Assembly (NCBI GenBank): GCA_016187925.1
Contig: JACPIS010000034.1
Coordinates: 1-64,000 of the forward strand
Direction of reading: 5' to 3'
Length of the DNA stretch: 64,000 bases
From: Opitutia bacterium
GTDB taxonomy: Bacteria; Verrucomicrobiota; Verrucomicrobiia; Opitutales; Opitutaceae
Shown: in pieces, positions 1 to 64,000 of the stretch
Layout: each line of letters begins with the position of its first letter
How positions within the stretch are numbered: position 1 is the first letter of the stretch
Notes under the pieces: model-generated
What the model saw: only the letters and a program-made list of their open reading frames with translations
The model's database searches: none
Told to the model about the DNA's origin: nothing
Program-made: the position numbers and the translations under genes

Positions 1-1208
1 CCGCGGTAGACGTAGGCCTCGGCATCATGGATCTGGTGGCCCACGAAGCCGGGCAGCCCGAAGCCCGGATTGACCTGGCCGGCGCTGCGCCCGTGCCCGC
101 GGATGTCGAGCGCGAGGTGCACCACGTCAGCGCGACCTTCGAGGAACCATTGCGGCTGCATCCCGACTCCGTAGCCGGGCAGGTGCAGGATGGCGGGGTA
201 GCGGCCCGCCCGCGCCGGGGTCACGAGCCAGGCCCGCAGCTCCACGCCGCCCACCGAGCGCATCGCCACGGTGAAGACCCGTTGCCGCTCGGTGCCCAGC
301 GCGGGCTCGGGGGTCACCCGGAACTCCGGCGCGACCTGCGCGAGCTCCGCCCGCGCCCGATCCCAGTAGTCCGCCAGGCCGGCGGGCGCCGGCGGCGCCG
401 CGGCGATCCGCGTCGGCGCGACGGCGATCCAGAGATCCTGGGCGAGGGAAAAATCCGCCGCGGTCGTGCGCAGGCTCACGGCATAAAACCCGGGCGCCAG
501 CCGGCCGAGGCGCAACGCCAGCGGGGCGCCGTCCGCCGTCGCCACGTAGGCGGTCTCCAGTGCGAGCACCCGTTCATGAAAATCCGATTCCACGCGCACG
601 TGCAGCGTGCCGGCCACCCGGCCGGCCTCCGCCGTCGCGCGCAACCGCACCGGCAGCACGACCTCCTCCTCCGCCGCATACTCGTGCCACAGCGGCGGCG
701 GCTCCGCCGCGAGCGTGATCGGGGCGTCCGCGCCGTCGGCCGGGAACACACGCACGAGGTCCGGCACGTCGCCGCCCGTCCACTGGTGCCCTTCCACGCG
801 CAGGCTCAGGCGGTTCGGGCCGCCCCAGCGCAGCAGCTCGCGCGACAGCTCGCCGGTCACGCGCTGCCCCGCGCCCGTCGCGGTGGCGAGGCGCCGACCG
901 TTCACGCACAACTCCACCCGGTCGGCCCGCAGGGCGAACTCGTAGCACAGTCCGGTTTCCCGCCAGGCCGCCGGCGCGGGAAAATCCACCGTCAGGCAGG
1001 CCGGCTCACCGTTGTGAAAACCCTGGCGCTCCCAGGAAAGTCCGGTGTTGAAGGCCGCCCCGGCCGGCGTGCCGGCGGCGGCGGCGCTCAGCGTCGCGGC
1101 GTCCCCGCCCGGCTGGAACGACCCGTCGGCCGGCAGGAGGTTTTGCGCCTCCGCCGCGCCGGCCAGAAAGAGGAACCCGAGGAGAAAAATGCCGCGCCAC
1201 GTTGCCAT
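1..1208 (-). CDS. Acetylxylan-esterase-like (AXE1) secreted hydrolase, 3' part outside the window
   Basis: Partial gene: the reading frame is open from the ATG at 1208 to the window edge (about 402 residues, no stop seen). Residues 1-22 form a signal peptide (hydrophobic FLLGFLFLAG, then AEA). Residues about 25-290 look like an accessory beta-rich region. From about residue 300 the sequence matches the start of the alpha/beta-hydrolase family of acetylxylan esterase/cephalosporin-C deacetylase: VGGVELRAWLVTPA, then LHLPGYG, then LDIRGHGRS, then GFVGHQIHDAEAYVYR. The catalytic Ser, Asp and His would lie beyond the edge and cannot be checked. It probably deacetylates polysaccharide in the periplasm or outside the cell. 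It lies 60 bp downstream of the 1269-1808 gene on the same strand and may be co-transcribed with it. Confidence 0.8.
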   Translation of the reverse strand, partial: MATWRGIFLLGFLFLAGAAEAQNLLPADGSFQPGGDAATLSAAAAGTPAGAAFNTGLSWERQGFHNGEPACLTVDFPAPAAWRETGLCYEFALRADRVELCVNGRRLATATGAGQRVTGELSRELLRWGGPNRLSLRVEGHQWTGGDVPDLVRVFPADGADAPITLAAEPPPLWHEYAAEEEVVLPVRLRATAEAGRVAGTLHVRVESDFHERVLALETAYVATADGAPLALRLGRLAPGFYAVSLRTTAADFSLAQDLWIAVAPTRIAAAPPAPAGLADYWDRARAELAQVAPEFRVTPEPALGTERQRVFTVAMRSVGGVELRAWLVTPARAGRYPAILHLPGYGVGMQPQWFLEGRADVVHLALDIRGHGRSAGQVNPGFGLPGFVGHQIHDAEAYVYR

Positions 1209-1268
1209 ACAGCAGGTTCCTGCCGCCGCGCCCGGGCGCTGTCGAGCCCAAGCGCCGCCGGGCGGGGA

Positions 1269-1808
1269 TCACTTCACGCGTTTCACGTAGATGCCGAGGC
1301 CCCCGGACACGAGGGTCATCTTCCAACCGAACAGCCGGTGCGGCGTCAGCGTGACCTCGGGATTCACCATCTTGGGGAAAAAGCGGTCCTCCTTGTCGGT
1401 CTGCTGCCAGACCTGGCCGTTCTCGAGCGTGAAGACCGACTTGCCGGTCCAGCCGCGAAAATCACCGGCGATGCGCGTGCGGATCGTCTCGTCCTCCTCG
1501 CGCACGGCCAGACCGGCGCTGGCGATCGTCTGCTTCTTGTGCTCGGCCTTGGCCTCTTCCTTCGCGTGCTGCACGGCCGCGAGCTTCTCGGTCTGCGCCT
1601 GGGCCTTGACCACCTCGACCTCCCGGCGCGCGCCCTCGCGCGCGAACAGCGCCGCGGCCGCATCGAGTGCGGCCTGCTGCTCCGGCGTGAGCTGCTCGAC
1701 GCCCGCGGCCTTGCGCTGCTCGGGCGTCAACTGCTGCCAGAAGGAAGGTTCCGCCGCCGTCGCCACGCCGGCCGCCAGCAGGCCCAGAAGGAGCATCAGT
1801 CGTGTCAT
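1269..1808 (-). CDS. Secreted hypothetical protein with coiled-coil-like middle
   Basis: 179 residues, ATG at 1808. Residues 1-19 are a clear signal peptide (LMLLLGLLAAGVATAA). A tandem-like LTPEQ element occurs twice near residues 27 and 39. Residues about 55-95 are charged and Ala/Lys/Glu-rich, suggesting a helix or coiled coil. The C-terminal part (FRGWTGKSVFTLENGQVWQQ) resembles a small beta domain seen in other secreted verrucomicrobial proteins of unknown role. I do not recognise a function. Stretches of the opposite strand are also open here, but only this frame has a signal peptide and sensible composition. Located directly upstream of the esterase gene. Confidence 0.65.
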   Translation of the reverse strand: MTRLMLLLGLLAAGVATAAEPSFWQQLTPEQRKAAGVEQLTPEQQAALDAAAALFAREGARREVEVVKAQAQTEKLAAVQHAKEEAKAEHKKQTIASAGLAVREEDETIRTRIAGDFRGWTGKSVFTLENGQVWQQTDKEDRFFPKMVNPEVTLTPHRLFGWKMTLVSGGLGIYVKRVK

Positions 1809-1916
1809 GGCGCCACGAAAACAGAACGCGCGGAGCGGCTCCACCCTTTTTCCACCGCCGGCGCCGCGACGAGAAATTCCTCTGGCCGAACCGTGCGGCG
1901 TGGCAATGTTGGGCGT

Positions 1917-2465
1917 ATGCCGCGCCTCTTCACCGCCCTCGCCCTGCCGGAGACCGTCCGGACCGAAATCGCGGCGCTGGCCGGCGGGCTCGAGGACGTG
2001 CGCTGGACGCCGCCGGACAACCTGCACCTGACGATGCGCTACATCGGCGAAACGACGCCCGAGCGGCAGGAGGCGATGGCCGCCGCCCTCGCGCGCGTAC
2101 GCGTGGAGCCGTTCATCCTGCCAGTGGCCGGCGTGGGCGTCTTCCCGTCGCGCGGTCCGGCCAAGGTGCTGTGGGTCGGGCTGGGCAACGCGCACACGCG
2201 GCTGTTCCAGCTGCGCAAGCAGGTGGACGAGGCGCTGCTCTCGGTCGACCTGACGCTCGACGTGCACCGCTTCCAGCCGCACATCACACTCGGCCGACTG
2301 AACGAGCACTACGACTCGAAGGCGCTGGCGAAACTTCTCGCGCGGCACGCGACCTTCGAGGCGCCGCCGTTCCGCGTCAGCGAGTTTCATCTCATGGCGA
2401 GCGAGCTGCAGCCGGGGCGCGCACCCGTCTACCGCGCCGAGCGGACGTTCCCGCTGGCCAAATAA
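1917..2465 (+). CDS. thpR: RNA 2',3'-cyclic phosphodiesterase (2'-5' RNA ligase family)
   Basis: 182 residues, the usual size for ThpR. The two HxTx motifs of the 2H phosphoesterase superfamily are present: HLTM with His at about residue 37 and HITL with His at about residue 122. The N-terminus (RLFTALALP) is typical of the family. The enzyme is a cytoplasmic 2H phosphoesterase that opens 2',3'-cyclic phosphates on RNA; its physiological substrate is not settled. The ATG at 1917 is the first one giving the family N-terminus; an upstream extension of the frame is low-quality sequence. It is divergent from the 1269-1808 gene, with the promoters presumably in 1809-1916. Confidence 0.9.
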   Translation: MPRLFTALALPETVRTEIAALAGGLEDVRWTPPDNLHLTMRYIGETTPERQEAMAAALARVRVEPFILPVAGVGVFPSRGPAKVLWVGLGNAHTRLFQLRKQVDEALLSVDLTLDVHRFQPHITLGRLNEHYDSKALAKLLARHATFEAPPFRVSEFHLMASELQPGRAPVYRAERTFPLAK

Positions 2466-2543
2466 GGATTTCCGGAGCAGGGCGCCGGGGTCCGACATAA
2501 AACCAGCCCCGCCTCAACCTGCCCACCCCCAGGCTTTCGTCTT

Positions 2544-2622
2544 TGTAGGAGCCTGCCCGCAGGCGATGGGAAACGCGCGCCAACGGATCGTGCACCGCAT
2601 CGCCTGCAAGCAGGCTCCTACA
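2544..2622. repeat. REP-like palindromic repeat (TGTAGGAGCCTGC family)
   Basis: Two arms, TGTAGGAGCCTGC at 2544-2556 and GCAGGCTCCTACA at 2610-2622, with further complementarity (GCAGGCGATG versus CATCGCCTGC) inside. It can fold into one long hairpin. It lies between the convergent thpR and DUF481 genes. Confidence 0.8.
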
Positions 2623-2671
2623 GATGGTTCCAGCAAGCCGGAGCAAGCACGAGACCATCGGTCCGAAGAGA

Positions 2672-2701
2672 AACAAAAAGCGGGGCCCGCGCAGGCCCCG
2701 C
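2672..2701 (-). terminator. Rho-independent terminator of the DUF481 gene
   Basis: On the minus strand an 8-bp stem (GCGGGGCC/GGCCCCGC, 2680-2687 with 2694-2701) is followed by a T-rich tail (CTTTTTGTTT). It lies about 26 bp after the stop codon at 2727. Confidence 0.8.
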
Positions 2702-2726
2702 TCGGGAAAAGCGCTGCGCGCGCGGC

Positions 2727-3782
2727 TTACTTCCAGTTGAGCAGGAGGCTGGTGAAGTAGGTCGTGTCGAGGCGGTCGGTGCCGGCGGGCGGCTTGCTGA
2801 GATAGTCGTTGGCGACGCCGAACTTCAGCTTCCAGAACGCGAGGCCGAGCGGGAGTTCGAGCGCGGACTCGTGGTGCAGGCGGTAGTTCGAGAAGTTCTT
2901 GAACGCAGGCGTGTACGTGACCGTGTTCTGGAGCCTGGCATGCGTGAACTGATAGCTGTGCAGCACGGCGGCATCGAGGCCGGGCGAGTCGAAGCGGTTG
3001 CCGTTGGTGTAGTTTTCGTAGAGGTAGCTGGCGCCGAGGCGGCCCTCGAGGTCCTGCTTGTCGGTCTTGATGAACTTGTGGCCGAGACCGAAGGCGGAGG
3101 TCGAGCGGAGGTCGAGCGCCTTGATCTGGTCTTTCTCGAGCGCGGTACGGGCGTACCAGACGTTAGCCGCGGAGAAGAAGGCCGAGTAGTCGGCGAAGCC
3201 GGTCTGGCGGTTGGCGGTGTCGACGCCGTTGTCCTTCGCACGCTCGGCGGCGAGACCGAACACGAGCTTGTCCTGCGCGCTCTCGAGCGTGGCCTTGAAG
3301 CCGAGGCTCGAGCCGAATTTCTCGCTGGCGCCGGTGCGGCCGGCGATGGCGACGGTGGCCTCGTAGGCCCAGTGGCGCTCCAGCTTGGCGGCATCCGCCT
3401 TGAGCTTGCGCGTCTCCGGGCTGTCGGTGCCCGCGCGCCAGACGGCGGCGACCTTGTCCGTCGCGGCGGACATCTGGCCGTCGGCGGCGACGACCTTGAT
3501 GCCGGCATCGGCCGCCTCGACCTTGCCCAGCACCGTGCTGCCGGCGGCGAGACCGACGTTCACGGCCTCCTCGGTGGCGAAGCTCTTGATCTTGTCCTGG
3601 GCGATCTCGATGGTGCCGGCGAAGGTGGTCTCCACCTTGAATTTGCCGCCCTCGGCCGAAAGCAGCTTGCCCAGCACGACGGAGCCGTCGGTCAGTTCGA
3701 TCCGGTCCGCGGCGCCGGCCAGCCCGGCCAGCCCGAGCGCGAATGCGCCGGCGAGAAATGTTTTCCAGTGGGTGTTCTTCAT
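2727..3782 (-). CDS. DUF481 family outer-membrane protein (YdiY-like)
   Basis: 351 residues, ATG at 3782. Residues 1-24 are a signal peptide ending AGLAGAA. The next ~90 residues hold two short repeats of the type IELTDGSVVLGKL / STVLGKVEAADAGIKV, which look like small beta motifs. From about residue 135 onward there is alternating hydrophobic/polar sequence with many aromatic residues (WYART, LGASYLYENY), ending in LLLNWK. This is typical of the DUF481 beta-barrel, which is predicted to lie in the outer membrane; its substrate is unknown. It has a strong terminator downstream and an unusual structured leader upstream. Confidence 0.8.
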   Translation of the reverse strand: MKNTHWKTFLAGAFALGLAGLAGAADRIELTDGSVVLGKLLSAEGGKFKVETTFAGTIEIAQDKIKSFATEEAVNVGLAAGSTVLGKVEAADAGIKVVAADGQMSAATDKVAAVWRAGTDSPETRKLKADAAKLERHWAYEATVAIAGRTGASEKFGSSLGFKATLESAQDKLVFGLAAERAKDNGVDTANRQTGFADYSAFFSAANVWYARTALEKDQIKALDLRSTSAFGLGHKFIKTDKQDLEGRLGASYLYENYTNGNRFDSPGLDAAVLHSYQFTHARLQNTVTYTPAFKNFSNYRLHHESALELPLGLAFWKLKFGVANDYLSKPPAGTDRLDTTYFTSLLLNWK

Positions 3783-3823
3783 AAAAAACGGCTGTTGAAG
3801 CCGGGGACCTCCCCGGTTTCAAC
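3776..3823 (-). promoter_or_regulatory. Structured leader with two mutually exclusive hairpins just before the DUF481 gene
   Basis: On the minus strand a 13-bp hairpin with one G-T pair (3794-3806 with 3811-3823) carries GGAGG in its apex. Its 3' arm overlaps a second short hairpin, CGGC-N7-GCCG, followed by six T residues that run straight into the ATG at 3782. No close Shine-Dalgarno sequence is present. The arrangement resembles an attenuator or translational switch; this role is inferred. Confidence 0.4.
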
Positions 3824-3915
3824 CCCAAAGCCTTTCTGCGGAAAACTTCCCTCCCTGCGCGTCACGCGCCGGCTTCCGGGTTGCGCCGCCCGGGAAACCG
3901 GAGTGGATTCACCCC

Positions 3916-4533
3916 ATGCCGACCCGCGCCTGGTTCCCGACCTACATCTACCACGAGCCCCTGCTGCGCGCCGGGCTCGCGCGCTTCAACGCCGAGCTGG
4001 CCGACGAATGCCACCGCATCCGCGACTACGATGCCGCCGGCCGGCGCTGGTCGGCGAAAAATTATCCCGGCGGCTACACCTCCTACGCCTCGCTCAACCA
4101 GCTGCACAAAATCTCGTCCACCTTCGCCGACCTCGAGCGGCGCATCACCCGGCACGTCCGGCGCTACGCCGCCCAGCTCGATATGGATCTGCGCGGCCGC
4201 ACGGTGCAGATGACGGACTTCTGGGTGAACCTCATGCCGGAGCACGCCGCGCACAGCCTGCACCTGCACCCGCTGTCGTTCATCAGCGGCACGTATTACG
4301 TCGTCACGCCGCCCGGGTGCGCCGGCCTGAAGTTCGAGGACCCGCGGCTCGACCGCTTCATGGCCGCGCCGCCGAAGACCGCCCAGGCCCGCCCGGCCAA
4401 TCGCCCGCACATCACCTACCCCGCGCAGGCGGGCCACGTCATCCTGTTCGAGAGCTGGCTGCGCCACGAGGTCGCCGCCAATGTCACGACGGCCGAGCGA
4501 ATCAGCGTGAGCTTCAACTACAACTGGTCATGA
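3916..4533 (+). CDS. 2OG-Fe(II) oxygenase family protein (TIGR02466-type)
   Basis: 205 residues, the usual length for this family of putative 2-oxoglutarate/Fe(II)-dependent hydroxylases. Conserved features: the His-rich HSLHLHPLSFISGTYYV region (His about 113, 116, 118), then FESWLRHEV (His about 184) and ERISVSFNYNW (Arg about 195, likely binding 2-oxoglutarate). The substrate is unknown. The stop codon overlaps the ATG of the following solute-binding protein gene (ATGA), so the two are translationally coupled. A role linked to the transported ligand is possible but not shown. Confidence 0.8.
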   Translation: MPTRAWFPTYIYHEPLLRAGLARFNAELADECHRIRDYDAAGRRWSAKNYPGGYTSYASLNQLHKISSTFADLERRITRHVRRYAAQLDMDLRGRTVQMTDFWVNLMPEHAAHSLHLHPLSFISGTYYVVTPPGCAGLKFEDPRLDRFMAAPPKTAQARPANRPHITYPAQAGHVILFESWLRHEVAANVTTAERISVSFNYNWS

Positions 4534-5660
4534 GCCTCCGTGTTTTTCTCCGCATCGTTCCGCTGAGCTGCCTGTTGCTCGCCTCCGCCTCCACGCGTGC
4601 GGCCGAGCCGATCAAACTGGGCTTCTTCATGTCGATGACGGGGCGCGACGCCTCGTTCGGCGAGACCTCGCTGCGCGGCGCGCAGATGGCCATCGACGAG
4701 CTCAACGCCGCCGGTGGCGTGCTCGGCCGGCCGCTCGAGCTGGTGGTGGCGGACAACCGCTCGCTGGCCGGCGAATCGGCCACCGCCGCGAAGAAACTCA
4801 TCAACCGCGACAAGGTCGTCGCCCTCATCGGCGAGTGCGCGTCGTCGCGCTCGCTCGAGGCCGCGCCGGTCGCGCAGACCGCCGGTGTGCCCATGGTGTC
4901 GCCGGCGTCCACCAACCCGCGCGTCACGGAGGCGGGCGATTGCATCTTCCGCATGTGCTTCGCCGACCCGTTCCAAGGCGAGGTGCTGGCCAGCTACGCT
5001 TACCGCCGGCTCGGCCTGCGCCGGGCCGCGCTGCTGGTCGACAACTCCGCACCCTACTCCGCCGGCCTCGCCGCGGCCTTCGCGCGCACGTTCACGACGC
5101 TCGGCGGCGAGGTCGTTGCGCGCCAGCAATACACCGCGGGCGACAAGGATTTCCGCGCGCAGCTCACCACGCTCCGCGCCGCCGCGCCCGACCTGATCTT
5201 CCTGCCGAGCTACTACGTCGACATCGGGCTCGCCGCCAAGCAGGCGCGCGAGCTCGGCATCACGCTGCCCTTCCTCGGCGGCGACGGCTACGAGGCGCCG
5301 CAATTCCTCGAGATCGGCGGCCCCGCGCTGAACGGCACCTGCTACTCCACGCACTTCTCGCCGGAGAACAGCGACCCGGCCGTGCGCGCCTTCATCGCGC
5401 GCCACCAGGCGCGGTATCAAATCACGCCCAACGGTCTCTCCGCCCTCACCTACGATTCCGTGCGGCTCGTGGCCGACGCCATCGCCCGCGCCGGCTCGAC
5501 CGACCGCGCCGCCGTGCGCGCCGCGCTCGCGGCCACGCGGGATTTTCCCGGCATCACCGGCCGCACGAGCATCGACGCCCGGCGCGACGCCGTGAAGGAA
5601 GCCGCCATCATGGCCGTGCGCGACGGCCGCATCGTGTTCGTCGAGAACATCCGGCCCTGA
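4530..5660 (+). CDS. ABC transporter solute-binding protein, branched-chain amino-acid (LivJ) type
   Basis: 376 residues, ATG at 4530 overlapping the previous stop. Signal peptide 1-25 (LLLASASTRA), then the type I periplasmic-binding fold typical of Leu/Ile/Val receptors: IKLGFFMSMTGRDASFGE, then ELNAAGGVLGRPLEL, then GECASSRSLEAAPVAQ. The C-terminus resembles FPGITGRTSIDARRDAVK, the ligand-receptor family ending. It is one of four paralogues in the window and the only one separated from the livHMGF operon (by about 9 kb), so it probably feeds that or another permease. The ligand cannot be told from sequence. Confidence 0.88.
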   Translation: MSLRVFLRIVPLSCLLLASASTRAAEPIKLGFFMSMTGRDASFGETSLRGAQMAIDELNAAGGVLGRPLELVVADNRSLAGESATAAKKLINRDKVVALIGECASSRSLEAAPVAQTAGVPMVSPASTNPRVTEAGDCIFRMCFADPFQGEVLASYAYRRLGLRRAALLVDNSAPYSAGLAAAFARTFTTLGGEVVARQQYTAGDKDFRAQLTTLRAAAPDLIFLPSYYVDIGLAAKQARELGITLPFLGGDGYEAPQFLEIGGPALNGTCYSTHFSPENSDPAVRAFIARHQARYQITPNGLSALTYDSVRLVADAIARAGSTDRAAVRAALAATRDFPGITGRTSIDARRDAVKEAAIMAVRDGRIVFVENIRP

Positions 5661-5673
5661 GCGGCGCGCCGGA

Positions 5674-6333
5674 CTACCGGCCCAGATCCTGAATCTCGTC
5701 CGACTCAAAGATGAGCGCGCCGCGCGCCCCGGTGCCGAACGAACAGCGCAACATCGCGCGCGCGACCACCTCGGCCCGGATCGCCCGGTAGCGGCGCAAC
5801 CGGCCGAGCAGCACCGGCTCGATGAGCGGCGCGAAAAACGCACCAATCCGCTCGCCAGGGCGGGATTCCTTGCGCGGCCCGAGCAGCCGTCTCGGCCGGA
5901 AAACCGCCAGCGTGGCGAAGCCCAGCACGCGCAGCGCCTCCTCGGTCTCGCCTTTCACCCGGTTGTAGAAGATGCGCGAGCCGGAATCGGCGCCGAGCGA
6001 CGACACGGTGAAAAACCGCCGCACTCCGCCGCGCTTGCCCGCCCAGGCGAACGCCAGCACGGCGCCGTGATCCACCGCGCGGAAGGCTTCGGGCGAACCC
6101 GCGACCTTGATCGTCGTGCCGAGGCAGCAGAACGCATCGTCGCCGCGCAGCGCCTCCGGGAGTTTCTCCAGCGCACCGAAATCGGCGACGACTTGCACGA
6201 GTTTCGGGTGCTCCAGCCCGAGCCGGCGGCGGCCGACGGAAACCACGCGTTCGTATTCGGGCGCGTCGAGCAACTGGCGGAGCAGAAATCCGCCCACGAG
6301 TCCGCTCGCGCCGGCGAGGAGGGCTGTAGCCAT
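5674..6333 (-). CDS. NAD(P)-binding short-chain oxidoreductase, TIP30/HTATIP2-like
   Basis: 219 residues. N-terminal nucleotide motif GASGLVGG (about residues 8-15) of an atypical SDR Rossmann fold. The middle holds FCCLGTTIKVAG and SSLGADSGSRIFYNRVKGETE, where Tyr and Lys of YNRVK are the usual catalytic pair. The length and the CCLGTT motif fit the HTATIP2/TIP30-like subgroup of NAD(P)-binding proteins. Substrate unknown, cytoplasmic. It is convergent with the solute-binding gene, with only 13 bp between their stop codons. Confidence 0.78.
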   Translation of the reverse strand: MATALLAGASGLVGGFLLRQLLDAPEYERVVSVGRRRLGLEHPKLVQVVADFGALEKLPEALRGDDAFCCLGTTIKVAGSPEAFRAVDHGAVLAFAWAGKRGGVRRFFTVSSLGADSGSRIFYNRVKGETEEALRVLGFATLAVFRPRRLLGPRKESRPGERIGAFFAPLIEPVLLGRLRRYRAIRAEVVARAMLRCSFGTGARGALIFESDEIQDLGR

Positions 6334-6700
6334 GAGGGGGAAGCTGGTGCCGCTCGGAGAAAAGGCACGCTCTTAGTGAGCCTCGCGTATCAGACAGACA
6401 GGCAGGGCGCACCGCCAAGGCTGCGCACTTGTCGCCGCCAAGGCTGACGCCCTTGTCGCCGGCCCGGTGCGCCTGGAACGTGATATCACCCTCGCGGCGG
6501 AGCGGGCCGCTCCGCCCTACCTTTCGTTTCGTGGGCGTCTGTCTATTGCGCGAGCCGCATTAGTGTCATTCTGAGCGCAGCGAAGAATCCATCGGCCTGA
6601 CCGTCGGGGCAAATCGCCCTGGACTCTTCGCTGCGCTCAGAATGACAGGCATGTCTCGTTTTTGGGTGTCTCTTCGCGCCTTTTTGTGGCTACTGAAACC
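6334..6700. other. Intergenic stretch with repeats, no gene seen
   Basis: It holds a 23/24-nt tandem direct repeat at 6413-6435 and 6436-6459 (CGCCAAGGCTG...TTGTCGC) and the palindromic repeat at 6564-6647. I see no coding frame with a credible start. Confidence 0.6.
6564..6647. repeat. Palindromic repeat, TGTCATTCTGAGCGCAGCG family
   Basis: The left arm begins TGTCATTCTGAGCGCAGCGA and the right arm ends CGCTGCGCTCAGAATGACA. The same element forms the core of the larger inverted copies at 17753-17961 and 21095-21304, so it is a dispersed family. Confidence 0.85.
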
Positions 6701-6913
6701 ATGGTGGTCATCCGGCGCATGGACGACGGCAAGCGCTCCCACACGGCGATCTTTCTGCCGGGGGAGCCGCCGCGCATTTTCCCGACCAGCGACCAGGAGC
6801 ACGCGCGCATCCTGCAGATCTTCAAACAGGACCGGCCCTACGCCGACGTACTCAACGACTTCACCGACTTCCAAATCGGCGCGGCCTACGATCCGCCTCC
6901 GGCCGCCCGCTGA
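6701..6913 (+). CDS. Small hypothetical protein
   Basis: 70 residues from the ATG at 6701. The sequence is balanced and soluble-looking (TAIFLPGEPPRIFPTSDQEH, then QIFKQDRPYADVLNDFTDF) and contains no membrane segment. It lies just after a palindromic repeat and about 120 bp before the SeqA-like gene. Codon use resembles the neighbours. Function not recognised. Confidence 0.5.
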   Translation: MVVIRRMDDGKRSHTAIFLPGEPPRIFPTSDQEHARILQIFKQDRPYADVLNDFTDFQIGAAYDPPPAAR

Positions 6914-7034
6914 GCGGCCCGTCCATTTTTGGGAAAACCGGGCAGGCCGCGCCCGCGCTGACCTTTGTCCCGCCGCACCCGCCGTTCACCGCAGCGCGGT
7001 TGCATCCGCCGGGGAAAAGGCGCACATTGTCCGC

Positions 7035-7538
7035 ATGAAAAACGTGGAGCTGAGTGACGAAGCCTTTGCGGCCCTCCAGCGCCTCGCGGCAGCCAAGAAC
7101 CTGCCCCCGGCCGAGGTTCTGGCCTCCCTGCTCGGCGCCGGCCGCCCGCTCTCCGGCGACCATCTGCTGTTTTATCTCGTGAGCGCGGAGTTCACCACCT
7201 TCGGCGACCCCGTCGACCGCTACCTCGCGCTGCTGGCGTGGGTGGCGCGGAGTTATGCCTGCGATTTCGCCGACTTCGTCTCGCACCAGGACAGCGCCCG
7301 CCGCTACCTGATGCTCAGCCGCGACGAGGCGAACAGCGTCCGCTCGCACAACCACGCGCGGCAGATCGACGGCACGCAATTCTGGGCGGTCATGAACATC
7401 GATGACGCCACCCGCGCGCGTTTCGTGCGCCGGCTGCTCGAGTTCGTCGGCTGCCACGACGAGACCGTCACGCAGGCCATTCGCGCCGTGGGGCTCAAGC
7501 CGGCGGAGTCGCACGGCTTCCGCCTGCTGAGCGCCTGA
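7035..7538 (+). CDS. SeqA-like protein (N-terminal helix plus C-terminal SeqA-type DNA-binding fold)
   Basis: 167 residues. The first ~35 residues (MKNVELSDEAFAALQRLAAA, then LPPAEVLASLLGAG) align by eye with the SeqA oligomerisation segment of E. coli (beta strand, then two helices). Residues about 95-165 follow the SeqA C-terminal domain: DSARRYLMLSRDEAN, then ARQIDGTQFWAVMNIDDATR. This matches the family pattern R-Y-F...E....N, then I-P-GT-YWV-TNTN, which binds hemimethylated GATC. One of the two Asn residues that contact DNA in E. coli appears to be kept (N in MNID), while the second is Asp. In Gammaproteobacteria SeqA sequesters new origins; here the role is inferred only. No dam methylase gene is in the window. 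Confidence 0.6.
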   Translation: MKNVELSDEAFAALQRLAAAKNLPPAEVLASLLGAGRPLSGDHLLFYLVSAEFTTFGDPVDRYLALLAWVARSYACDFADFVSHQDSARRYLMLSRDEANSVRSHNHARQIDGTQFWAVMNIDDATRARFVRRLLEFVGCHDETVTQAIRAVGLKPAESHGFRLLSA

Positions 7539-7586
7539 GGCAACTTTGGGTTTGAGGCGTGCCGCCGCCCCCGCTGGACTCGGGGC

Positions 7587-8024
7587 GTGAGCGAGCCCGC
7601 CCCCGCACCCGAGAACAAGCGCCGCGACTTCAGGAATTTTTTCCAGTCGGTCGGCTACGCCATCGAGGGCTTCTGGGCGGCCATGCGGCACGAGCCGTCC
7701 TTTCGCGAGGACCTGCTCTTCGTCGTCTGTCTGACGCCGATCGCCGTCATCCTGCCGGTCAAGGCCGTGTCGACCGCCGTCATGCTCGCCTCCCTCTTCG
7801 TCATCATCATCGCCGAGCTGCTCAACTCCGCCGTCGAGTGGACGATCGACGACATCTCGCTCGAGAAACGGCCGTTCGCCAAGCGCGCGAAGGACATGGG
7901 CAGCGCCGCGGTCTTCCTGGCCTACATCAACTGCGCCGTCGTCTGGGGCGTCATCATCTACTCCAACTGGCACCGCATCCAGACGCTCGAGTTCCTGACA
8001 TGGCCGCCGCAGTTCCTCCAGTAG
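7587..8024 (+). CDS. dgkA: Diacylglycerol kinase (undecaprenol/diacylglycerol kinase family)
   Basis: 145 residues with a GTG start at 7587. Integral membrane kinase of the DgkA type: soluble N-terminus, then three membrane helices. The family signature ELLNSAVEWTID (about residues 78-89) and the following KRAKDMGSAAVFLA are clear; the Glu and Asn residues bind Mg-ATP and the lipid. It phosphorylates diacylglycerol or undecaprenol at the inner membrane, recycling lipid carriers. It overlaps the next gene by 25 bp, which suggests coupled translation. Confidence 0.9.
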   Translation: MSEPAPAPENKRRDFRNFFQSVGYAIEGFWAAMRHEPSFREDLLFVVCLTPIAVILPVKAVSTAVMLASLFVIIIAELLNSAVEWTIDDISLEKRPFAKRAKDMGSAAVFLAYINCAVVWGVIIYSNWHRIQTLEFLTWPPQFLQ

Positions 8025-8761
8025 CGCTCGTCACCGGCGCCTCGCGCGGCATCGGCCGGGCCATCGCCCAAAAGCTCGCCGCCCGCGGGGCGCGGGTCGC
8101 CGTGCATTATCACGCCAACGCGGCCGCCGCGCAGGAGACGCTGCGCTCGCTCGCGGGCACCGGACACGCGCTGTTCCGGGCCGACGTGGCCGAGCCCGCC
8201 GCCTGCGCCGGACTCGTCGAGGCCGTCGTGAAAAACTTCGGCCGGCTCGACGTGCTCGTGAACAACGCCGGCATCTACGAGGAGCACGACATCAAGGCGG
8301 TTTCCTACGCCGAGTGGCAGACTGTCTGGCGACGCACGCTCGACACCAACCTCACCGGCCCGGCCAACCTCGCCTACCTCGCCGTCCAGCAGATGCGGCA
8401 GCAGGGCGGCGGCCGGCTGGTGAACATCACCTCGCGCGCGGCGTTCCGCGGTGAATTGACCGCGTCGGCCTACGCGGCCTCGAAGGCCGGGCTCAACATC
8501 TTCGGCCAGTCGCTGGCCAAGGCGCTCGCGGCGGACAACATCTACGTCTACGCCATCGCGCCCGGCTGGGTGGAGACCGACATGGCGACGGCCACGCTCA
8601 CGGGCCCGAACCGCGCCGAAGTCATGGCCCAGCACCCGCTCGGCCGTGTCGCCACCCCGGAAGAGATCGCCGACGCCGCGGCATGGATGGCGTTCGACGC
8701 CCCGGCGCCCATGACCGGCGCCATCGTCGACATCAACGGCGCGTCGTACCTGCGGACTTAG
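8000..8761 (+). CDS. SDR family oxidoreductase (3-oxoacyl-ACP reductase-like)
   Basis: 253 residues. Classical short-chain dehydrogenase: cofactor motif TGASRGIG (residues 12-19), NNAG near residue 90, catalytic Ser in NITSRAA, YAASK (Tyr about 158, Lys about 162), and PGWVETDM. The Arg after the first Ser of the glycine motif suggests NADPH. Substrate unknown; FabG-like enzymes reduce ketoacyl groups or act on sugars. The ATG at 8000 lies inside the end of dgkA, so the genes form a coupled pair. Confidence 0.88.
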   Translation: MAAAVPPVALVTGASRGIGRAIAQKLAARGARVAVHYHANAAAAQETLRSLAGTGHALFRADVAEPAACAGLVEAVVKNFGRLDVLVNNAGIYEEHDIKAVSYAEWQTVWRRTLDTNLTGPANLAYLAVQQMRQQGGGRLVNITSRAAFRGELTASAYAASKAGLNIFGQSLAKALAADNIYVYAIAPGWVETDMATATLTGPNRAEVMAQHPLGRVATPEEIADAAAWMAFDAPAPMTGAIVDINGASYLRT

Positions 8762-8837
8762 CGGGACTCATGCAATAGATGCAGGAGTGTCGCTTGACGG
8801 CGTCCGGGGGCGGGCAAGCCGCACCCCTGCTCCATCT

Positions 8838-8924
8838 TGTCATCGCGAGCCCGGTGAAACCGGGCGTGGCGATCCATCAGCCATTCCGCTGGATTGCTTC
8901 GTCGCTACGCTCCTCGCAATGACA
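8838..8924. repeat. Palindromic repeat, TGTCATCGCGAG family
   Basis: The left arm TGTCATCGCGAGCCCGGTGA at 8838 pairs imperfectly with the right arm ending CTCCTCGCAATGACA at 8924. It lies between the convergent SDR and LptF/G genes and may act as a transcription end. Confidence 0.7.
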
Positions 8925-8941
8925 GGTTTTGCAATGGGCTC

Positions 8942-10054
8942 TCAGCGCATCCGGCCGAAGAAATACGTGGCGGTGCCGATCATCGCGAGGTTGGGCAGCC
9001 ATGCGGCCCAGAGCGGATCCAGGTAGCCTTTGCCGCCCATGATCGTCGCGAAGTTCGTCAGCAGGTAGAAGGCGAAGAACAGACCGATGGACTTCGACAC
9101 GCCGACGGCCGGGCTCACGCGCACGCCGGCGACGGAGAACGGGATGGCGATGGCGAGGATGATGAGCGGCCCGAGCGTGTCGGCCAGCAGGCCGTAGTAG
9201 CGCACGGCGTAGCGCGTGACCTTCGGGTTCTCTTCGACCGTGAAGTAGTCGACGATGCGCTGCAGTTCGAAGAACGAGAGGTCGCGCGGGTTGCGGTCGA
9301 TGAGGAGCATGAGCGCCGGATCCTCGTTGAAATGCGGAATGATCCTCTCGGTGAACGTGACCGAGCGGATGAGTTCGCCCAGCTCGGCATCGAACCACAG
9401 CTCGCGGCCGTCCGTGAAGACCCAGGCGCGGCGCTGGGGGTCGTAATGCGCCTCGCGGGCCATGAGCCGGGTGCGCTCGTGGCGCTTCGCGTCGAGCTCC
9501 GAGACCGTGACGCCGTAGGCCTTTTCGGCAAAGCGGCTGTAGCGGTTGATGTACCACAGGCGGTTGGCGCGGACGTTGTCGAACGTCACGCCGGTCACGA
9601 GGCCGAGCGTGCCGGTGGACATTTTTTTCGATTCCAGGCGGAGCTCGAAACTCTCGAGCAGGCGGCGCGAGGTCTCGACCGACCACGGCACCACGCGCGC
9701 GTTGAGCAGGAGCGAGAGCCCGCAAAACACGAGGCTGGCCACCCAGAGCGCGCGGGTGGTCGAGAAGATGTTGTAGCCGGCCGCGCGGATGGCGGTGATT
9801 TCGTTGTTTTTGTGAAGCTTGCTCAGCACGAACAGCAGCGAGAGCAGCAGCGAGATCGGCAGCACGACCGACAGGTAGCTGGGCAGCACTGTCGCGTAGT
9901 AGAGCGCCATGTCGCGCGTGCTCACGCCGATGTCGATCAGGTCGCGAAAGTTGTCGTAAAGTGCCTGGATGAAAAGCAGGCCGACGGTCGCGCACAGGAT
10001 CAGGCCGAGGATTTTCAGCCATTCGCGCAGGATGTATCGGTCGAGGACGGTCAC
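8942..10054 (-). CDS. LptF/LptG family permease
   Basis: About 370 residues. YjgP/YjgQ topology: three membrane helices in the first ~125 residues (LGLILCATVGLLFIQALYDN, then VVLPISLLLSLLFVLS), a periplasmic domain, and three helices at the C-terminus. The start of the family (DRYILREW) follows the GTG at 10054, which has GGGAGG upstream; a TTG at 10069 in the same frame is the alternative. With LptB the LptFG pair powers extraction of lipopolysaccharide from the inner membrane. Only one of the pair is here, as in many genomes where the two are unlinked. It is divergent from the next solute-binding gene. Confidence 0.85.
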   Translation of the reverse strand: MTVLDRYILREWLKILGLILCATVGLLFIQALYDNFRDLIDIGVSTRDMALYYATVLPSYLSVVLPISLLLSLLFVLSKLHKNNEITAIRAAGYNIFSTTRALWVASLVFCGLSLLLNARVVPWSVETSRRLLESFELRLESKKMSTGTLGLVTGVTFDNVRANRLWYINRYSRFAEKAYGVTVSELDAKRHERTRLMAREAHYDPQRRAWVFTDGRELWFDAELGELIRSVTFTERIIPHFNEDPALMLLIDRNPRDLSFFELQRIVDYFTVEENPKVTRYAVRYYGLLADTLGPLIILAIAIPFSVAGVRVSPAVGVSKSIGLFFAFYLLTNFATIMGGKGYLDPLWAAWLPNLAMIGTATYFFGRMR

Positions 10055-10150
10055 GACCCTCCCAGACAAGCGGCGGGCCCCGCGGTGTCCAAGCCCAATA
10101 TGTCACGGCCTCAGCCTTGCACCGCGCCCGGGGCTGCATTGACTGGCCCG

Positions 10151-11284
10151 ATGCGAATTACCCCCCGCCTGCTCACCACGCTCGGCCTGGCGTTTGCGAC
10201 CGCCACCTTCGCCGGCGCCGCCGAGGACACCATCAAGATCGGCGAATACGGCGCCTTCACCGGCGCCAACGCCGACTTCGGCATCGCCGCCCGCAAGGGC
10301 GTGATCCTCGCCGTCGAGGAGGCCAACGCCGCCGGCGGCGTGCTGGGCAAGAAAATCGAGCTGCTCATCGAGGACAACCAGTCCAAACAGGGCGAGTCCG
10401 CCACCATCGCGAAAAAATTCGTCTCGCGCGACAAGGTCGTCGCCGTCCTCGGCGGCAACATCTCCAACCACTCCCTCGAGGCCGCGCCGGTCTACCAGAC
10501 CGCGAAGATCCCGATGATCGCTATCACCTCGACCAATCCGCGCGTCACCGAGATCGGCAACTACATCTTCCGCGTCTGCTTCATCGACCCGTTCCAGGGC
10601 GCCGCGCTGGCCAAGTTCGCCCGCGACACGCTCAAGCTCCAGCGCGTCGCCATCCTCACCTCGGTCAACAACGCCTACAGCGTCGGCCTCTCCAAGGTGT
10701 TCCGCGAGCGCTTCACCGCCGCCGGCGGCACCATCGTCGCCGAGCAGAAGCACAACGAGGGCGACAAGGATTTCCGCGCCCAGCTCACCGCCGTCAAGGC
10801 CGCCGGCGCCGAGGCGATCCTGCACTCGGGCAACTACACCGAGGGCGCCCTCATCTGCAAACAGGCCCGCGCCCTCGGCTTCACCGGCGCGCTCTTCGGC
10901 GGCGACGCCTGGGAAGGCCCCGACCTCGTGGCCATCGGCGGCGCGGCCGTCGAGGGCACCTACTACTCGACTCACGCCTCCTCCGAGTCGCCCAACCCCG
11001 CGACCCAGGCCTTCGTGAAACGCTACCAGGCCCGCTGGAACGGCGAAACGCCCAACGCCACCACGACGCTCGGCTACGAGTCCGCCATCCTGCTCTTCGA
11101 CGCCATGCGCCGCGCCGGCACGACTGAGAGTGCCGCGCTCCGCGACGCCCTCGCCGCCACCAAGGATTTTCCCGGCGTGACCGGCAGCATCACCATCGAC
11201 GAGAAGCGCAACGCCTCCAAGCCCGCCATGATCATCGTGGTGAAGGACGGAAAGTTCAAATTCGTCGAAGCGGTGCAGCCCTGA
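10151..11284 (+). CDS. ABC transporter solute-binding protein, LivJ type (copy 2)
   Basis: 377 residues, ATG at 10151, signal peptide about 1-24 (LLTTLGLAFATATFAGAA). Leu/Ile/Val-receptor fold: IKIGEYGAFTGANADFG, then EEANAAGGVLGKKIELLIED, then GGNISNHSLEAAPVYQ, ending FPGVTGSITIDEKRNASKPA. Closely similar to the products at 11610 and 12749, so it arose by tandem duplication. It is separated from copy 3 by a repeat-filled gap of 325 bp. Periplasmic receptor for amino acids or related compounds; ligand unknown. Confidence 0.9.
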   Translation: MRITPRLLTTLGLAFATATFAGAAEDTIKIGEYGAFTGANADFGIAARKGVILAVEEANAAGGVLGKKIELLIEDNQSKQGESATIAKKFVSRDKVVAVLGGNISNHSLEAAPVYQTAKIPMIAITSTNPRVTEIGNYIFRVCFIDPFQGAALAKFARDTLKLQRVAILTSVNNAYSVGLSKVFRERFTAAGGTIVAEQKHNEGDKDFRAQLTAVKAAGAEAILHSGNYTEGALICKQARALGFTGALFGGDAWEGPDLVAIGGAAVEGTYYSTHASSESPNPATQAFVKRYQARWNGETPNATTTLGYESAILLFDAMRRAGTTESAALRDALAATKDFPGVTGSITIDEKRNASKPAMIIVVKDGKFKFVEAVQP

Positions 11285-11295
11285 GCAAGACAGAC

Positions 11296-11377
11296 TGTAG
11301 GGCGGGGTCGCCTGACCCCGCCATCACTCGTCAGCCTAAATCACATTCGCGGCGGGGTCAGGCGACCCCGCCCTGCA
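11296..11377. repeat. Palindromic repeat, TGTAGGGCGGGGTCGCCTGA family
   Basis: Arms of 27 nt (11296-11322 and 11351-11377) are near-perfect complements around a 28-nt loop. It lies between solute-binding genes 2 and 3 and may limit read-through between them. Confidence 0.85.
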
Positions 11378-11405
11378 AATCCATGCCCAGTTGCCGATTG
11401 AGAGT

Positions 11406-11467
11406 CGTAGGGCCTCACCTTGTGTGAGGCCTGACCCGGAAGGCTCGACGCAAGGTCGAGCCCTACG
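11406..11467. repeat. Palindromic repeat, CGTAGGGCCTCACC family
   Basis: Begins CGTAGGGCCTCACCTTGTGT and ends AGGTCGAGCCCTACG. A relative with the same right arm (GGTCGAGCCCTACG) lies at 18406-18462. Confidence 0.7.
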
Positions 11468-11609
11468 ATCTGAGCGATCGCTGAAGAGCCGGCAGGGCGA
11501 ATCCTTCCGCCGTCGCCGAGGCTGTGGCGGACAAGCCGGATGAGCCGTCGGGGCATTCGAGTTGAGAGTTGAAGGTCAGGATAGCGTGGCTTTAGTTCAC
11601 GCCTTCCCC

Positions 11610-12734
11610 ATGCCCTCCCGCCTTACCCCTCTGCTCGCGGTCGCGGCTCTGCTCGGCGCCGCTTCGCTTTTTGCCCAGGAAACCATCCGCATCGGCGAAT
11701 ACGCCTCCCTCACCGGCAAGGAGGCCGCCTACGGCGAGACCTCGCACAAGGGCATCTTGCTCGCCATCGAGGAGCTCAACGCCCAGGGCGGCGTCCTCGG
11801 CAAAAAACTCGAACTGTTCACCGAGGACAACCAATCCAAGCAAGGCGAGTCCGCCACCGCGGTGAAGAAGCTCATCTCGCGCGAAAAGGTCGTCGCTATC
11901 CTCGGCGAGGTTGCCTCCATCCGCTCGCTCGAGGCCGCGCCGGTGATCCAGGGCGCGAAAATCCCCATGGTCTCCTCCGCCTCGGTCAACAGCCGCGTCA
12001 CGGAGGTCGGCGACTACATCTTCCGCGTGTGCTTCGTCGACTCCTTCGAGGGCGCCGTGCTCGCCAAGTTTGCCGAAGATCACCTCAAGGCCCGGCGCGT
12101 CGCCATCCTCACTTCCGTCTCCAACGCCTACAGCGTCGGCATGAGCAAGGTCTTCAAGGAGCGCTTCACCGCCGCCGGCGGCCAGATCGCCGTCGAGCAG
12201 CGATACTCCGAAGGCGACAAGGATTTCCGCGCCCAGCTCACCGCCGTCAAAGCCGCCGGCGTCGACGCCATCTTCGCGTCCGGCTACTACACCGAGGCCG
12301 CGCTCATTTGCGTGCAGGCCCGTCAACTCGGCCTGAACATCCCGATCTTCGGCGGCGACGGCTGGGACGCCCCGCCGCTGCTCGAGATCGGCGGCGCTGC
12401 CATGGAGGGCACCTACCTCTGCGCGCACTACTCGCCCGACAATCCCAGCGCGGAGGTACAGAACTTCAACCAGCGCTACCGCGCCCGCTGGGGCTCCCTG
12501 CCCGACGCCTGGGCCGCCCTCGGCTACGACTCCGCCTTTGTCCTCGCCGACGCCATCCGGCGCGCCGGCTCCGCCGAGCCGAAGGCCATCCGCGACGCCC
12601 TCGCCGCCACCAAGGATTACTCCGCCGTCACCGGCCGCATCACCATCGACGCCAAGCGCAACGCCTCCAAGTCCGCCGTCATCCTCACCGTCAAGGACGG
12701 CAAATATAAATTCGTGACCTCGGTCGCTCCCTGA
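11610..12734 (+). CDS. ABC transporter solute-binding protein, LivJ type (copy 3)
   Basis: 374 residues from the ATG at 11610 (signal peptide LLAVAALLGAASLFAQ); an upstream in-frame extension has no signal character and was not used. Family motifs: IRIGEYASLTGKEAAYGE, then EELNAQGGVLGKKLELFTED, then SIRSLEAAPVIQ, ending GRITIDAKRNASKSAVILTV. It differs from copies 2 and 4 mainly in the segment 95-110 and in the ligand-cleft residues, suggesting a distinct ligand. Only 14 bp separate it from copy 4. Confidence 0.9.
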   Translation: MPSRLTPLLAVAALLGAASLFAQETIRIGEYASLTGKEAAYGETSHKGILLAIEELNAQGGVLGKKLELFTEDNQSKQGESATAVKKLISREKVVAILGEVASIRSLEAAPVIQGAKIPMVSSASVNSRVTEVGDYIFRVCFVDSFEGAVLAKFAEDHLKARRVAILTSVSNAYSVGMSKVFKERFTAAGGQIAVEQRYSEGDKDFRAQLTAVKAAGVDAIFASGYYTEAALICVQARQLGLNIPIFGGDGWDAPPLLEIGGAAMEGTYLCAHYSPDNPSAEVQNFNQRYRARWGSLPDAWAALGYDSAFVLADAIRRAGSAEPKAIRDALAATKDYSAVTGRITIDAKRNASKSAVILTVKDGKYKFVTSVAP

Positions 12735-12748
12735 TCCCCTCGCTCCGC

Positions 12749-13864
12749 ATGCGCCTGCGCCCCGCCCTCGCCTTCCTGCTCTCCGCCACCGCGCTCCTCG
12801 CCGCCGAGGAACCGATCAAGCTCGGCATGTTCGCCTCGCTCACAGGCAAGCAGGCCTCGTTCGGCCAGACCAACCGCCGCGGCGCTCTCTTCGCCGTCGA
12901 GGAAATCAACGCCGCCGGCGGCGTGCTCGGCCGGCCGCTGGAGCTCCTCGTCGAGGACACGCGCTCGCTGCAGGGCGAGGCCGCCACCGCGGTGAAGAAG
13001 CTCATCACGCGCGACCGGGTCACCGCCGTCGTGAGCGGCACCGGCTCCTCCGCCGCGCTCGAGGCCGCACCCGTCTGCCAGACCGCCGGCGTGCCGCTCA
13101 TGGCCGCCACCGCCACCAACGCCCGGGTCACCGAGGCGGGCGACTACATTTTCCGCGCCTGTTTCATCGACCCGTTCCAAGGCACCGTGCTCGCCAAGTT
13201 CGCCCGCGAGACGTTGCACGCCCGGCGCGTCGCCGTGCTCGTCGCCAACGGCTCGGCCTACAGCGTCGGCCTGGCGAAGTATTTTCGGGAGCGCTTCACA
13301 GCCGACGGCGGCGAGATCGCCGCCGAACAGAAATACTCCGAAGGCGACAAGGACTTCCGCGCCCAGCTCACCGCGCTCAAGACCGCCGCGCCCGACGCCA
13401 TCTTCGCCTCGGGCGACTACACGGAGTCCGCGCTCATCTGCGTGCAGGCCCGTGCGCTCGGCCTGACCGTGCCACTCTTCGGCGGCGACACGTGGGACAC
13501 CCCCGCGCTCACCCAGATCGGCGGCAAGTCCGTCGAAGGCGGCTACTTCTCCGCGCATTTCTCGCCGGACTCGTCCGAGCCCGCCGTGCGCGACTTCGTG
13601 CAGCGCTTCCGCGCCCGCTGGGGCGAGCCGCCCGACACCGGCACCTCGCTCGGCTACGACGCCGTCATGCTGCTGGCCGACGCCCTGCGCCGCGCCGGCA
13701 CGACCGACGGCAAGAAACTCCGCGACGCCCTCGCCGCCACCCAGGACTTCGCCGGCGTGACCGGCCGCATCACCGTCGACGCCCAGCGCAACGCCTCGAA
13801 ATCCGCCGTGATCTTCACGGTCAAAAACGGCCGCTTCGAGTTCCTGCAAAGCATCGGACCGTAG
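12749..13864 (+). CDS. ABC transporter solute-binding protein, LivJ type (copy 4)
   Basis: 371 residues, ATG at 12749. Signal peptide 1-19 (LAFLLSATALLAA). Motifs: IKLGMFASLTGKQASFGQ, then EEINAAGGVLGRPLELLVED, then GTGSSAALEAAPVCQTAGV. It shares GGVLGRPLEL with the 4530 gene rather than the GKK version of copies 2 and 3, so it may be the closest paralogue of that distant copy. It originally must have led directly into livH; a four-helix-bundle cassette now lies between them. Confidence 0.9.
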   Translation: MRLRPALAFLLSATALLAAEEPIKLGMFASLTGKQASFGQTNRRGALFAVEEINAAGGVLGRPLELLVEDTRSLQGEAATAVKKLITRDRVTAVVSGTGSSAALEAAPVCQTAGVPLMAATATNARVTEAGDYIFRACFIDPFQGTVLAKFARETLHARRVAVLVANGSAYSVGLAKYFRERFTADGGEIAAEQKYSEGDKDFRAQLTALKTAAPDAIFASGDYTESALICVQARALGLTVPLFGGDTWDTPALTQIGGKSVEGGYFSAHFSPDSSEPAVRDFVQRFRARWGEPPDTGTSLGYDAVMLLADALRRAGTTDGKKLRDALAATQDFAGVTGRITVDAQRNASKSAVIFTVKNGRFEFLQSIGP

Positions 13865-13868
13865 GCTG

Positions 13869-14327
13869 GGAAGTTGAAAGTTGAAGGTTGAGAGTTGAAA
13901 GAAGAAGGCGGATTGTCCCGCGCGATGTTCAACTTTGAGAAACTGGACGCCTGGCACAAGGCGGTGGCCCTCGCCGATCTGGTCTATCGGATCACTCGAG
14001 GGTTCCCGTCGGAGGAGCGGTTCGGCCTGACCAACCAGCTCCGCCGGGCCGCGGTCTCAGTCTCTTCGAATCTGGCGGAAGGGTGCTCCCGCTCGTCGAA
14101 GCAGGACTTTGCCCGCTTCGTCGAAATCGCCACCGGTTCTGCCTTCGAAGTCGCCTCTCAAGCCGTCATCGCACAGAGGCAAAACTACCTCGACGAGACC
14201 GATTTCAAGCTACTTCAGGACTCCGCTCTTGAAATCACCCGGATGTTGAGTGGATTGCGCCAGTCTTTGCTGCGCGAGAGCGCCTGACCGCCGCCTTTCA
14301 ACTTCCCTCCTTCAACTTTCAACTTCC
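13869..14327 (+). mobile_element. Four-helix-bundle gene cassette bounded by a 19-bp perfect inverted repeat
   Basis: GGAAGTTGAAAGTTGAAGG at 13869-13887 is repeated as its exact reverse complement at 14309-14327, enclosing only the four-helix-bundle gene. The right end stops 7 bp before the livH reading frame begins. Genes of this family are known as intervening sequences in 23S rRNA genes, also with complementary ends; here the same design sits inside an ABC operon. The transcript could fold with the repeat as the stem. A partial end sequence (GTTGAGAGTTGAAGG) also occurs at 11561-11575. Confidence 0.65.
13925..14287 (+). CDS. Four helix bundle protein (23S rRNA intervening-sequence protein family)
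   Basis: 120 residues from the ATG at 13925 (MFNFEKLDAWHKAVALADLV). Strong family features: F-EKLDAW-KA, then FP-EERFGLTNQLRRAAVSVS, then SNLAEGCSRSSK-DF-RF, then the C-terminal helix ALEITRMLSGL. These small proteins form pentameric bundles related to the Avd accessory protein of diversity-generating retroelements; no catalytic role is known. An upstream in-frame ATG at 13895 lies within the terminal repeat and is less likely. Confidence 0.88.
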   Translation: MFNFEKLDAWHKAVALADLVYRITRGFPSEERFGLTNQLRRAAVSVSSNLAEGCSRSSKQDFARFVEIATGSAFEVASQAVIAQRQNYLDETDFKLLQDSALEITRMLSGLRQSLLRESA

Positions 14328-14334
14328 TGTCCGC

Positions 14335-15225
14335 CTGACCGAGTTCCTCCAACAGCTGCTCAACGGCGTCTCCCTCGGCGCCATCTTTGCGTTGATCGCG
14401 CTGGGCTACACGATGGTTTACGGCGTGCTGCGGTTCATCAACTTCGCGCACAGCGACGTGTTCATGGTCGGCGCGTTCGTCGGCTACTATATCGGCAAGC
14501 TCGTGCCGGAGCACTCCATCTGGGGCGGGCTCGCGGCCTTGGCCGCGGCGATGGTCGTCTGCGCGATCCTCGGCGTCGTGATCGAGCGCCTGGCCTACCG
14601 CCCGTTGCGCGGTGCGGCCACGCTCAACGTGCTCATCACCGCCATCGGCGTGTCGCTCCTGCTGGAGAACCTCGGCCAATATTTCTTCGGTGCGACGCCG
14701 CGTCCCTTCCCCGAGCTGTTTCCTGTCGCAACCTACAATCTCGGCGGCGTCTACGTCTCCAGCAACCAGCTTGTCGTGATCGGCGTGACGCTGCTGCTGC
14801 TGTTTGCGCTGCGGTTCATCGTCATGCGGACGAAGATCGGCACGGCCATGCGCGCGGTCTCGCTCAACAAACAGGCGGCGTCGCTCGTCGGCATCAACAA
14901 CGACTTCGTCATCTCGTTCACCTTCGCGCTCGGCTCGGCGCTCGCGGCGGCCGGCGGCATCCTCTACGCGCTGAATTACCCGTCGATCGACCCGCTGATG
15001 GGCGTGCTGCCGGGCCTCAAGGCCTTCGTCGCGGCCGTGCTGGGCGGCATCGGCAACATCCCCGGTGCCGCGCTCGGCGGCATGCTGCTCGGCATCGTGG
15101 AGACCTTCGTCAACGGCAGCGAGTGGTCGACCTACAAGGACGCCATCGCGTTCGCGCTGCTCATCCTCATCCTGCTCTTCCGGCCCGCCGGCCTGCTCGG
15201 GCGCTACGTGAAGGAGAAGGTCTGA
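14335..15225 (+). CDS. livH: Branched-chain amino-acid-type ABC permease LivH
   Basis: About 296 residues if read from the CTG at 14335, giving the normal family N-terminus (TEFLQQLLNGVSLGAIFALI, then ALGYTMVYGVLRFINFAH). No ATG, GTG or TTG lies there; the first standard codon is the TTG at 14392, which would remove 19 conserved residues. The cassette end at 14327 directly precedes this point, so the original ATG was probably changed by the insertion. Eight or so membrane helices; conserved GLKAFVAAVLGGIGNIPGA near the C-terminus. Forms the inner-membrane channel with LivM. The stop is 1 bp before livM. Confidence 0.85.
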   Translation: MTEFLQQLLNGVSLGAIFALIALGYTMVYGVLRFINFAHSDVFMVGAFVGYYIGKLVPEHSIWGGLAALAAAMVVCAILGVVIERLAYRPLRGAATLNVLITAIGVSLLLENLGQYFFGATPRPFPELFPVATYNLGGVYVSSNQLVVIGVTLLLLFALRFIVMRTKIGTAMRAVSLNKQAASLVGINNDFVISFTFALGSALAAAGGILYALNYPSIDPLMGVLPGLKAFVAAVLGGIGNIPGAALGGMLLGIVETFVNGSEWSTYKDAIAFALLILILLFRPAGLLGRYVKEKV

Positions 15226-15226
15226 C

Positions 15227-16168
15227 ATGCCGCGCCCGCTGCTCAGTCTCCTGCTCGCGCTCGCCGCCGCCTACGGCATCTCGGCGTTCTCCGACCGCAT
15301 CGACGCCTACTACCTCGACGTCGCGGTGGGCATCGGCATCAACATCGTCCTCGCCGTCAGCCTCAACCTCGTGAACGGCTACACCGGCCAGTTCTCGCTC
15401 GGCCACGCGGGCTTCATGTCGGTCGGCGCGTATCTTTCCGCCGCGGTCACGATGCTGCTCGGGCCAAAAATCCTCGGCGAGGCCGGCGGCCCCGCCTGGC
15501 AGCAGGGCGGGCTCTTTTTCGGCGCGCTGGTCGCAGGCGGCCTGAGCGCGGCCTTCGCCGGCCTGCTCGTCGGCATGCCGTCGCTGCGCCTCAAGGGCGA
15601 CTACCTCGCCATCGTCACGCTCGGCTTCGGCGAGATCATCCGCGTCATCTTCCAGAACTTCGAGCCGCTCGGTGGCGCGCTCGGCCTCAACGGCATCCCG
15701 GCCTACACGACGGCGTTCTGGGTGCTGGGTTTCGCCGCGCTGACGATCTTCACCGTCTACTGCCTCGTGCACTCGACCTATGGACGCGGCTTCCTCGCGA
15801 CGCACGACGACGAGATCGCCGCCGAGGCCGTCGGCCTCAACACGACGCGCTACAAGATCGTGGCGTTCGTCGTCGGCGCGTTCTTCGCCGGCATCGCGGG
15901 CGGACTCTACGGCCACTTCAAGCAGACGATCTCGCCCTCCGGCTTCGACTTCAACAAGTCCATCGAGATCGTCGTCATGGTCATCCTCGGCGGCATGGGC
16001 AACACGACGGGCGTCATCCTCGCCGCCATCCTGCTCACGCTGCTGCCGGAGGTGCTGCGCTCCGTCGCCGACTACCGGATGATCTTCTACTCGTTCCTGC
16101 TGATCGTGCTCATGCTCGTGCGCCCGCAGGGGCTCTTCAATTTCCACCGGAGGAACAGGGCCCCATGA
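15227..16168 (+). CDS. livM: Branched-chain amino-acid-type ABC permease LivM
   Basis: 313 residues, ATG at 15227. Family motifs: NLVNGYTGQFSLGHAGFMSV near residue 46, LRLKGDYLAIVTLGFGEIIR near 125, then GHFKQTISPSGF and VMVILGGMGNTTGV in the C-terminal half. About nine membrane helices. Pairs with LivH to form the permease core. Its stop overlaps the ATG of livG (ATGA), so the genes are coupled. Confidence 0.93.
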   Translation: MPRPLLSLLLALAAAYGISAFSDRIDAYYLDVAVGIGINIVLAVSLNLVNGYTGQFSLGHAGFMSVGAYLSAAVTMLLGPKILGEAGGPAWQQGGLFFGALVAGGLSAAFAGLLVGMPSLRLKGDYLAIVTLGFGEIIRVIFQNFEPLGGALGLNGIPAYTTAFWVLGFAALTIFTVYCLVHSTYGRGFLATHDDEIAAEAVGLNTTRYKIVAFVVGAFFAGIAGGLYGHFKQTISPSGFDFNKSIEIVVMVILGGMGNTTGVILAAILLTLLPEVLRSVADYRMIFYSFLLIVLMLVRPQGLFNFHRRNRAP

Positions 16169-16956
16169 GCGCGCCGCTCCTCCAACTCGACAAGGTTTCC
16201 ATCCGCTTCGGCGGCCTGACCGCCGTCAATGCCGTGGACTTCGCCATCGGCGAGGACGAGCTCGTCGGCCTCATCGGCCCGAACGGCGCGGGCAAGACCA
16301 CGGTCTTCAATCTCATCACGGGCGTCTACGCGCCGACCGAGGGCAGCGTGCGCTTCGCCGGCGAGAATCTCGTCGGGCGAAAACCCTTCGAACGCGCCGA
16401 GCTGGGCATCGCCCGCACGTTCCAGAACATCCGGCTGTTCGGCTCGCTGAGCGTCATCGACAACGTCCGCGCGGCCATGAACCTCCACCGCGGCACGCAT
16501 CCCGTGCACTCGCTGCTCCGTCTCGGCCGCTTCCGCGCCGACGAGGCCGCGCTGACTAGGCGCGCCGAGGAGCTGCTCGACCTGTTCAAGCTCCTGCGCT
16601 TCCGCGACGCCCCGGCCAAGAGCCTCCCCTACGGCGAGCAGCGCCGCCTCGAGATCGTCCGCTGCCTCGCCACGCGCCCGCGCCTGCTGCTGCTCGACGA
16701 GCCTGCGGCCGGCATGAACCCGAGCGAGAAGGTCGAGTTGATCCAGCTCATCCAGCGCGTGCAAAAGGAATTCAAGCTCTCCGTCCTGCTCGTCGAACAC
16801 TCGATGAAGGTCGTCATGGGCTGCTGCTCGCGCATCGGCGTGCTCGATTACGGCGTGAAGATCGCCGAGGGCGCGCCCGCCGCCATCCAGTCCGACCCGA
16901 AGGTCATCGAGGCCTACCTCGGCGAGGACCACCAGAACTCGCTCGCCCACCACTGA
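16165..16956 (+). CDS. livG: ABC transporter ATP-binding protein LivG
   Basis: 263 residues. Walker A GPNGAGKTT (about residues 36-44), Q-loop FQNIRLF, signature region LPYGEQRRLEIVR (the usual LSGG is replaced by the LivG-type LPYGEQ), Walker B LLLLDEPAAGMNP, and the switch His in VEHSMKVV. The GMNP motif after Walker B is typical of LivG. Cytoplasmic ATPase of the LivHMGF transporter; the overlap with livM and the 7-bp gap to livF support one operon. Confidence 0.94.
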   Translation: MSAPLLQLDKVSIRFGGLTAVNAVDFAIGEDELVGLIGPNGAGKTTVFNLITGVYAPTEGSVRFAGENLVGRKPFERAELGIARTFQNIRLFGSLSVIDNVRAAMNLHRGTHPVHSLLRLGRFRADEAALTRRAEELLDLFKLLRFRDAPAKSLPYGEQRRLEIVRCLATRPRLLLLDEPAAGMNPSEKVELIQLIQRVQKEFKLSVLLVEHSMKVVMGCCSRIGVLDYGVKIAEGAPAAIQSDPKVIEAYLGEDHQNSLAHH

Positions 16957-16963
16957 GCCGCTC

Positions 16964-17671
<708 letters not shown>

Positions 17672-18029
17672 GCACCCGATACCCCCTTCGCAGCGCCTCG
17701 GGCATTAGCGGCGGTCTATGTCCGCCGGGCGAAAGTCACTTGGCTCGCGACGACGGTCGTAGACCACAGCCGTCCCACAAGAACTCGTTTCGGTCCTCTT
17801 TTGCATGTCATCCTGAGTGAAGCGAAGGATCCACGCGCTCGGGCGCGATGCAGGATTCGCACGCGTGGATTCTTCGCTGCGCTCAGAATGACAGGATACG
17901 AAGTTGGCGCCGGAAGTCGGGTGCGCTGTGGGATGTCTGTGGTCATAGACTGCCGCTACAGAATCCGGGGAGCCGGGAGGACCCTGAGCACCCGCTTGCG
18001 CTTTCCGGGCGGGACGCTTAACTGGCCCC
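17672..18029. other. Intergenic stretch filled by a repeat, no gene seen
   Basis: Between livF and the 18030 gene. Most of it is the inverted-copy repeat described at 17753-17961, preceded by a partial TAGCGGCGGTCTATG element at 17706-17720. No credible coding frame. Confidence 0.6.
17753..17961 (+). repeat. Left copy of a ~209-bp inverted duplication
   Basis: Nearly identical, in opposite orientation, to 21095-21304. It contains a TGTCATTCTGAGCGCAGCG-type palindrome in its middle and a GCGGTCTATGACCGC-type end. The pair brackets 3.1 kb that include the 18030 gene, htpG and the 20713 gene. Confidence 0.85.
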
Positions 18030-18395
18030 ATGCTTCGCCGCCTGACCGTGCTCTTCTGCCTGCTCTGCGGGACACTGCTCGCCGCGGATGCCGGCTTGGA
18101 AAAACTGCTCGCGCAGGCCGAGAAGGACGCACCGGACGAGGTGCAGCTTTACATCATCAAGACCACCGGCCGGCTCTCGGGCTTCTTCGCCAAGGTGCGG
18201 GAGGTCGAGCAGGTCCAAGGCTGGCAGCAGATCCGCGCCAGCGGCGAGGCGGCCTATGCCGCGTGGGACAACCTGCGCCGCGACTTTGTCTGGCAGAGCG
18301 CCAAGTTCGAGGTACTGTGGGACGTCCAGGACGGCCGGAGGCTGAAACTCAACTCCGTCAGCCTCGGCGGCATCGAGCGCAAGGTCGGCCCGTAG
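18030..18395 (+). CDS. Small secreted hypothetical protein
   Basis: 121 residues from the ATG at 18030. Signal peptide 1-19 (VLFCLLCGTLLAADA). The rest is mixed helix and strand (LEKLLAQAEKDAPDEVQLYI, then AKFEVLWDVQDGRRLKLNSV). No family recognised. It lies inside the region bracketed by the inverted duplication, with a palindromic repeat just after its stop. Confidence 0.6.
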   Translation: MLRRLTVLFCLLCGTLLAADAGLEKLLAQAEKDAPDEVQLYIIKTTGRLSGFFAKVREVEQVQGWQQIRASGEAAYAAWDNLRRDFVWQSAKFEVLWDVQDGRRLKLNSVSLGGIERKVGP

Positions 18396-18405
18396 GCCGA
18401 TGCGC

Positions 18406-18462
18406 AGGGCCTGACCCCGCGTCAGGCCTTGATGTTGGCTCGACACCAGGTCGAGCCCTACG
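18406..18462. repeat. Palindromic repeat related to 11406-11467
   Basis: Shares AGGTCGAGCCCTACG with the repeat at 11406-11467 and carries a CCTGACCCCGCGTCAGG palindrome at its left side. It is followed by about 120 bp of upstream sequence for htpG in which I see no clear promoter. Confidence 0.65.
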
Positions 18463-18587
18463 AAGCCTGCGCGCAAAGCCGGCCCTTGACGCATTCTCCC
18501 GCTTGATTTTTCCCGGGGCCCGCTAAACTAACGGGCTCCACTTTTCCCACCCCCGACTCTCATTCCGCAACACCCAACCCACCTCCC

Positions 18588-20393
<1,806 letters not shown>

Positions 20394-20417
20394 GCTTCAC
20401 GACCCGGCCAATTCACC

Positions 20418-20451
20418 GAGCCCGCCATCGCATGACGGCGGGCTCTTTTTG
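20418..20451 (+). terminator. Rho-independent terminator of htpG
   Basis: 9-bp perfect stem GAGCCCGCC/GGCGGGCTC (20418-20426 with 20437-20445), then TTTTTG. It starts 24 bp after the stop codon. Confidence 0.92.
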
Positions 20452-20476
20452 TTTGGGCGGGAGCCCGCCCGCTGGC

Positions 20477-20591
20477 GGGCCGGACTCTCGATTCGGCAGA
20501 CTCAGGACCCCGAGCTTGTCGCAGGGCCGCCGGGCCGTGCTGACGTATAGGCAGCTTCGCTCCCGCGGCCCAGCGGGAGCTGGGCCCTCCC
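20477..20591 (+). repeat. Direct repeat copy 1 (~115 bp)
   Basis: Similar along its full length to 20964-21078, with shared segments CCCCGAGCTTGTCGC, GCCGGGCCGT and AGCTGGGCCCTCCCA. The inner part (GCTTCGCTCCCGCGG with CCAGCGGGAGCTGG) is partly palindromic. Confidence 0.75.
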
Positions 20592-20607
20592 AAAGTCAGG
20601 GTCAGTT

Positions 20608-20685
20608 CTGTAGCGGCGGTCTATGACCGCCGTCGTGCAGCCCGCATCGTGCCAAGCCAACGGCGGTCATAGACCGCCGCTACAG
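20608..20685. repeat. Palindromic repeat, CTGTAGCGGCGGTCTATGAC family
   Basis: Two 25-nt arms (20608-20632 and 20661-20685) are perfect reverse complements around a 28-nt loop. Partial copies of the same arm end the two large inverted copies (near 17945-17961 and 21095-21110). Confidence 0.9.
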
Positions 20686-20712
20686 AGGGAGCCGCTACAT
20701 GGGAGCAAGGGC

Positions 20713-20898
20713 TCAGCGTTTCGCCACGGTCTTCGCCGGAGCGGCCTCGTTTTCCGTCACGGGGGTCGACGGCGAAGCGTGAATCGCCCACACGACGATG
20801 CCCGCGCACACGGCGCAGACCGCGGCCGCGATGGGCCAAGCCACCTTGGCTTCGGCCCCGGGGAGACCGACTTCTTTCCGGTAATCACGACTTTTCAT
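20713..20898 (-). CDS. Small single-pass membrane protein, hypothetical
   Basis: 61 residues from the ATG at 20898. One membrane helix (about residues 20-39, VAWPIAAAVCAVCAGIVVWA) with a charged N-terminus and a Pro/Ala-rich tail ending in TVAKR. GGTGA precedes the ATG closely. It sits alone among dispersed repeats, which lowers confidence, but the composition looks like a real protein. Confidence 0.5.
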   Translation of the reverse strand: MKSRDYRKEVGLPGAEAKVAWPIAAAVCAVCAGIVVWAIHASPSTPVTENEAAPAKTVAKR

Positions 20899-20963
20899 TC
20901 ACCGTGCATCGGCACAAAGCACCCCCGCCTGAAGCCATCCGGTGCAGGAGACGATCTGCCGGA

Positions 20964-21078
20964 GGGCCCGGCTCTCCATTCGACAGGCGCAAAACCCCGA
21001 GCTTGTCGCGGCCCCGCCGGGCCGTGTGGTCGTAAAGGCCGCTTCGCTCCTGCGGCCCCGCGGAAGCTGGGCCCTCCC
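20964..21078 (+). repeat. Direct repeat copy 2 (~115 bp)
   Basis: Partner of 20477-20591 in the same orientation. The two copies flank the palindrome at 20608-20685 and the small 20713 gene. Confidence 0.75.
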
Positions 21079-21094
21079 ATGGGAAGCTTCTGCC

Positions 21095-21304
21095 CTGTAG
21101 CGGCGGTCTATAACCACAGACATCTCACAGCGCACCCGACTTCCGACGCCAACTTCGTATCCTGTCATTCTGAGCGCAGCGAAGAATCCACGCGTGCGAA
21201 TCCTGCATCGCGCCCGAGCACGTGGATCCTTCGCTTCGCTCAGGATGACATGCAAAAAAGGACCGAAACGAGTTCTTGTGGGACGGCTGTGGTCTATGAC
21301 CGCC
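21095..21304 (-). repeat. Right copy of the ~209-bp inverted duplication
   Basis: Reverse-complement partner of 17753-17961. The copies differ by scattered substitutions only, for example GATACGAAGTTGGCG is shared by both when read in the same sense. The remaining 21305-21421 holds no gene. Confidence 0.85.
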
Positions 21305-21421
21305 GCCAGGCTTTCTCATCGCATCCAAACCAACGGCGGCCATCAGCCTCCGCCGGAGCTACGGCTGACAAGCAGGCCGTCGCACCAGCGCACGCTGCGC
21401 GCACCGGCGCGCCGCCGAGCC

Positions 21422-23521
21422 TCACTTCTGGAGGCCGACGTATTCGAGGAAAGCCTGTTGCGAGCTGGGGCGGCCGAGGAATTTTTCGACCGACTGGCCG
21501 ACGTCGCGCGTGTGGCCGACGCCGTAAATCTCGTCGCGCAGACGGCGGCCGACCTTCTCGTCGAGGAAGCCGCCGGGCGCGTGCTTGAAGGCGGAAGCCA
21601 TGTCGAGCGCGAGCACCTTGGCCCACATGTAGCCGTAGTAGCCGGCGTCGTAGCCGGCGAGGTGGCCGAAGTAGGCGACGAAAGCCGTGTCCGCCGGCGG
21701 GGCGATGGAGACGCGCCCGAGCGTGTCGTTGCCGACCTTGACCACGTCAACGTTGGCCGCCTCGGTGGCCGGGCGGGCGTGGAGCGCGAGGTCGATCAGC
21801 GCATAGGCCAGCTGGCGGCGCGTGCCGTAGCCCTCGGTTGCCTGGCGAGCGGCCTCGATGGCCGCGATCGTCTCGGCGGGAATCTTCTTCGTGGGGTCGC
21901 GGTAGTCGGCGGCGAAGGTGTCGAGCACGGCCTTGTCCCAGACCCAGTTCTCCAGCATCTGCGACGGCGCCTCCACGAAGTCCTGCGGCACGGCGAAGCC
22001 CGTCAGCGCGACGTAGCGCGAGCGGCTGAGCAGGCCGTGCATGACGTGGCCGAACTCGTGGAAGAGCGTGACGACGTCGTTCTGTTTCAGCAGCGAGGGT
22101 TTGTCGGCGGACGGCGCCGGGAAGTTGCAGAGCAGCGCCTCGACCGGCAGGTCGTAGCGGCCGTCGGCCAGCACGCCGCCGATCTTCTGCGGGAAGCAGG
22201 CGAAGTGGTTGAACTTCCCCTCGCGCGGGAACATGTCGAGGTAGAACGCGCCCAGCACCTCGCCGCCGGCGGCGTCCTGCACGGCGTAGAGCTGCACGCC
22301 CGGCGCCCAGACGTAGGGCGGTTCGACCTCGGTGAACTTCAGGCCGAAAATCTTCTGGTAGATGGCGAACATGCCTTCGAGCGTCGCCTGATACGGGAAG
22401 TAGACGCGCAGCGCCTCGGTATCGACGGCGTAGCGGTCCTTGAGCAGCTTGTTGGTGTAGTAGCTGACATCCCACGCCTCGAGCCGGGCGTCCGGGTTCT
22501 TCGCGTCGGCCGCCTTGAGCTGGCGGAGTGTCTCGACCTCGGCGGCGTACTTCGGCTGCAGGCCGGCGGCGAGCTCCTCCTCAAACTTGACCGCCGTCGC
22601 GCCGTTCTTGGCCATGCGGGTCTCGATCTGGTAGTCCGCCCACGACGCGTAGCCGAGGCGGCGGGCGATCTCGGCGCGCAGGGCGACGAGCTTGGTGAGC
22701 ACGGCGACGTTCTTCTCGCGGGCGAGGTTGTTGCGGGCGACGGAAACCTGGCGCCGCGTCTCGGCGCGGGCCGCGTTCTCGCCGATGGCCTGCGCGTGCC
22801 AGGTGACGTTGGCCATCACGCGATACTTGCCGTCGGGCTGCTTGACGCCGGGACTTTCGAGGAAGCTCGACGGCACACCGGCCAGCTCCTCGGCGGTGAA
22901 ATCGAGCGGCGCGCGGGCCTGGTTGATGTTCACGGCGAACTCGGTGTTCAGCGCGGCGAGTTCCTTCTGGAGCTTCTCCACCTCGGCGCGCTCGGCGGCG
23001 GGCAGGCTCAGGCCGGCGCGGCGGTAGTCGCGCATCGTGAAATCGAGCAGGCGCTGCGCCTCGGCGTCGAGCGCGGGCTTCGTGTCGGCCACGGCCTTGA
23101 GCAGCTGGTAGAGATCCTCGCGGTAGGTGAGGCTGACGCTCCACTCCTGGAGTTTGACCGTCGCCTCGTTGGCGGCGTCGCGCACGGCGGTCTCCATGCT
23201 CGATTGGGCGACCGTGCCGAGCTTGGCCCCCAGATCGCCGACGGGCGCGGTGGCGGCGTCGACCGCGGCGAACGTCGTGGCGAAGCTGCGCTTGGCCGGC
23301 TCCTGTGCGAGGATGCCGGCGATGGCGGCATCGGCCGTCTGGATGGCGGCGGCGGTCTGCGCGCGCACCTCGTCGGCGCTGACCGGGTAAACCGCCAGCG
23401 TGAGCGAGGCGTGATGCTGGGCGGCGAGCGCCTGAAAATCGGCGAATTTGACCGGCGTGGCGGCGAGGGAGGAAACCATGGTGAGGGCGGCGCTGAGCGC
23501 GATGACGGGGCGTGTTTTCAT
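21422..23521 (-). CDS. M3 family zinc oligopeptidase (Dcp/OpdA type), secreted
   Basis: 699 residues from the ATG at 23521; the signal peptide follows (IALSAALTMVSSLAA). Zinc motif HEFGHVMHG at about residue 488 (HExxH with His 488 and 492), with the third ligand in the following helix. Conserved C-terminal MWAKVLALDMASAF, then GHTRDVGQSVEKFLGR. Length and order fit the dipeptidyl carboxypeptidase/oligopeptidase A branch. With a signal peptide it likely acts in the periplasm, degrading oligopeptides. Divergent from the tricorn protease gene, 187 bp apart. Confidence 0.93.
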   Translation of the reverse strand: MKTRPVIALSAALTMVSSLAATPVKFADFQALAAQHHASLTLAVYPVSADEVRAQTAAAIQTADAAIAGILAQEPAKRSFATTFAAVDAATAPVGDLGAKLGTVAQSSMETAVRDAANEATVKLQEWSVSLTYREDLYQLLKAVADTKPALDAEAQRLLDFTMRDYRRAGLSLPAAERAEVEKLQKELAALNTEFAVNINQARAPLDFTAEELAGVPSSFLESPGVKQPDGKYRVMANVTWHAQAIGENAARAETRRQVSVARNNLAREKNVAVLTKLVALRAEIARRLGYASWADYQIETRMAKNGATAVKFEEELAAGLQPKYAAEVETLRQLKAADAKNPDARLEAWDVSYYTNKLLKDRYAVDTEALRVYFPYQATLEGMFAIYQKIFGLKFTEVEPPYVWAPGVQLYAVQDAAGGEVLGAFYLDMFPREGKFNHFACFPQKIGGVLADGRYDLPVEALLCNFPAPSADKPSLLKQNDVVTLFHEFGHVMHGLLSRSRYVALTGFAVPQDFVEAPSQMLENWVWDKAVLDTFAADYRDPTKKIPAETIAAIEAARQATEGYGTRRQLAYALIDLALHARPATEAANVDVVKVGNDTLGRVSIAPPADTAFVAYFGHLAGYDAGYYGYMWAKVLALDMASAFKHAPGGFLDEKVGRRLRDEIYGVGHTRDVGQSVEKFLGRPSSQQAFLEYVGLQK

Positions 23522-23708
23522 GGGGTCGGGTAAAGAGAACGGACGGCCAGCAAAGTTCCCCGGCCCGGCCGGCGCAACCCTTTTGGCCGGACCGCCGGGC
23601 GCAACGCATGCCACCGGACGCAGCCATTGCCGGCTTGGTCGACGGCGGAAGGGGGGTTGGTCGGGAAAGGATTGCGCCGCCGGGTCTCCCAGTTACCTCT
23701 TGGCGTTT

Positions 23709-26700
23709 ATGACAAAACTACCCCGCCTCTTCGCGGTGCTGGCGTTGGCCGCCGGCAGTTTGTTCGCCGAAAATCCGCCGGAGCAGACCCGTCTGCTCCG
23801 CTTCCCCGCCACCAACGGCACGGAGATCGTCTTCAGCTACGCCGGCCAGCTCTACGCAGTCGGCCTGGAGGGCGGCACCGCGCGCCGCCTGACCGACGGC
23901 CCGGGTTGGGCCGTGTTCCCGCGCTTCTCGGCCGACGGCGCGCAGCTCGCCTTCACCGCGCAGTACGACGGCAACACCGAGGTCTACGTCATGCCCGCCG
24001 AGGGCGGCACGCCCCGGCGCCTCACCTACACGGCCACACTCGGCCGCGACGACCTGAGCGACCGCATGGGCCCGAACAACCTCGTCATGGCGTGGAAGAA
24101 CAAGACCAACGAGATCGCCTTCCGCTCGCGCATGCACGACGCGAACGACTTCATCGGCCAGCTCTACACCGTCGGGCCCGACGCCGAGGTGCCGCAGCAG
24201 CTGCCCGTGCCGCGCGGCGGTTTCCTCTCCTTCTCGCCCGACGACACGAAGATGGCCTACAACCGCGTCTTCCGCGAATTCCGCACCTGGAAACGCTACC
24301 GCGGCGGCATGGCCGACGACGTGTGGATCTTCGACTTCAAGACTGGTGCGCTCGAGAACATCACCCACAACGACGCGCAGGATATCATCCCGATGTGGGC
24401 GCCGAACAACAAGGTCTACTTCCTCTCCGACCGCGACGGCCACATGAACCTCTTCTCCTACGACCTTGCGTCGAAGAAGACCGTCCAGCACACGGCGTTC
24501 AAGGACTACGACGTGAAGTTCCCCTCGCTCGGCCAGGGCGGCATCGTCTTCGAGCAGGCCGGCTACATCTGGCACTTCGACCTCAAGACCGAGAAGGCCC
24601 GCCAGGTGCCCATCAGCGTGAAGGAGGACCTCGCCATCGCGCGCGGCGGCCTCGTCAACGTCTCGAAGCTCGTGGCCGGCGTGCAGCCCGCCCCCGACGG
24701 CAAGCGCGCCGTCGTCACCGCCCGCGGCGAGGTCTTCACCGTCCCCGCCAAGAACGGCGCGATCCGCAACCTGACCAACACCTCTGGCGCCCACGAGCGC
24801 GACGCCAACTGGTCGCCCGACGGCAAATGGATTTCCTATCTGTCCGACGTCACCGGCGAGAACGAGATCTGGATCCGCCCGCAGGGCGGCCTCGGCGAGC
24901 CCGTGCAGGTCACGCAGGGCGCCACGACCTATTACTACACGCCGGTCTGGTCGCCCGATTCCAAGAAACTCCTCTGGGGCGACCGTGAGCAGCGTCTGCG
25001 CATCGCCGACGTCGGCACCAAGGAGGTCACCTTCATCGAGCAAAGCCCCATCTTCGAGATCACCGACTACGACTGGTCGCCCGACAGCAAGTGGGTGAGC
25101 TGGGTCTCCCCGGAGCAGAACAGCTACTCCAAGGTGAAGCTGTATTCCCTGGAAACAAAAACCATCCACGAGGTCACCGACGGCTGGTTCTCCGCCCGCG
25201 CGGTCACGTTCAGCGACGACGGCAAGTGGCTGCTCTTCTCCTCCGGCCGCGACTTCACGCCCACGTTTGGCGCCACCGAGTTCAATCACATCTACCGCGA
25301 TTGGGAACGCGTCTATCTGGTCGCGCTCAACCAGGGCGTCGAATCGCCCTTCAAGCCCAAGAGCGACGAGGTCGAGATCGCCAAGGACGAACCGAAGCCG
25401 GCCGAGAAGACGCCCGACGTGAAAACCGGCGAGAACGCGCCCGCCAAGGTCGCCGATGCCGCCGACAAACCCGCGGACAAGAAAGATGCCGCTCCGGCCA
25501 ATGGCGGCGACAAAAAGGCCGCCAAGAAGACCGTCACCGTGACCGTCGACGTCGACGGCCTGAAGGACCGCATCATCAGCCTGCCCATCGCCGCCTCCAA
25601 TTATCCGGTGATCCAGATGGCGGGCGACAAGGTCTACTACCTCCGCACCGCCGGCCAGCCCGGCCCGAACAACCGCCCCACCCTGCTCGTCTACAACCTC
25701 AAGGACCTGAAGGAAACCGAGCTTGGTCAGTTCGACCGCTTCGTGATCACCGCCGACGGCAAGAAGATGCTCGTCGCCCAGCAGCGCGACTATGCCATCG
25801 TCGATCTGCCGACCGCGAAGCTGGAGCTGAAGGACAAGCTCAACCTCTCCGGCCTCGAGATGAACCTCGACCGCACCGCCGAGTGGAACCAGATCTACAA
25901 CGAGTGCTGGCGCCAGATGCGCGACTTCTTCTACGCGCCCAACATGCACGGCGTCGACTGGACCGCCATGAAGGGCAAGTACGGCGCGCTCGTCCCGTCC
26001 GTCCGCCACCGCAACGACCTCACCTACGTCATCGGCGAGCTCATCGGCGAGCTGAGCGTGGGCCACGCCTACGTCGGCGGCGGCGAGCGCCTCAACGAAG
26101 CCCCGCGCATCAAGACCGGCCTGCTCGGCGCCGAGTTGTCGCGCGATCCCGCCAGCCGCGCCTACCGCATCGACCGCATCCTCCGCGGCGAGAACTGGCA
26201 GGACGGCACGCGCTCGCCCCTCACCGAGCTCGGCGTCAACGTCCGCGAAGGCGACTACCTCCTCGCCATCGACGGCAAGCCGGTCAGCGGCATGGCCAAC
26301 CCCTACGTCGCGCTCGTCGGCACCGTCGGCCACCAGGTCGTGCTCAAGGTCAACGCCCAGCCCGTCCCCGAGGGCGCCCGCGATGTCACCGTCGTGCCCA
26401 TCGGCGACGAACAGCAGCTCTATTATTACAACTGGGTCCAGAAGAACATCGACTACGTCGCCAGGAAAACCAACGGCCAGGTCGGCTACATCCACATCCC
26501 CGACATGGGCCCGGGCGGCCTCAACGAGTTCGTGAAGCACTACTACCCGCAGCTCGGGAAGAAGGCGCTCATCATCGACGACCGCGGCAACGGCGGCGGC
26601 AACGTCTCCCCGCAGATCGCCGAGCGCCTCAGCCGCCAGCTCGCGTTCCTCACCATCCTCCGCAACGGCCAGCCCGCCGCCAACCCCGGCGGCCAGCAGG

Positions 26701-27086
26701 TCGGCCCGAAGGTTCTTCTCATGAATGAATTCTCCGCCTCCGACGGCGACATCTTCCCCTACCGCTTCCGCGCGCTCGGCCTCGGCAAGCTCATCGGCAA
26801 GCGCAGCTGGGGCGGCGTGGTCGGCATCCGCGGCACCCTGCCCATCGTCGACGGCGGCACGCTCAACCGCCCCGAGTTCGCCAACGGCTACAGCGCCGAC
26901 GGCAAGCAGTGGGTCATCGAGGGCCACGGCGTCGACCCCGACATCGTCGTCGACAACGACCCGGCCCGCGAGTTCAAGGGCGAGGATCAGCAGCTCGACA
27001 AGGCCATCGAGGTCGCCCTCGAGGAACTGAAGACCAAGGGCCGCGACCTGCCCCCGCATCCGCCCTATCCGGACAAGTCCAAGTAA
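23709..27086 (+). CDS. Tricorn-type serine protease (S41) with beta-propellers and PDZ domain, secreted
   Basis: 1125 residues, ATG at 23709, signal peptide 1-21 (LPRLFAVLALAAGSLFA). Residues about 25-640 contain repeated propeller blades (WSPDGKWISYLSD, WSPDSKKLLWGD, WSPDSKWVSWVS). Residues about 555-615 are a Lys/Glu/Ala-rich linker inside this half. The PDZ domain is at about 790-890 (GVNVREGDYLLAIDGKPVSG), and the C-terminal peptidase has YIHIPDMGPGG, DDRGNGGG and NEFSASDGDIFPYRF with the nucleophile Ser at about 1011. It probably degrades peptides in the periplasm, fitting the neighbouring M3 peptidase. Ends with a clear terminator. Confidence 0.93.
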   Translation: MTKLPRLFAVLALAAGSLFAENPPEQTRLLRFPATNGTEIVFSYAGQLYAVGLEGGTARRLTDGPGWAVFPRFSADGAQLAFTAQYDGNTEVYVMPAEGGTPRRLTYTATLGRDDLSDRMGPNNLVMAWKNKTNEIAFRSRMHDANDFIGQLYTVGPDAEVPQQLPVPRGGFLSFSPDDTKMAYNRVFREFRTWKRYRGGMADDVWIFDFKTGALENITHNDAQDIIPMWAPNNKVYFLSDRDGHMNLFSYDLASKKTVQHTAFKDYDVKFPSLGQGGIVFEQAGYIWHFDLKTEKARQVPISVKEDLAIARGGLVNVSKLVAGVQPAPDGKRAVVTARGEVFTVPAKNGAIRNLTNTSGAHERDANWSPDGKWISYLSDVTGENEIWIRPQGGLGEPVQVTQGATTYYYTPVWSPDSKKLLWGDREQRLRIADVGTKEVTFIEQSPIFEITDYDWSPDSKWVSWVSPEQNSYSKVKLYSLETKTIHEVTDGWFSARAVTFSDDGKWLLFSSGRDFTPTFGATEFNHIYRDWERVYLVALNQGVESPFKPKSDEVEIAKDEPKPAEKTPDVKTGENAPAKVADAADKPADKKDAAPANGGDKKAAKKTVTVTVDVDGLKDRIISLPIAASNYPVIQMAGDKVYYLRTAGQPGPNNRPTLLVYNLKDLKETELGQFDRFVITADGKKMLVAQQRDYAIVDLPTAKLELKDKLNLSGLEMNLDRTAEWNQIYNECWRQMRDFFYAPNMHGVDWTAMKGKYGALVPSVRHRNDLTYVIGELIGELSVGHAYVGGGERLNEAPRIKTGLLGAELSRDPASRAYRIDRILRGENWQDGTRSPLTELGVNVREGDYLLAIDGKPVSGMANPYVALVGTVGHQVVLKVNAQPVPEGARDVTVVPIGDEQQLYYYNWVQKNIDYVARKTNGQVGYIHIPDMGPGGLNEFVKHYYPQLGKKALIIDDRGNGGGNVSPQIAERLSRQLAFLTILRNGQPAANPGGQQVGPKVLLMNEFSASDGDIFPYRFRALGLGKLIGKRSWGGVVGIRGTLPIVDGGTLNRPEFANGYSADGKQWVIEGHGVDPDIVVDNDPAREFKGEDQQLDKAIEVALEELKTKGRDLPPHPPYPDKSK

Positions 27087-27105
27087 CACTTCCGTCCGCC
27101 TGCGA

Positions 27106-27131
27106 GGCCCCGGCACCCGTCGGGGCCTTTT
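27106..27131 (+). terminator. Rho-independent terminator of the tricorn protease gene
   Basis: 7-bp stem GGCCCCG/CGGGGCC (27106-27112 with 27121-27127), then TTTTG, about 20 bp after the stop codon. Confidence 0.8.
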
Positions 27132-27216
27132 GTTTGGCCCGCCCGCGTGCGGCGCTGTACGGCCCCGGACGCGCTTCCGCGCTTTCGTTTTCGCCCGCCG
27201 GCGGGATAGTGCGGCC

Positions 27217-28584
27217 ATGCCGATCACCACCGTCAATCCCGCCACCGGCCGGAAGCTGCGCACCTACCGCGAGCTTTCCACCCGCGAGGTCCGGCGGCGC
27301 GTCACCCGCGCGCACGCGGCCTTCCTCGCCTGGCGGCGGACCCCGCTCGCCCAGCGCGCGCGCCTCCTGCGCGCCCTCGCCCGCGAGCTGCGCCGGCACC
27401 CCGACGACTACGCGGCGCTCGCCACCGCGGAGATGGGCAAGCCGATCACCCAGGCTCGCGCCGAGGTCGAGAAATGCGCGCTCGGCTGCGATTATTACCT
27501 GAAGCACGGTCCGCGTTTCCTCGCCGACGAACACCCGGCCGATGCACCGCCCGGCCGCTACGTCACCTACCGGCCTTACGGCGTCGTGCTCGCCATCATG
27601 CCGTGGAACTTTCCCTTCTGGCAGATCTACCGCGTGGCGGCGCCCGCGCTGCTCGCCGGCAATACCGTGCTGCTCAAGCACGCGGCCAACGTCACCGGCT
27701 GCGCGCTCGCCATCGAGCGGTCTTTCGAGCGCGCCGGTTTCCCGCGCGGCGTTTTCCAGACGCTCGTCGTGCCGCACGAGCGCGTCCCGGCCCTGATCGC
27801 CGACCCGCGCATCGCGGCGCTCACGCTCACCGGCAGCAGCAACGCCGGCCGGACCGTCGCCGCGCTCGCCGGCGCGGCGCTGAAAAAATGCGTCTTCGAA
27901 CTCGGCGGCAGCGATCCGTACGTCGTGCTCGCCGACGCCGACCTCGCGCACGCCGCCGAGGTGTGCGCCGCCGCCCGGCTCTACAACAACGGCCAGAGCT
28001 GCGTCGCGGGCAAACGCTTCATCGTCGTCGAAAAAGTGCGCGCGCGGTTCGAGAAACTCTTCGTCGCCCGCCTGGCCGCGCGCACCGGCGGCGATCCGCG
28101 CGCCACCGTCACCGAACTCGGCCCGCTGGCGCGCGCCGATCTGCGCGCCACCTTGCACGCGCAGGTCCGGGCCAGCGTGCGCCGCGGCGCCAAGCTGCTG
28201 CTCGGCGGGCGCGTGCCGGCCGGCCCGGGCTTTTATTATCCGCCGACCGTGCTCACCGGCGTCCGCCCGGGTATGCCGGCCTACCACGAGGAGCTTTTCG
28301 GCCCCGTGGCGGCGGTCATCCCCGCCAAGAACGAAGCCGACGCCCTCCGCCTCGCCAACGACACCCCTTACGGGCTCGGCGCCGTGGTCTTCACCCGCGA
28401 CCGGCGGCGCGGCGAGCGCATCGCGCGCGAGCAGCTCGACGCCGGTCTGGCCTTCGTGAACGAGTTCGTCCGCTCGCACCCCGCGCTGCCCTTCGGCGGC
28501 ACCAAGCAGAGTGGCCACGGCCGCGAGCTCGGCCTGTCGGGCGTGCGCGAATTCGTGCAGGCGAAGACGATCAGCGTCGGCTGA
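27217..28584 (+). CDS. NAD(P)-dependent aldehyde dehydrogenase, succinate-semialdehyde-dehydrogenase-like
   Basis: 455 residues from the ATG at 27217, matching the short (about 455) class of succinate-semialdehyde dehydrogenases. Cofactor and active-site motifs: IMPWNFPFWQ, then LTGSSNAGRTVA, then FELGGSDPYVVL (general base Glu about 228), then NNGQSCVAGKRFIV (nucleophile Cys about 262), and PYGLGAVVFT. It oxidises an aldehyde to an acid in the cytoplasm; the exact substrate is uncertain. Stands alone between the tricorn gene and dacB. Confidence 0.88.
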   Translation: MPITTVNPATGRKLRTYRELSTREVRRRVTRAHAAFLAWRRTPLAQRARLLRALARELRRHPDDYAALATAEMGKPITQARAEVEKCALGCDYYLKHGPRFLADEHPADAPPGRYVTYRPYGVVLAIMPWNFPFWQIYRVAAPALLAGNTVLLKHAANVTGCALAIERSFERAGFPRGVFQTLVVPHERVPALIADPRIAALTLTGSSNAGRTVAALAGAALKKCVFELGGSDPYVVLADADLAHAAEVCAAARLYNNGQSCVAGKRFIVVEKVRARFEKLFVARLAARTGGDPRATVTELGPLARADLRATLHAQVRASVRRGAKLLLGGRVPAGPGFYYPPTVLTGVRPGMPAYHEELFGPVAAVIPAKNEADALRLANDTPYGLGAVVFTRDRRRGERIAREQLDAGLAFVNEFVRSHPALPFGGTKQSGHGRELGLSGVREFVQAKTISVG

Positions 28585-28662
28585 AGCCATCCGCTGGCGA
28601 CGAGAAAAGTTGCCAGCGGTCGCTGCACCGCCGTTAATCCGGCACCCTCCTTCGCCAACGCG

Positions 28663-30192
28663 ATGAAACCCCTCTCCTTGTTCCGCTGCGCGGCTGCCGC
28701 GCTCCTCGTGCTCGCGCTGCACCTGCCCGCCCGCGCCATCGACGCGCCGCCGCCTGCCGGCATCGCCACCGCCGCCGAACTGCGCGCGGCGCTGGAGAAT
28801 TTCGTCGGCGACCCGCGCTTCTCGCCCGCGCTCTGGGGCGTGAAGGTCGTGTCGCTCGATACGGGCCGCGTGCTTTTCGAGCATCACGCCGACCGCCTGC
28901 TCAGCCCGGCCTCCAATAGCAAACTCTACACCGGTGCGCTCGCCCTCGTCCGGCTCGGCGGCGACTACCGCATCCGCACGCCGCTCCTCGCCACCGCCGC
29001 CGTGCAACCCGACGGCGTATTGCCCGGCGACCTCGTCGTGGCCGGCCGCGGCGACCCCAGCTGGGGCGCACGGGAGAAGCCGCAGGATTTCTGGTCCGTC
29101 TTTGCCCCGTTCATCGACGCGCTGCGCCACGCCGGCGTGAAGCGCATCCGGGGCGACATTGTGGCCGACGGCACCTGGTTGCGCTGCGCCCCCTACGGCG
29201 AGAGCTGGACCATCGACGACACGAGCTACGACTACGGAGCGGAAATTTCCGGCGTCAGTTTCCTGGACAACTTCGTCACGATAAGAGTCACGCCCGGCGC
29301 CAAGCCGTTCGACGCACCGCGCGTCGAAGCGGTCGAGCCGTTCGCGGATCTCGTCTTCGTCAACCATGCTGAAACCGTGCCCGAGACGACTGTCGGTCTG
29401 GTCGCGTCTGCACGCCGCATCCCGGAGACACGGACAGTGGAGATCAACGGGCGGATGTGGGTCGGGGCGAAGCCCAAGCTCACCGAATCGCCCGTCCCGC
29501 GCCCGGCGCAATGGTTCGCCGTCTCCCTGAAGGCCGCGCTCGAACGCGCCGGGATCGTCGTCGATGGCCAGGCCCGCAGCGCCATCTGGCCCGAGCCGGC
29601 CGCGACCGCCACCGTGCGCGTGGGCGAGATCGGCTCACCCGCCCTGCGCGAGCTCGTGACCGGCTTCATGAAGCCTTCGCAGAATCTGGAAACCGATCTT
29701 GTGTTCGCTCATCTGGGCGAGCTGCGCCGCAACGACCAGACTCCCCCGCTGACACGCAGCGACGAGCTCGCGCTCGACGCCCTCAACGAGTTCATCCGCG
29801 AGATCGGCGTCCCGCCCGGCCAGGTGACCTTCGACGAAGGCTCCGGCCTTTCCCGCAACAACCTGACGACCGCCGGCGCCACGGTTGAGCTGCTGGCCTT
29901 CATGGCGCGGCACCGCGAGTCCGCCGCCTTCCTCGCCTCGCTGCCCATCGCCGGCGTCGACGGCAGTCTCGACAAACGCTTCAAGGGCACGCCGGCCGAG
30001 GGCAACATCCGCGCCAAGACCGGCGGCCTCCGCTGGGCCGCCTCCCTCTCGGGTTACGCGACCACGGCCGCGGGCGAACGCCTCGCGTTCAGCTTCATGC
30101 TCAACCGGCACCGCCCGCCGTCCGGGCGCAAGGCCAGTGCCGAACTCGACGACCTCGCGCTGCTGCTGACCCGTTACCGCGGCCGTGAATGA
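28663..30192 (+). CDS. dacB: D-alanyl-D-alanine carboxypeptidase/endopeptidase (PBP4, family S13)
   Basis: 509 residues. Signal peptide 1-26 (AAAALLVLALHLPARA). All three penicillin-binding motifs: SNSK with nucleophile Ser about 84 and Lys 87, SRN with Ser about 397, and KTG at about 452. A large insert between the first two is typical of S13. It trims or cuts peptide cross-links of peptidoglycan in the periplasm. The next gene starts with a GTG inside its last codons, so the two are coupled, and the whole area downstream concerns amino sugars. Confidence 0.92.
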   Translation: MKPLSLFRCAAAALLVLALHLPARAIDAPPPAGIATAAELRAALENFVGDPRFSPALWGVKVVSLDTGRVLFEHHADRLLSPASNSKLYTGALALVRLGGDYRIRTPLLATAAVQPDGVLPGDLVVAGRGDPSWGAREKPQDFWSVFAPFIDALRHAGVKRIRGDIVADGTWLRCAPYGESWTIDDTSYDYGAEISGVSFLDNFVTIRVTPGAKPFDAPRVEAVEPFADLVFVNHAETVPETTVGLVASARRIPETRTVEINGRMWVGAKPKLTESPVPRPAQWFAVSLKAALERAGIVVDGQARSAIWPEPAATATVRVGEIGSPALRELVTGFMKPSQNLETDLVFAHLGELRRNDQTPPLTRSDELALDALNEFIREIGVPPGQVTFDEGSGLSRNNLTTAGATVELLAFMARHRESAAFLASLPIAGVDGSLDKRFKGTPAEGNIRAKTGGLRWAASLSGYATTAAGERLAFSFMLNRHRPPSGRKASAELDDLALLLTRYRGRE

Positions 30193-31111
30193 CCCTCGTC
30201 CATCGGTCTGCGTCATCCGCGCGGCATCGCTCGGCGCCCTGCTGCTCGCGCTCATTGCCGGCGGTTGCACGAAGGCGCCACCGGCAGCCACGCCCATCGA
30301 GATCGGCACCATCGAGCGCACCAGCCCCGACGGCCCGGTGCGCGGCCGGTGGGCGAAAATCCATCTCGATCAGCCCGGCGTCCAGGTCCTCGTGACCGGC
30401 CCGGTCTCGCCCAGTGTATCCGATCCGCGCGGCACCGAGGCGCACCTCGAAACCGTGCCGGACTGGGCGGCCGAGACCCACGCCACCCTGGCGATCAACG
30501 CCAACTTCTTTTCACTGCGCACAAAACCGGGCACGGAAAACCCGGAGCCGGGCTATCGCGACGCCCTCCCGGCCGACCTCGTCGGTCTCAGCATCAGCGG
30601 CGGGAAGCTCGTCTCGCCGCCGCGCGTGCACGCCGGTCGGGGCGATCCGGCGTTGCTCATCCTGCGCCACGGTCGCGCGCGCGTCGCCTACGCCGACAAG
30701 GCGGACTTGGCCGAGGTGGTCGCGGCCGTCGCCGGCATGGGGCCGAGCGACGATGGCAAACGACCGGGCTCGTTTCTCGTCACAGACGGACGCAACACCG
30801 GCGCCACCGCGCGTGTCGCTCCGGAGGCGCGCCACCCGCGCACCGCGGTGGGCGTCTCCGCCGACGGCCGCACGCTCATCCTCGCCGTCGTCGACGGCCG
30901 CCAGCCCGAGCACAGCATCGGCGCCACGCTGCCGGAGCTGGCGACACTGATGATCGAACTCGGCGCCGCCAACGCCCTCAACCTCGACGGCGGCGGTTCA
31001 TCGTCCTTCGTCTACACCGGCCCTGATGGCGCGGCCGTCATCAACCATCCCAGCGGCGGCGCGTGGCGGCCGGTGGGCAACCATCTCGGCGTTACGCTCC
31101 GGCCGAGATAG
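30185..31111 (+). CDS. Phosphodiester glycosidase (NAGPA/DUF2233 domain) protein, probably membrane-anchored
   Basis: 308 residues, GTG start at 30185 overlapping the dacB stop by 8 bp. An N-terminal hydrophobic segment (LGALLLALIAGGC) ends in a Cys that could be lipidated, though the lipobox is weak. Family motifs of the NAGPA catalytic domain: LAINANFF, then GRNTGATARVAPEARHPRTA, then ALNLDGGGSSSF. The domain removes N-acetylglucosamine from phosphodiesters in the mammalian enzyme; bacterial members act on cell-surface sugars, roles mostly unproven. Context with dacB, NagX and NagB suggests cell-wall amino sugars. Confidence 0.82.
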   Translation: MNDPRPSVCVIRAASLGALLLALIAGGCTKAPPAATPIEIGTIERTSPDGPVRGRWAKIHLDQPGVQVLVTGPVSPSVSDPRGTEAHLETVPDWAAETHATLAINANFFSLRTKPGTENPEPGYRDALPADLVGLSISGGKLVSPPRVHAGRGDPALLILRHGRARVAYADKADLAEVVAAVAGMGPSDDGKRPGSFLVTDGRNTGATARVAPEARHPRTAVGVSADGRTLILAVVDGRQPEHSIGATLPELATLMIELGAANALNLDGGGSSSFVYTGPDGAAVINHPSGGAWRPVGNHLGVTLRPR

Positions 31112-31133
31112 CCGGACCGCGCAAAATTTTCCC

Positions 31134-32288
31134 ATGTCCTCCGCCACAAACCCCGGTCAGCGCCTCGTCTCGCTCGACGCGTTCCGTGGCGCGACGATCG
31201 CCGCGATGCTCCTCGTCAACAATCCCGGCTCGTGGAGCGACGCCTACCCGCCCCTGCTCCACGCCCCGTGGCACGGCTGGACGTTCACCGATCTGATTTT
31301 CCCCGGCTTCCTCTGGATCGTGGGCGTGGCGATGACACTCTCCTTTGCCCGCCGCATGGAGACCGGCGCCGACCGCGGCGAACTCTTCCGGCACGTGCTG
31401 GTGCGCTCCGCGCTCATTTTCGGCATCGGCCTGTTCCTGGCGGCGTTCCCGTTCGGGCTGCTGCCGGCGCATCACTTCTCCCTCGCGCACCTGCGCCTGC
31501 CCGGCGTGCTGCAACGCATCGCGCTCTGCTACCTCGCCGCGGCGGCGATCTTCCTTCGTACCGGCTGGCGCGGACAACTGGCGTGGATCGCGGGACTGCT
31601 CGCGGGTTACTGGGCGCTGCTGCAACTCGTGCCGGTGCCCGGCTACGGCGCCGGTGTGCTCGAGCCGACGGGCAATCTCGCCTGGTGGATCGATTCGCAC
31701 CTGCTGGCCGGACACACGTGGTCGGGCGCACCGGCGCCGGGCTTCGATCCCGAGGGTCTCCTCTCCACCGTGCCCGCCATCGCCACGACGCTGCTCGGCG
31801 CGCTCGCCGGCCATGCGCTGCGCGGTCCCGCGTCAGCGGCGGCAAAGTCCGGCCGGCTGCTGGCCGGCGGCGCGGGATTGCTGCTGCTCGGCGGGTTGCT
31901 GGATCGCGGGCTGCCGATCAACAAAAACCTGTGGACGAGTTCCTACGCGATCTTCATGGCCGGCTGGGCGACGGTGATTTTCGCGGCGTTTTACTGGCTG
32001 CTCGACGTCCGCGGCTGGCGGCGCTGGGCCACACCGTTCGTCATCTACGGCATGAACGCGCTCGCGATGTTCGTGCTCGCTGGGCTGAGCGGCCGGCTGC
32101 TCGGGCTTATCCAATGGACCGGCATGGACGGCAAAAGCATCACGCTGAAGGCGTGGTTGTACGGCACGCTGTTCGCGCCGCTGGCGAGCCCGGTCAACGC
32201 CTCGCTGCTTTACGCGCTGGCGTTCGTCGCCGCGCACTTCGCCGTCGCGTGGGCGATGTGGCGGAAGAAATGGTTTGTGAAACTCTGA
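31134..32288 (+). CDS. NagX-like transmembrane acyltransferase (HGSNAT/DUF5009 family)
   Basis: 384 residues from the ATG at 31134. Starts with the family pattern RLVSLDAFRGATIAAMLLVN, then WHGWTFTDLIFPGFLWIVGV and LPGVLQRIALCYL. About ten membrane helices. The family is related to lysosomal heparan-alpha-glucosaminide N-acetyltransferase; bacterial nagX genes lie in N-acetylglucosamine clusters. It probably acetylates amino sugars across the inner membrane; this is inferred. It converges with the sugar porter gene, 18 bp apart. Confidence 0.85.
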   Translation: MSSATNPGQRLVSLDAFRGATIAAMLLVNNPGSWSDAYPPLLHAPWHGWTFTDLIFPGFLWIVGVAMTLSFARRMETGADRGELFRHVLVRSALIFGIGLFLAAFPFGLLPAHHFSLAHLRLPGVLQRIALCYLAAAAIFLRTGWRGQLAWIAGLLAGYWALLQLVPVPGYGAGVLEPTGNLAWWIDSHLLAGHTWSGAPAPGFDPEGLLSTVPAIATTLLGALAGHALRGPASAAAKSGRLLAGGAGLLLLGGLLDRGLPINKNLWTSSYAIFMAGWATVIFAAFYWLLDVRGWRRWATPFVIYGMNALAMFVLAGLSGRLLGLIQWTGMDGKSITLKAWLYGTLFAPLASPVNASLLYALAFVAAHFAVAWAMWRKKWFVKL

Positions 32289-32306
32289 GCCGGGCGCCGC
32301 ACCGGC

Positions 32307-33728
32307 TCAGATGGTTTTGCGCGCGAAGTGCTCCTCGATTTCCTCCAGCGTGCGCCCCTTCGTCTCGGGCAGCCAGCGCGCCGCGACGAGGAAGTAGACC
32401 GCCGTGCAGGCCGCCCAGCCGGCGAAGATCGCCGCGTAGCCGTAATGGCTCACCACCGGGAGGAACAGCGCCGCAATCGCCGTCGAGATGCCTTGGTTGA
32501 CGAGCAGGCCGACGCCCATGCCCAGCGAGCGGATGCGCGTCGGCATCAGTTCCGACAAGGCCAGCCACACGCACACCCCCGGCCCGATGGCGAACGCGGC
32601 GACAAACACCATCAGGCAGCCCGTCACCACGAGCCCCGTCGCGGGTCCACCGCCAAGCGCGCCGGATTCGATGCGCCAGAACACTCCCGCCGCCACCAGC
32701 AGCGCGAGCGTGATGCCCGCCGTGCCGAGCTTGAGCAACACGGTGCGTCCGAGCCGGTCGACCAGCAGCAGGCCTGCCACCGTGAAGGCCACGTTGACCG
32801 CCGTGATCCATGTCGCCTGAGTCGCCGCGTCCGCCGCGGCCAGGCCGGCCCGCTGGAGGATCACCACCACGAACTGCAGGATGGAATTGACGCCCGTGGT
32901 CTGCGTGAGCCCGAGCACCGCGCAGGTCAGCAGAAACGGCACGACATACCGGCGCTGCCAGAGCACTTCCCGTCCGGCGCCGGCGGCCGCCGGCGCCCGC
33001 TCGGCGGCGAGCGCCGCCTGCATCTCCGCGAATTCCCGCGCCGCCTCGTCCGGTGGACGGGTGCGCCCGAGGATGACGCGGGCTTCCTCGGCGCGGCCCC
33101 GCCGGTGCAGCCAGCGCGGCGACTCCGCGAGGGAAAACACCCCGACCAGAAACACCACCGCCGGATAAAACGCCGAGAAGAACATCGCGCGCCACGCCGC
33201 ATCCTGTTCGCGCAGGAGCACCGCGGCATCCGCCGCCGGCGCCAGTGTCTCGACCCGCCGCGTGTAATGCGCGCCGACCGCGAGCGAAATCAGGATGCCG
33301 ATGGTCAGCAGCAGTTGGAACGCCGCCGTGCCCCGGCCCCGGATGGGCGCGGGCAACGTCTCCGCCAAGTAGAGCGGAACCACCACCGCGATCATGCCCG
33401 CGCTGAGTCCTTGCAGCGTGCGCCCGGCGAAGAGCGGCGCGAAACCGCGCGACGTGACGATCAGCGCCACACTGGCCAGAAACAGCCCGCCAGCCACGAG
33501 CATGAGTTTTTTCCGGCCCAGCAGGTCGGCCAGCGCTCCGGCGACGAGCGAGGACACCGTGCCGCCCGCCAGCACCGCCGCCACCACCAACGACTCCTGC
33601 GTGACGCTCAAGCGGATCGTCTTGTCGAGGTAGAGCAGTGCTGCGCCGATGATGCCGATGTCGTAGCCGTAGAGGAAGCCGCCCATCCCGGCGATGAACA
33701 GGAGGAGGGCGGTGGAAAAGCGAAGCAT
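32307..33728 (-). CDS. Sugar porter family MFS transporter
   Basis: 473 residues with twelve membrane helices. Family signatures: FLYGYDIGIIGAALLY, then ADLLGRKK in loop 2-3, and the C-terminal RWLPETKGRTLEEIEEHF. The paired GR-type and PETKG motifs mark the sugar-porter branch. Next to NagX-, NagB- and PIG-L-like genes, the likely cargo is an amino sugar such as GlcNAc, though sequence alone does not show it. It runs in the same direction as and just downstream of the NagB/PIG-L gene (73 bp gap), so probably in its operon. Confidence 0.9.
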   Translation of the reverse strand: MLRFSTALLLFIAGMGGFLYGYDIGIIGAALLYLDKTIRLSVTQESLVVAAVLAGGTVSSLVAGALADLLGRKKLMLVAGGLFLASVALIVTSRGFAPLFAGRTLQGLSAGMIAVVVPLYLAETLPAPIRGRGTAAFQLLLTIGILISLAVGAHYTRRVETLAPAADAAVLLREQDAAWRAMFFSAFYPAVVFLVGVFSLAESPRWLHRRGRAEEARVILGRTRPPDEAAREFAEMQAALAAERAPAAAGAGREVLWQRRYVVPFLLTCAVLGLTQTTGVNSILQFVVVILQRAGLAAADAATQATWITAVNVAFTVAGLLLVDRLGRTVLLKLGTAGITLALLVAAGVFWRIESGALGGGPATGLVVTGCLMVFVAAFAIGPGVCVWLALSELMPTRIRSLGMGVGLLVNQGISTAIAALFLPVVSHYGYAAIFAGWAACTAVYFLVAARWLPETKGRTLEEIEEHFARKTI

Positions 33729-33801
33729 GGCGGCGGCGTTGGAGCGCCGGCCAGATTACGCCCCGCGCCTCCCGGCACAAGCCCGACTCCGCGCGGCCCG
33801 G

Positions 33802-35784
33802 TCAGAGCGCGGCGGAGCGGATGAAATCCGCGGGCGCGTAGCGGCGGAACGCCTCGATGGCCTCGTATTCGGCCAGGCCGAGGGCGTTGTAGGATTGCGC
33901 GAGCCGGCGGCTGCGGTCCTCCGTGCGTTGCCAGAACTCGCGGCGGTCCTCGCCGAGGAACAACGCCTGGTCTTTCTGCGTCTCGTGCCGGAAAATCGCG
34001 CGGCGGCGGCGCAGCACTTCCTGCGGGCTGAGCGGCACGGCCAGATCGATCTCGTCCATCGGCCACTCGGCCCACGCGCCGCGGTAGAGCCAGAGCTCCG
34101 TCTCGGACAGCCACGATTCCCGCTCCGAGCGGGCGAGTGCCTCGCGCAGTACGCGCAGGCACAGGCGGTGCGTGCCGTGCGGGTCGTCGAGGTCGCCCGC
34201 CGCGTAGATCAGGTGCGGCCGGAGCTTCGCGAGCAGGGTCTGCATCATCGCCACATCGACTTCGCCGTATTGGCGCTGGCGCGGACCGGCGTTGTAGAAC
34301 GGCAGGTCGAGAAAATGCAGCCGGTTCTCCGGCACGCCGCAGACGCGCGCGCCCGAGACGGCCTCCAGCCGGCGGATGAGCGCCTTCCATTGCACGACTT
34401 CCGGCAGGGCCGGCGGCTCCGCTCCGCTTTCATAGGCCGCGCACCAAGTCCGGCCGGCGTCGCCTTTGGCCAGACCGGAACCGCGGGCAAAGGCCAGCGT
34501 GCGCCACAGGGCCTCGTTCGACACGGCGCCGGCTCCGGATACTTCGTAGGCGATGTGCACCTCGTGGCCGTGGTCGACCAGACGGCAGAGCGTGCCACCC
34601 ATCGAGATGACGTCGTCATCCGGATGCGGCGAGAGCACGAGCACACGCTTGGGGAAGACGCCGGCCGAGGGCGCGCGGAGCGGGCGGACCGGCGCGTCGC
34701 CGGGCTTCGTGCGGGCCGGATCGCGACCGCCGGGCCAGCCTGTGATGGTGTGCTGCATCTGGTAGAATCCGACGAGATTGGCCTCGTAGGCCGAGCCGTG
34801 TTCGCGCAGCAGATCCTGCAGCCCGACCTCGTTGTAGTCGTCGTCCGTCAGCTTGAGGATGGGTTTCGCGCGAAGTTGCGAGAGCCAGAGGATGGCGCGG
34901 CGGGTCATGCGCTCGTCCCACGCCAGCCCTTGCTCCGCCAACGGACCGACCAGCCACGGCGTGCGGTAGCGCGTGAGCGAGCCGGCCGCCATGGCGTCGA
35001 GCACGAACAGCGCGTCCGGGTGCTCCTGCAGGAACGACGCGGTCACGTGCGAATCCACCTCGCCCTCGACCGCGGCGCGCACGATGTCGGCCTTGTGCTG
35101 GCCCCAGGCCATGAGGACGACGCGGCGGGCGTTGAGGATCGAGCGCACGCCCATGGTCAGCGCGTGGCGCGGCGTGGCGGCATCGCCGCCGAAATCGCCC
35201 GCGGCATCGCGGCGCGTGAGCGGATCGAGCGTGACTAGACGGGTGAGCGAATGCCGGGGGCTGCCGGGCTCGTTGAAGCCGATGTGGCCGGTGCGGCCGA
35301 TGCCGAGGATCTGGAAATCGATGCCGCCGGCCGCGCGGATGCGCTCCTCGTATTCCGCGCAATGCGCGTCGACGCCGGACTTCGCCACCGTACCGGACGG
35401 CAGGTGCGTGCGCGCCGGGTCGAGGTCGACATGGTCGAACAGGTGGGTGCGCATGAAGCGCCGGTAGCTCTGCGCATGGTCCGGCGCCAGCGGATAGTAT
35501 TCGTCGAGGTTGAACGTGGTGACGTGCGCGAAGCTCAGGCCTTCCTCGCGGTGCAGGCGCACCAGCTCGGCGTAGACGCTGACCGGCGTGGAGCCGGTCG
35601 CCAGACCGAGGACGCACGGCCGGCCTTCCTTCTGGCGGAGGCGGATGAGGGCGGCGATCTCGGCCGCGACCGCCCGCGATGCCTCGGCGCTGCCGGGAAA
35701 AACGGACAGCGGCACGTGTTCAAAATGGGAACGTTCGAGTCGGGAGGAGAAAGCCATGGGCGAAAGGAGCCGGCGCGGCGTCAT
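33802..35784 (-). CDS. NagB-like deaminase fused to a PIG-L (LmbE) deacetylase domain
   Basis: 660 residues. Residues about 30-290 are a glucosamine-6-phosphate deaminase/isomerase domain: LGLATGSTPVSVYAEL, then FNLDEYYPL (catalytic Asp), then GIGRTGHIGFNEPGS. Compared with E. coli NagB (GNDGHIAFNEP), the Asp of the catalytic triad is Thr here while His and Glu remain. Residues about 400-650 are a PIG-L zinc deacetylase: SPHPDDDVISMGGT and DDPHGTHRLCLRVL. A possible pathway is deacetylation of GlcNAc-6-P, then deamination to fructose-6-P, in one polypeptide. The ATG at 35784 follows GGTGGGG; the ATG at 35757 is an alternative. Divergent from the AraC regulator. Confidence 0.85.
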   Translation of the reverse strand: MTPRRLLSPMAFSSRLERSHFEHVPLSVFPGSAEASRAVAAEIAALIRLRQKEGRPCVLGLATGSTPVSVYAELVRLHREEGLSFAHVTTFNLDEYYPLAPDHAQSYRRFMRTHLFDHVDLDPARTHLPSGTVAKSGVDAHCAEYEERIRAAGGIDFQILGIGRTGHIGFNEPGSPRHSLTRLVTLDPLTRRDAAGDFGGDAATPRHALTMGVRSILNARRVVLMAWGQHKADIVRAAVEGEVDSHVTASFLQEHPDALFVLDAMAAGSLTRYRTPWLVGPLAEQGLAWDERMTRRAILWLSQLRAKPILKLTDDDYNEVGLQDLLREHGSAYEANLVGFYQMQHTITGWPGGRDPARTKPGDAPVRPLRAPSAGVFPKRVLVLSPHPDDDVISMGGTLCRLVDHGHEVHIAYEVSGAGAVSNEALWRTLAFARGSGLAKGDAGRTWCAAYESGAEPPALPEVVQWKALIRRLEAVSGARVCGVPENRLHFLDLPFYNAGPRQRQYGEVDVAMMQTLLAKLRPHLIYAAGDLDDPHGTHRLCLRVLREALARSERESWLSETELWLYRGAWAEWPMDEIDLAVPLSPQEVLRRRRAIFRHETQKDQALFLGEDRREFWQRTEDRSRRLAQSYNALGLAEYEAIEAFRRYAPADFIRSAAL

Positions 35785-35836
35785 ACCCCACCGGAGCCCC
35801 GAATGATAAGTCTGGCGCTTTTCCGGACAAGCAGCA

Positions 35837-35869
35837 GAAACGACGATGTTTTTGACGAAAATGCCAACC
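35837..35869 (+). promoter_or_regulatory. Predicted AraC-family operator, box A
   Basis: 33-nt box containing the core TGACGAAAATGCCA and two AAAYG half-sites starting 21 bp apart (35838 and 35859). It matches boxes B and C (24 of 33 positions identical to C). It lies between the divergent NagB/PIG-L and AraC genes and overlaps both candidate AraC start codons, so it suggests autoregulation and control of the nagB side. Confidence 0.55.
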
Positions 35870-36760
35870 CCTCCTTCCAGCCAACTTCATCAACTCGTCT
35901 CCCGGCTGCCCCAACCGCTGCACCAGCTGCTCGGCCGCCCGGCCACCAATCTGGTGCTGCCGGACAACATCGTGTGCTTCCAGCGGACCTCCGCGCGCGA
36001 CCTCAACCGCCCACGGCGCGGCCGTGCCCTGCACCATCGTTTCGTCCTCATGTGCGCCCTGCGCACCACGGTGACCGTGTGCGTGGACGACCAGAACATC
36101 CGCCTGCGCGCCGGCGAGGGCCTGCTCGTGTTTCCCTTTCAGTTCCACCATTACACGCAACCCGACCGCGAGGAGCTCTCGTGGCTGTTCGTGACGTTCG
36201 AGCTCGCCGAGGCGGACGCGCTCGCGGCGCTGCGCTACCGGCCGTTCGAGCTGACGCCCGAGTTGCGCGCGCTGGCCGCCGAGCTGGTTGCCTCCTATGA
36301 AACGGAGCGCACGGCCGAGCTGCCCGTCCTGTTGCTGGCGCTGCTGCTGGCACGGTTGCGCCGGCTCAAGGCCGTCGCGCACCCCGCGCCCGGAGCCCCC
36401 GCGCCAGTGCCGGGATTGATGATGCGCGTCAACCAGCTCGCCCAGCGCAGCGGCGTCTCCCCCGGCATCAAGGAGATCGCCCGCGCCCTCGGCATCAGCC
36501 CGAGCCACCTGCGCGCGCGCTTCAAGGCGTCGTGCGGCGTGAGCATCGGCCGGCACCTGCGGCGGCTGCGGCTGGAGCAGGCGTGCGGGTTGCTCCGCCT
36601 CGGGCCGCAGCGCGTCTCGGAGATTGCGGAAACGTGCGGCTTCAGCTCGATCTACAGTTTCAGCCGGGCATTCCGCATGGCCTACGGCGTCTCGCCGCTG
36701 ACCTACCGCCACAGCGGCCGCGCCGCCCCCGGCCGCGCGAAGCGCGCAAACCGGGCGTAA
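35846..36760 (+). CDS. AraC family transcriptional regulator
   Basis: 304 residues from the ATG at 35846, or 299 from the ATG at 35861; both lie inside box A and neither has a Shine-Dalgarno sequence. Residues about 25-190 form a cupin-like sensor domain (RLRAGEGLLVFPFQFHHY). Residues about 200-290 hold two helix-turn-helix motifs (IKEIARALGISPSHLRARFK and VSEIAETCGFSSIYSFSRAF) and the AraC ending GVSPLTYR. It likely binds a sugar and controls the NagB/PIG-L operon and the TonB receptor genes that carry the same box. Confidence 0.9.
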   Translation: MFLTKMPTPPSSQLHQLVSRLPQPLHQLLGRPATNLVLPDNIVCFQRTSARDLNRPRRGRALHHRFVLMCALRTTVTVCVDDQNIRLRAGEGLLVFPFQFHHYTQPDREELSWLFVTFELAEADALAALRYRPFELTPELRALAAELVASYETERTAELPVLLLALLLARLRRLKAVAHPAPGAPAPVPGLMMRVNQLAQRSGVSPGIKEIARALGISPSHLRARFKASCGVSIGRHLRRLRLEQACGLLRLGPQRVSEIAETCGFSSIYSFSRAFRMAYGVSPLTYRHSGRAAPGRAKRANRA

Positions 36761-36771
36761 AGGCATTGGCG

Positions 36772-36804
36772 GAAATGATGAACTTTTTGACGAATATGCC
36801 AGTT
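36772..36804 (+). promoter_or_regulatory. Predicted AraC-family operator, box B
   Basis: 33-nt box with core TGACGAATATGCCA; half-sites AAATG at 36773 and ATATG at 36794, 21 bp apart. 28 of 33 positions equal box C. It lies about 150 bp before the ATG of the first TonB receptor. Confidence 0.55.
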
Positions 36805-36955
36805 GTCTGGCGCGCCTCACTCTAGAGAGGCGTATCACGCTGGACGGGGTAAGGAAAAATACTTGGACGGCCGAAACGCAGGATTATGTAGCAAGCATCC
36901 CTGCAACCCCTTGGCGGGCTCGCGCCGCCCTAGTGACCCTAACCCTACATTACCG

Positions 36956-39900
36956 ATGTGTCATCCCAGCATTGGCCATTCACATGGCTCGTTTGCCCGG
37001 CTGTTGCGCACCACAACAAGCCTGTTCGCCGTCCTGTTCGCTCTTAATGCCACTCTCCTTGCTGCCGACACCGGCCGCCTCGCCGGCACCGTGACGAGCA
37101 AAAGCACCGGCAACGCCCTCCAAGGAGCCACCGTCCAGCTGCCCGCACTCAACCGCTCCACATTGACCGACAACACCGGCAGCTTCATCTTCTTCGATGT
37201 GCCCGCGGGCGACGTGAAGATCACGGTCTCCTACTCGGGCTTCGAGGATCTGACCCAGCAGACGCCCATCACCAGCGGCGGCAGCGTTCAGCTGCAGTTT
37301 GAGATGGCTGCCTCCGACCGCATCGCCCTGGAGAAATTCACCGTCTCCGCCGTCAAGGAAGGCCAGGCGCTCTCCATCACCGAGCAGCGCAACGCCGCCA
37401 ACGTGAAGAATGTCGTCGCCCTCGACGAATGGGGCGTGCTTCCCACGCAGAATGTCGGCGAACTGGCGGCACGCCTGCCGGGTGTCACCTTCACGACGGA
37501 TGAGGACGATCTGGTCTTCAATGTCAGCATCCGCGGCCAGCCCGACAGCTATACGCGCCTCAACGTCGACGGCATGTCGACGACCGGTGTCAGCGGCATC
37601 GGCCGCACCGCCACGCTGCATTCCTTTTCCGCCTCGAATTACGAGCAGATCGAGATCATTGCCGGCCAGACGCCCGACCGGCGCGCCGACTCCCTCGGCG
37701 GCCAGCTCAACCTGAAGACCAAGTCGCCTCTCGCGATGAAGGAAAAGCGCCGCATCAACTACAACGCCAACCTGCGCTACTTCCCCTCGTATGCCGAGCG
37801 CAACGTCTCACTCAAGGACGATCCGCTGCACCCCGACTTCAGCCTCGGCTACACCGAGATCTTCGACGTCTTCGGCGGGCAGCGCAACCTCGGCATCGTG
37901 GTGAACGCCTCTTACCAGGAGGTCGTCAATCAAATCGAATATGACTTCCTGCAATACCAGTTCACCAACGAACCCATCGCCTACTTCCACGACTATGACA
38001 AGCGCAGCGGCCTAAACCACCGCAAGATCTTCGGTTTCAGTGCGCGGGCCGACTACCGTTGGTCCGACAGCACGACGGTTTCCCTGCGTTTCCTCTACAA
38101 CGCCGGCGACGAGCCCTTCTATGACCGCGTACGCGTCAACCCCTTCGCCCCGCGTACTATCTTCAACGGCACCACGGGCGCGATCCTGCCCGGTTTCACC
38201 GCCAATCGCACCGAGGTCCGCGCCACTACCGGCACACGCTTCGATGTCGAAACCTGGGGTTTCTCGTTCAAGAGCAAGAACCCCACGGGCACCCTCACTT
38301 TCGAGCACGACTGGGGCAAGCTGAAGGTCGATCACGCCTACCGCTGGAGCCACACCACGTGGTGGTCCGGCCACGGCAACGACAACCAGGCCGGCCAGTA
38401 CGTCAGCCGCCTGAATGCTCCGCTTGGCTTCATCTTGGACAACTCGAACCTGGACGGGCGGGTCTTCACGCAGACCGCCGGCCCGGACATCTACAATCCC
38501 GCCAGCTACACGCCCATCGTGCTGACCAACGCCAACACGACCACCATCCCGGTTGCACAGACCTCGCGCAGCTTCGTCAAGCGCGACACCGTCACGCGCA
38601 CCAACGAGGTCAGCGCCACCGTCAACGCCAGCTACGACTTCGAGACGGCCATTCCCCTGACGGTCAAGGCCGGCCTCGATACCATCAACAGACGCGTGAA
38701 CAACTTTCAGAACAATCCCCGCCGTTGGTATGGCGTCGTAGGTTCCACGCTGGATGCCGACCTCATGCCGATCAGCCAATTTGAACTGAATCACGGGGGC
38801 AACCGGGTGCCGGCCTATAAGCCGGCGGCCGTATCGAGCACCCTGGGCAACTCCGCCCTCTGGTACGAGGATGTGAACTTCAACGCGACTTCGCCCTACA
38901 CCAGCCGTCGCATCATGGAGGAAGGCGTCGATTCCGCCTACGTGCAGCTCCAGTTCAAGCCCCTGCCCAAGCTGACCGTCCTCGGCGGCGTGCGCCAGGA
39001 ATGGGTCAGCACCGACACGTTCACCTATTTCCGCGCCCGCTCGACCCTGATCGCAGCCGAGCCCAACCATTACAAGCGTGCTGCGTTGGACTATCAAAGG
39101 CAGACGACAAGCGGCGACTACTCGAATTCCTTCCCGAGCATTCACCTCTCCTACGACATCACAGCTAACCTGAAGGCCCGTGCAAGCTGGTCCACCAGCT
39201 ACGGCCGTCCAACGCTGGCGCAACTCGTCCCCGGCGTGGTCCCCAACGATGCCGCTCAGACGGTTACTATCGGCAATCCGTCGATCAAACCGCAGTTTGC
39301 CGACAACATTGATCTCAAGCTCGAATACTACTTCAAGAACAACGGCACGGCCTCGATCGGCGTCTTCCGCAAGGACATTACCGACTTCATCAGCGGCAAC
39401 CTCAACTCCGGCGTGCAGGTGCCAAGCGGCCCGGACAATGGCTTCGATGGCCTCTACGGCGGCTACACCATCTTCCGGCCGACCAACATCGGCAGCGCCA
39501 AAGTTGAGGGCATTGAGATCGATTACCGCCAGCGCCTCTCCTTCCTGCCAGGCGCACTCAAGGGTCTGACCGTTTCGGCTAACTACACCTACCAAAAAAC
39601 GGAGGGGAAGTTCAGCGGCACCACCATCCTCACGACCAGCCAGGTTGCGAACTTCGTGCCGCACCTGTTCAACGCCCGCCTGCAGTACGCCTACGGAAAG
39701 TTCGGCGCCTCCTTCGACGCCAACTTCAAGGGCAAACACCTCTTGGTGTTCAGCTCTACGGCCGGCGCGAGTCGCTACCAGAGTGATCTAGTACGCTACA
39801 ACGTAGGCTTCACCTACCGCCTGCACCCGACGGCGACTGTGTTCCTGAACTTCGACAACATCACGGAGGCAGGTCCCGAACAATACTTCGCCATCGAGAG

Positions 39901-39964
39901 CCGCACCAGCCAGAGACTGAAGGCCCCGACCGCGATCAAGTTCGGTATCACCGGCCAGTTCTAA
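36956..39964 (+). CDS. TonB-dependent receptor with N-terminal carboxypeptidase-regulatory-like domain
   Basis: 1002 residues from the ATG at 36956, chosen because the signal sequence (LLRTTTSLFAVLFALNATLL) follows; the frame is open upstream. Residues about 42-115 are a CarboxypepD_reg-like domain (GRLAGTVTSKSTGNALQGAT). Then a TonB-box-like LEKFTVSAVKEGQALS, plug domain (LPTQNVGELAARLPGVTF, then IEIIAGQTPDRRADSLGGQL), and a long beta-barrel ending in TAIKFGITGQF. Imports a large ligand through the outer membrane, here probably a glycan or muropeptide. Followed by a strong terminator; the 5' leader is about 150 bp. Confidence 0.92.
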   Translation: MCHPSIGHSHGSFARLLRTTTSLFAVLFALNATLLAADTGRLAGTVTSKSTGNALQGATVQLPALNRSTLTDNTGSFIFFDVPAGDVKITVSYSGFEDLTQQTPITSGGSVQLQFEMAASDRIALEKFTVSAVKEGQALSITEQRNAANVKNVVALDEWGVLPTQNVGELAARLPGVTFTTDEDDLVFNVSIRGQPDSYTRLNVDGMSTTGVSGIGRTATLHSFSASNYEQIEIIAGQTPDRRADSLGGQLNLKTKSPLAMKEKRRINYNANLRYFPSYAERNVSLKDDPLHPDFSLGYTEIFDVFGGQRNLGIVVNASYQEVVNQIEYDFLQYQFTNEPIAYFHDYDKRSGLNHRKIFGFSARADYRWSDSTTVSLRFLYNAGDEPFYDRVRVNPFAPRTIFNGTTGAILPGFTANRTEVRATTGTRFDVETWGFSFKSKNPTGTLTFEHDWGKLKVDHAYRWSHTTWWSGHGNDNQAGQYVSRLNAPLGFILDNSNLDGRVFTQTAGPDIYNPASYTPIVLTNANTTTIPVAQTSRSFVKRDTVTRTNEVSATVNASYDFETAIPLTVKAGLDTINRRVNNFQNNPRRWYGVVGSTLDADLMPISQFELNHGGNRVPAYKPAAVSSTLGNSALWYEDVNFNATSPYTSRRIMEEGVDSAYVQLQFKPLPKLTVLGGVRQEWVSTDTFTYFRARSTLIAAEPNHYKRAALDYQRQTTSGDYSNSFPSIHLSYDITANLKARASWSTSYGRPTLAQLVPGVVPNDAAQTVTIGNPSIKPQFADNIDLKLEYYFKNNGTASIGVFRKDITDFISGNLNSGVQVPSGPDNGFDGLYGGYTIFRPTNIGSAKVEGIEIDYRQRLSFLPGALKGLTVSANYTYQKTEGKFSGTTILTTSQVANFVPHLFNARLQYAYGKFGASFDANFKGKHLLVFSSTAGASRYQSDLVRYNVGFTYRLHPTATVFLNFDNITEAGPEQYFAIESRTSQRLKAPTAIKFGITGQF

Positions 39965-39983
39965 GGAGCACCGGATTCATTTC

Positions 39984-40013
39984 GGGGACGGCCTCCATGG
40001 CCGTCCCCTTTTT
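39984..40013 (+). terminator. Rho-independent terminator of the first TonB receptor
   Basis: 10-bp perfect stem GGGGACGGCC/GGCCGTCCCC (39984-39993 with 39999-40008), then TTTTT, 20 bp after the stop. Confidence 0.95.
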
Positions 40014-40063
40014 GAACGAGCGACCCGTTGACGGGTCTTCAGCCAACCAACGAAGAATTGACA

Positions 40064-40096
40064 GAAACGATGAACCTTTTGGCGAAAACGCCAGTT
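40064..40096 (+). promoter_or_regulatory. Predicted AraC-family operator, box C
   Basis: 33-nt box with core TGGCGAAAACGCCA, a perfect palindrome apart from the centre; half-sites AAACG at 40065 and 40086, 21 bp apart. A -35-like TTGACA lies just before it (40058-40063) but no matching -10 is obvious. It sits about 190 bp before the second TonB receptor; the rest of 40097-40285 is A/T-richer leader with no gene. Confidence 0.55.
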
Positions 40097-40285
40097 AAGA
40101 GTCGCTCCAACCTCTGAATCTCAAAAAGAGAATCAAACAAAGACGGAAATCTGCTTGGAGCCGGCGCTGGTTTGGTTAAACGAATAGCCTCATCAATTGG
40201 CTGGATAATTGCATATCCCCCTGGTCACCCCCTTGTTTTTGCGTCACCTGCGCAAGAACCATAACCCGCACACACACCAACCCGT

Positions 40286-43174
40286 ATGAACGCCCGTTAC
40301 CCGTGGAATCGTTCGACCTGTCTCGCGGTTCTTGCCGCCGTGAGCATCGTCCCCACCGCGATGGCCCAGCAGGCCGCCGCTCCGAAAGAGGAAAAGCCCG
40401 ATACACCCGTCAAGCTGGAGAAGTTCGTCGTCACCGGCTCATCGATCAAGCGCGTGGCCGACGAAGGCGCGCTGCCCATCTCCGTCTTCACCAAGCTCGA
40501 TCTCGAGCAGGAAGGCATTGCGAGCGCTGAGCAGCTCATCATGAACCTCAACATCAACGGCAACGGCCTCGACAATCTGGCGTCGAACGCCGACGTCGTC
40601 GCTGGCGCCCAGCGCGGCAACAACGGCGCCACCTCCGCCAATCTCCGCGGCCAGGGTTCCAATGCCACGCTGGTTCTCCTCAACGGCCGCCGCGTCGCCT
40701 CGCATGGCCTCAACGGCGGCGTGGTCGACCTCAACTCCATCCCGTTCGCCGCCATCGAGCGCATTGAGGTTCTCAAGGACGGCGCTTCCGCCATCTACGG
40801 CACCGACGCCGTCGGTGGCGTCATCAACTTCATCACCAAGCGTGATTTCCAGGGCCTCGTCGCCAACGCCTCGTCCGACGTCACCCAGGACGGCGGTGGC
40901 AACATCTTCCGCTACTCGCTCGTCGGCGGCTGGGGCGACCTCAACAAGGATAAGTGGAACATCATGGCCTCGCTCGCCATCTCCGACAGCAAGGTGCTCC
41001 GCGGCGAGGATCGCGACTTCGTCAACACCTTCCAGCCCGATCGCGGCATCTCGCCCGACACCCGCGGCGCGCCGATCGCCACCATCTTCGCAATCAGCTC
41101 GATCTACAACGTCCTCAGCCGCGACAACATCAACGCCACCGGTCGCAGCACCGGCCCGATCGATCCCGCCAATCCCGCGCTCCGCGTGAACGGCATCAAC
41201 ATCAGCGACCTGCCGACCAACACCGCCGGTTATGCCGGACTGGACGGCATGGGCCCCTACGACGAGCTGCTCTGGAACTCCCCGTCAGCCAAATACGGCT
41301 CCGCCTGGGATACCGGCCGCGCTGCCGTGCTCCAGCAGCCGGTGAAAAACACCAATTTCGTGGGTCGCGGCTCCTACAAACTGGGCGATCACCTGCTCAC
41401 CCTCGAAGCCGTCGTCGGCCGATCCGAATCCAACAAGAGTTTCTCGGCCAATCAGATTTCCAGCTCCACGTCGTCGACCAATCCTTTCTTCAATCTCGCC
41501 TACCCGAGCACAGGCGCGGACTACACCCGCGTCTTCAACGCCCTCGTCGCCTATTTTCCCGCGCTCGAGGTCAACCGCGGTCGGCCCATGCCGTTCCGCT
41601 GGCGCGCCCTGCCCGTCGGCAGCCGCGAGATCAGGACCGTCAGCGACACCAGCCGTTTCCTCCTCGGCGCCGAGGGCCCTCTCCCGTTCCTGCGTGACTG
41701 GGAATACCGCTCCGGCCTCGCGCAGGCCGAAAGCAAGAGCAAGTCCCGCCTGAATCGCGGCTATTTCTACGCCTACCCGTTCGCCGCTCTCATCAACACC
41801 GGCGTACTCAATCCGTTCTCCTACACCCAGACCCCGGAGGCTCTCGCCGCGCTCGACAAGGTGCGCGCCGATGGCGTCGAACTCTACGGCGGCAAGTTCA
41901 CCACCACGACCTTCGACTTCACCGCCTCGGGTCCGGTGTGGCAGCTCCCCGCCGGCGAGATGCAGGGCGCGGTCGGCCTTGATTTCCGCCGGGAGGAATA
42001 CTCCTTTGTCGGCGATCAGCGCGGCAATCCGAGTTCCACCACCAATTTCATCTTCAACGCGCCCTTCGACAACGCACTTGCCACCGCCGGCACCCTCAGC
42101 CGCGACATCAAGGCCGTCTTCGCCGAGTTGCAGATTCCGCTCTGGAAGAACTTCGATCTGAACGTCGCCGGCCGCCGCGACGACTACACCGGCTTCGGCA
42201 GCACCACCAATCCGAAGATCACGCTGCGCTTCTCTCCCACCGACAAGATCCTCTTCCGCGCCTCCTACAGCACCGGTTTCCGCGTGCCGACCTTCAAGCA
42301 GCAGTTCGACCCGCGGTTCGAGAGCGTCTATTCCGGCCTCGATCTCGTTAATCCCTACACGCACGCTCCAATTCCGGCCAACAGCATCCTGATCTACTCG
42401 GGGGGCAAGAGCAGCCTCGAGCCCGAGGAAGCCAAGATGTATTCCGCCGGCGTCGTCGTTTCGCCGATCAAGAACATCACGTTCAGTGTCGACTGGTGGT
42501 CGGTCAACCGCGATGGCACCATCCTCATCCTCGGCCCGAGCACGATCCTGGCCAACTACCAGCTGTTCTCCGACGCCATCATCCGCGACAGCGCCAACAC
42601 GATCTCGGCCATCGACAACCGCTGGCTCAACGCCGGCGAGACCGAGACCAAGGGCATCGAATATACAGGTCGCGGCGAGTTTGATCTCTGGGGCGGTAAG
42701 GTCATCGGCGACGTGAACGTCTCCCAGCTCCTCAAGAAGCGTTCGCGCCTCGTCGCCTCCGCCGCCTGGGGCGCCAGCGAGGTGGGCCGCTTCACCCGCG
42801 CGAGCGACATCGGTCTGAAGTGGAAGTCCACCGCGTCCGTCTCTTATCGCAAGGGCAAGTGGACCGGCCGCGTCAGCCAGCTCTACCGCGCCGGCTACAT
42901 GGACTACGTCGCGCCCGGCGTCCTCGCCGGCCTCGTCCGTCCCGTGAACTGGAACCCGAAGGTCGACGAATACATCACCTACAACGCCAGCCTGACCTAC
43001 CGCTGGAACAAGGACCTCACCGTCATCGCCGGCATCAAGAACCTCTTCAACACCGACCCGCCCTTCTCCGTCGCCTACGACACCAACACCGGTGCCGGCA
43101 GCAGCTGGGAACCGCGTGTCGCCGACCCGCGCGGCCGCGCGTTCACTCTGTCGGTCGAATACAAGCTCTTCTAA
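40286..43174 (+). CDS. TonB-dependent receptor (no regulatory domain)
   Basis: 962 residues, ATG at 40286, signal peptide about 1-28 (CLAVLAAVSIVPTAMAQ). TonB box region VKLEKFVVTGSSIKR at about residue 41, then the plug (NLRGQGSNATLVLLNGRRV, then IERIEVLKDGASAIYGTDAV) and a 22-strand-type barrel ending FTLSVEYKLF. Upstream carries box C. It runs into the DUF1460 gene 86 bp downstream across a strong terminator, so some read-through or separate control of that gene is likely. Confidence 0.93.
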   Translation: MNARYPWNRSTCLAVLAAVSIVPTAMAQQAAAPKEEKPDTPVKLEKFVVTGSSIKRVADEGALPISVFTKLDLEQEGIASAEQLIMNLNINGNGLDNLASNADVVAGAQRGNNGATSANLRGQGSNATLVLLNGRRVASHGLNGGVVDLNSIPFAAIERIEVLKDGASAIYGTDAVGGVINFITKRDFQGLVANASSDVTQDGGGNIFRYSLVGGWGDLNKDKWNIMASLAISDSKVLRGEDRDFVNTFQPDRGISPDTRGAPIATIFAISSIYNVLSRDNINATGRSTGPIDPANPALRVNGINISDLPTNTAGYAGLDGMGPYDELLWNSPSAKYGSAWDTGRAAVLQQPVKNTNFVGRGSYKLGDHLLTLEAVVGRSESNKSFSANQISSSTSSTNPFFNLAYPSTGADYTRVFNALVAYFPALEVNRGRPMPFRWRALPVGSREIRTVSDTSRFLLGAEGPLPFLRDWEYRSGLAQAESKSKSRLNRGYFYAYPFAALINTGVLNPFSYTQTPEALAALDKVRADGVELYGGKFTTTTFDFTASGPVWQLPAGEMQGAVGLDFRREEYSFVGDQRGNPSSTTNFIFNAPFDNALATAGTLSRDIKAVFAELQIPLWKNFDLNVAGRRDDYTGFGSTTNPKITLRFSPTDKILFRASYSTGFRVPTFKQQFDPRFESVYSGLDLVNPYTHAPIPANSILIYSGGKSSLEPEEAKMYSAGVVVSPIKNITFSVDWWSVNRDGTILILGPSTILANYQLFSDAIIRDSANTISAIDNRWLNAGETETKGIEYTGRGEFDLWGGKVIGDVNVSQLLKKRSRLVASAAWGASEVGRFTRASDIGLKWKSTASVSYRKGKWTGRVSQLYRAGYMDYVAPGVLAGLVRPVNWNPKVDEYITYNASLTYRWNKDLTVIAGIKNLFNTDPPFSVAYDTNTGAGSSWEPRVADPRGRAFTLSVEYKLF

Positions 43175-43213
43175 GCACGCCGGGCCCCTCGGCCTGGACA
43201 ACGAAACTCTCGA

Positions 43214-43243
43214 GGGGCGGTCCAACCGGACCGCCCCTTTTTT
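43214..43243 (+). terminator. Rho-independent terminator of the second TonB receptor
   Basis: 10-bp perfect stem GGGGCGGTCC/GGACCGCCCC (43214-43223 with 43228-43237), then TTTTTT, about 40 bp after the stop and 17 bp before the next ATG. Confidence 0.95.
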
Positions 43244-43260
43244 CTCTCTCCACCTCCATC

Positions 43261-44277
43261 ATGATCCTCCGTCTCCTCCGCTTTTCGCTGGCCGCCGCAT
43301 TCTCGCTGGGCACGGCGGGCTTGGTTGTCGCCGATCCGCCGGCTCCGGCGTCGACCGCCGTCCCCGCCGACGCGCAGCCGCTGCTCGCCAAGCCGCTCTA
43401 CCAGTTCACCGAGGCCGAGGTCGGCCGTTACCTCGCCTACCTGCAAACCGCCGAGCCCGACCTGCGCCGGCGCATCGTCCATCTCGCGCGCAAGAATCTC
43501 GGCCAGCCCTACGAACTCTACCTGCTCGGCGAAATGCCGTTCGAGAACTACGACCCGCAGCCGATCTACAGCCTCGGCAAAAGCGATTGCCTCGTCTTCA
43601 CCGAGCACACCTACGCCATGGCGCTCAGCCGCGACTGGACCGGATTCGTGCGCCTCCTGCAGCGCATCCGCTACCGCGACGGCCGCCTCGGCGTCGCCAC
43701 CCGCAACCACTTCACCGAGGCCGACTGGAATCCCTCCAACCGCTGGCTCGTCCACGAGGTCACCACCGAACTCGCCAACGGCAAGGCCGTGAAATTCGAC
43801 GAAAAGATCGACCGCGCCCGATTCCTCCTCGGCCGCTACCATCTGAAATCCGATTACACGGTCGAGCTGCACCACGACGCCTACCTGCCCTACGCCGAAG
43901 TCGCCCGCGTCGCGGCCGGCCTGCGCGACGGCGATTTCGTCAATGTCGTGCGTGGCGTCGTCAAGCCGGGCGCGCCGATCAACGACATCTTCGGCGGCAA
44001 CGCCTGGGTCGGCCACACGGGCCTCGTCGCCCATGGCCCCGACGGCACACTGCACATCATCCACTCGTCGGAGCCCGTCGTGCGCGAGGAGACCTTCGCC
44101 TCGTTCATCGCCCGCGAAACCGCCCACAACACCGAGCGAGACGCGGCCGGCAAGCCGCGCCTGCTGGGTTTCAAGTTCCTCCGCCTGCAGGACGACCCGT
44201 TGGCCAACCTCCGGCAGATCGACGGCGCCGACACTCCCCGCGTGACTTTGCCCGGCGGCGTTTCGGCTGGGCTCTAG
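43261..44277 (+). CDS. DUF1460 family N-acetylmuramoyl-L-alanine amidase-like protein, secreted
   Basis: 338 residues, ATG at 43261, signal peptide 1-25. Family motif GKSDCLVFTEHTYAMAL with the likely nucleophile Cys at about residue 110, and NAWVGHTGLVAHG with His at about 252, as in NlpC/P60-like folds. Bacteroides homologues cleave the amide between anhydro-MurNAc and the stem peptide. Placed after a TonB receptor and before an M20 peptidase it would split imported muropeptides in the periplasm; this order is inferred. Confidence 0.8.
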   Translation: MILRLLRFSLAAAFSLGTAGLVVADPPAPASTAVPADAQPLLAKPLYQFTEAEVGRYLAYLQTAEPDLRRRIVHLARKNLGQPYELYLLGEMPFENYDPQPIYSLGKSDCLVFTEHTYAMALSRDWTGFVRLLQRIRYRDGRLGVATRNHFTEADWNPSNRWLVHEVTTELANGKAVKFDEKIDRARFLLGRYHLKSDYTVELHHDAYLPYAEVARVAAGLRDGDFVNVVRGVVKPGAPINDIFGGNAWVGHTGLVAHGPDGTLHIIHSSEPVVREETFASFIARETAHNTERDAAGKPRLLGFKFLRLQDDPLANLRQIDGADTPRVTLPGGVSAGL

Positions 44278-44350
44278 ATCGCCGCCCTTCGGTTCCAAAC
44301 AGCGAATGAGCATCCACGAGAACCCCCATTCCGAGGAGAGAGGCCCCGTA

Positions 44351-44376
44351 AGGCGCGACCTCGTGTCGCGCCTTTT
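44351..44376 (+). terminator. Terminator-like hairpin after the DUF1460 gene
   Basis: 9-bp perfect stem AGGCGCGAC/GTCGCGCCT (44351-44359 with 44365-44373), then TTTG. It may also be a repeat-family member. Confidence 0.6.
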
Positions 44377-44466
44377 GCCTAGGCCGCGTGCAAGGTGCGG
44401 TCCTACGTCCGACGGCTTATGCGTGGTTCTTTGTGCCCATTCGTGGTTAAAAATTTCCCCCGTCTC

Positions 44467-45666
44467 ATGATCCCTTCCGCCATCGCCGCCCTGCCGGCCC
44501 GCACCGCCGAGCTCGCCGCGCTCCTCGAGCGCTGGGCCAACATCAACTCCGGCTCCGGCCACGCCGCCGGCCTCGCCCGCATGTGCGGCGTGTTGCGCGC
44601 CGACTTCGCCGCCGCCTTTCCCACCGCGACCATCGAGGAACGTTCCGCCGATGCCCCGGGTTTCAACCCGTCCGGCGTCAAGGCGCTGCGCTTCCGCCTG
44701 CGTCCCGCCGCGCCGACCCGCGTTTTTCTCTGCGGCCATTACGATACCGTCTACGAAGCCAACGACGCCTTCCAGGTCTGCCGGTGGACCGACGCCCAGA
44801 CGCTCAACGGACCCGGCGTCACCGACATGAAGGGTGGCCTCGTCGCGTTGCTCGCGGCGCTCCAAGCCTTCGAGCAAACGCCGCACGCCGCGCAGATCGG
44901 CTGGGAAATCCTGCTCACCCCCGACGAAGAAACCGGCTCGCATGGCACCCGCGCGCTGTTCGAGGAGGCCGCGCGCCGCAACCACTTCGGCTTCGTCTTC
45001 GAGCCCGCCCGTCCGACCGGCGATGTCATTCACTCGCGCAAGGGCACGGGCGGCATCGTCGCCACCTGCCACGGCCGCGCCGCCCACGCGGCGAAAATCC
45101 CGAACGACGGTCGCAACGCCATCCTCGGTCTCGCCGCGTTCCTCCTCGCCGCCGCGAAGATTCCGGCCGAGCAGCCCGGCGTGCTCGTGAACGTCGGCAA
45201 CATCAAGGGCGGCACTCCCGCCACGAACGTCGTGCCGGATTTTGCCCAGGCCGAGATCGATCTCCGTGTCACCAAGATGTCCGACCGCGAGCCGCTCTTC
45301 GCCCGGCTCGAGGCCCTCGCCGCCGAGATCGGCGCTGCCTATGAGGTGAAGTTCGAACTCAAGGGCGGCCTCAACCGGCCGCCGAAGGAGAACCATCCGA
45401 CCGAAGCGGCGTTGTTCCCCGCGTTTCAGCGCGCCGCGCAGGATGTGGGCATCAAGCCTTTCGACTGGGTGCATGGCGGCGGCGCCTCCGATGGCAACTT
45501 CCTCGGCGCCGCCGGTCTGCCCTGCTTCGACGGCATCGGCCCCGAGGGCGACCACCTGCACAGCACCCGCGAGTATTGCCGCGTCGCGACCATCGCCCCG
45601 CGCGCGGCCAACGTCGCGCTCTTTCTCCATCGCCTCGCCGCCGGCGAAATTCCGTTCCCGCGGTGA
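44467..45666 (+). CDS. M20 family metallopeptidase (carboxypeptidase G2-like)
   Basis: 399 residues from the ATG at 44467; earlier in-frame sequence is not protein-like. Zinc-binding motifs: CGHYDTVYE (His), GVTDMKGGL (Asp), TPDEETGSHGT (catalytic and metal Glu) and GDHLHSTREY (His); the dimerisation domain lies between. No signal peptide, so it acts in the cytoplasm, probably trimming dipeptides or acylated amino acids. With the amidase before it and the dipeptide epimerase further on, a role in using muropeptide-derived peptides is plausible. Confidence 0.88.
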   Translation: MIPSAIAALPARTAELAALLERWANINSGSGHAAGLARMCGVLRADFAAAFPTATIEERSADAPGFNPSGVKALRFRLRPAAPTRVFLCGHYDTVYEANDAFQVCRWTDAQTLNGPGVTDMKGGLVALLAALQAFEQTPHAAQIGWEILLTPDEETGSHGTRALFEEAARRNHFGFVFEPARPTGDVIHSRKGTGGIVATCHGRAAHAAKIPNDGRNAILGLAAFLLAAAKIPAEQPGVLVNVGNIKGGTPATNVVPDFAQAEIDLRVTKMSDREPLFARLEALAAEIGAAYEVKFELKGGLNRPPKENHPTEAALFPAFQRAAQDVGIKPFDWVHGGGASDGNFLGAAGLPCFDGIGPEGDHLHSTREYCRVATIAPRAANVALFLHRLAAGEIPFPR

Positions 45667-46057
45667 CCCGCGCTTCTCCGTCAGCCACGCAGGAGCCTGC
45701 GGGCAGACGACCCGAATGCGGTGCCGCGGATGCATCGGTTGATCGCCTGCCAGCGGCACCTGCAACCGGGAGCCCACCAGATCACCGGCCCTGCTCCGGC
45801 AACCACAACCCCCCGTGGGAGCGAGCGTGCTCGCGACACCCCGCGCGGCGCGTAATAAACCCCGGATTCCGCAATTGGAGCACGCGCAGGAGAGTGTGGG
45901 AGCGGCTTTACGCCGCGACTTTCGGGTGCGACACGTTGAGGCTACGAGTCGGGGCGTAAAGCCCCTCCCACATTTCCTGCCATCACGGAATCCGGGATAA
46001 ATCCACCGATTCCCTGTCACCTCTCCGGGCTTTCCGGGCACTTCATTCTGACGCACA
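45667..46057. other. Repeat-rich intergenic stretch, no gene seen
   Basis: Contains a CGTGGGAGCGAGCGTGCTCG palindrome near 45815-45835 and the palindrome at 45896-45972, framed by CCCGGATTCCG (from about 45861) and its complement CGGAATCCGGG (about 45986). No credible gene. Confidence 0.65.
45896..45972. repeat. Palindromic repeat, GTGGGAGCGGCTTTACGCCG family
   Basis: Left arm GTGGGAGCGGCTTTACGCCG and right arm CGGGGCGTAAAGCCCCTCCC. The same family forms the repeat at 52621-52686. Confidence 0.8.
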
Positions 46058-47692
46058 ATGCAAACGCCCGTAATCATGGCCCTCCTCCACACCGCCAGCG
46101 ATGCCGATCTGGTCGCCGCCTACCTTGGCGGCAACCGCTCCGCATTCGAGCAGATCGTGGAGCGTTATCAGCGTCTGCTCTGCTCGCTGGCCTACTCCGC
46201 GCTCGGCGACGTCGGGGCGAGCGAGGACGTCGCGCAGGAAACCTTCGTCACCGCGTGGCTCAAGCTCGGCGAGCTGCGCGAACCCGAGAAACTCCGCTCC
46301 TGGCTCTGCGCCATCCTCCGCTTCAAGATCAGCCACGTCCGCCGGCGCGACGGTCGCGAACCCGTGCACGGCGCCGCCCCGCTCGAAGGCACCCTCGACA
46401 TCCCGACTGCGGAAACGCCCGCCGACACCGCCGCGATGGACCGTGACGAGCAGGCGCTCGTCTGGCGCGTGCTGCAGACTTTGCCGGAAACCTACCGCGA
46501 GCCGCTCGTGCTGTTTTACCGCGAACACCGCTCGATCGAGCACGTCGCCGCCGAACTCGACCTCTCCGAGGACGCCGTGAAACAGCGCCTCGCGCGCGGG
46601 CGCAGCCTCCTCAAGGAGCAGGTGCTCGCCCTCGTCGAAGGCGCGCTCGCCCGCAGCACGCCCGGCCGCGTCTTCACCGTTGGCGTGCTCGCCGCGCTGC
46701 CCGCGTTCACGCCGCCCGCCGAGGCCGCGGTCGTGGGCACTGCCGCCGCGGCGGCGACGAAAGGCGCGAGCGGCCTCGCCAAGTTTGCCCTGCTCGCGCC
46801 CGTGCTCGCTTCGGTGAGCGGCTTCGTCACGACGGTGATGACGCTGCGCATGAATCTCGACCAGTCTCGCACCGTGCGCGAGCGGCGCGCCGTGGTCGTC
46901 ACGACCGCGGTGTTACTCGGCAGCTTCATCGGTTTCCTGCTCTTCGTCTTCGGGCTGCGCCTGGCCGCCATGCGCTGGCCGGATCAACTCTCGACGATCG
47001 CGCTCATCCATCACGCCACCGTTTTGCTGTTCTCGGGCGCGTGGTCGCTCGCGCTGATCCGCTCGCTCCGGATCGCGCGCGAGCTGCGTTCGGCGGAGCG
47101 GCAGCGCGAGCCGAAGCGGTTCGCGCATCCGTCCGACCGCGTCGGCTCGCGCCTCGCCGAGTATCGCACCCGCGCGACGTTGCTTGGCCTGCCGCTCGTG
47201 CACGTCCGCTTCTCCGCGCCCGACGCTACGCAAGGTCCCGCGGTCGGCTGGATCGCGGGTGGTGACCGCGCGGTGGGCGTGCTGTTCGCCTTCGGCGGCT
47301 GGGCGTTCGGCCTCGTCAGCGTGGGCGGCCTGGCGTTCGGCGCGCTCACGCTCGGCGCAGTCAACCTTGGGTTGATCAGCCTCGGTGCGATTTGCTTTGG
47401 CGGCGTGGCGGTCGGCTCCGTGTCCGTCGGCTGGCACGCGTCCGGCTCGCTGTCGGCTACGGCGTGGGAGACCGCGCGCAGCGCCAATCTCGCGTTCTCG
47501 CAGCACATCGCGGCGGCGCCTTTCGCCCTCGCGCCGCACGCCAACGACGCTGTCGCCCAGCGCATGCTGGCCGATCCGAACGCCCGCCGTGACTGGCTGA
47601 TCTTTTGCGCGCTCATCGTCGTCCTGAGCCTCGTGCCGACGACGCTCTACGCCCGCGCCGTGCGCCGGCGCATCGGCCGGCCACCCGGCTAG
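46058..47692 (+). CDS. ECF-type RNA polymerase sigma factor with C-terminal membrane domain
   Basis: 544 residues. Residues about 10-190 are a complete ECF sigma factor: region 2 (YQRLLCSLAYSALGDVGASE, then DVAQETFVTAW) and region 4 (LPETYREPLVLFYREHRSIE, then SEDAVKQRLARGRSLLKE). The rest is unusual: four or more membrane helices (about 210-345), then from about 413 to 462 ten hydrophobic pentads each starting with Gly (GGWAF, GLVSV, GGLAF, GALTL and so on), and a final membrane helix. ECF proteins with such tails may sense signals at the membrane in cis, replacing an anti-sigma factor; this is inferred. ATG at 46058, or 46076 in frame. Confidence 0.85.
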   Translation: MQTPVIMALLHTASDADLVAAYLGGNRSAFEQIVERYQRLLCSLAYSALGDVGASEDVAQETFVTAWLKLGELREPEKLRSWLCAILRFKISHVRRRDGREPVHGAAPLEGTLDIPTAETPADTAAMDRDEQALVWRVLQTLPETYREPLVLFYREHRSIEHVAAELDLSEDAVKQRLARGRSLLKEQVLALVEGALARSTPGRVFTVGVLAALPAFTPPAEAAVVGTAAAAATKGASGLAKFALLAPVLASVSGFVTTVMTLRMNLDQSRTVRERRAVVVTTAVLLGSFIGFLLFVFGLRLAAMRWPDQLSTIALIHHATVLLFSGAWSLALIRSLRIARELRSAERQREPKRFAHPSDRVGSRLAEYRTRATLLGLPLVHVRFSAPDATQGPAVGWIAGGDRAVGVLFAFGGWAFGLVSVGGLAFGALTLGAVNLGLISLGAICFGGVAVGSVSVGWHASGSLSATAWETARSANLAFSQHIAAAPFALAPHANDAVAQRMLADPNARRDWLIFCALIVVLSLVPTTLYARAVRRRIGRPPG

Positions 47693-47767
47693 ACGCTCCG
47701 CGCGCCGTTTGCCTCCTCCCTCGCCGCGTCCGCCGCGCGTGGCGCGAGCCTGGCCCGTTTTTTTCCC

Positions 47768-48967
47768 ATGACCTCCCAATCCTCCACCTCCGCTCCTCGC
47801 ACCGCCGCGCTCGACAGTTTGCGCGCGCTCCTGACGCTGCTCGTCGTCGCGCACCACGCTGTGCTCGCCTACTTCGTCTACGCGCCGCCGCCCGGCGCGT
47901 TCGACGCCACGCTCTTCTGGGGCGCATTTCCCATCATCGACGCGGCGCGCGCGCAAGGCGTGGACCTGCTGGTGTTGTGGAACGACTCGTTCTTCATGGC
48001 GCTGATGTTCCTGCTCGCCGGTTTATTCACGGGGCCGAGCCTCGTGCGCAAAGGCGCGGGCGGTTTCGCGACCGATCGTTTCGTGCGGCTGGGTCTGCCG
48101 TTCATCGTCAGCGCAGGCGTGCTGGCGCCGCTGGCCTATTATCCGGCGTTCCTGCAACGCGAGGCCGCAACGCCCGCGGCGGGTTTCATCGACGCGTGGG
48201 CGAAACTCGGCGTGTGGCCCGCGGGGCCGGCGTGGTTTCTGTGGGTGCTGCTGGCGTTCAGCGCGCTGGCGGCGCTGCTGCACGCCGCGCTGCCGCGCGC
48301 TCTCGAAGCGCTCGGCCTGGCCGGCGAGTGGTGCCGCGCGCGGCCCGCGCGGTTGGTCGGCGTGTGGATCGTCGCCGCAGTGCTGGCCTACATGCCGGTG
48401 GTGATGAAGGTGAATTACATGCACTGGTCGAGCTGGGGGCCGTTTTTCGTGCAGACGTCGCGCGTGGGACTCTATGCGGCGTATTTCTTCTACGGTGTCG
48501 CACTCGGCTGGCGCGGCGCGGGGCTGCGCGAGCTCGTCGCACCGGACGGGCCGCTCGGGCGCCGCTGGGGGCGTTGGCAGGTCGCGGCGGGCCTCGTGTT
48601 CGTGGGTTTCGTCGCGACGGTGATCGTGAACGCTATCAAGGCCTCGCGCGGCGAGTTTTCCCTCGGCTGGGGCGTGACCTCCGGTGTGCTGATGACGGTG
48701 AGCGGCGCCGTCACGAGCACGAGCCTGCTGGCGTGGGCCGCGCGCAAGCGGAGCGTCGAGAACGCCTTCTGGGCCAGCCTGCGGCGCAACGCCTACGGCA
48801 TCTACCTTGTGCACTACGCGATCGTCATCTGGCTGCAGTTCGCGTTGTTGCGCTTCACCATGCCCGGGCTCGTCAAAGCGCTGTTCGTCATGATCGCCGG
48901 CATAGCGCTCAGCTGGGCGCTCGCGGCCGCGCTGCGGCGGCTGCCGGGCCTGCGCGCGATTCTGTGA
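47768..48967 (+). CDS. Acyltransferase family 3 membrane protein
   Basis: 399 residues, ATG at 47768. Begins with the family motif LDSLRALLTLLVVAHHAVLA (conserved Arg and His). About ten membrane helices, with FFMALMFLLAGLF in the family pattern and a C-terminal RRNAYGIYLVHY. These enzymes transfer acetyl, succinyl or similar groups to sugars at the inner membrane, for example on surface glycans. The stop lies 3 bp from that of anmK on the other strand. Confidence 0.87.
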   Translation: MTSQSSTSAPRTAALDSLRALLTLLVVAHHAVLAYFVYAPPPGAFDATLFWGAFPIIDAARAQGVDLLVLWNDSFFMALMFLLAGLFTGPSLVRKGAGGFATDRFVRLGLPFIVSAGVLAPLAYYPAFLQREAATPAAGFIDAWAKLGVWPAGPAWFLWVLLAFSALAALLHAALPRALEALGLAGEWCRARPARLVGVWIVAAVLAYMPVVMKVNYMHWSSWGPFFVQTSRVGLYAAYFFYGVALGWRGAGLRELVAPDGPLGRRWGRWQVAAGLVFVGFVATVIVNAIKASRGEFSLGWGVTSGVLMTVSGAVTSTSLLAWAARKRSVENAFWASLRRNAYGIYLVHYAIVIWLQFALLRFTMPGLVKALFVMIAGIALSWALAAALRRLPGLRAIL

Positions 48968-48970
48968 GCG

Positions 48971-50089
48971 TCACTCCGGCAGCCACACGCCACCGAGCAC
49001 GGCGCCGCGCATGGCGCCGGTGACCGCGGGGCAGTTTCCCGCGCCGTGGTGCATCCGCTGCCGCGCCAGCCACGCGAAGGCCATCGCCTCGACCCAGCCG
49101 GGATCGACGCCGAGCGCGGCGGTCGTCTGCATCTGGCAGCCCGGCAGGCGCTCCTGCAGCGCCCGCATCAGCACCGGATTCCGCGCGCCGCCGCCGCAGA
49201 TGAAGACCCCGACGCCGCTGGCGCCGAGCGTCGCCTTCACGCTCTCGGCGATGCTCTGCGCCGTGAGCGCGACGAGCGTCGCCTGCACGTCCGCCGGCCC
49301 GTAGCCGCCGACGTGCGCCGCCAACCAGGCCGGCGAGAAATGCTCGGGGCCCGTGCTTTTCGGCGCCGGTCGGGCAAAGTATCCGTCGGCGAGCAACGCG
49401 CGCAGCAGCTCCTCCTGCACCCGTCCGCGCGCGGCGAAGGCGCCGTCGCGATCCATCGGTTCGCCGAGCTGCTGCCGGCACCATGCATCGAGCAGCGTGT
49501 TGCCCGGTCCTGTGTCGAAGCCGCGCACCGGCGCGGTGGGATCGGCCGGGAGCAGCGTGACGTTGGCGATGCCGCCGATGTTCACCACCGCGCGCGCCTC
49601 GCCGGCGCGACCGAAGATCGCCGCATGAAACGCCGGCACGAGCGGCGCGCCCTGGCCGCCGAGCGCCATGTCCTTGCGCCGGAAATCCGCCACGACCGGC
49701 AGGCCCGTCTGCGCGGCGATCGTGTTCGGATCGCCGACTTGCAGCGTGAACGGCACCGCGCGGCCCGGCCGGTGCCGCACCGTCTGCCCGTGGCTGCCGA
49801 TCGCGTGCACGCCGGCGCGCTCGACGCGCGCGAATTCCAACAGTTCGTTCACCGCGCGGGCGAAGTGCCGCCCCACCGCCACGTCCGCGCCCCCGAGCCG
49901 GTCGATTTCGTCCTCGCCCGGCACCGCCAGCCGCAGCAACTCACCGCGCAGCTCTGGCGGATACGGCAGCGTGTGCGTCGCCACGAGCTCGGCGCGCGCG
50001 CCGAACCGCACCAGCGCCGCATCCACGGCGTCGACACTCGTGCCGGACAGCACGCCGACAAAAAGTTCGTCTTTCGGCCCAGAAGTCAC
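48971..50089 (-). CDS. anmK: Anhydro-N-acetylmuramic acid kinase
   Basis: 372 residues from a GTG at 50089, close to the 369 of E. coli AnmK; a longer frame to 50224 adds unrelated residues. Family motifs: VGVLSGTSVDAVDAALVRFG, then HAIGSHGQTVRHRP, then VVADFRRKDMALGGQGAPLV, then FDTGPGNTLLDAW and FICGGGARNPVLM. It hydrates and phosphorylates 1,6-anhydro-MurNAc from turnover to MurNAc-6-P, in the cytoplasm. Divergent from murQ, the next enzyme, with 109 bp between them for shared control. Confidence 0.94.
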   Translation of the reverse strand: MTSGPKDELFVGVLSGTSVDAVDAALVRFGARAELVATHTLPYPPELRGELLRLAVPGEDEIDRLGGADVAVGRHFARAVNELLEFARVERAGVHAIGSHGQTVRHRPGRAVPFTLQVGDPNTIAAQTGLPVVADFRRKDMALGGQGAPLVPAFHAAIFGRAGEARAVVNIGGIANVTLLPADPTAPVRGFDTGPGNTLLDAWCRQQLGEPMDRDGAFAARGRVQEELLRALLADGYFARPAPKSTGPEHFSPAWLAAHVGGYGPADVQATLVALTAQSIAESVKATLGASGVGVFICGGGARNPVLMRALQERLPGCQMQTTAALGVDPGWVEAMAFAWLARQRMHHGAGNCPAVTGAMRGAVLGGVWLPE

Positions 50090-50198
50090 GTCCGAGTGAA
50101 ATGAACGATTGAACCTCCCGCAGCAACGCAGGATTATCGGCCCATTCCCCGTCATCTCGAGGCGCCCTCCGCGCCGTGCCGCTCCATTCGATCGCGCC

Positions 50199-51080
50199 AT
50201 GCTCTCCACCGAAACTCCCAGCAACCAGCACCCCGACCTCGATCTCTACGCGACCGCCGACCTCGTCCGCGCCTTCACGGAAGACCAGGTGCGCGCCGCC
50301 AACGTTGTCCACGCCGCCGGCGCACAACTCTCGCGCGCGGTCGATGCGGCGGTCCCGCGCATCGCCGCCGGCGGCCGTCTGCTCTACGCCGGCGCAGGCA
50401 CTTCCGGTCGCCTCGGTGTGCTCGACAGCGTCGAACTCTTCCCGACCTTCAGCTGGCCGAAGGAGCGCGCCGTCGCGCTGCTCGCCGGCGGCAAGCCGGC
50501 GATGTTCGCAGCGGTCGAAGGCGCCGAGGACGACCGCGCGCAGGGCGCGGCGGATTTGCGCGCCCTTGCTCCCACGCAAAACGACGTCCTCATCGCGCTC
50601 GCCGCCTCCGGCGCCACGCCTTACGCGCTCGGCGCCATCGAGGCCGCGCGCGCCGCCGGCGCGCTGACCATCGGCATCGCCAACAATCCCGCCGCCCCGG
50701 TCGCCACCCAGGCCGAAATCGGCATCACGCTCGACACCGGCAGCGAGGTCATCTCCGGCAGCACGCGCCTGAAAGCCGGCACATCGCAGAAGATCGCCCT
50801 CAACACGCTCTCGAGCGCCATCATGGTCCGGCTGCACAAGGTCTACGGCAACCTGATGGTCGACGTGCACCCGACCAACGCGAAGCTCTTCCGGCGCGCC
50901 ATCGCGCTCACCACGCGCGCCACCGGCGCCGATGAGGCCGCTGCGCGGCGCGCCTTGGAGGCCTGTGGCTATCGCGTGAAGGTCGCCATCGTCATGCTCA
51001 AGCGGAATCTCGATTCCGCCGCCGCCGAGGCGGCCCTCACCGCCGTGCAAGGCAATGTGCGCGCCGCGCTGAAGGCATGA
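50199..51080 (+). CDS. murQ: N-acetylmuramic acid 6-phosphate etherase
   Basis: 293 residues from the ATG at 50199 (E. coli 298). Single SIS domain with the signature GAGTSGRLGVLDSVELFPTF at about residue 67, then AVEGAEDDR and IALAASGATPYALGA, and HPTNAKLFRRAI. It splits the lactyl ether of MurNAc-6-P to GlcNAc-6-P and D-lactate. Overlaps the start of the next gene by ATGA, making a coupled unit with the DigH-like hydrolase. Confidence 0.95.
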   Translation: MLSTETPSNQHPDLDLYATADLVRAFTEDQVRAANVVHAAGAQLSRAVDAAVPRIAAGGRLLYAGAGTSGRLGVLDSVELFPTFSWPKERAVALLAGGKPAMFAAVEGAEDDRAQGAADLRALAPTQNDVLIALAASGATPYALGAIEAARAAGALTIGIANNPAAPVATQAEIGITLDTGSEVISGSTRLKAGTSQKIALNTLSSAIMVRLHKVYGNLMVDVHPTNAKLFRRAIALTTRATGADEAAARRALEACGYRVKVAIVMLKRNLDSAAAEAALTAVQGNVRAALKA

Positions 51081-52603
51081 GCATCCTGTCACGGATTTTC
51101 GGGTGGGGCGCGTTCGCCACGCTCATCCTGCTCCTGGCCGGATGCGTCACCCGTCCCACGCCCGTGGAACCCCCGCCGCCGGCCCCGCGTGAGTTCCGCG
51201 GCGTCTGGGTGGCGACTGTGGCCAACATCGACTGGCCCAGCAAACCTGGCCTGCCGGTCGAGCAACAGCGCGCCGAGTTGATCGCCATCCTCGACCGCGC
51301 CCACGCGCTCCGCCTGAACGCCGTCATCCTGCAAGTTCGTCCGGCGGCCGATGCGCTCTACCTGTCGGCCTTGGAGCCGTGGACCGAATACCTGAGCGGC
51401 ACGCAGGGCCGTGCGCCGGAGCCGCTCTACGATCCGCTGCAGGTGTGGATCACGGAGGCGCACCGCCGCGGCTTGGAGCTGCATGCGTGGTTCAATCCGT
51501 ATCGCGCCCGGCACCATCAGGCGAAGTCGGACTTCGCGCCGACGCATTTGGCGAAGACGCATCCCGCCGTGGTGAAACGCTACGGCGAGTTGTGGTGGAT
51601 GGATCCGGGCGACGCCTTCGCCGCGCAGCGCACGCTCGACGTCGTGGCCGATGTCGTCCGCCGCTACGACGTCGATGGCGTGCACATCGACGACTATTTC
51701 TACCCGTATCCGATTCCTCAGCCGCTTTCCCCCAAGGCACCCAAAGACGCGCCGCGCGAGGACGTACCTTTCCCCGACGAGCCGTCGTGGCAGCGCTACC
51801 TCGCCAGCGGTGGCCAGCTGGCGCGCACCGACTGGCGGCGGCAAAACGTCGACCAGCTGGTCGAACAGCTTTACCGCACCATCCACGCCATCAAGCCGTG
51901 GGTGAAGTTCGGCGTCAGCCCGTTCGGGCTCGGCCGACCCGACCGCCGTCCGGCCGGCATCGAGGGTTTCAGCCAATACGACAAGCTCTACGCCGACGTG
52001 GAGCTCTGGCTGCAAAAGGGCTGGCTCGATTATCTGGCGCCACAGCTCTACTGGCCGCGCAGCCAGAAAGCACAGGCCTTCGAGCCGCTGCTCGATTACT
52101 GGGCGAAGCAAAACACCGCTCAACGCCATCTCTGGCCCGGGCTCTTCACCAGCGCCATCAACGACACGCCGCAGTCCTGGACGCCCGAGGAGATTCTCCA
52201 GCAGATCGCGGTGACGCGGTCACGCCCCGCCGCGAGCGGGCTCATCCAATTCAGCATGGCCGCACTGATGCAGGATCGCCGCGGCATTGCGGAAAAACTC
52301 GCCGCCGGCCCCTACGCGCAACCCGCGCTCGTGCCACCCACGCCGTGGCTCGACGCCCAACCACCCCCGGCCCCGAAGCTCAAGCGTCGGGCTGACGGAA
52401 AAATCACCGTTATGCCCGGCAAGGGCAAGGCCGCGGCCAACTACGCCGTGTGGCGGCGGCAGGACCGGGCGTGGAATTTCTCCGTGCAGCCCGCGACCGA
52501 TCCGGTGGTCGAGGCAGGCACGGCCGAAGCGATCGTCGTTTCCGCCGTGGATCGGCTTGGCAACGAGAGCCCGCGCGTCACGCTCCTCCTGAAAACCCCA
52601 TGA
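51077..52603 (+). CDS. DigH/YddW-like glycosyl hydrolase lipoprotein (GHL10/DUF187)
   Basis: 508 residues. Lipobox LLLAGC near residue 22, so anchored by lipid. GHL10 motifs: EFRGVWVATVANIDWPS, then LNAVILQVRPAADALY, then HAWFNPYRARH, then YDVDGVHIDDYFYPYP and KFGVSPFGLGRP. The E. coli homologue DigH (formerly YddW) cleaves denuded peptidoglycan glycan strands. Coupled to murQ by an ATGA overlap, so wall-glycan cleavage and MurNAc-6-P use are made together. The C-terminal ~110 residues resemble a small beta-sandwich. Confidence 0.87.
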   Translation: MSILSRIFGWGAFATLILLLAGCVTRPTPVEPPPPAPREFRGVWVATVANIDWPSKPGLPVEQQRAELIAILDRAHALRLNAVILQVRPAADALYLSALEPWTEYLSGTQGRAPEPLYDPLQVWITEAHRRGLELHAWFNPYRARHHQAKSDFAPTHLAKTHPAVVKRYGELWWMDPGDAFAAQRTLDVVADVVRRYDVDGVHIDDYFYPYPIPQPLSPKAPKDAPREDVPFPDEPSWQRYLASGGQLARTDWRRQNVDQLVEQLYRTIHAIKPWVKFGVSPFGLGRPDRRPAGIEGFSQYDKLYADVELWLQKGWLDYLAPQLYWPRSQKAQAFEPLLDYWAKQNTAQRHLWPGLFTSAINDTPQSWTPEEILQQIAVTRSRPAASGLIQFSMAALMQDRRGIAEKLAAGPYAQPALVPPTPWLDAQPPPAPKLKRRADGKITVMPGKGKAAANYAVWRRQDRAWNFSVQPATDPVVEAGTAEAIVVSAVDRLGNESPRVTLLLKTP

Positions 52604-52620
52604 CTCTCCCGGCTGAATTT

Positions 52621-52686
52621 GTGAGAGGGGCTTTACGCCCCGACGCGAAACGCTCCCAACCAGTCGGGGCGTAAAGCCCCTCCCAC
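52621..52686. repeat. Palindromic repeat, GAGAGGGGCTTTACGCCCCG family
   Basis: Arms AGGGGCTTTACGCCCCGAC and GTCGGGGCGTAAAGCCCCT are near-perfect complements around a short loop. Same family as 45896-45972. It lies between the DigH-like gene and ampG. Confidence 0.85.
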
Positions 52687-52716
52687 CGCCAAGATCACTC
52701 CCTGATCGCCTCCGCC

Positions 52717-53997
52717 ATGGAAACCTCCGCCACTCCCGCCCCGCAGAATTTCTGGCGCTGGATTCCGTCGCTCTATTTCGCACAGGGCATCCCCTACGTG
52801 GTCGTGATGACCTTGGCGGTGGTGATGTACAAAAACCTGAAGGTCTCGAACACCGACATCGCGCTCTACACGAGCTGGCTCTACCTGCCGTGGGTCATCA
52901 AGCCGCTCTGGTCGCCGCTGGTGGAGTTGTTCCGGACGAAACGTTTTTGGATCGTTAGCCTGCAACTGGTGATCGGCGCGGCGTTCGCGCTGGTGGCGCT
53001 GACCCTGCCGGGCCCGGGTTTCTTCCGCTACACGCTGGCGGTGTTCTGGCTGATGGCCTTCAGCTCGGCCACGCACGACATCGCGGCCGACGGCTTCTAC
53101 ATGCTCGCCTTGCCGGCTTACCAGCAGGCGGCGTTCGTGGGCGTGCGCAGCACGTTCTACCGGCTGGCCATGATCGCCGGTCAGGGCGGTCTCGTCTACC
53201 TGGCGGGCACGTTGCAGGACATGACCGGCGACGTGGCACGCGCCTGGTCGCTGGTGTTCGGCGTGCTCACGGCGATGTTCATCGGCGCCGGGCTCTATCA
53301 CCTCGCGGTGCTGCCGCGTCCGGCTACCGACCGCTCCGCGCCCACCGGGCAACCGGCGCTGACCGGGTTCTTCACGGTGTTCGGCGAATTTTTCCGCAAA
53401 CCCGGCATCGGCGTCACGCTCGCCTTCCTGCTGCTGTATCGATTCGCCGAGGCGCAATTGCTGAAGCTGGTGACGCCCTTCCTGCTCGATCCGCGGACGG
53501 ATGGCGGACTGGGGCTGACCACGCAACAGGTGGGCATCGCCTACGGCACAGTCGGCGTCATCGCGCTCACCCTCGGCGGGCTGCTCGGCGGCTACGTCAT
53601 CTCGCGCTACGGATTGAAGCGCCTGCTCTGGCCGATGATCCTCATCATGCACGTGCCGAATCTGGTTTTCGTCACCCTGGCCCTGACCCAGCCGGGCAAC
53701 CTTCTCGTGATCGCCGGCGCGCTGGCGGTCGAGCAATTCGGCTACGGTTTCGGTTTCACCGCCTACATGCTCTACATGATCATGGTCGCGGAGGGTGAGC
53801 ACAAGACGGCGCACTACGCCATCTGCACGGGCTTCATGGCGTTGGGCATGATGGTGCCGGGCATGTTCGCCGGCTGGCTGCAGGATCACCTCGGTTACGT
53901 GAAATTCTTTCTCTGGGTCATGCTGTGCACGATCCCGTCGTTCGTCGCGATCTCGCTGCTCAAGGTCGACCCGGCGTTCGGGAAGAAGAGCACCTGA
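52717..53997 (+). CDS. ampG: AmpG-type muropeptide MFS permease
   Basis: 426 residues, twelve membrane helices. Begins SLYFAQGIPYVVVM, then WLYLPWVIKPLWSPLVE (AmpG pattern), SSATHDIAADGFYMLAL in helix 4 region, and YMLYMIMVAEGEHKTAHYAI. AmpG brings GlcNAc-anhydroMurNAc peptides from periplasm to cytoplasm. Surrounded by anmK, murQ, amidase and nagZ, which supports muropeptides as cargo. Converges with the amidase gene. Confidence 0.9.
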   Translation: METSATPAPQNFWRWIPSLYFAQGIPYVVVMTLAVVMYKNLKVSNTDIALYTSWLYLPWVIKPLWSPLVELFRTKRFWIVSLQLVIGAAFALVALTLPGPGFFRYTLAVFWLMAFSSATHDIAADGFYMLALPAYQQAAFVGVRSTFYRLAMIAGQGGLVYLAGTLQDMTGDVARAWSLVFGVLTAMFIGAGLYHLAVLPRPATDRSAPTGQPALTGFFTVFGEFFRKPGIGVTLAFLLLYRFAEAQLLKLVTPFLLDPRTDGGLGLTTQQVGIAYGTVGVIALTLGGLLGGYVISRYGLKRLLWPMILIMHVPNLVFVTLALTQPGNLLVIAGALAVEQFGYGFGFTAYMLYMIMVAEGEHKTAHYAICTGFMALGMMVPGMFAGWLQDHLGYVKFFLWVMLCTIPSFVAISLLKVDPAFGKKST

Positions 53998-54047
53998 GCG
54001 GACCCGGAGCGCGGGGCACGGGGGCGTCAGCCAGGGAACGCGGCGGC

Positions 54048-55043
54048 TTACGGCACCAGCCGACGCGCGCCATCGATGAGCTTGTCCCAATCGAACGCCG
54101 GACCGGGGTCGGTCTTGTTCGTCTGGATGTGGAAATGGCCGAGCACACCGTGGTAGCGCGCGAGTTCGTCGTCCGGCAATTTGTGCGGCAGCACCTTGCC
54201 GTCGGCGCCGCGCGGGTAATCGAGTTTGATCTTCGGGAAGATGCGGCTGAGCGCGGCGGTGAGCTTGATGAGGGCCTTGTACTGCTCCGGCGTGAGGTCG
54301 TATTGCACGAGGTCCTGGCCCTGAATCGTGCCGCGCACGGGCGCAGGCCGGGCCGGATGACCGGTGAACCCCTTGGTGCGGATCAGCGGGTCGCCGAGTT
54401 TCGGCGGCACGGTGATCACGACCGCACCCCGGGCGTCGCGCGCATACCACTCGTCGAGCGTCTTGGTGTCGTTTGGCCCGTAGGCGCCCATGTTGGCGAT
54501 CTCGATGCCGACGGAGCGGTGATTCGAGGTCGTGGCGTGATACGCGCGCTCCTTGAGATCGAGCGTCTGGTAGAGGGTGCCGTCGAGATCGAGCATGAAG
54601 TGCACGCTGAGTCCGCGGTGGTCGTGCAGGACGTTGAAACACTGCTTGCTGATGCCGCAGACATCGTAGTGCAGCACGAACTGGTCGACCACGCGCCGCA
54701 GCGTCGGCAAATCCCAGCCGCCGCCGCGCACGCGCTCGATCTCCTCCGGCGTGAGCGCGGCGAAGCGCAGGCCGTAGCGGTTGGGCTCCTTGAAGTCCGG
54801 CAGGGCCGCCTGCGTCTTCGTCCAGCCGCTCTCCTCGAACGGCGCGAAGCGGCGCTCGACGCGGTAGGCGTCGTAGCCGCCCGGATCCATCCAAGTGACG
54901 ACCTTCGTGCCGGTGTGAAACAACTGGCCGGCGACAATGATCTCGTCGCCCTTGCGTTTGGCGAGCGAACCGGGGCGATGCAGACAGCCGGTGAGAAGCA
55001 GGGCGAAGAGGCAGGCGAGCGCGAGGGGTTTGGAGTATTTCAC
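54048..55043 (-). CDS. N-acetylmuramoyl-L-alanine amidase lipoprotein (AmiD-like, Amidase_2)
   Basis: 331 residues. Lipobox LLLTGC at about residue 16-20 predicts membrane anchoring. Amidase_2 fold: VDQFVLHYDVC (zinc His), then LSVHFMLDLDGTLYQTLD, then NHRSVGIEIANMG, and GHFHIQTNKTDPGPAFDWDK (zinc His and the Lys-Thr-Asp-Pro-Gly motif). Cleaves the MurNAc-L-Ala amide of muropeptides. AmiD in E. coli is an outer-membrane lipoprotein of 276 residues; this one has an insert (about 205-290). Same strand as nagZ. Confidence 0.9.
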   Translation of the reverse strand: MKYSKPLALACLFALLLTGCLHRPGSLAKRKGDEIIVAGQLFHTGTKVVTWMDPGGYDAYRVERRFAPFEESGWTKTQAALPDFKEPNRYGLRFAALTPEEIERVRGGGWDLPTLRRVVDQFVLHYDVCGISKQCFNVLHDHRGLSVHFMLDLDGTLYQTLDLKERAYHATTSNHRSVGIEIANMGAYGPNDTKTLDEWYARDARGAVVITVPPKLGDPLIRTKGFTGHPARPAPVRGTIQGQDLVQYDLTPEQYKALIKLTAALSRIFPKIKLDYPRGADGKVLPHKLPDDELARYHGVLGHFHIQTNKTDPGPAFDWDKLIDGARRLVP

Positions 55044-55151
55044 GGCAGGATATCGACCACGGATGGCACGGATACTCTCGGATGTTCTCGGAAGGAAACG
55101 TGGTCTGAAATCCCATCCGGGCTCATTCGTGCAATCCGTGGTTAGGAAAAC

Positions 55152-56228
55152 TCAGGTAATCAGACCGGCTTTGCGCTTGAGCGCGAGCACGCGTTGGTAC
55201 GATTCGTCGATCCGCGCCGCGGGGATCCGGCCCGACTCGACCGCGTGCACGAGGATCGCCGCGGCCTTGCCGGCGATGTCGGGGTCGTAGCCGAGGTTGT
55301 TGCCGAAGCAGAGCAGGTCGATGCCCGCCTCGATCGCCAGCGGCACGGATTTCTCCAAGCCGTAATGGCTGGAGATCGCCTTCATCTCCATGTCGTCGCT
55401 GGTGACGACGCCCTGGAAACCCAGTTTCTCGCGCAGCACGCCCGTGATGACCGCCGGCGAAAGCGTGGCCGGGCGCTCCGGATCGAGCCGCCGGTTGAAC
55501 ACGTGCGCGCTCATCACAGCGTCGCAGAGGCCCGCGGCGATGAGCCGCTGGAACGGAATCAGCTCCCGCTCGTGCCACGTCTGCGTGACGTCGACCAGAC
55601 CAAGATGCGTGTCGCCGGTCGCGCTGCCGTGGCCGGGAAAATGTTTCGCGCAGGTCAGCACGCCCTGCGCGCGGTGGGCGCGCATGAACTCGGCGGCATG
55701 CCGCGCCACCTTCTCCGGATCGCCCGAGAACGTCCGGCCCTTGCCCTTGATGATCGGATTGTCGGGGTGCGCGTCGAGGTCGACGACGGGGGCGAGGTTG
55801 AAGTTGATGCCGAGCCCGGCCAGCGTGCGCGCTGTGGCCTGGGCGTGGCGATAGGTCTCGGCGGGCTGGTCGATGCGACCGAGCTCCTCGTGCGAGATGC
55901 TCTCCGGGAAACCGTAGGCGGGCTTCAGGCGGTTGACGCGCCCGCCTTCCTGATCGATGGAAACGAGCAGCGGGACCGCCGCCTGTTTTTGCAGATGCGC
56001 GAGCAGCGCGCGCACTTGCTCCGGCGACTCGATGTTGCGCCGGCGCGAAGCGGTGTCGACGGTGCCACCCGCCATCTCCTGGTCGAACAGGATGATGCTG
56101 CCGATATGGTGTTCGCGGATGTCGCGCGCGATCACCCCGCACTCCGCCGGCGTGCAGCCGCGGAAGCCGACCAGCAGCAACTGGCCGATCTTCTCGCGCA
56201 AGGTGGGAGGGGGGGACACGGGGCTCAT
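55152..56228 (-). CDS. nagZ: Beta-N-acetylhexosaminidase NagZ (GH3)
   Basis: 358 residues from the ATG at 56228; a longer frame to 56291 is not needed. No signal peptide, as expected for a cytoplasmic enzyme. GH3 motifs: LVSIDQEGGRVNRL, then AKHFPGHGSATGDTHLGL (the NagZ His-Asp catalytic loop), then GFQGVVTSDDMEM with the nucleophile Asp. Removes GlcNAc from GlcNAc-anhydroMurNAc muropeptides brought in by AmpG, feeding AnmK and MurQ. Confidence 0.94.
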   Translation of the reverse strand: MSPVSPPPTLREKIGQLLLVGFRGCTPAECGVIARDIREHHIGSIILFDQEMAGGTVDTASRRRNIESPEQVRALLAHLQKQAAVPLLVSIDQEGGRVNRLKPAYGFPESISHEELGRIDQPAETYRHAQATARTLAGLGINFNLAPVVDLDAHPDNPIIKGKGRTFSGDPEKVARHAAEFMRAHRAQGVLTCAKHFPGHGSATGDTHLGLVDVTQTWHERELIPFQRLIAAGLCDAVMSAHVFNRRLDPERPATLSPAVITGVLREKLGFQGVVTSDDMEMKAISSHYGLEKSVPLAIEAGIDLLCFGNNLGYDPDIAGKAAAILVHAVESGRIPAARIDESYQRVLALKRKAGLIT

Positions 56229-56335
56229 CGGGACTGCCGACGCTAGAGCCCACGCCGGGGTGGCGACAACCCTACATCGCGCGTCCGGCACGAAAACAGC
56301 CGCACTGAACCGGTTTTCGCGGTCGCGCCGACTGC

Positions 56336-58111
56336 TTATTTCGGCTGCGCCGGCGCGAGGGCCGGAAGCCGCGCCTGGAGCTGCTCGAACTTGGCCCGCG
56401 TCGGCTCATCCCGGGCCACCTTCAGCCCGAGACGGACCAGGCCGTGCGCCTCGGCCGGAAACCCGTTCTGCGCCCGCAGGTCGGCCGCGCGATAGACGAG
56501 CGCCGTATTGCGCGGGAAAAGCTTCACGCCCTGCTCGACGGCCGCAAGGTGCGCGGCCGTCGGCGGAAAGGCGCTGGCGGTCCAAGCCTCGGCCATGAGC
56601 TCGTAGATTTCCGCCAAGGCGGGCGGCTGCGTGCGTGCCGCGAAAAGCGGCTCCAGCACGCCGGCCGTCTGCTCGGAGCTGAGTTTGCCCTGTCCGCCTT
56701 TCGGCTGGGCCAGCCCCTCGGCCAGTCGCAGGCGCGCCAGCTCCAGATATGCCCGGGGACGGACAACCTGGCCCGCAACGGCCTTCTCGAGCAGTTTCCG
56801 GGCGCGGGCGGTATCGCCGCCCGCCAACTCGGCCAGTCCGAGCGATGCCAGCAGGGCGGAATCACGCTCCCCGCGCCGGTAAGACAGGATCAACACTTCG
56901 AGTGCCGCGGCGGGATGCCCGGCGAGGGCAAACGCCTCGCCTTTGAGCCGGCCGATTTCCGCCTCCGTCGCCTCGCGCACCACGACCGGCGGCGGCGCGG
57001 GGATCTTCTGCCCCTTGTCCGCCTGCACCCCGGCGACCTTCGAACGCGTGAACTCGATGTGGCCGCGCAAGGCCTGGAGCATCTCGTCGTAGCCCAGCTT
57101 GAAGCACTCCTTGAACAGCGCCTCGGTGAGCGGCTCGCGCCCCGCGCGGTTTACGAAGGTGAGAAATTCCCTTTGGTGCCGGCCGTAGTCGCCGTAGAGC
57201 CCCCAGTGGACGAACGCGTAGCACTGCTTCGCCCAGACGTTGTCGATCGGGTTCTGGGCCAGGGCGGAATCCGCCTGCAGCGCGAACATCGCGTCCAACG
57301 GCAGCAAGGCCCGGTTCGCCAGAGCCACATTGAAATCCCGGTCCTCGCGGACCTTCGCGTCCGCGCGATCCGTGCCGAGGTTCGGGTTCTCCACCCGTCC
57401 GATGGAAATCTCCGTCTCGGTGATGCGCAGGTTCATGAACAGCTGCGACAGGCCCTCGGCAAACCAAACCGGATGCGGCGGTTGACGCTCAGAGAGGAGA
57501 AAACGGATGTATTCCCGGTAAAGCTGCTGGTTGGCGTCGATGGTGAATCCCAGATCCGGCGTCGACTCGGTCGATTCGGTCTCGCTGTCGGCACCGGCCG
57601 CTGTAGTGGCGCCGTCGGCGGTAACGAGGTTCAGTATCTTCGTCTGCTGATCGAGCACCAAGGTCGCCCGCTCACGCTCGCGCCGGCTGAAGGCGGTGGC
57701 CGCCCGCGGCGCACCCCGCAAGCTGTCCGGGAGGAATTCCTCGAACTTCTGCCCCTGTCCGCAGACGATCAGAGCGGCCGGCGACGCATTGTCCGGCTGC
57801 ATGCCGGGCCAGACCAGGCTCAGGGCGTGGGTGAAGCGCTGGAAATCGGCGAGCAGGCGCTGTGTGTCGCCCTCGGAGGCGTTGGACAGGACTTCGAAAC
57901 CCTCAATGCGCGCGTAGGACCATGACTCCGGCGGTGGCAGCTCGCGGTCGGCCTGCACCTTGTATTCCGGCAGGTCGATGGGAATCTGGTTGACCGTCTC
58001 GGGTGCGGCGAGCAACGGCGCCGCAGCGGCTAGCCACAGGGTCCGCGCCCGAAATTTCCGGGCTGCTTGGGCAACAGCGGTCCAGCGGGAAGAGTTCGCA
58101 GGGGTATGCAT
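56336..58111 (-). CDS. Secreted TPR-like hypothetical protein with a degenerate peptidase-like domain
   Basis: 591 residues. N-terminal hydrophobic segment (TLWLAAAAPLLAAP) suggests export. The middle (about 190-345) resembles DUF1570/gluzincin-type domains (HPVWFAEGLSQLF, then YAFVHWGLYGDYGRHQREFL) but I see no HExxH zinc motif, so probably not a protease. From about residue 395 to the end TPR-like helical pairs follow (LKGEAFALAGHPAAALEVLI, then LGLAELAGGDTARARKLLEK). The role is unknown; it may be a scaffold. Located between nagZ and the epimerase on the same strand. Confidence 0.65.
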   Translation of the reverse strand: MHTPANSSRWTAVAQAARKFRARTLWLAAAAPLLAAPETVNQIPIDLPEYKVQADRELPPPESWSYARIEGFEVLSNASEGDTQRLLADFQRFTHALSLVWPGMQPDNASPAALIVCGQGQKFEEFLPDSLRGAPRAATAFSRRERERATLVLDQQTKILNLVTADGATTAAGADSETESTESTPDLGFTIDANQQLYREYIRFLLSERQPPHPVWFAEGLSQLFMNLRITETEISIGRVENPNLGTDRADAKVREDRDFNVALANRALLPLDAMFALQADSALAQNPIDNVWAKQCYAFVHWGLYGDYGRHQREFLTFVNRAGREPLTEALFKECFKLGYDEMLQALRGHIEFTRSKVAGVQADKGQKIPAPPPVVVREATEAEIGRLKGEAFALAGHPAAALEVLILSYRRGERDSALLASLGLAELAGGDTARARKLLEKAVAGQVVRPRAYLELARLRLAEGLAQPKGGQGKLSSEQTAGVLEPLFAARTQPPALAEIYELMAEAWTASAFPPTAAHLAAVEQGVKLFPRNTALVYRAADLRAQNGFPAEAHGLVRLGLKVARDEPTRAKFEQLQARLPALAPAQPK

Positions 58112-58229
58112 AGGGAGTAGATTGCGCCCTGGCCCAAGGGTCGACCTGCGCGCGAGGCTAGGCGCCGCACCTGCAGGTTCAAATACAATACAGCCGCTCT
58201 GCCGCGCGGGGTTCGATCAGGCGGGGCGG

Positions 58230-59249
58230 CTAGTGCTTCACCACGCCGATGCCGGGGTGGTCGGACAGGGTGACCCGGCCGTCGGTGATCGTGGCGCCGG
58301 TGAAGAGGTCGTTCTTGATCAGCAGCGCGCCATCGAGGTCGGCCCAGTCGACGAGCGGCGAGAGCTGCGCGGCGGCGGAGATGGCGCACGAAGTCTCGGT
58401 CATGCAGCCGAGCATGACCTTCAGGCCGAGCGCGCGGGCCACGGTGATCATCCGGTGCGCCTCGCGCAGGCCGGTGCATTTCATGAGCTTGATATTGATG
58501 CCATCGAAGACGCCGCGCGCCTTCACGACATCGGCGAGGCGCTGGATGCTCTCGTCGGCGATGAGCGGCAGCGGGCTGCGCTCGCGCAGCCAGGCGGTGT
58601 CGTCGGGCTGCTCCTTCGGCATGGGCTGCTCGATGAAGAGCACGCCCTGCCCCGCCAGCCATTCGCTCATGCGCAGCGCCTCGTCGCGGTTTTTCCAACC
58701 CTGATTGGCGTCGACCGTGATCGGCGTGCCGGTGACCGAGCGGATCGTCTCGATCAGCTCGCGGTCGGTGGTCGCGTCGCGGCCGAGCTTCACCTTGAGG
58801 ATGCGGTAGCCGGCGGCTTCGCGAGTCTTCTGCCGCACAACCTCCGGCGTATCGATGCCGATGGTGAAGGACGTGATGGGCGCCTTGGCGGGATCGAGGC
58901 CCCAGAGCCGGTGCCACGGCGCGCCGAGTTTTTTGCCGATCCAATCGTGCAGGGCGATGTCGACCGCGGCCTTGGCGGCGGCGTTGCCCGGTGCGAGCGC
59001 GTCGATGGCGGGCAGGATTTCTTCCAGCTGGAAAGGGTCGGCGAACCGCGTGAGGTCGACCCGGCGCAGGAAGGCGGCGGCGGTTTCCTGGCTCTCGCCG
59101 AGATAGGGCGGCATGGAGGCCTCGCCGTAGCCGATGATCCCGTCGCGCTCCACCTCGACCATCATCGCCGGCGTGCTGGTGCGGGTGTTCGCGGCGATGC
59201 CGAACGCGTGCCGGAGTTCGAGAGTATGGGGGTAGAAGCGGAGTTGCAT
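58230..59249 (-). CDS. Dipeptide (L-Ala-D/L-Glu) epimerase, enolase superfamily
   Basis: 339 residues from the ATG at 59249. Catalytic residues of the muconate-lactonising-enzyme subgroup: LKVKLG (Lys-x-Lys), ITVDANQGW (metal Asp), FIEQPMP (metal Glu), IADES (metal Asp), INIKLMKC (second Lys), and the DLDGA signature of dipeptide epimerases. Converts L-Ala-D-Glu from murein peptides to L-Ala-L-Glu for hydrolysis. The gene starts 36 bp from the tRNA fragment at 59285, so it is the last core gene before the accessory segment. Confidence 0.9.
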   Translation of the reverse strand: MQLRFYPHTLELRHAFGIAANTRTSTPAMMVEVERDGIIGYGEASMPPYLGESQETAAAFLRRVDLTRFADPFQLEEILPAIDALAPGNAAAKAAVDIALHDWIGKKLGAPWHRLWGLDPAKAPITSFTIGIDTPEVVRQKTREAAGYRILKVKLGRDATTDRELIETIRSVTGTPITVDANQGWKNRDEALRMSEWLAGQGVLFIEQPMPKEQPDDTAWLRERSPLPLIADESIQRLADVVKARGVFDGINIKLMKCTGLREAHRMITVARALGLKVMLGCMTETSCAISAAAQLSPLVDWADLDGALLIKNDLFTGATITDGRVTLSDHPGIGVVKH

Positions 59250-59284
59250 GGCGACCAAGCCAGCCAGCACCCGACGGGCGAAGC

Positions 59285-59309
59285 TGGCGGAGAGGGGGGG
59301 ATTCGAACC
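59285..59309 (-). other. 25-nt 3' end of a tRNA gene (probably tRNA-Ser), att-like scar
   Basis: On the minus strand the sequence reads GGTTCGAATCCC then CCCCTCTCCGCCA, which is a T-arm, the 3' acceptor strand and CCA of a tRNA. The paired 5' acceptor strand (GGAGAGG) and the remainder of a tRNA are not found upstream, so it is a fragment. Such fragments mark where an integrase has inserted DNA at a tRNA gene. Confidence 0.7.
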
Positions 59310-59718
59310 GCTGCCGGCTCGCGAGGCCAAGTTGCTAACTGACGTGGACTTGGTTGATTTTCACTCTTACGGAACAGGGAAAACAAAAGCAGCCAACGGC
59401 AGCGAGGTGAAGCCAGAAACACCGTTCCTGGCAATTTTGTGGCAACCACGCGCTCCCTTTGGCCGCGTGAAACACTTTTCCCATCCAGGTTCCGTCCTTT
59501 GGCCACTGCGATCTGGCGCCAGCATGATCCTAAAATGCGATAACCAGTAGGCAGGGCCGCCCTCTCTCCCGGTTCCACGGACTCCTCCCTGCACCTCCCG
59601 GGCATTGACGCCCACCAACCCAGTGCGTATGGAAGCCCGACCATCCGGGAAGCTGAGGGCCAACAGCGGACCACCAAAAAAGGTGAACCTTTTCAGAATC
59701 AATGCTCGACACGCCTTC
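59310..59718. other. Non-coding stretch of lower-GC DNA beside the att-like site
   Basis: No frame shows a recognisable protein. I looked for an integrase C-terminus next to the tRNA fragment and could not identify one. Composition is less GC-rich than the core region to the left. Confidence 0.55.
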
Positions 59719-59955
59719 TCATGGAAGCGCCAGAGCCGATAGAAGCAGCCGCTGCTGATTCTTGCTGTAAACGAAGACCTCGGTGTCCAACGGCAGGTCC
59801 ACGAACCAGCGGAACAGCAGGTCGGTCTTCAGCCGGTCGCAGAGCTGGCGGTCGGAGCGCACCGTGTAGAGCGCTTGGAGCACCTTGCCCTTGAGGAGCG
59901 TCTCCGGCGGGATCGACGGCGCGCCGTCGGCCGCATAGATCCCGTCGAGGTGGGG
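59719..59955 (-). pseudogene. Transposase remnant, IS5-type (DUF772) N-terminal part
   Basis: About 78 codons translate to PHLDGIYAADGAPSIPPETL, then GKVLQALYTVRSDRQLCDRL and DLLFRWFVDLPLDTEVF, ending in SKNQQRLLL before a stop. This is the conserved N-terminal block of many IS5-family transposases. The start codon region and the whole catalytic DDE part are missing, so it is a non-functional fragment. The rest of the gap to 60182 has no visible gene. Confidence 0.8.
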
Positions 59956-60182
59956 ACTGAGCCGGACTCATGCAGTCGGGGTCGAGATAATCTGATTTTT
60001 TCCGGCTCTGTCGGCGAGGGCGGCAACTGCATAGCAGTCGGGTTCGTCGCTCAATTGGCGGAGGAGGACGCGCCACTGGTGGCGGTGTTTTTCTCAACTG
60101 GCAGATGCACCGGTAGCCGGACAAGCAAAGAGTGAGCAACGGACCTAACGACTGCCGGCGCATCAATAGTAGGGCCGCCGGT

Positions 60183-61010
60183 CTATCGGTCCGTTGGAAG
60201 TGAGTGTGGGATGGGGCGCCAGTTGCTGAATTCGGTCTCGATATGGATTCGACGTTTCTGGAAGAAGACGCGGCCTGTTTGGTCCACTACCGCCCGCCAC
60301 GGCAGCCAGGCCCCCACGGGCGCCGTTTTGTATTTAACCGTCAGCGAAATCAACTGTGTCCCAAAAATACTGCCGTATGGCAGTGTGAAGATGATTTGAA
60401 GCGGGAGGGCGTTTGATTCGTTCAGATAGGCGGTGGCCGTATTGCGCGGATCCTCAGATGAAACGCCTTTCCAAACCTGAACGCGGGTGCCATCTAACGC
60501 CTCCTGCCGAAGCAATATCCACGAGTCGTATTCCGCCAAGATCGCGCCGGGATCCTTTTGTATGCCGAGGTCTATGGTTATTACCATTCCTGGCTGGCCG
60601 GTCTTTTTCTGGCGCTTCCGTTTCCACACTGGCTGGCCATCGACCAACTCCAGCTCTACATATGTTTCAAGGCTACCCAGCGCCTGATTTTCGACGTTAT
60701 AGACGGTCAGAGTGTTGATCAATCCCGTAGCCCAGTAGTGGCTGTCATTCGTGATTTTATCGGCCGCTTGTCGCCAAAGTGGCGGCCTATTCTCCTTGCC
60801 GGAGACCGTGTCTTGGGCCGCAAGCACAGGGCTGACCAGTGCACCGACCACGCCCGCCAGCACGAGCCAATAGGTCCAGGGACGTTGCGGACCACGCGCG
60901 GCAAACAGGCTCTCCAGCGAGTCCTGGGCGATTTCGGCGGGGTATAGGCTGATGGATCGAAGCACGACCTGCGAGCCAAACGCCTTGGAGATTCCTTGAA
61001 ATTCGATCAT
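60183..61010 (-). CDS. Single-pass membrane protein with an exporter-like N-terminus, otherwise unrecognised
   Basis: 275 residues from the ATG at 61010. Residues 1-23 (MIEFQGISKAFGSQVVLRSI) resemble the first strand of ABC ATPases, but no Walker motif follows. Residues about 24-65 (LYPAEIAQDSLESLFAARG, then YWLVLAGVVGALVS) resemble the N-terminus of HlyD-family fusion proteins, including the one membrane helix. The following ~210 residues are beta-rich (LTVYNVENQALGSLETYVEL) and lack the coiled coil or lipoyl parts of HlyD. It may be a rearranged exporter subunit or a new protein. Function unknown. Confidence 0.55.
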   Translation of the reverse strand: MIEFQGISKAFGSQVVLRSISLYPAEIAQDSLESLFAARGPQRPWTYWLVLAGVVGALVSPVLAAQDTVSGKENRPPLWRQAADKITNDSHYWATGLINTLTVYNVENQALGSLETYVELELVDGQPVWKRKRQKKTGQPGMVITIDLGIQKDPGAILAEYDSWILLRQEALDGTRVQVWKGVSSEDPRNTATAYLNESNALPLQIIFTLPYGSIFGTQLISLTVKYKTAPVGAWLPWRAVVDQTGRVFFQKRRIHIETEFSNWRPIPHSLPTDR

Positions 61011-61077
61011 GGGGAAGGGGGTTGGGAAGAAGGCATGGTTGCTGCAACCTGTAACCCGATCGCCGCAACCTGTTGGA

Positions 61078-61200
61078 TCAACTCTTTGTCAAGTAGTCAC
61101 CAATTCCGCCACCGATCGCCCCGCCGATCCCAATTCCGAGACCTGCGATAGATAGTCCATAGAAGATCGAGCTCATTGTGCTTGGTGTAGAGCGATGCAT
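61078..61200 (-). CDS. Glycine-rich 40-residue peptide, possible bacteriocin-like or membrane peptide
   Basis: ATG at 61200, or an inner ATG at 61176; 40 residues ending in GDYLTKS. It holds a glycine-zipper-like stretch (IAGLGIGIGGAIGGGIGDY). There is no double-glycine leader and no near Shine-Dalgarno sequence. It sits between the exporter-like and rhomboid genes on the same strand, near the bacteriocin precursor, so it may belong to that system. Confidence 0.4.
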   Translation of the reverse strand: MHRSTPSTMSSIFYGLSIAGLGIGIGGAIGGGIGDYLTKS

Positions 61201-61231
61201 GTCGGTTTTGATTTTGGTTCCTCGGCGGTGT

Positions 61232-62101
61232 TCAGAAAGCAGAAATAAGCCTGAATCCGCACCACAAGGCGCAGACGACCATCAGTGCGGGGGCTATCCA
61301 GAATACCGACGACAGACGGTCTTTGCATCGAATGGCATTGAGCAATGCCGCTGACGCGAACCCCGCGATCATGCCAGCCACATGCGCGATGCTATCAACG
61401 GAAACCGCATAGGTCGCGTAAATCACGCTGGCGCTACACCATCCGATGACGAGCAACCGTTCCCCCATGGGGGTGTCTTTTCTGAGGGAATAAAAGGCCA
61501 GGTAACCCATGAGTGCCATGATTCCTCCCGATATTCCAGCGGACGCACGCGGGTTAAATATGAAACTCGCTGCCGCTGCCAACACGATGCCAAGCACCAA
61601 AACGAACCAGAACCCGCCGGGCCTGGCCCGCTTGCAAACGAGCGGAGCCAGTCCCAAAAGGGCCAGCACATTGGCGACCAAGTGGTCTGGCGAAACGTGC
61701 ACAAAGGCGTAGCTGAGAAACCGAGGGGAAAGGGCGAGGCTCATTGGCCGCTTCTGAAGTGCCAGTAAGTCCACCGCCTTTTGAAGGTCGAGTGAACGTT
61801 CGAGCATGAATAACCCGACCAAAACGGCGGCCAGAGCCAAACCTTGGACGTGAGCCGTCAATCCTGGGGGAAGATTGATCGAATGATCGTGCGTCCGTCC
61901 GTCAGTGATCATGACGCCACCGCCCAGCAAGAAGGCAAGGGCGACGGACCCCAGGACCGCCAGAACCGGCGGGGGAACAGACGAGCCTTTGACTGACGCG
62001 ATGACCAGCATCACGGCGATAAACACTCCGCCGCCGACAAAGACGATGCCTTGAAATAGCGAAGGAGGGAACGTTGGTTTGGAGGGACGATTCATGATCA
62101 T
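61232..62101 (-). CDS. Rhomboid family intramembrane serine protease
   Basis: 289 residues, about eight membrane helices. Rhomboid motifs: FVHVSPDHLVANVLALLG (His and Asn of the oxyanion site), SAGISGGIMALMG with catalytic Ser in GISG, and IAHVAGMIAGF with catalytic His. It cuts membrane proteins inside the bilayer. Placed between a 40-residue peptide and a bacteriocin-like precursor, it could mature or release one of them; this is inference. ATG at 62101, with a second in-frame ATG at 62095. Confidence 0.85.
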   Translation of the reverse strand: MIMNRPSKPTFPPSLFQGIVFVGGGVFIAVMLVIASVKGSSVPPPVLAVLGSVALAFLLGGGVMITDGRTHDHSINLPPGLTAHVQGLALAAVLVGLFMLERSLDLQKAVDLLALQKRPMSLALSPRFLSYAFVHVSPDHLVANVLALLGLAPLVCKRARPGGFWFVLVLGIVLAAAASFIFNPRASAGISGGIMALMGYLAFYSLRKDTPMGERLLVIGWCSASVIYATYAVSVDSIAHVAGMIAGFASAALLNAIRCKDRLSSVFWIAPALMVVCALWCGFRLISAF

Positions 62102-62152
62102 GCGTTAGCGCCGGCGAGCTTGCAGTCTCGCCGGCGCTGTCTGGACGATATT

Positions 62153-62401
62153 TTATGAGCGAGCGGGCATCAGGCCAAAGGCACCTCCGGCTGCCGCACC
62201 GATGGCGAGAAGCCCCAAAAAGCCACCACCGGTGATTATCGTGGCCCCAGTCACAAATCCGAGCGCCAACAAGTTCACCCCGATTAGGCCACCGAATGTC
62301 GCTCCGGCAGCCGAGCCAATGGTAGCGCGATCAGCCATGTCACCTCCGGCTGCGACGGCTTCAAGTTCTGCTTCAGTCAGTTCTATCATTTCGTTTTTCA
62401 T
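62153..62401 (-). CDS. Double-glycine leader bacteriocin-like precursor
   Basis: 82 residues. Leader of 20 residues ending in GG (ELTEAELEAVAAGG-type; Leu and Glu spaced as in class II bacteriocin leaders), followed by a 62-residue core rich in Gly, Ala and hydrophobic residues (GATFGGLIGVNLLALGFVTG, then IGAAAGGAFGLMPARS). No Cys or Ser/Thr clusters suggest modification. Starts at 62401 or at the inner ATG 62389; AAGGA lies just before the first. It would be cleaved after GG by a C39 peptidase, but none is visible in the window. Confidence 0.7.
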   Translation of the reverse strand: MKNEMIELTEAELEAVAAGGDMADRATIGSAAGATFGGLIGVNLLALGFVTGATIITGGGFLGLLAIGAAAGGAFGLMPARS

Positions 62402-62483
62402 GTCCTTTTTGTTTTTTGAGTTCTCGCACGGTTTTCCAGCTGAGTGGCAAAAGCGCCACTCGGCAGTTGTGCGAAAAGTGTTT

Positions 62484-63221
62484 TCACGGTGGCGAATCCT
62501 TCTTCGCGGTTTCGCTCATTCCCTGAGTATCTGCACCCTCCGGGACCAAACGCGCTTCGCCATTTTCGATTTCGACTACCTGATCGGCGGCTTCGAGCAG
62601 GCGCTCGGCGTGGGCCGTGAGAATGATGGTCCGTCCCGATTCGCGCAACCGGATGAGGAGTTCCATAAGCGAGCGCTCGGCCCGCAGGTCCAGCGCCGAA
62701 CTGGGCTCGTCGAGCAGGATGATCGGCGCTTCGACATAGAGCGCCCGGGCAATGGCAATGCGCTGCCGTTGTCCACCGGAGAGGTTACTGCCGTTCTCCG
62801 TCAGCGGCGTCTGAAACCCGTGGGGCAGCGATTCGATGAACTCCAGGATTCCAACCTCCCGGCAAACCCGGAGCAGGCGCGGCAGGTCGGGGCGGTTCTC
62901 ACCCGGAGCCAGGTTCTCCAACACCGTGCCCGAGAGCAGATGCGTCTGCTGCGGCACGACGGTCACCACGCGCCGCAGGCTGGCAAGGCTCACGTATTGG
63001 ATGTCCGTCTCGCCGATAAAAATCTTGCCCGAGTCCGGCACGTAGAGCCGGCGCAGCAGCGCGAGTAGCGTGCTCTTGCCACAACCCGATTCGCCGATGA
63101 GCGCCGTGATTTTGCCGGCCGGGATCATGAGCGTCAGGTCATGCAGCACTGGCAACCGTCCGGGATATTTGAACGTCACGCCTTCGATGCGGATGTCTCC
63201 CATCAGCGCGGGTGCCAACAT
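62484..63221 (-). CDS. ATP-binding part of a peptide-exporting ABC transporter, truncated
   Basis: 245 residues. Complete ATPase: Walker A GESGCGKST, Q-loop VVPQQTHLLSGTVLENL, signature NLSGGQRQRIAIARAL, Walker B IILLDEPSSALDL, H-loop TAHAE. Its start (LAPALMGDIRIEGVTFKYPG) is the linker that in peptidase-containing exporters joins the membrane domain to the ATPase, yet the C39 peptidase and membrane helices are absent. A TGA ends the frame at about 63290 upstream. So this is probably the surviving C-terminal half of a bacteriocin exporter, joined to other DNA. Confidence 0.8.
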   Translation of the reverse strand: MLAPALMGDIRIEGVTFKYPGRLPVLHDLTLMIPAGKITALIGESGCGKSTLLALLRRLYVPDSGKIFIGETDIQYVSLASLRRVVTVVPQQTHLLSGTVLENLAPGENRPDLPRLLRVCREVGILEFIESLPHGFQTPLTENGSNLSGGQRQRIAIARALYVEAPIILLDEPSSALDLRAERSLMELLIRLRESGRTIILTAHAERLLEAADQVVEIENGEARLVPEGADTQGMSETAKKDSPP

Positions 63222-63903
63222 AAGAACTGTACGCCATGTATGAAGAGTCCGCCGTAACGCGGACTTGGGAAAGTGCGGTCAACGCACCAGCCGGTGCGTG
63301 ATTGGAACGGGAGCCGGCGACTGCGCACACTTCTTCGCCCGGTTGCGACTCGGTGACCACCGTTTCCCCCGCAGGAGTCGTATCAAAGGCAAATTGACCT
63401 AAGCCGGGCGAGGCCATGACGGAGTGCCAGCCGCCGCCGGGCGTTGCCACCGAAACGAGCGAGCCTCCGGGAAGCTCGCTTGCGGTGCCAGACCAAGTTA
63501 CATACCCACCTTCGTCCCTCCCACCCGTGCGCTCGAAGGTGAAGGAAAGACCAGGATAGGGTGCAATGGTGATCGTCCCGGCGTTGCGACCGAAGTCGTG
63601 CCAGCTTGCGGGCAATTCGGTCTGCCCAGGATAGGCGGCCATCAGGCTCGCGGGGGCAGCTCTGTGCGTCTGCGCGACGGAGGCCGCGCGGGTTGTGGTT
63701 GTCGGGAGCCCGCGGACAGTCGACATCGCATCCTTTCGATCTGCGAGGGATTCTTTCGAATGTGTTGACGCAACGGAGGCGCGAGGTACCCCGAAAGAGA
63801 CAGAGGCAATGGAGGTTGCGCGCTCACTCGAACGAATGAAAAGGGTAGCCATCACTGCAAACACCATCAAGGACGCAACAAGGGGAGGTCTGTAGTTTCC
63901 CAT
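63139..63903 (-). CDS. Secreted protein fragment, propeptide-like, joined to the ABC gene
   Basis: About 254 residues from the ATG at 63903 (signal-anchor RPPLVASLMVFAVMATLFI). The middle (LPASWHDFGRNAGTITIAP, then GGYVTWSGTASELPGGSLVS) resembles propeptides of secreted zinc metalloproteases, but no catalytic domain follows. The last ~30 residues overlap the ABC ATPase gene in another frame and look like read-through sequence. It is probably a truncated gene fused at a deletion junction near 63222-63260. The final 97 bp to the window end show no gene. Confidence 0.5.
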   Translation of the reverse strand: MGNYRPPLVASLMVFAVMATLFIRSSERATSIASVSFGVPRASVASTHSKESLADRKDAMSTVRGLPTTTTRAASVAQTHRAAPASLMAAYPGQTELPASWHDFGRNAGTITIAPYPGLSFTFERTGGRDEGGYVTWSGTASELPGGSLVSVATPGGGWHSVMASPGLGQFAFDTTPAGETVVTESQPGEEVCAVAGSRSNHAPAGALTALSQVRVTADSSYMAYSSYVGTRADGRHPHRRRDVQISRTVASAA

Positions 63904-64000
63904 GGGCCACAGAGTCAATTGAAGCTTCGAGATTCGTTTCCGGTTAGTTCAAGTTGAGCCGAGACTGACATCGGCGTGCCATAATGTCGTCGAATCAGAC

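Follow-up and report, generated by a model that had tools for sequence, protein, structure and literature searches.

Seven core genes and the anmK/murQ junction

The window (the whole 64,000-nucleotide stretch of DNA analysed) carries genes of the seven families that an earlier note had placed within 48971–59249, and profile matches were obtained for each. The first, anmK (48971–50089, minus strand), encodes anhydro-N-acetylmuramic acid kinase, as assigned by Pfam (454 bits) and NCBIfam (NF007139, 488 bits; cut-off 367); its start was placed at a GTG at 50089, which is likelier than the mechanical ORF start. Divergent from it is murQ (50199–51080, plus strand) for N-acetylmuramic acid 6-phosphate etherase (TIGR00274, 304 bits; cut-off 302), and the family motifs of both AnmK and MurQ are intact. 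The overlap of murQ with a DigH-like gene claimed in the earlier note is real and measures 4 bp: the downstream gene (51077–52603, plus strand) encodes a predicted glycan-cleaving lipoprotein of the GHL10 (DigH/Cwp19-like) type, with matches to PF02638 (214 bits) and Cwp19 (246 bits) and a LAGC lipobox as export signal. A predicted AmpG-family importer (52717–53997, plus strand) follows; its TIGR00901 score of 180 bits is under the cut-off of 350, and all four of its matches among PDB sequences are AmpG or muropeptide transporters.

The remaining genes lie on the minus strand. The AmiD/AmpDh2-like zinc amidase (54048–55043; Amidase_2, 66 bits) is a lipoprotein and the sole Amidase_2 match of its genome, in which no cytosolic AmpD-type Amidase_2 protein was found. 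Because the only such gene encodes a lipoprotein, peptides are probably stripped before import by AmpG. The nagZ-like gene (55152–56228) encodes a GH3 beta-N-acetylglucosaminidase (GH3, 240 bits; NF003740, 183 bits, below the cut-off of 207) with the GH3 N domain and the His/Asp loop motif; it has no lipobox and its start, judged by eye, has no signal peptide, in keeping with a cytosolic enzyme. Next come a 591-amino-acid TPR-containing protein (56336–58111), absent from the first description and variably present in relatives, and an L-Ala-D/L-Glu (dipeptide) epimerase-like protein (58230–59249; enolase superfamily, 134 bits). The enolase-superfamily active site and DxD motif are present in the latter and its best PDB match is 3iji (486 bits); every NCBIfam equivalog scores below cut-off, and L-Ala-D/L-Glu is a candidate substrate only. 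A single operon was ruled out for the core because its genes occupy both strands (anmK minus; murQ-GHL10-ampG plus; amidase-nagZ-TPR-epimerase minus) with divergent and convergent junctions. By gene orientation, the seven genes form at least three transcription units.

Between the divergent anmK and murQ lies a conserved 38-bp non-coding element (50100–50137). A coding origin was ruled out, as the spacing between it and the two flanking reading frames (AnmK and MurQ) is variable and does not stay in phase. Evidence for an RNA element was negative (no Rfam match in 44000–64000, a folding z of 0.40 against shuffles and no inverted repeat), and the element is read instead as DNA, perhaps overlapping promoters or an operator. 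The promoter scan of 48900–59700 returned one site against 0.8 expected. This site (50133–50160, minus strand), which points to anmK, reaches the margin of the element, but the promoter reading is based on conservation and not on consensus. Comparable conserved non-coding peaks were absent before the epimerase, nagZ, amidase, GHL10 and ampG genes, the five searched. The element marks a likely control point and, together with an AraC gene upstream, gives hints, and hints only, of the controlled activity proposed in the earlier note.

The upstream block and the GlcNAc-6-phosphate step

The locus exceeds the region first described and spans about 28.7–59.2 kb, a stretch of ~30 kb, of which the part upstream of the core is partly conserved in many carriers of the core. 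It begins on the plus strand with a PBP4-type (S13) D-Ala-D-Ala carboxypeptidase/endopeptidase (28663–30192; PF02113, 270 bits; TIGR00666 PBP4, 234 bits, cut-off 108), syntenic in relatives, a NAGPA-domain (phosphodiester glycosidase-like) protein (30185–31111; PF09992, 124 bits), syntenic in G001, G006, G007 and G201, and a NagX-like membrane protein of the glucosamine N-acetyltransferase family (31026–32288, start uncertain), whose NF046061 score of 195 bits is far below the cut-off of 480. A NagB-PIG-L fusion gene (33802–35784) is on the minus strand. Returning to the plus strand, an AraC-family gene (35846–36760; PF12833), a candidate local regulator that is syntenic in several relatives and missing from the locus in others, precedes TonB-dependent receptor 1 (36803–39964, start uncertain; TIGR01782, 318 bits, cut-off 310), TonB-dependent receptor 2 (40286–43174; PF00593 and PF07715), an AmiA-like (PF07313) amidase-like protein (43261–44277, start inferred; 78 bits) and an M20 metallopeptidase (44395–45666, start uncertain; PF01546; NF005602, 393 bits, cut-off 357), which is a conserved neighbour of anmK. 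A variable two-gene insert (46058–48967, plus strand) separates it from anmK, consisting by Pfam of a sigma-factor/TPR gene (46058–47692) and an acyltransferase gene (47768–48967) and present only in some relatives, such as G001, G006, G007 and G201. No GlcNAc kinase was identified within the locus.

The fusion protein joins glucosamine-6-phosphate deaminase (PF01182) and PIG-L deacetylase (PF02585) domains. It scores 893 bits with NF002557, and the HPDDD and PHGTH motifs are present in this protein and in six relatives. LdcA, NagA and MurU, which the earlier note had suggested seeking elsewhere in the genome, were not found there: for NagA, the best TIGR00221 match is partial (28 bits) and the NagA-like protein of G030 as query finds nothing in the host genome (G000); for LdcA, PF02016 occurs in three of the 57 genomes around and including the host, which is not one of the three; and for MurU, the best score is 68 bits against the NF045761 cut-off of 250, a cut-off exceeded in 2 of the 57 (G037 and G053). 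The fusion is the best candidate for the GlcNAc-6-phosphate step, as a putative bifunctional deacetylase/deaminase, and a candidate new GlcNAc-6-phosphate deacetylase in a genome that lacks NagA. A simple complementarity between fusion and NagA is weakened by the seven assessable genomes, in which the fusion occurs without NagA (G000, G006), with it (G001, G007) or NagA occurs without the fusion at the locus (G018, G033), while G004 has a single-domain NagB without PIG-L and no NagA. Among other AnmK carriers, in which the relevant part of the locus is not covered, NagA is absent from G008 and G010 and present in G009 and G030.

Some of these genes would also suit a chitin or GlcNAc-utilisation locus, with the receptors, NagX and the fusion serving chito-oligosaccharides and the core added for MurNAc recovery. 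The NagX model takes its name from SO_3504 of Shewanella, a nag-cluster gene, receptor 1 matches TIGR01782, and the nearest solved relatives of the PIG-L half are diacetylchitobiose deacetylases. However, the Pfam matches of the subset of locus ORFs scanned include no chitinase family, and the conserved partners belong to wall-enzyme families; we judge this explanation improbable.

Conservation and distribution of the locus

Within the limits of the available contigs, 21 murQ loci of Verrucomicrobiota show largely the same arrangement, anmK / murQ-GHL10-ampG / amidase-nagZ-epimerase. GHL10 follows murQ in all 21, and anmK lies divergently beside murQ in 20, the remaining contig starting at murQ. 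In 16 loci ampG comes next (one copy is cut by the contig end); three contigs end earlier and two loci lack it. Beyond ampG, amidase-nagZ-epimerase is found in 13; the other eight contigs end without these genes, those of L004, L006 and L013 at 3.7–3.9 kb past ampG. Since the seven-gene order recurs in relatives at 58–84% protein identity, it appears to be more than chance. On the other side of anmK, M20 is the next family member in 17 of the 23 loci (host included) with at least 1.2 kb of sequence there, in five of them after the two-gene insert, and is absent from six (L004, L005, L006, L015, L019 and G010). Past M20, the PBP4/NagX/fusion/AraC/TonB block continues in many loci. In G128, M20 is the sole upstream gene seen; the loci of G018, G033 and G169 have neither the fusion nor AraC, and those of G128, G169 and G201 have no ampG. 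The pathway is not closed in every carrier, because G033 and G010 keep anmK without murQ and G004 has no NagA.

Carriage is restricted. AnmK exceeds its cut-off in 11 of the 57 genomes (host included), in none of the 20 genomes from the order's other families and in 12 of 387 across the phylum, one of these a 25-bit fragment, figures that do not support the earlier description of recycling as probably a major activity in this group. The nine carriers of the phylum sample that score about 450 bits all belong to one family. Common descent or transfer alone, with no functional coupling, might then account for the conserved order, the more so as such AnmKs from Verrucomicrobiota (Opitutaceae) fall together in a single group of a tree with few outgroups and long branches (moderate support, 81/89) and G033 has lost murQ alone. 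Yet the order persists at the identities given above despite differing inserts between loci, and in G011 six of the seven core genes have decayed together in place; we consider descent without coupling highly improbable.

The scatter of homologues that the earlier note had named as a refuting result was not found among carriers, although AmpG-family genes occur without the rest of the core in several non-carriers and AnmK lies apart from murQ in Proteobacteria. Proteobacterial murQ loci, mostly of Burkholderiales (for example, L014, L047, L069 and L075), hold overlapping gene sets: of 30 scanned, 22 contain GHL10, 21 AmpG, eight a NagX homologue (44–51% identical) and six a homologue of TonB receptor 2 (49–54% identical; two cut by the locus end). 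In the compared sets, MurQ is 64–73%, AmpG 55–70% and GHL10 53–61% identical to the window proteins. Gene order differs, however, and genes for NagA/NagB-II, a kinase or an LdcA-family protein belong to some of these loci themselves: in L069, nagA and a nagB-II-like gene stand immediately before murQ, L075 adds LdcA-family, AmiD-like, S13 and kinase genes, and L047 adds a kinase and an oligopeptide-binding protein. AnmK is present in all 20 of these proteobacterial genomes tested, but across 59 loci it is never adjacent to murQ (the distance in L076 is 7.6 kb), and for this reason the arrival of the whole module from Betaproteobacteria as one block is not supported. With the same few outgroups and long branches, the MurQ tree gives the corresponding group a support of 33, and the AmpG and GHL10 trees require two and three changes for the Opitutaceae rows; the gene trees show no single clean transfer event, and its direction is not readable.

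Known systems and the proposed role of the locus

Peptidoglycan recycling in E. coli employs AmpG, NagZ, AmpD, AnmK, MurQ, NagA, LdcA and YcjG. The same families supply AmpG, NagZ, AnmK, MurQ and the epimerase here, and GHL10 is found as in DigH. Unlike in E. coli, the genes are clustered, the amidase is a lipoprotein, and neither NagA nor LdcA nor a second, cytosolic protein of the Amidase_2 family was found in the genome. The clustering reported in the earlier note therefore holds and is conserved in carriers, whereas its claim to the whole muropeptide pathway does not, the genome lacking NagA, LdcA and a MurU over cut-off.

In the portions available to us of two reports on Tannerella forsythia (PMC5388701, PMC7670621), an ampG-murTKQ operon (Tanf_08345–08385) for MurNAc/muropeptide scavenging likewise clusters AmpG and MurQ, under dedicated regulation. 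That operon is one transcript with MurT and MurK, whereas the present locus has at least three units, AnmK in place of MurK and, as extras relative to the operon so described, GHL10, NagZ, the epimerase, NagB-PIG-L and TonB receptors. In bringing TonB-dependent receptors together with degradative enzymes and a regulator, the locus resembles SusC/SusD-type polysaccharide utilisation loci, but no SusD was present among the ORFs scanned and receptor 2 reaches only 32 bits with SusC TIGR04056 (cut-off 368). The literature searched, which included few subscription papers, yielded no TonB-linked peptidoglycan-utilisation locus or Opitutaceae cluster, and the accessible text of PMC6987092 and PMC5507952 held nothing close.

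With some confidence, we read the region from 28.7 to 59.2 kb as a locus for peptidoglycan catabolism that serves turnover of the own wall and probably also the use of foreign fragments; the term recycling may be too narrow for a neighbourhood that in many carriers includes, besides further wall-degrading genes, a pair of TonB-dependent receptors, which are likely outer-membrane importers. We infer substrates, flux direction, foreign-wall uptake and co-regulation from the sequence. Wall fragments, released by turnover in the cell itself and probably also taken up from other bacteria via the TonB-dependent receptors, would be cut by the PBP4-type endopeptidase. Amidases would remove the peptides outside the cytoplasm, and the GHL10 lipoprotein would cleave the glycan into (anhydro)disaccharides for uptake by AmpG. 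NagZ would then release GlcNAc, AnmK and MurQ would convert anhMurNAc to GlcNAc-6-phosphate and lactate, and the fusion could deacetylate and deaminate to fructose-6-phosphate, while the M20 peptidase and dipeptide epimerase would render the peptides available as amino acids.

A more specific version, which we offer tentatively and which may well be wrong, is that this PUL-like locus lets some Opitutaceae eat the peptidoglycan of other bacteria: TonB import of fragments and an extracytoplasmic amidase would leave AmpG to import peptide-free disaccharide, the fusion would replace NagA as a one-protein converter of GlcNAc-6-phosphate to fructose-6-phosphate, and the overlap with Betaproteobacteria would suggest inter-phylum exchange. 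Ordinary recycling of the own wall, the reading of the earlier note, next to a functionally separate amino-sugar cluster in the upstream block, would also explain why the core consists of enzyme families known from E. coli recycling and includes AnmK, which needs 1,6-anhydro ends, a product of turnover. It would suit G128, with the core and M20 only, and L054, L065 and L066, in which the fetched stretch holds the core and M20 without AraC, fusion or a close TonB receptor (L054 and L066 also have PBP4 and NagX). Against this, PBP4, the PF07313 protein, M20 and TonB receptors remain linked to the core across several genera, and the proteobacterial murQ loci hold overlapping sets; we regard own-wall recycling alone as rather unlikely.

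According to the part of PMC5303756 available to us, members of verrucomicrobial subdivision 4 had been reported to have no peptidoglycan before sacculi and DAP were demonstrated. With most of a wall-salvage pathway gathered in one compact locus, it becomes testable whether bacteria of this kind recycle peptidoglycan or eat it. The GHL10 domain is common to the lipoprotein, to Cwp19 of C. difficile, described in the accessible text of PMC6016235 as having lytic transglycosylase activity, and to DigH of E. coli, described in that of PMC12288456 as a hydrolase; compared with these, the GHL10 gene here encodes a lipoprotein and overlaps murQ.

Organization of the proposed recycling locus

Profile searches bore out the seven families that the earlier note had placed in a compact peptidoglycan-recycling cluster, as 48971-59249 encodes AnmK, MurQ, a GHL10 protein, an AmpG-family transporter, an Amidase_2 protein, a NagZ-like GH3 enzyme and a dipeptide-epimerase-like protein. 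The order is anmK (- strand), murQ-GHL10-ampG (+ strand) and amidase-nagZ-TPR-epimerase (- strand); because the anmK-murQ pair is divergent and the ampG-amidase pair convergent, the core comprises at least three transcription units. The TPR gene (591 aa), absent from the earlier note, varies in presence among relatives. Family motifs were found in AnmK, MurQ, NagZ, the amidase, the epimerase and the GHL10 protein, and the catalytic status of the individual motifs is presumed.

Upstream of anmK are genes for a PBP4-type endopeptidase, a NAGPA protein, a NagX-like protein, an MFS sugar porter, a 660-aa NagB-PIG-L fusion (33802-35784, - strand), an AraC regulator, two TonB-dependent receptors (the second, receptor 2, at 40286-43174, + strand), a PF07313 amidase-like protein and an M20 peptidase. 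Stretches of the series PBP4, NagX, fusion, AraC, TonB receptor, PF07313 and M20 recur in related genomes (G001, G004, G006, G007, G018, G033, G169 and G201) and in stretches fetched from other genomes (L003, L009, L010 and L021); the G and L lists overlap (for example, L016 and G004 are the same contig) and their counts are not additive. Shorter stretches (PBP4, NagX and M20) were present in L054 and L066, and M20 was the sole upstream member in G128 and L065 (the latter stretch being just 1.4 kb). Among loci extending 1.2 kb or more past anmK, own included and decayed G011 (no M20 seen) left out, the M20 gene was the next family member beyond anmK in 17 of 23, in five of these behind a two-gene insert; it was not seen in L004, L005, L006, L015, L019 and G010, each with at least 1.2 kb available. 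Relatives' loci showed no MFS porter, save for a 28% match in G033 ~12 kb away. Because this linkage is conserved in relatives, we read the upstream block and core as one locus, larger than first reported.

Among solved structures, the GHL10 lipoprotein matched only Cwp19 (246 bits), reported in the available part of the source to be a lytic transglycosylase making 1,6-anhydro ends (PMC6016235); DigH of Escherichia coli is described, in the available part of another, as hydrolyzing denuded glycans (PMC12288456). If the window enzyme acts like Cwp19, the locus would produce its own AnmK substrate. The GHL10 start resembles a membrane anchor, with no lipobox, in L004, L005, L006, L013, L015 and L019, and the lipobox is also missing in L054 and L066. 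The locus amidase is the only Amidase_2 match in its genome; of 14 AnmK carriers examined for this family, 11 likewise had just one match (a second was present in G004, G008 and G009). A simple lipobox expression matched 19 of 21 distinct amidase orthologue starts, in some rows not at the likeliest cysteine, and the remaining two have a lipobox by eye; that of the window protein is LLTGC by eye. The same expression matched no NagZ row. Since the sole Amidase_2 protein carries a lipobox, peptides are probably stripped ahead of AmpG import, an order of steps that probably differs from that in E. coli.

The enzyme families and the idea of clustered muropeptide use are known. The nearest published clustering found was the ampG-murTKQ transcript of Tannerella forsythia, which serves to scavenge muropeptides according to the available parts of two reports (PMC5388701 and PMC7670621), and no description of the Opitutaceae locus was found in the literature searched, a library short of most subscription papers. 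New here are the combination of the AnmK route, TonB receptors, a NagB-PIG-L fusion and an extracytoplasmic amidase, and overlapping loci in two phyla.

Conservation, decay and an intergenic element

The core order is conserved, yet its distribution is limited. A MurQ scan of named genomes matched 313 relatives, of which the best 80 were kept (by titles, 21 Verrucomicrobiota and 59 Proteobacteria). Among these best 80 of 313, the 21 Verrucomicrobiota loci kept the core order: anmK was divergent beside murQ in 20 (the remaining contig starts at murQ), the GHL10 gene followed murQ in all 21, ampG came next in 16 (truncated in one of these where the contig stops) and amidase-nagZ-epimerase lay beyond ampG in 13, the other eight contigs ending without them. 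ampG was missing in L012 and L030, and contigs L002, L015 and L021 end before its place; L004, L006 and L013 continue for 3.7-3.9 kb of other sequence before ending, without amidase-nagZ-epimerase. G018 has nagZ and the epimerase gene in reversed orientation.

The suggestion that recycling is a major activity of the group was not supported. AnmK exceeded the cut-off in 11 of 57 genomes around and including the window's own (own genus, 8/13; other genera of the family, 3/24; other families of the order, 0/20) and in 12 of 387 phylum-wide, comprising nine of the same family at ~450 bits, two at 247 and 193 bits and one 25-bit fragment. Some module copies are decayed or incomplete. In G011 (L106 8089-14720), the module is in place with six of seven genes in pieces and the GHL10 gene alone whole; the AnmK carrier G033 lacks murQ (L105 about 12440-12640); and G010 (L101 9248-11790) likewise lacks murQ and has anmK, an AmiD-like amidase gene, which overlaps anmK, and the beginning of ampG. 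In G015, whose genome is a single contig with no AnmK match, AmpG (71%) and Amidase_2 (50%) genes are convergent as in the module, without its other genes (L112 6304-8618); the pair can be read as a remnant or an older two-gene unit.

Between the divergent anmK and murQ lies a conserved 38-bp element (50100-50137). Of 20 other Verrucomicrobiota junctions, 16 (several of them from close relatives) matched it better than did any of 500 shuffles of the junction's own sequence; those of L003, L054, L065 and L066 did not. In a sliding control run on the 16 junctions picked for having the element, the mean best match was 29.2/38 at the element versus 17.4-18.8 in the window's next non-coding stretch. 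Its 16-bp core (≤1 mismatch) was limited to this junction in 2.27 Mb of fetched loci, bar one place in L012 and L172 (the same genome region). The element is retained in decayed G011 and recognizable by eye in G033, with the GHL10 gene now directly behind. This conservation makes it a candidate control point. TTGAAC-17-GATTAT toward murQ could be a promoter; a consensus promoter scan did not list it.

A candidate outlet for GlcNAc-6-P

The earlier note's claim of a whole muropeptide pathway was supported for the core families and not for the steps sought elsewhere in the genome. NagA was not seen in this genome (48 contigs, estimated 100% complete), the NagA model giving only partial matches (≤28 bits), and the NagA-like protein of related genome G030 had no match in it, though matching in 17 of 57 genomes. 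Among the 11 AnmK carriers, the G030-type protein was present in six (G001, G007, G009, G018, G030 and G033) and not found in five (G000, the window's own genome, and G004, G006, G008 and G010). A profile search of the 57 genomes found no LdcA in the window's genome, and MurU passed its cut-off in just two of the 57, both from other families; the locus showed no identifiable GlcNAc kinase.

A Caulobacter nagA1 nagA2 double mutant was not obtainable, with intermediate accumulation suggested as the reason in the available part of the source (PMC13046382). By analogy, a genome forming GlcNAc-6-P by MurQ should need an outlet, and the NagB-PIG-L fusion fits as a candidate from its sequence. Its NagB half scored 244 bits against the deaminase model (cut-off 237), the whole protein 893 bits against NF002557, and the solved structures matched by the PIG-L half include diacetylchitobiose deacetylases (E about 5e-5). 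The HPDDD and PHGTH motifs, which we take to be metal-binding, are intact in this genome and six relatives. Immediately ahead of murQ in L069, a betaproteobacterial locus, are nagA and a nagB-II-like gene. Counting against the fusion as outlet, the NagB of G004 lacks a PIG-L half, and no NagA was seen in that genome either.

Proteobacterial counterparts and neighboring features

The window MurQ shares 64-73% identity with 22 proteobacterial MurQs and 45% with that of G051 (300 bits), the one other high-scoring MurQ met in the order. Longer frames (508-604 aa) in G014, G043, G047, G052 and G055 scored 69-90 bits on the MurQ model and perhaps encode MurQ-like domains within larger proteins. The window AnmK shares 43-53% identity with 19 of 20 proteobacterial AnmKs (35% with the twentieth) and just 27-28% with those of two other Verrucomicrobiota families. 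In the AnmK tree, a starred branch (99/99) joins 26 Opitutaceae-type and 19 proteobacterial rows, and rows outside it have long branches. From these comparisons, anmK and murQ were likely exchanged between Verrucomicrobiota and Proteobacteria; trees of AmpG and GHL10 give no clear answer on inter-phylum exchange, and the MurQ tree is also weak. In a selection of 30 from the 59 proteobacterial loci, scanned with every protein of the locus, GHL10 was found in 22, AmpG in 21, NagX in eight and receptor 2 homologues in six at 49-54% identity and four more at 30-39%. The Undibacterium murQ locus L047 carries a serpin-family gene (7782-9134, - strand) adjoining an L,D-transpeptidase gene.

Beyond the epimerase gene, a 25-nt piece like a tRNA-Ser 3' end (59285-59309, - strand), without a whole tRNA, matches at 22/25 an intact gene upstream of the epimerase in L030, and GC to its right is 57-60% versus about 65% before; together these suggest the edge of an integrated element. 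Genes for a rhomboid protein (61232-62101), an 82-aa peptide with a double-glycine-type leader (62153-62401; weak peptide pheromone model match, 26 bits) and an ABC transporter ATPase (62484-63221), all on the - strand, look like a small exported-peptide or bacteriocin cassette (61232-63221). Two REP-like palindromic repeats (45900-45967 and 52621-52686) have a common 20-bp arm; the second, between the GHL10 gene and ampG, has 24-nt arms that are 96% complementary.
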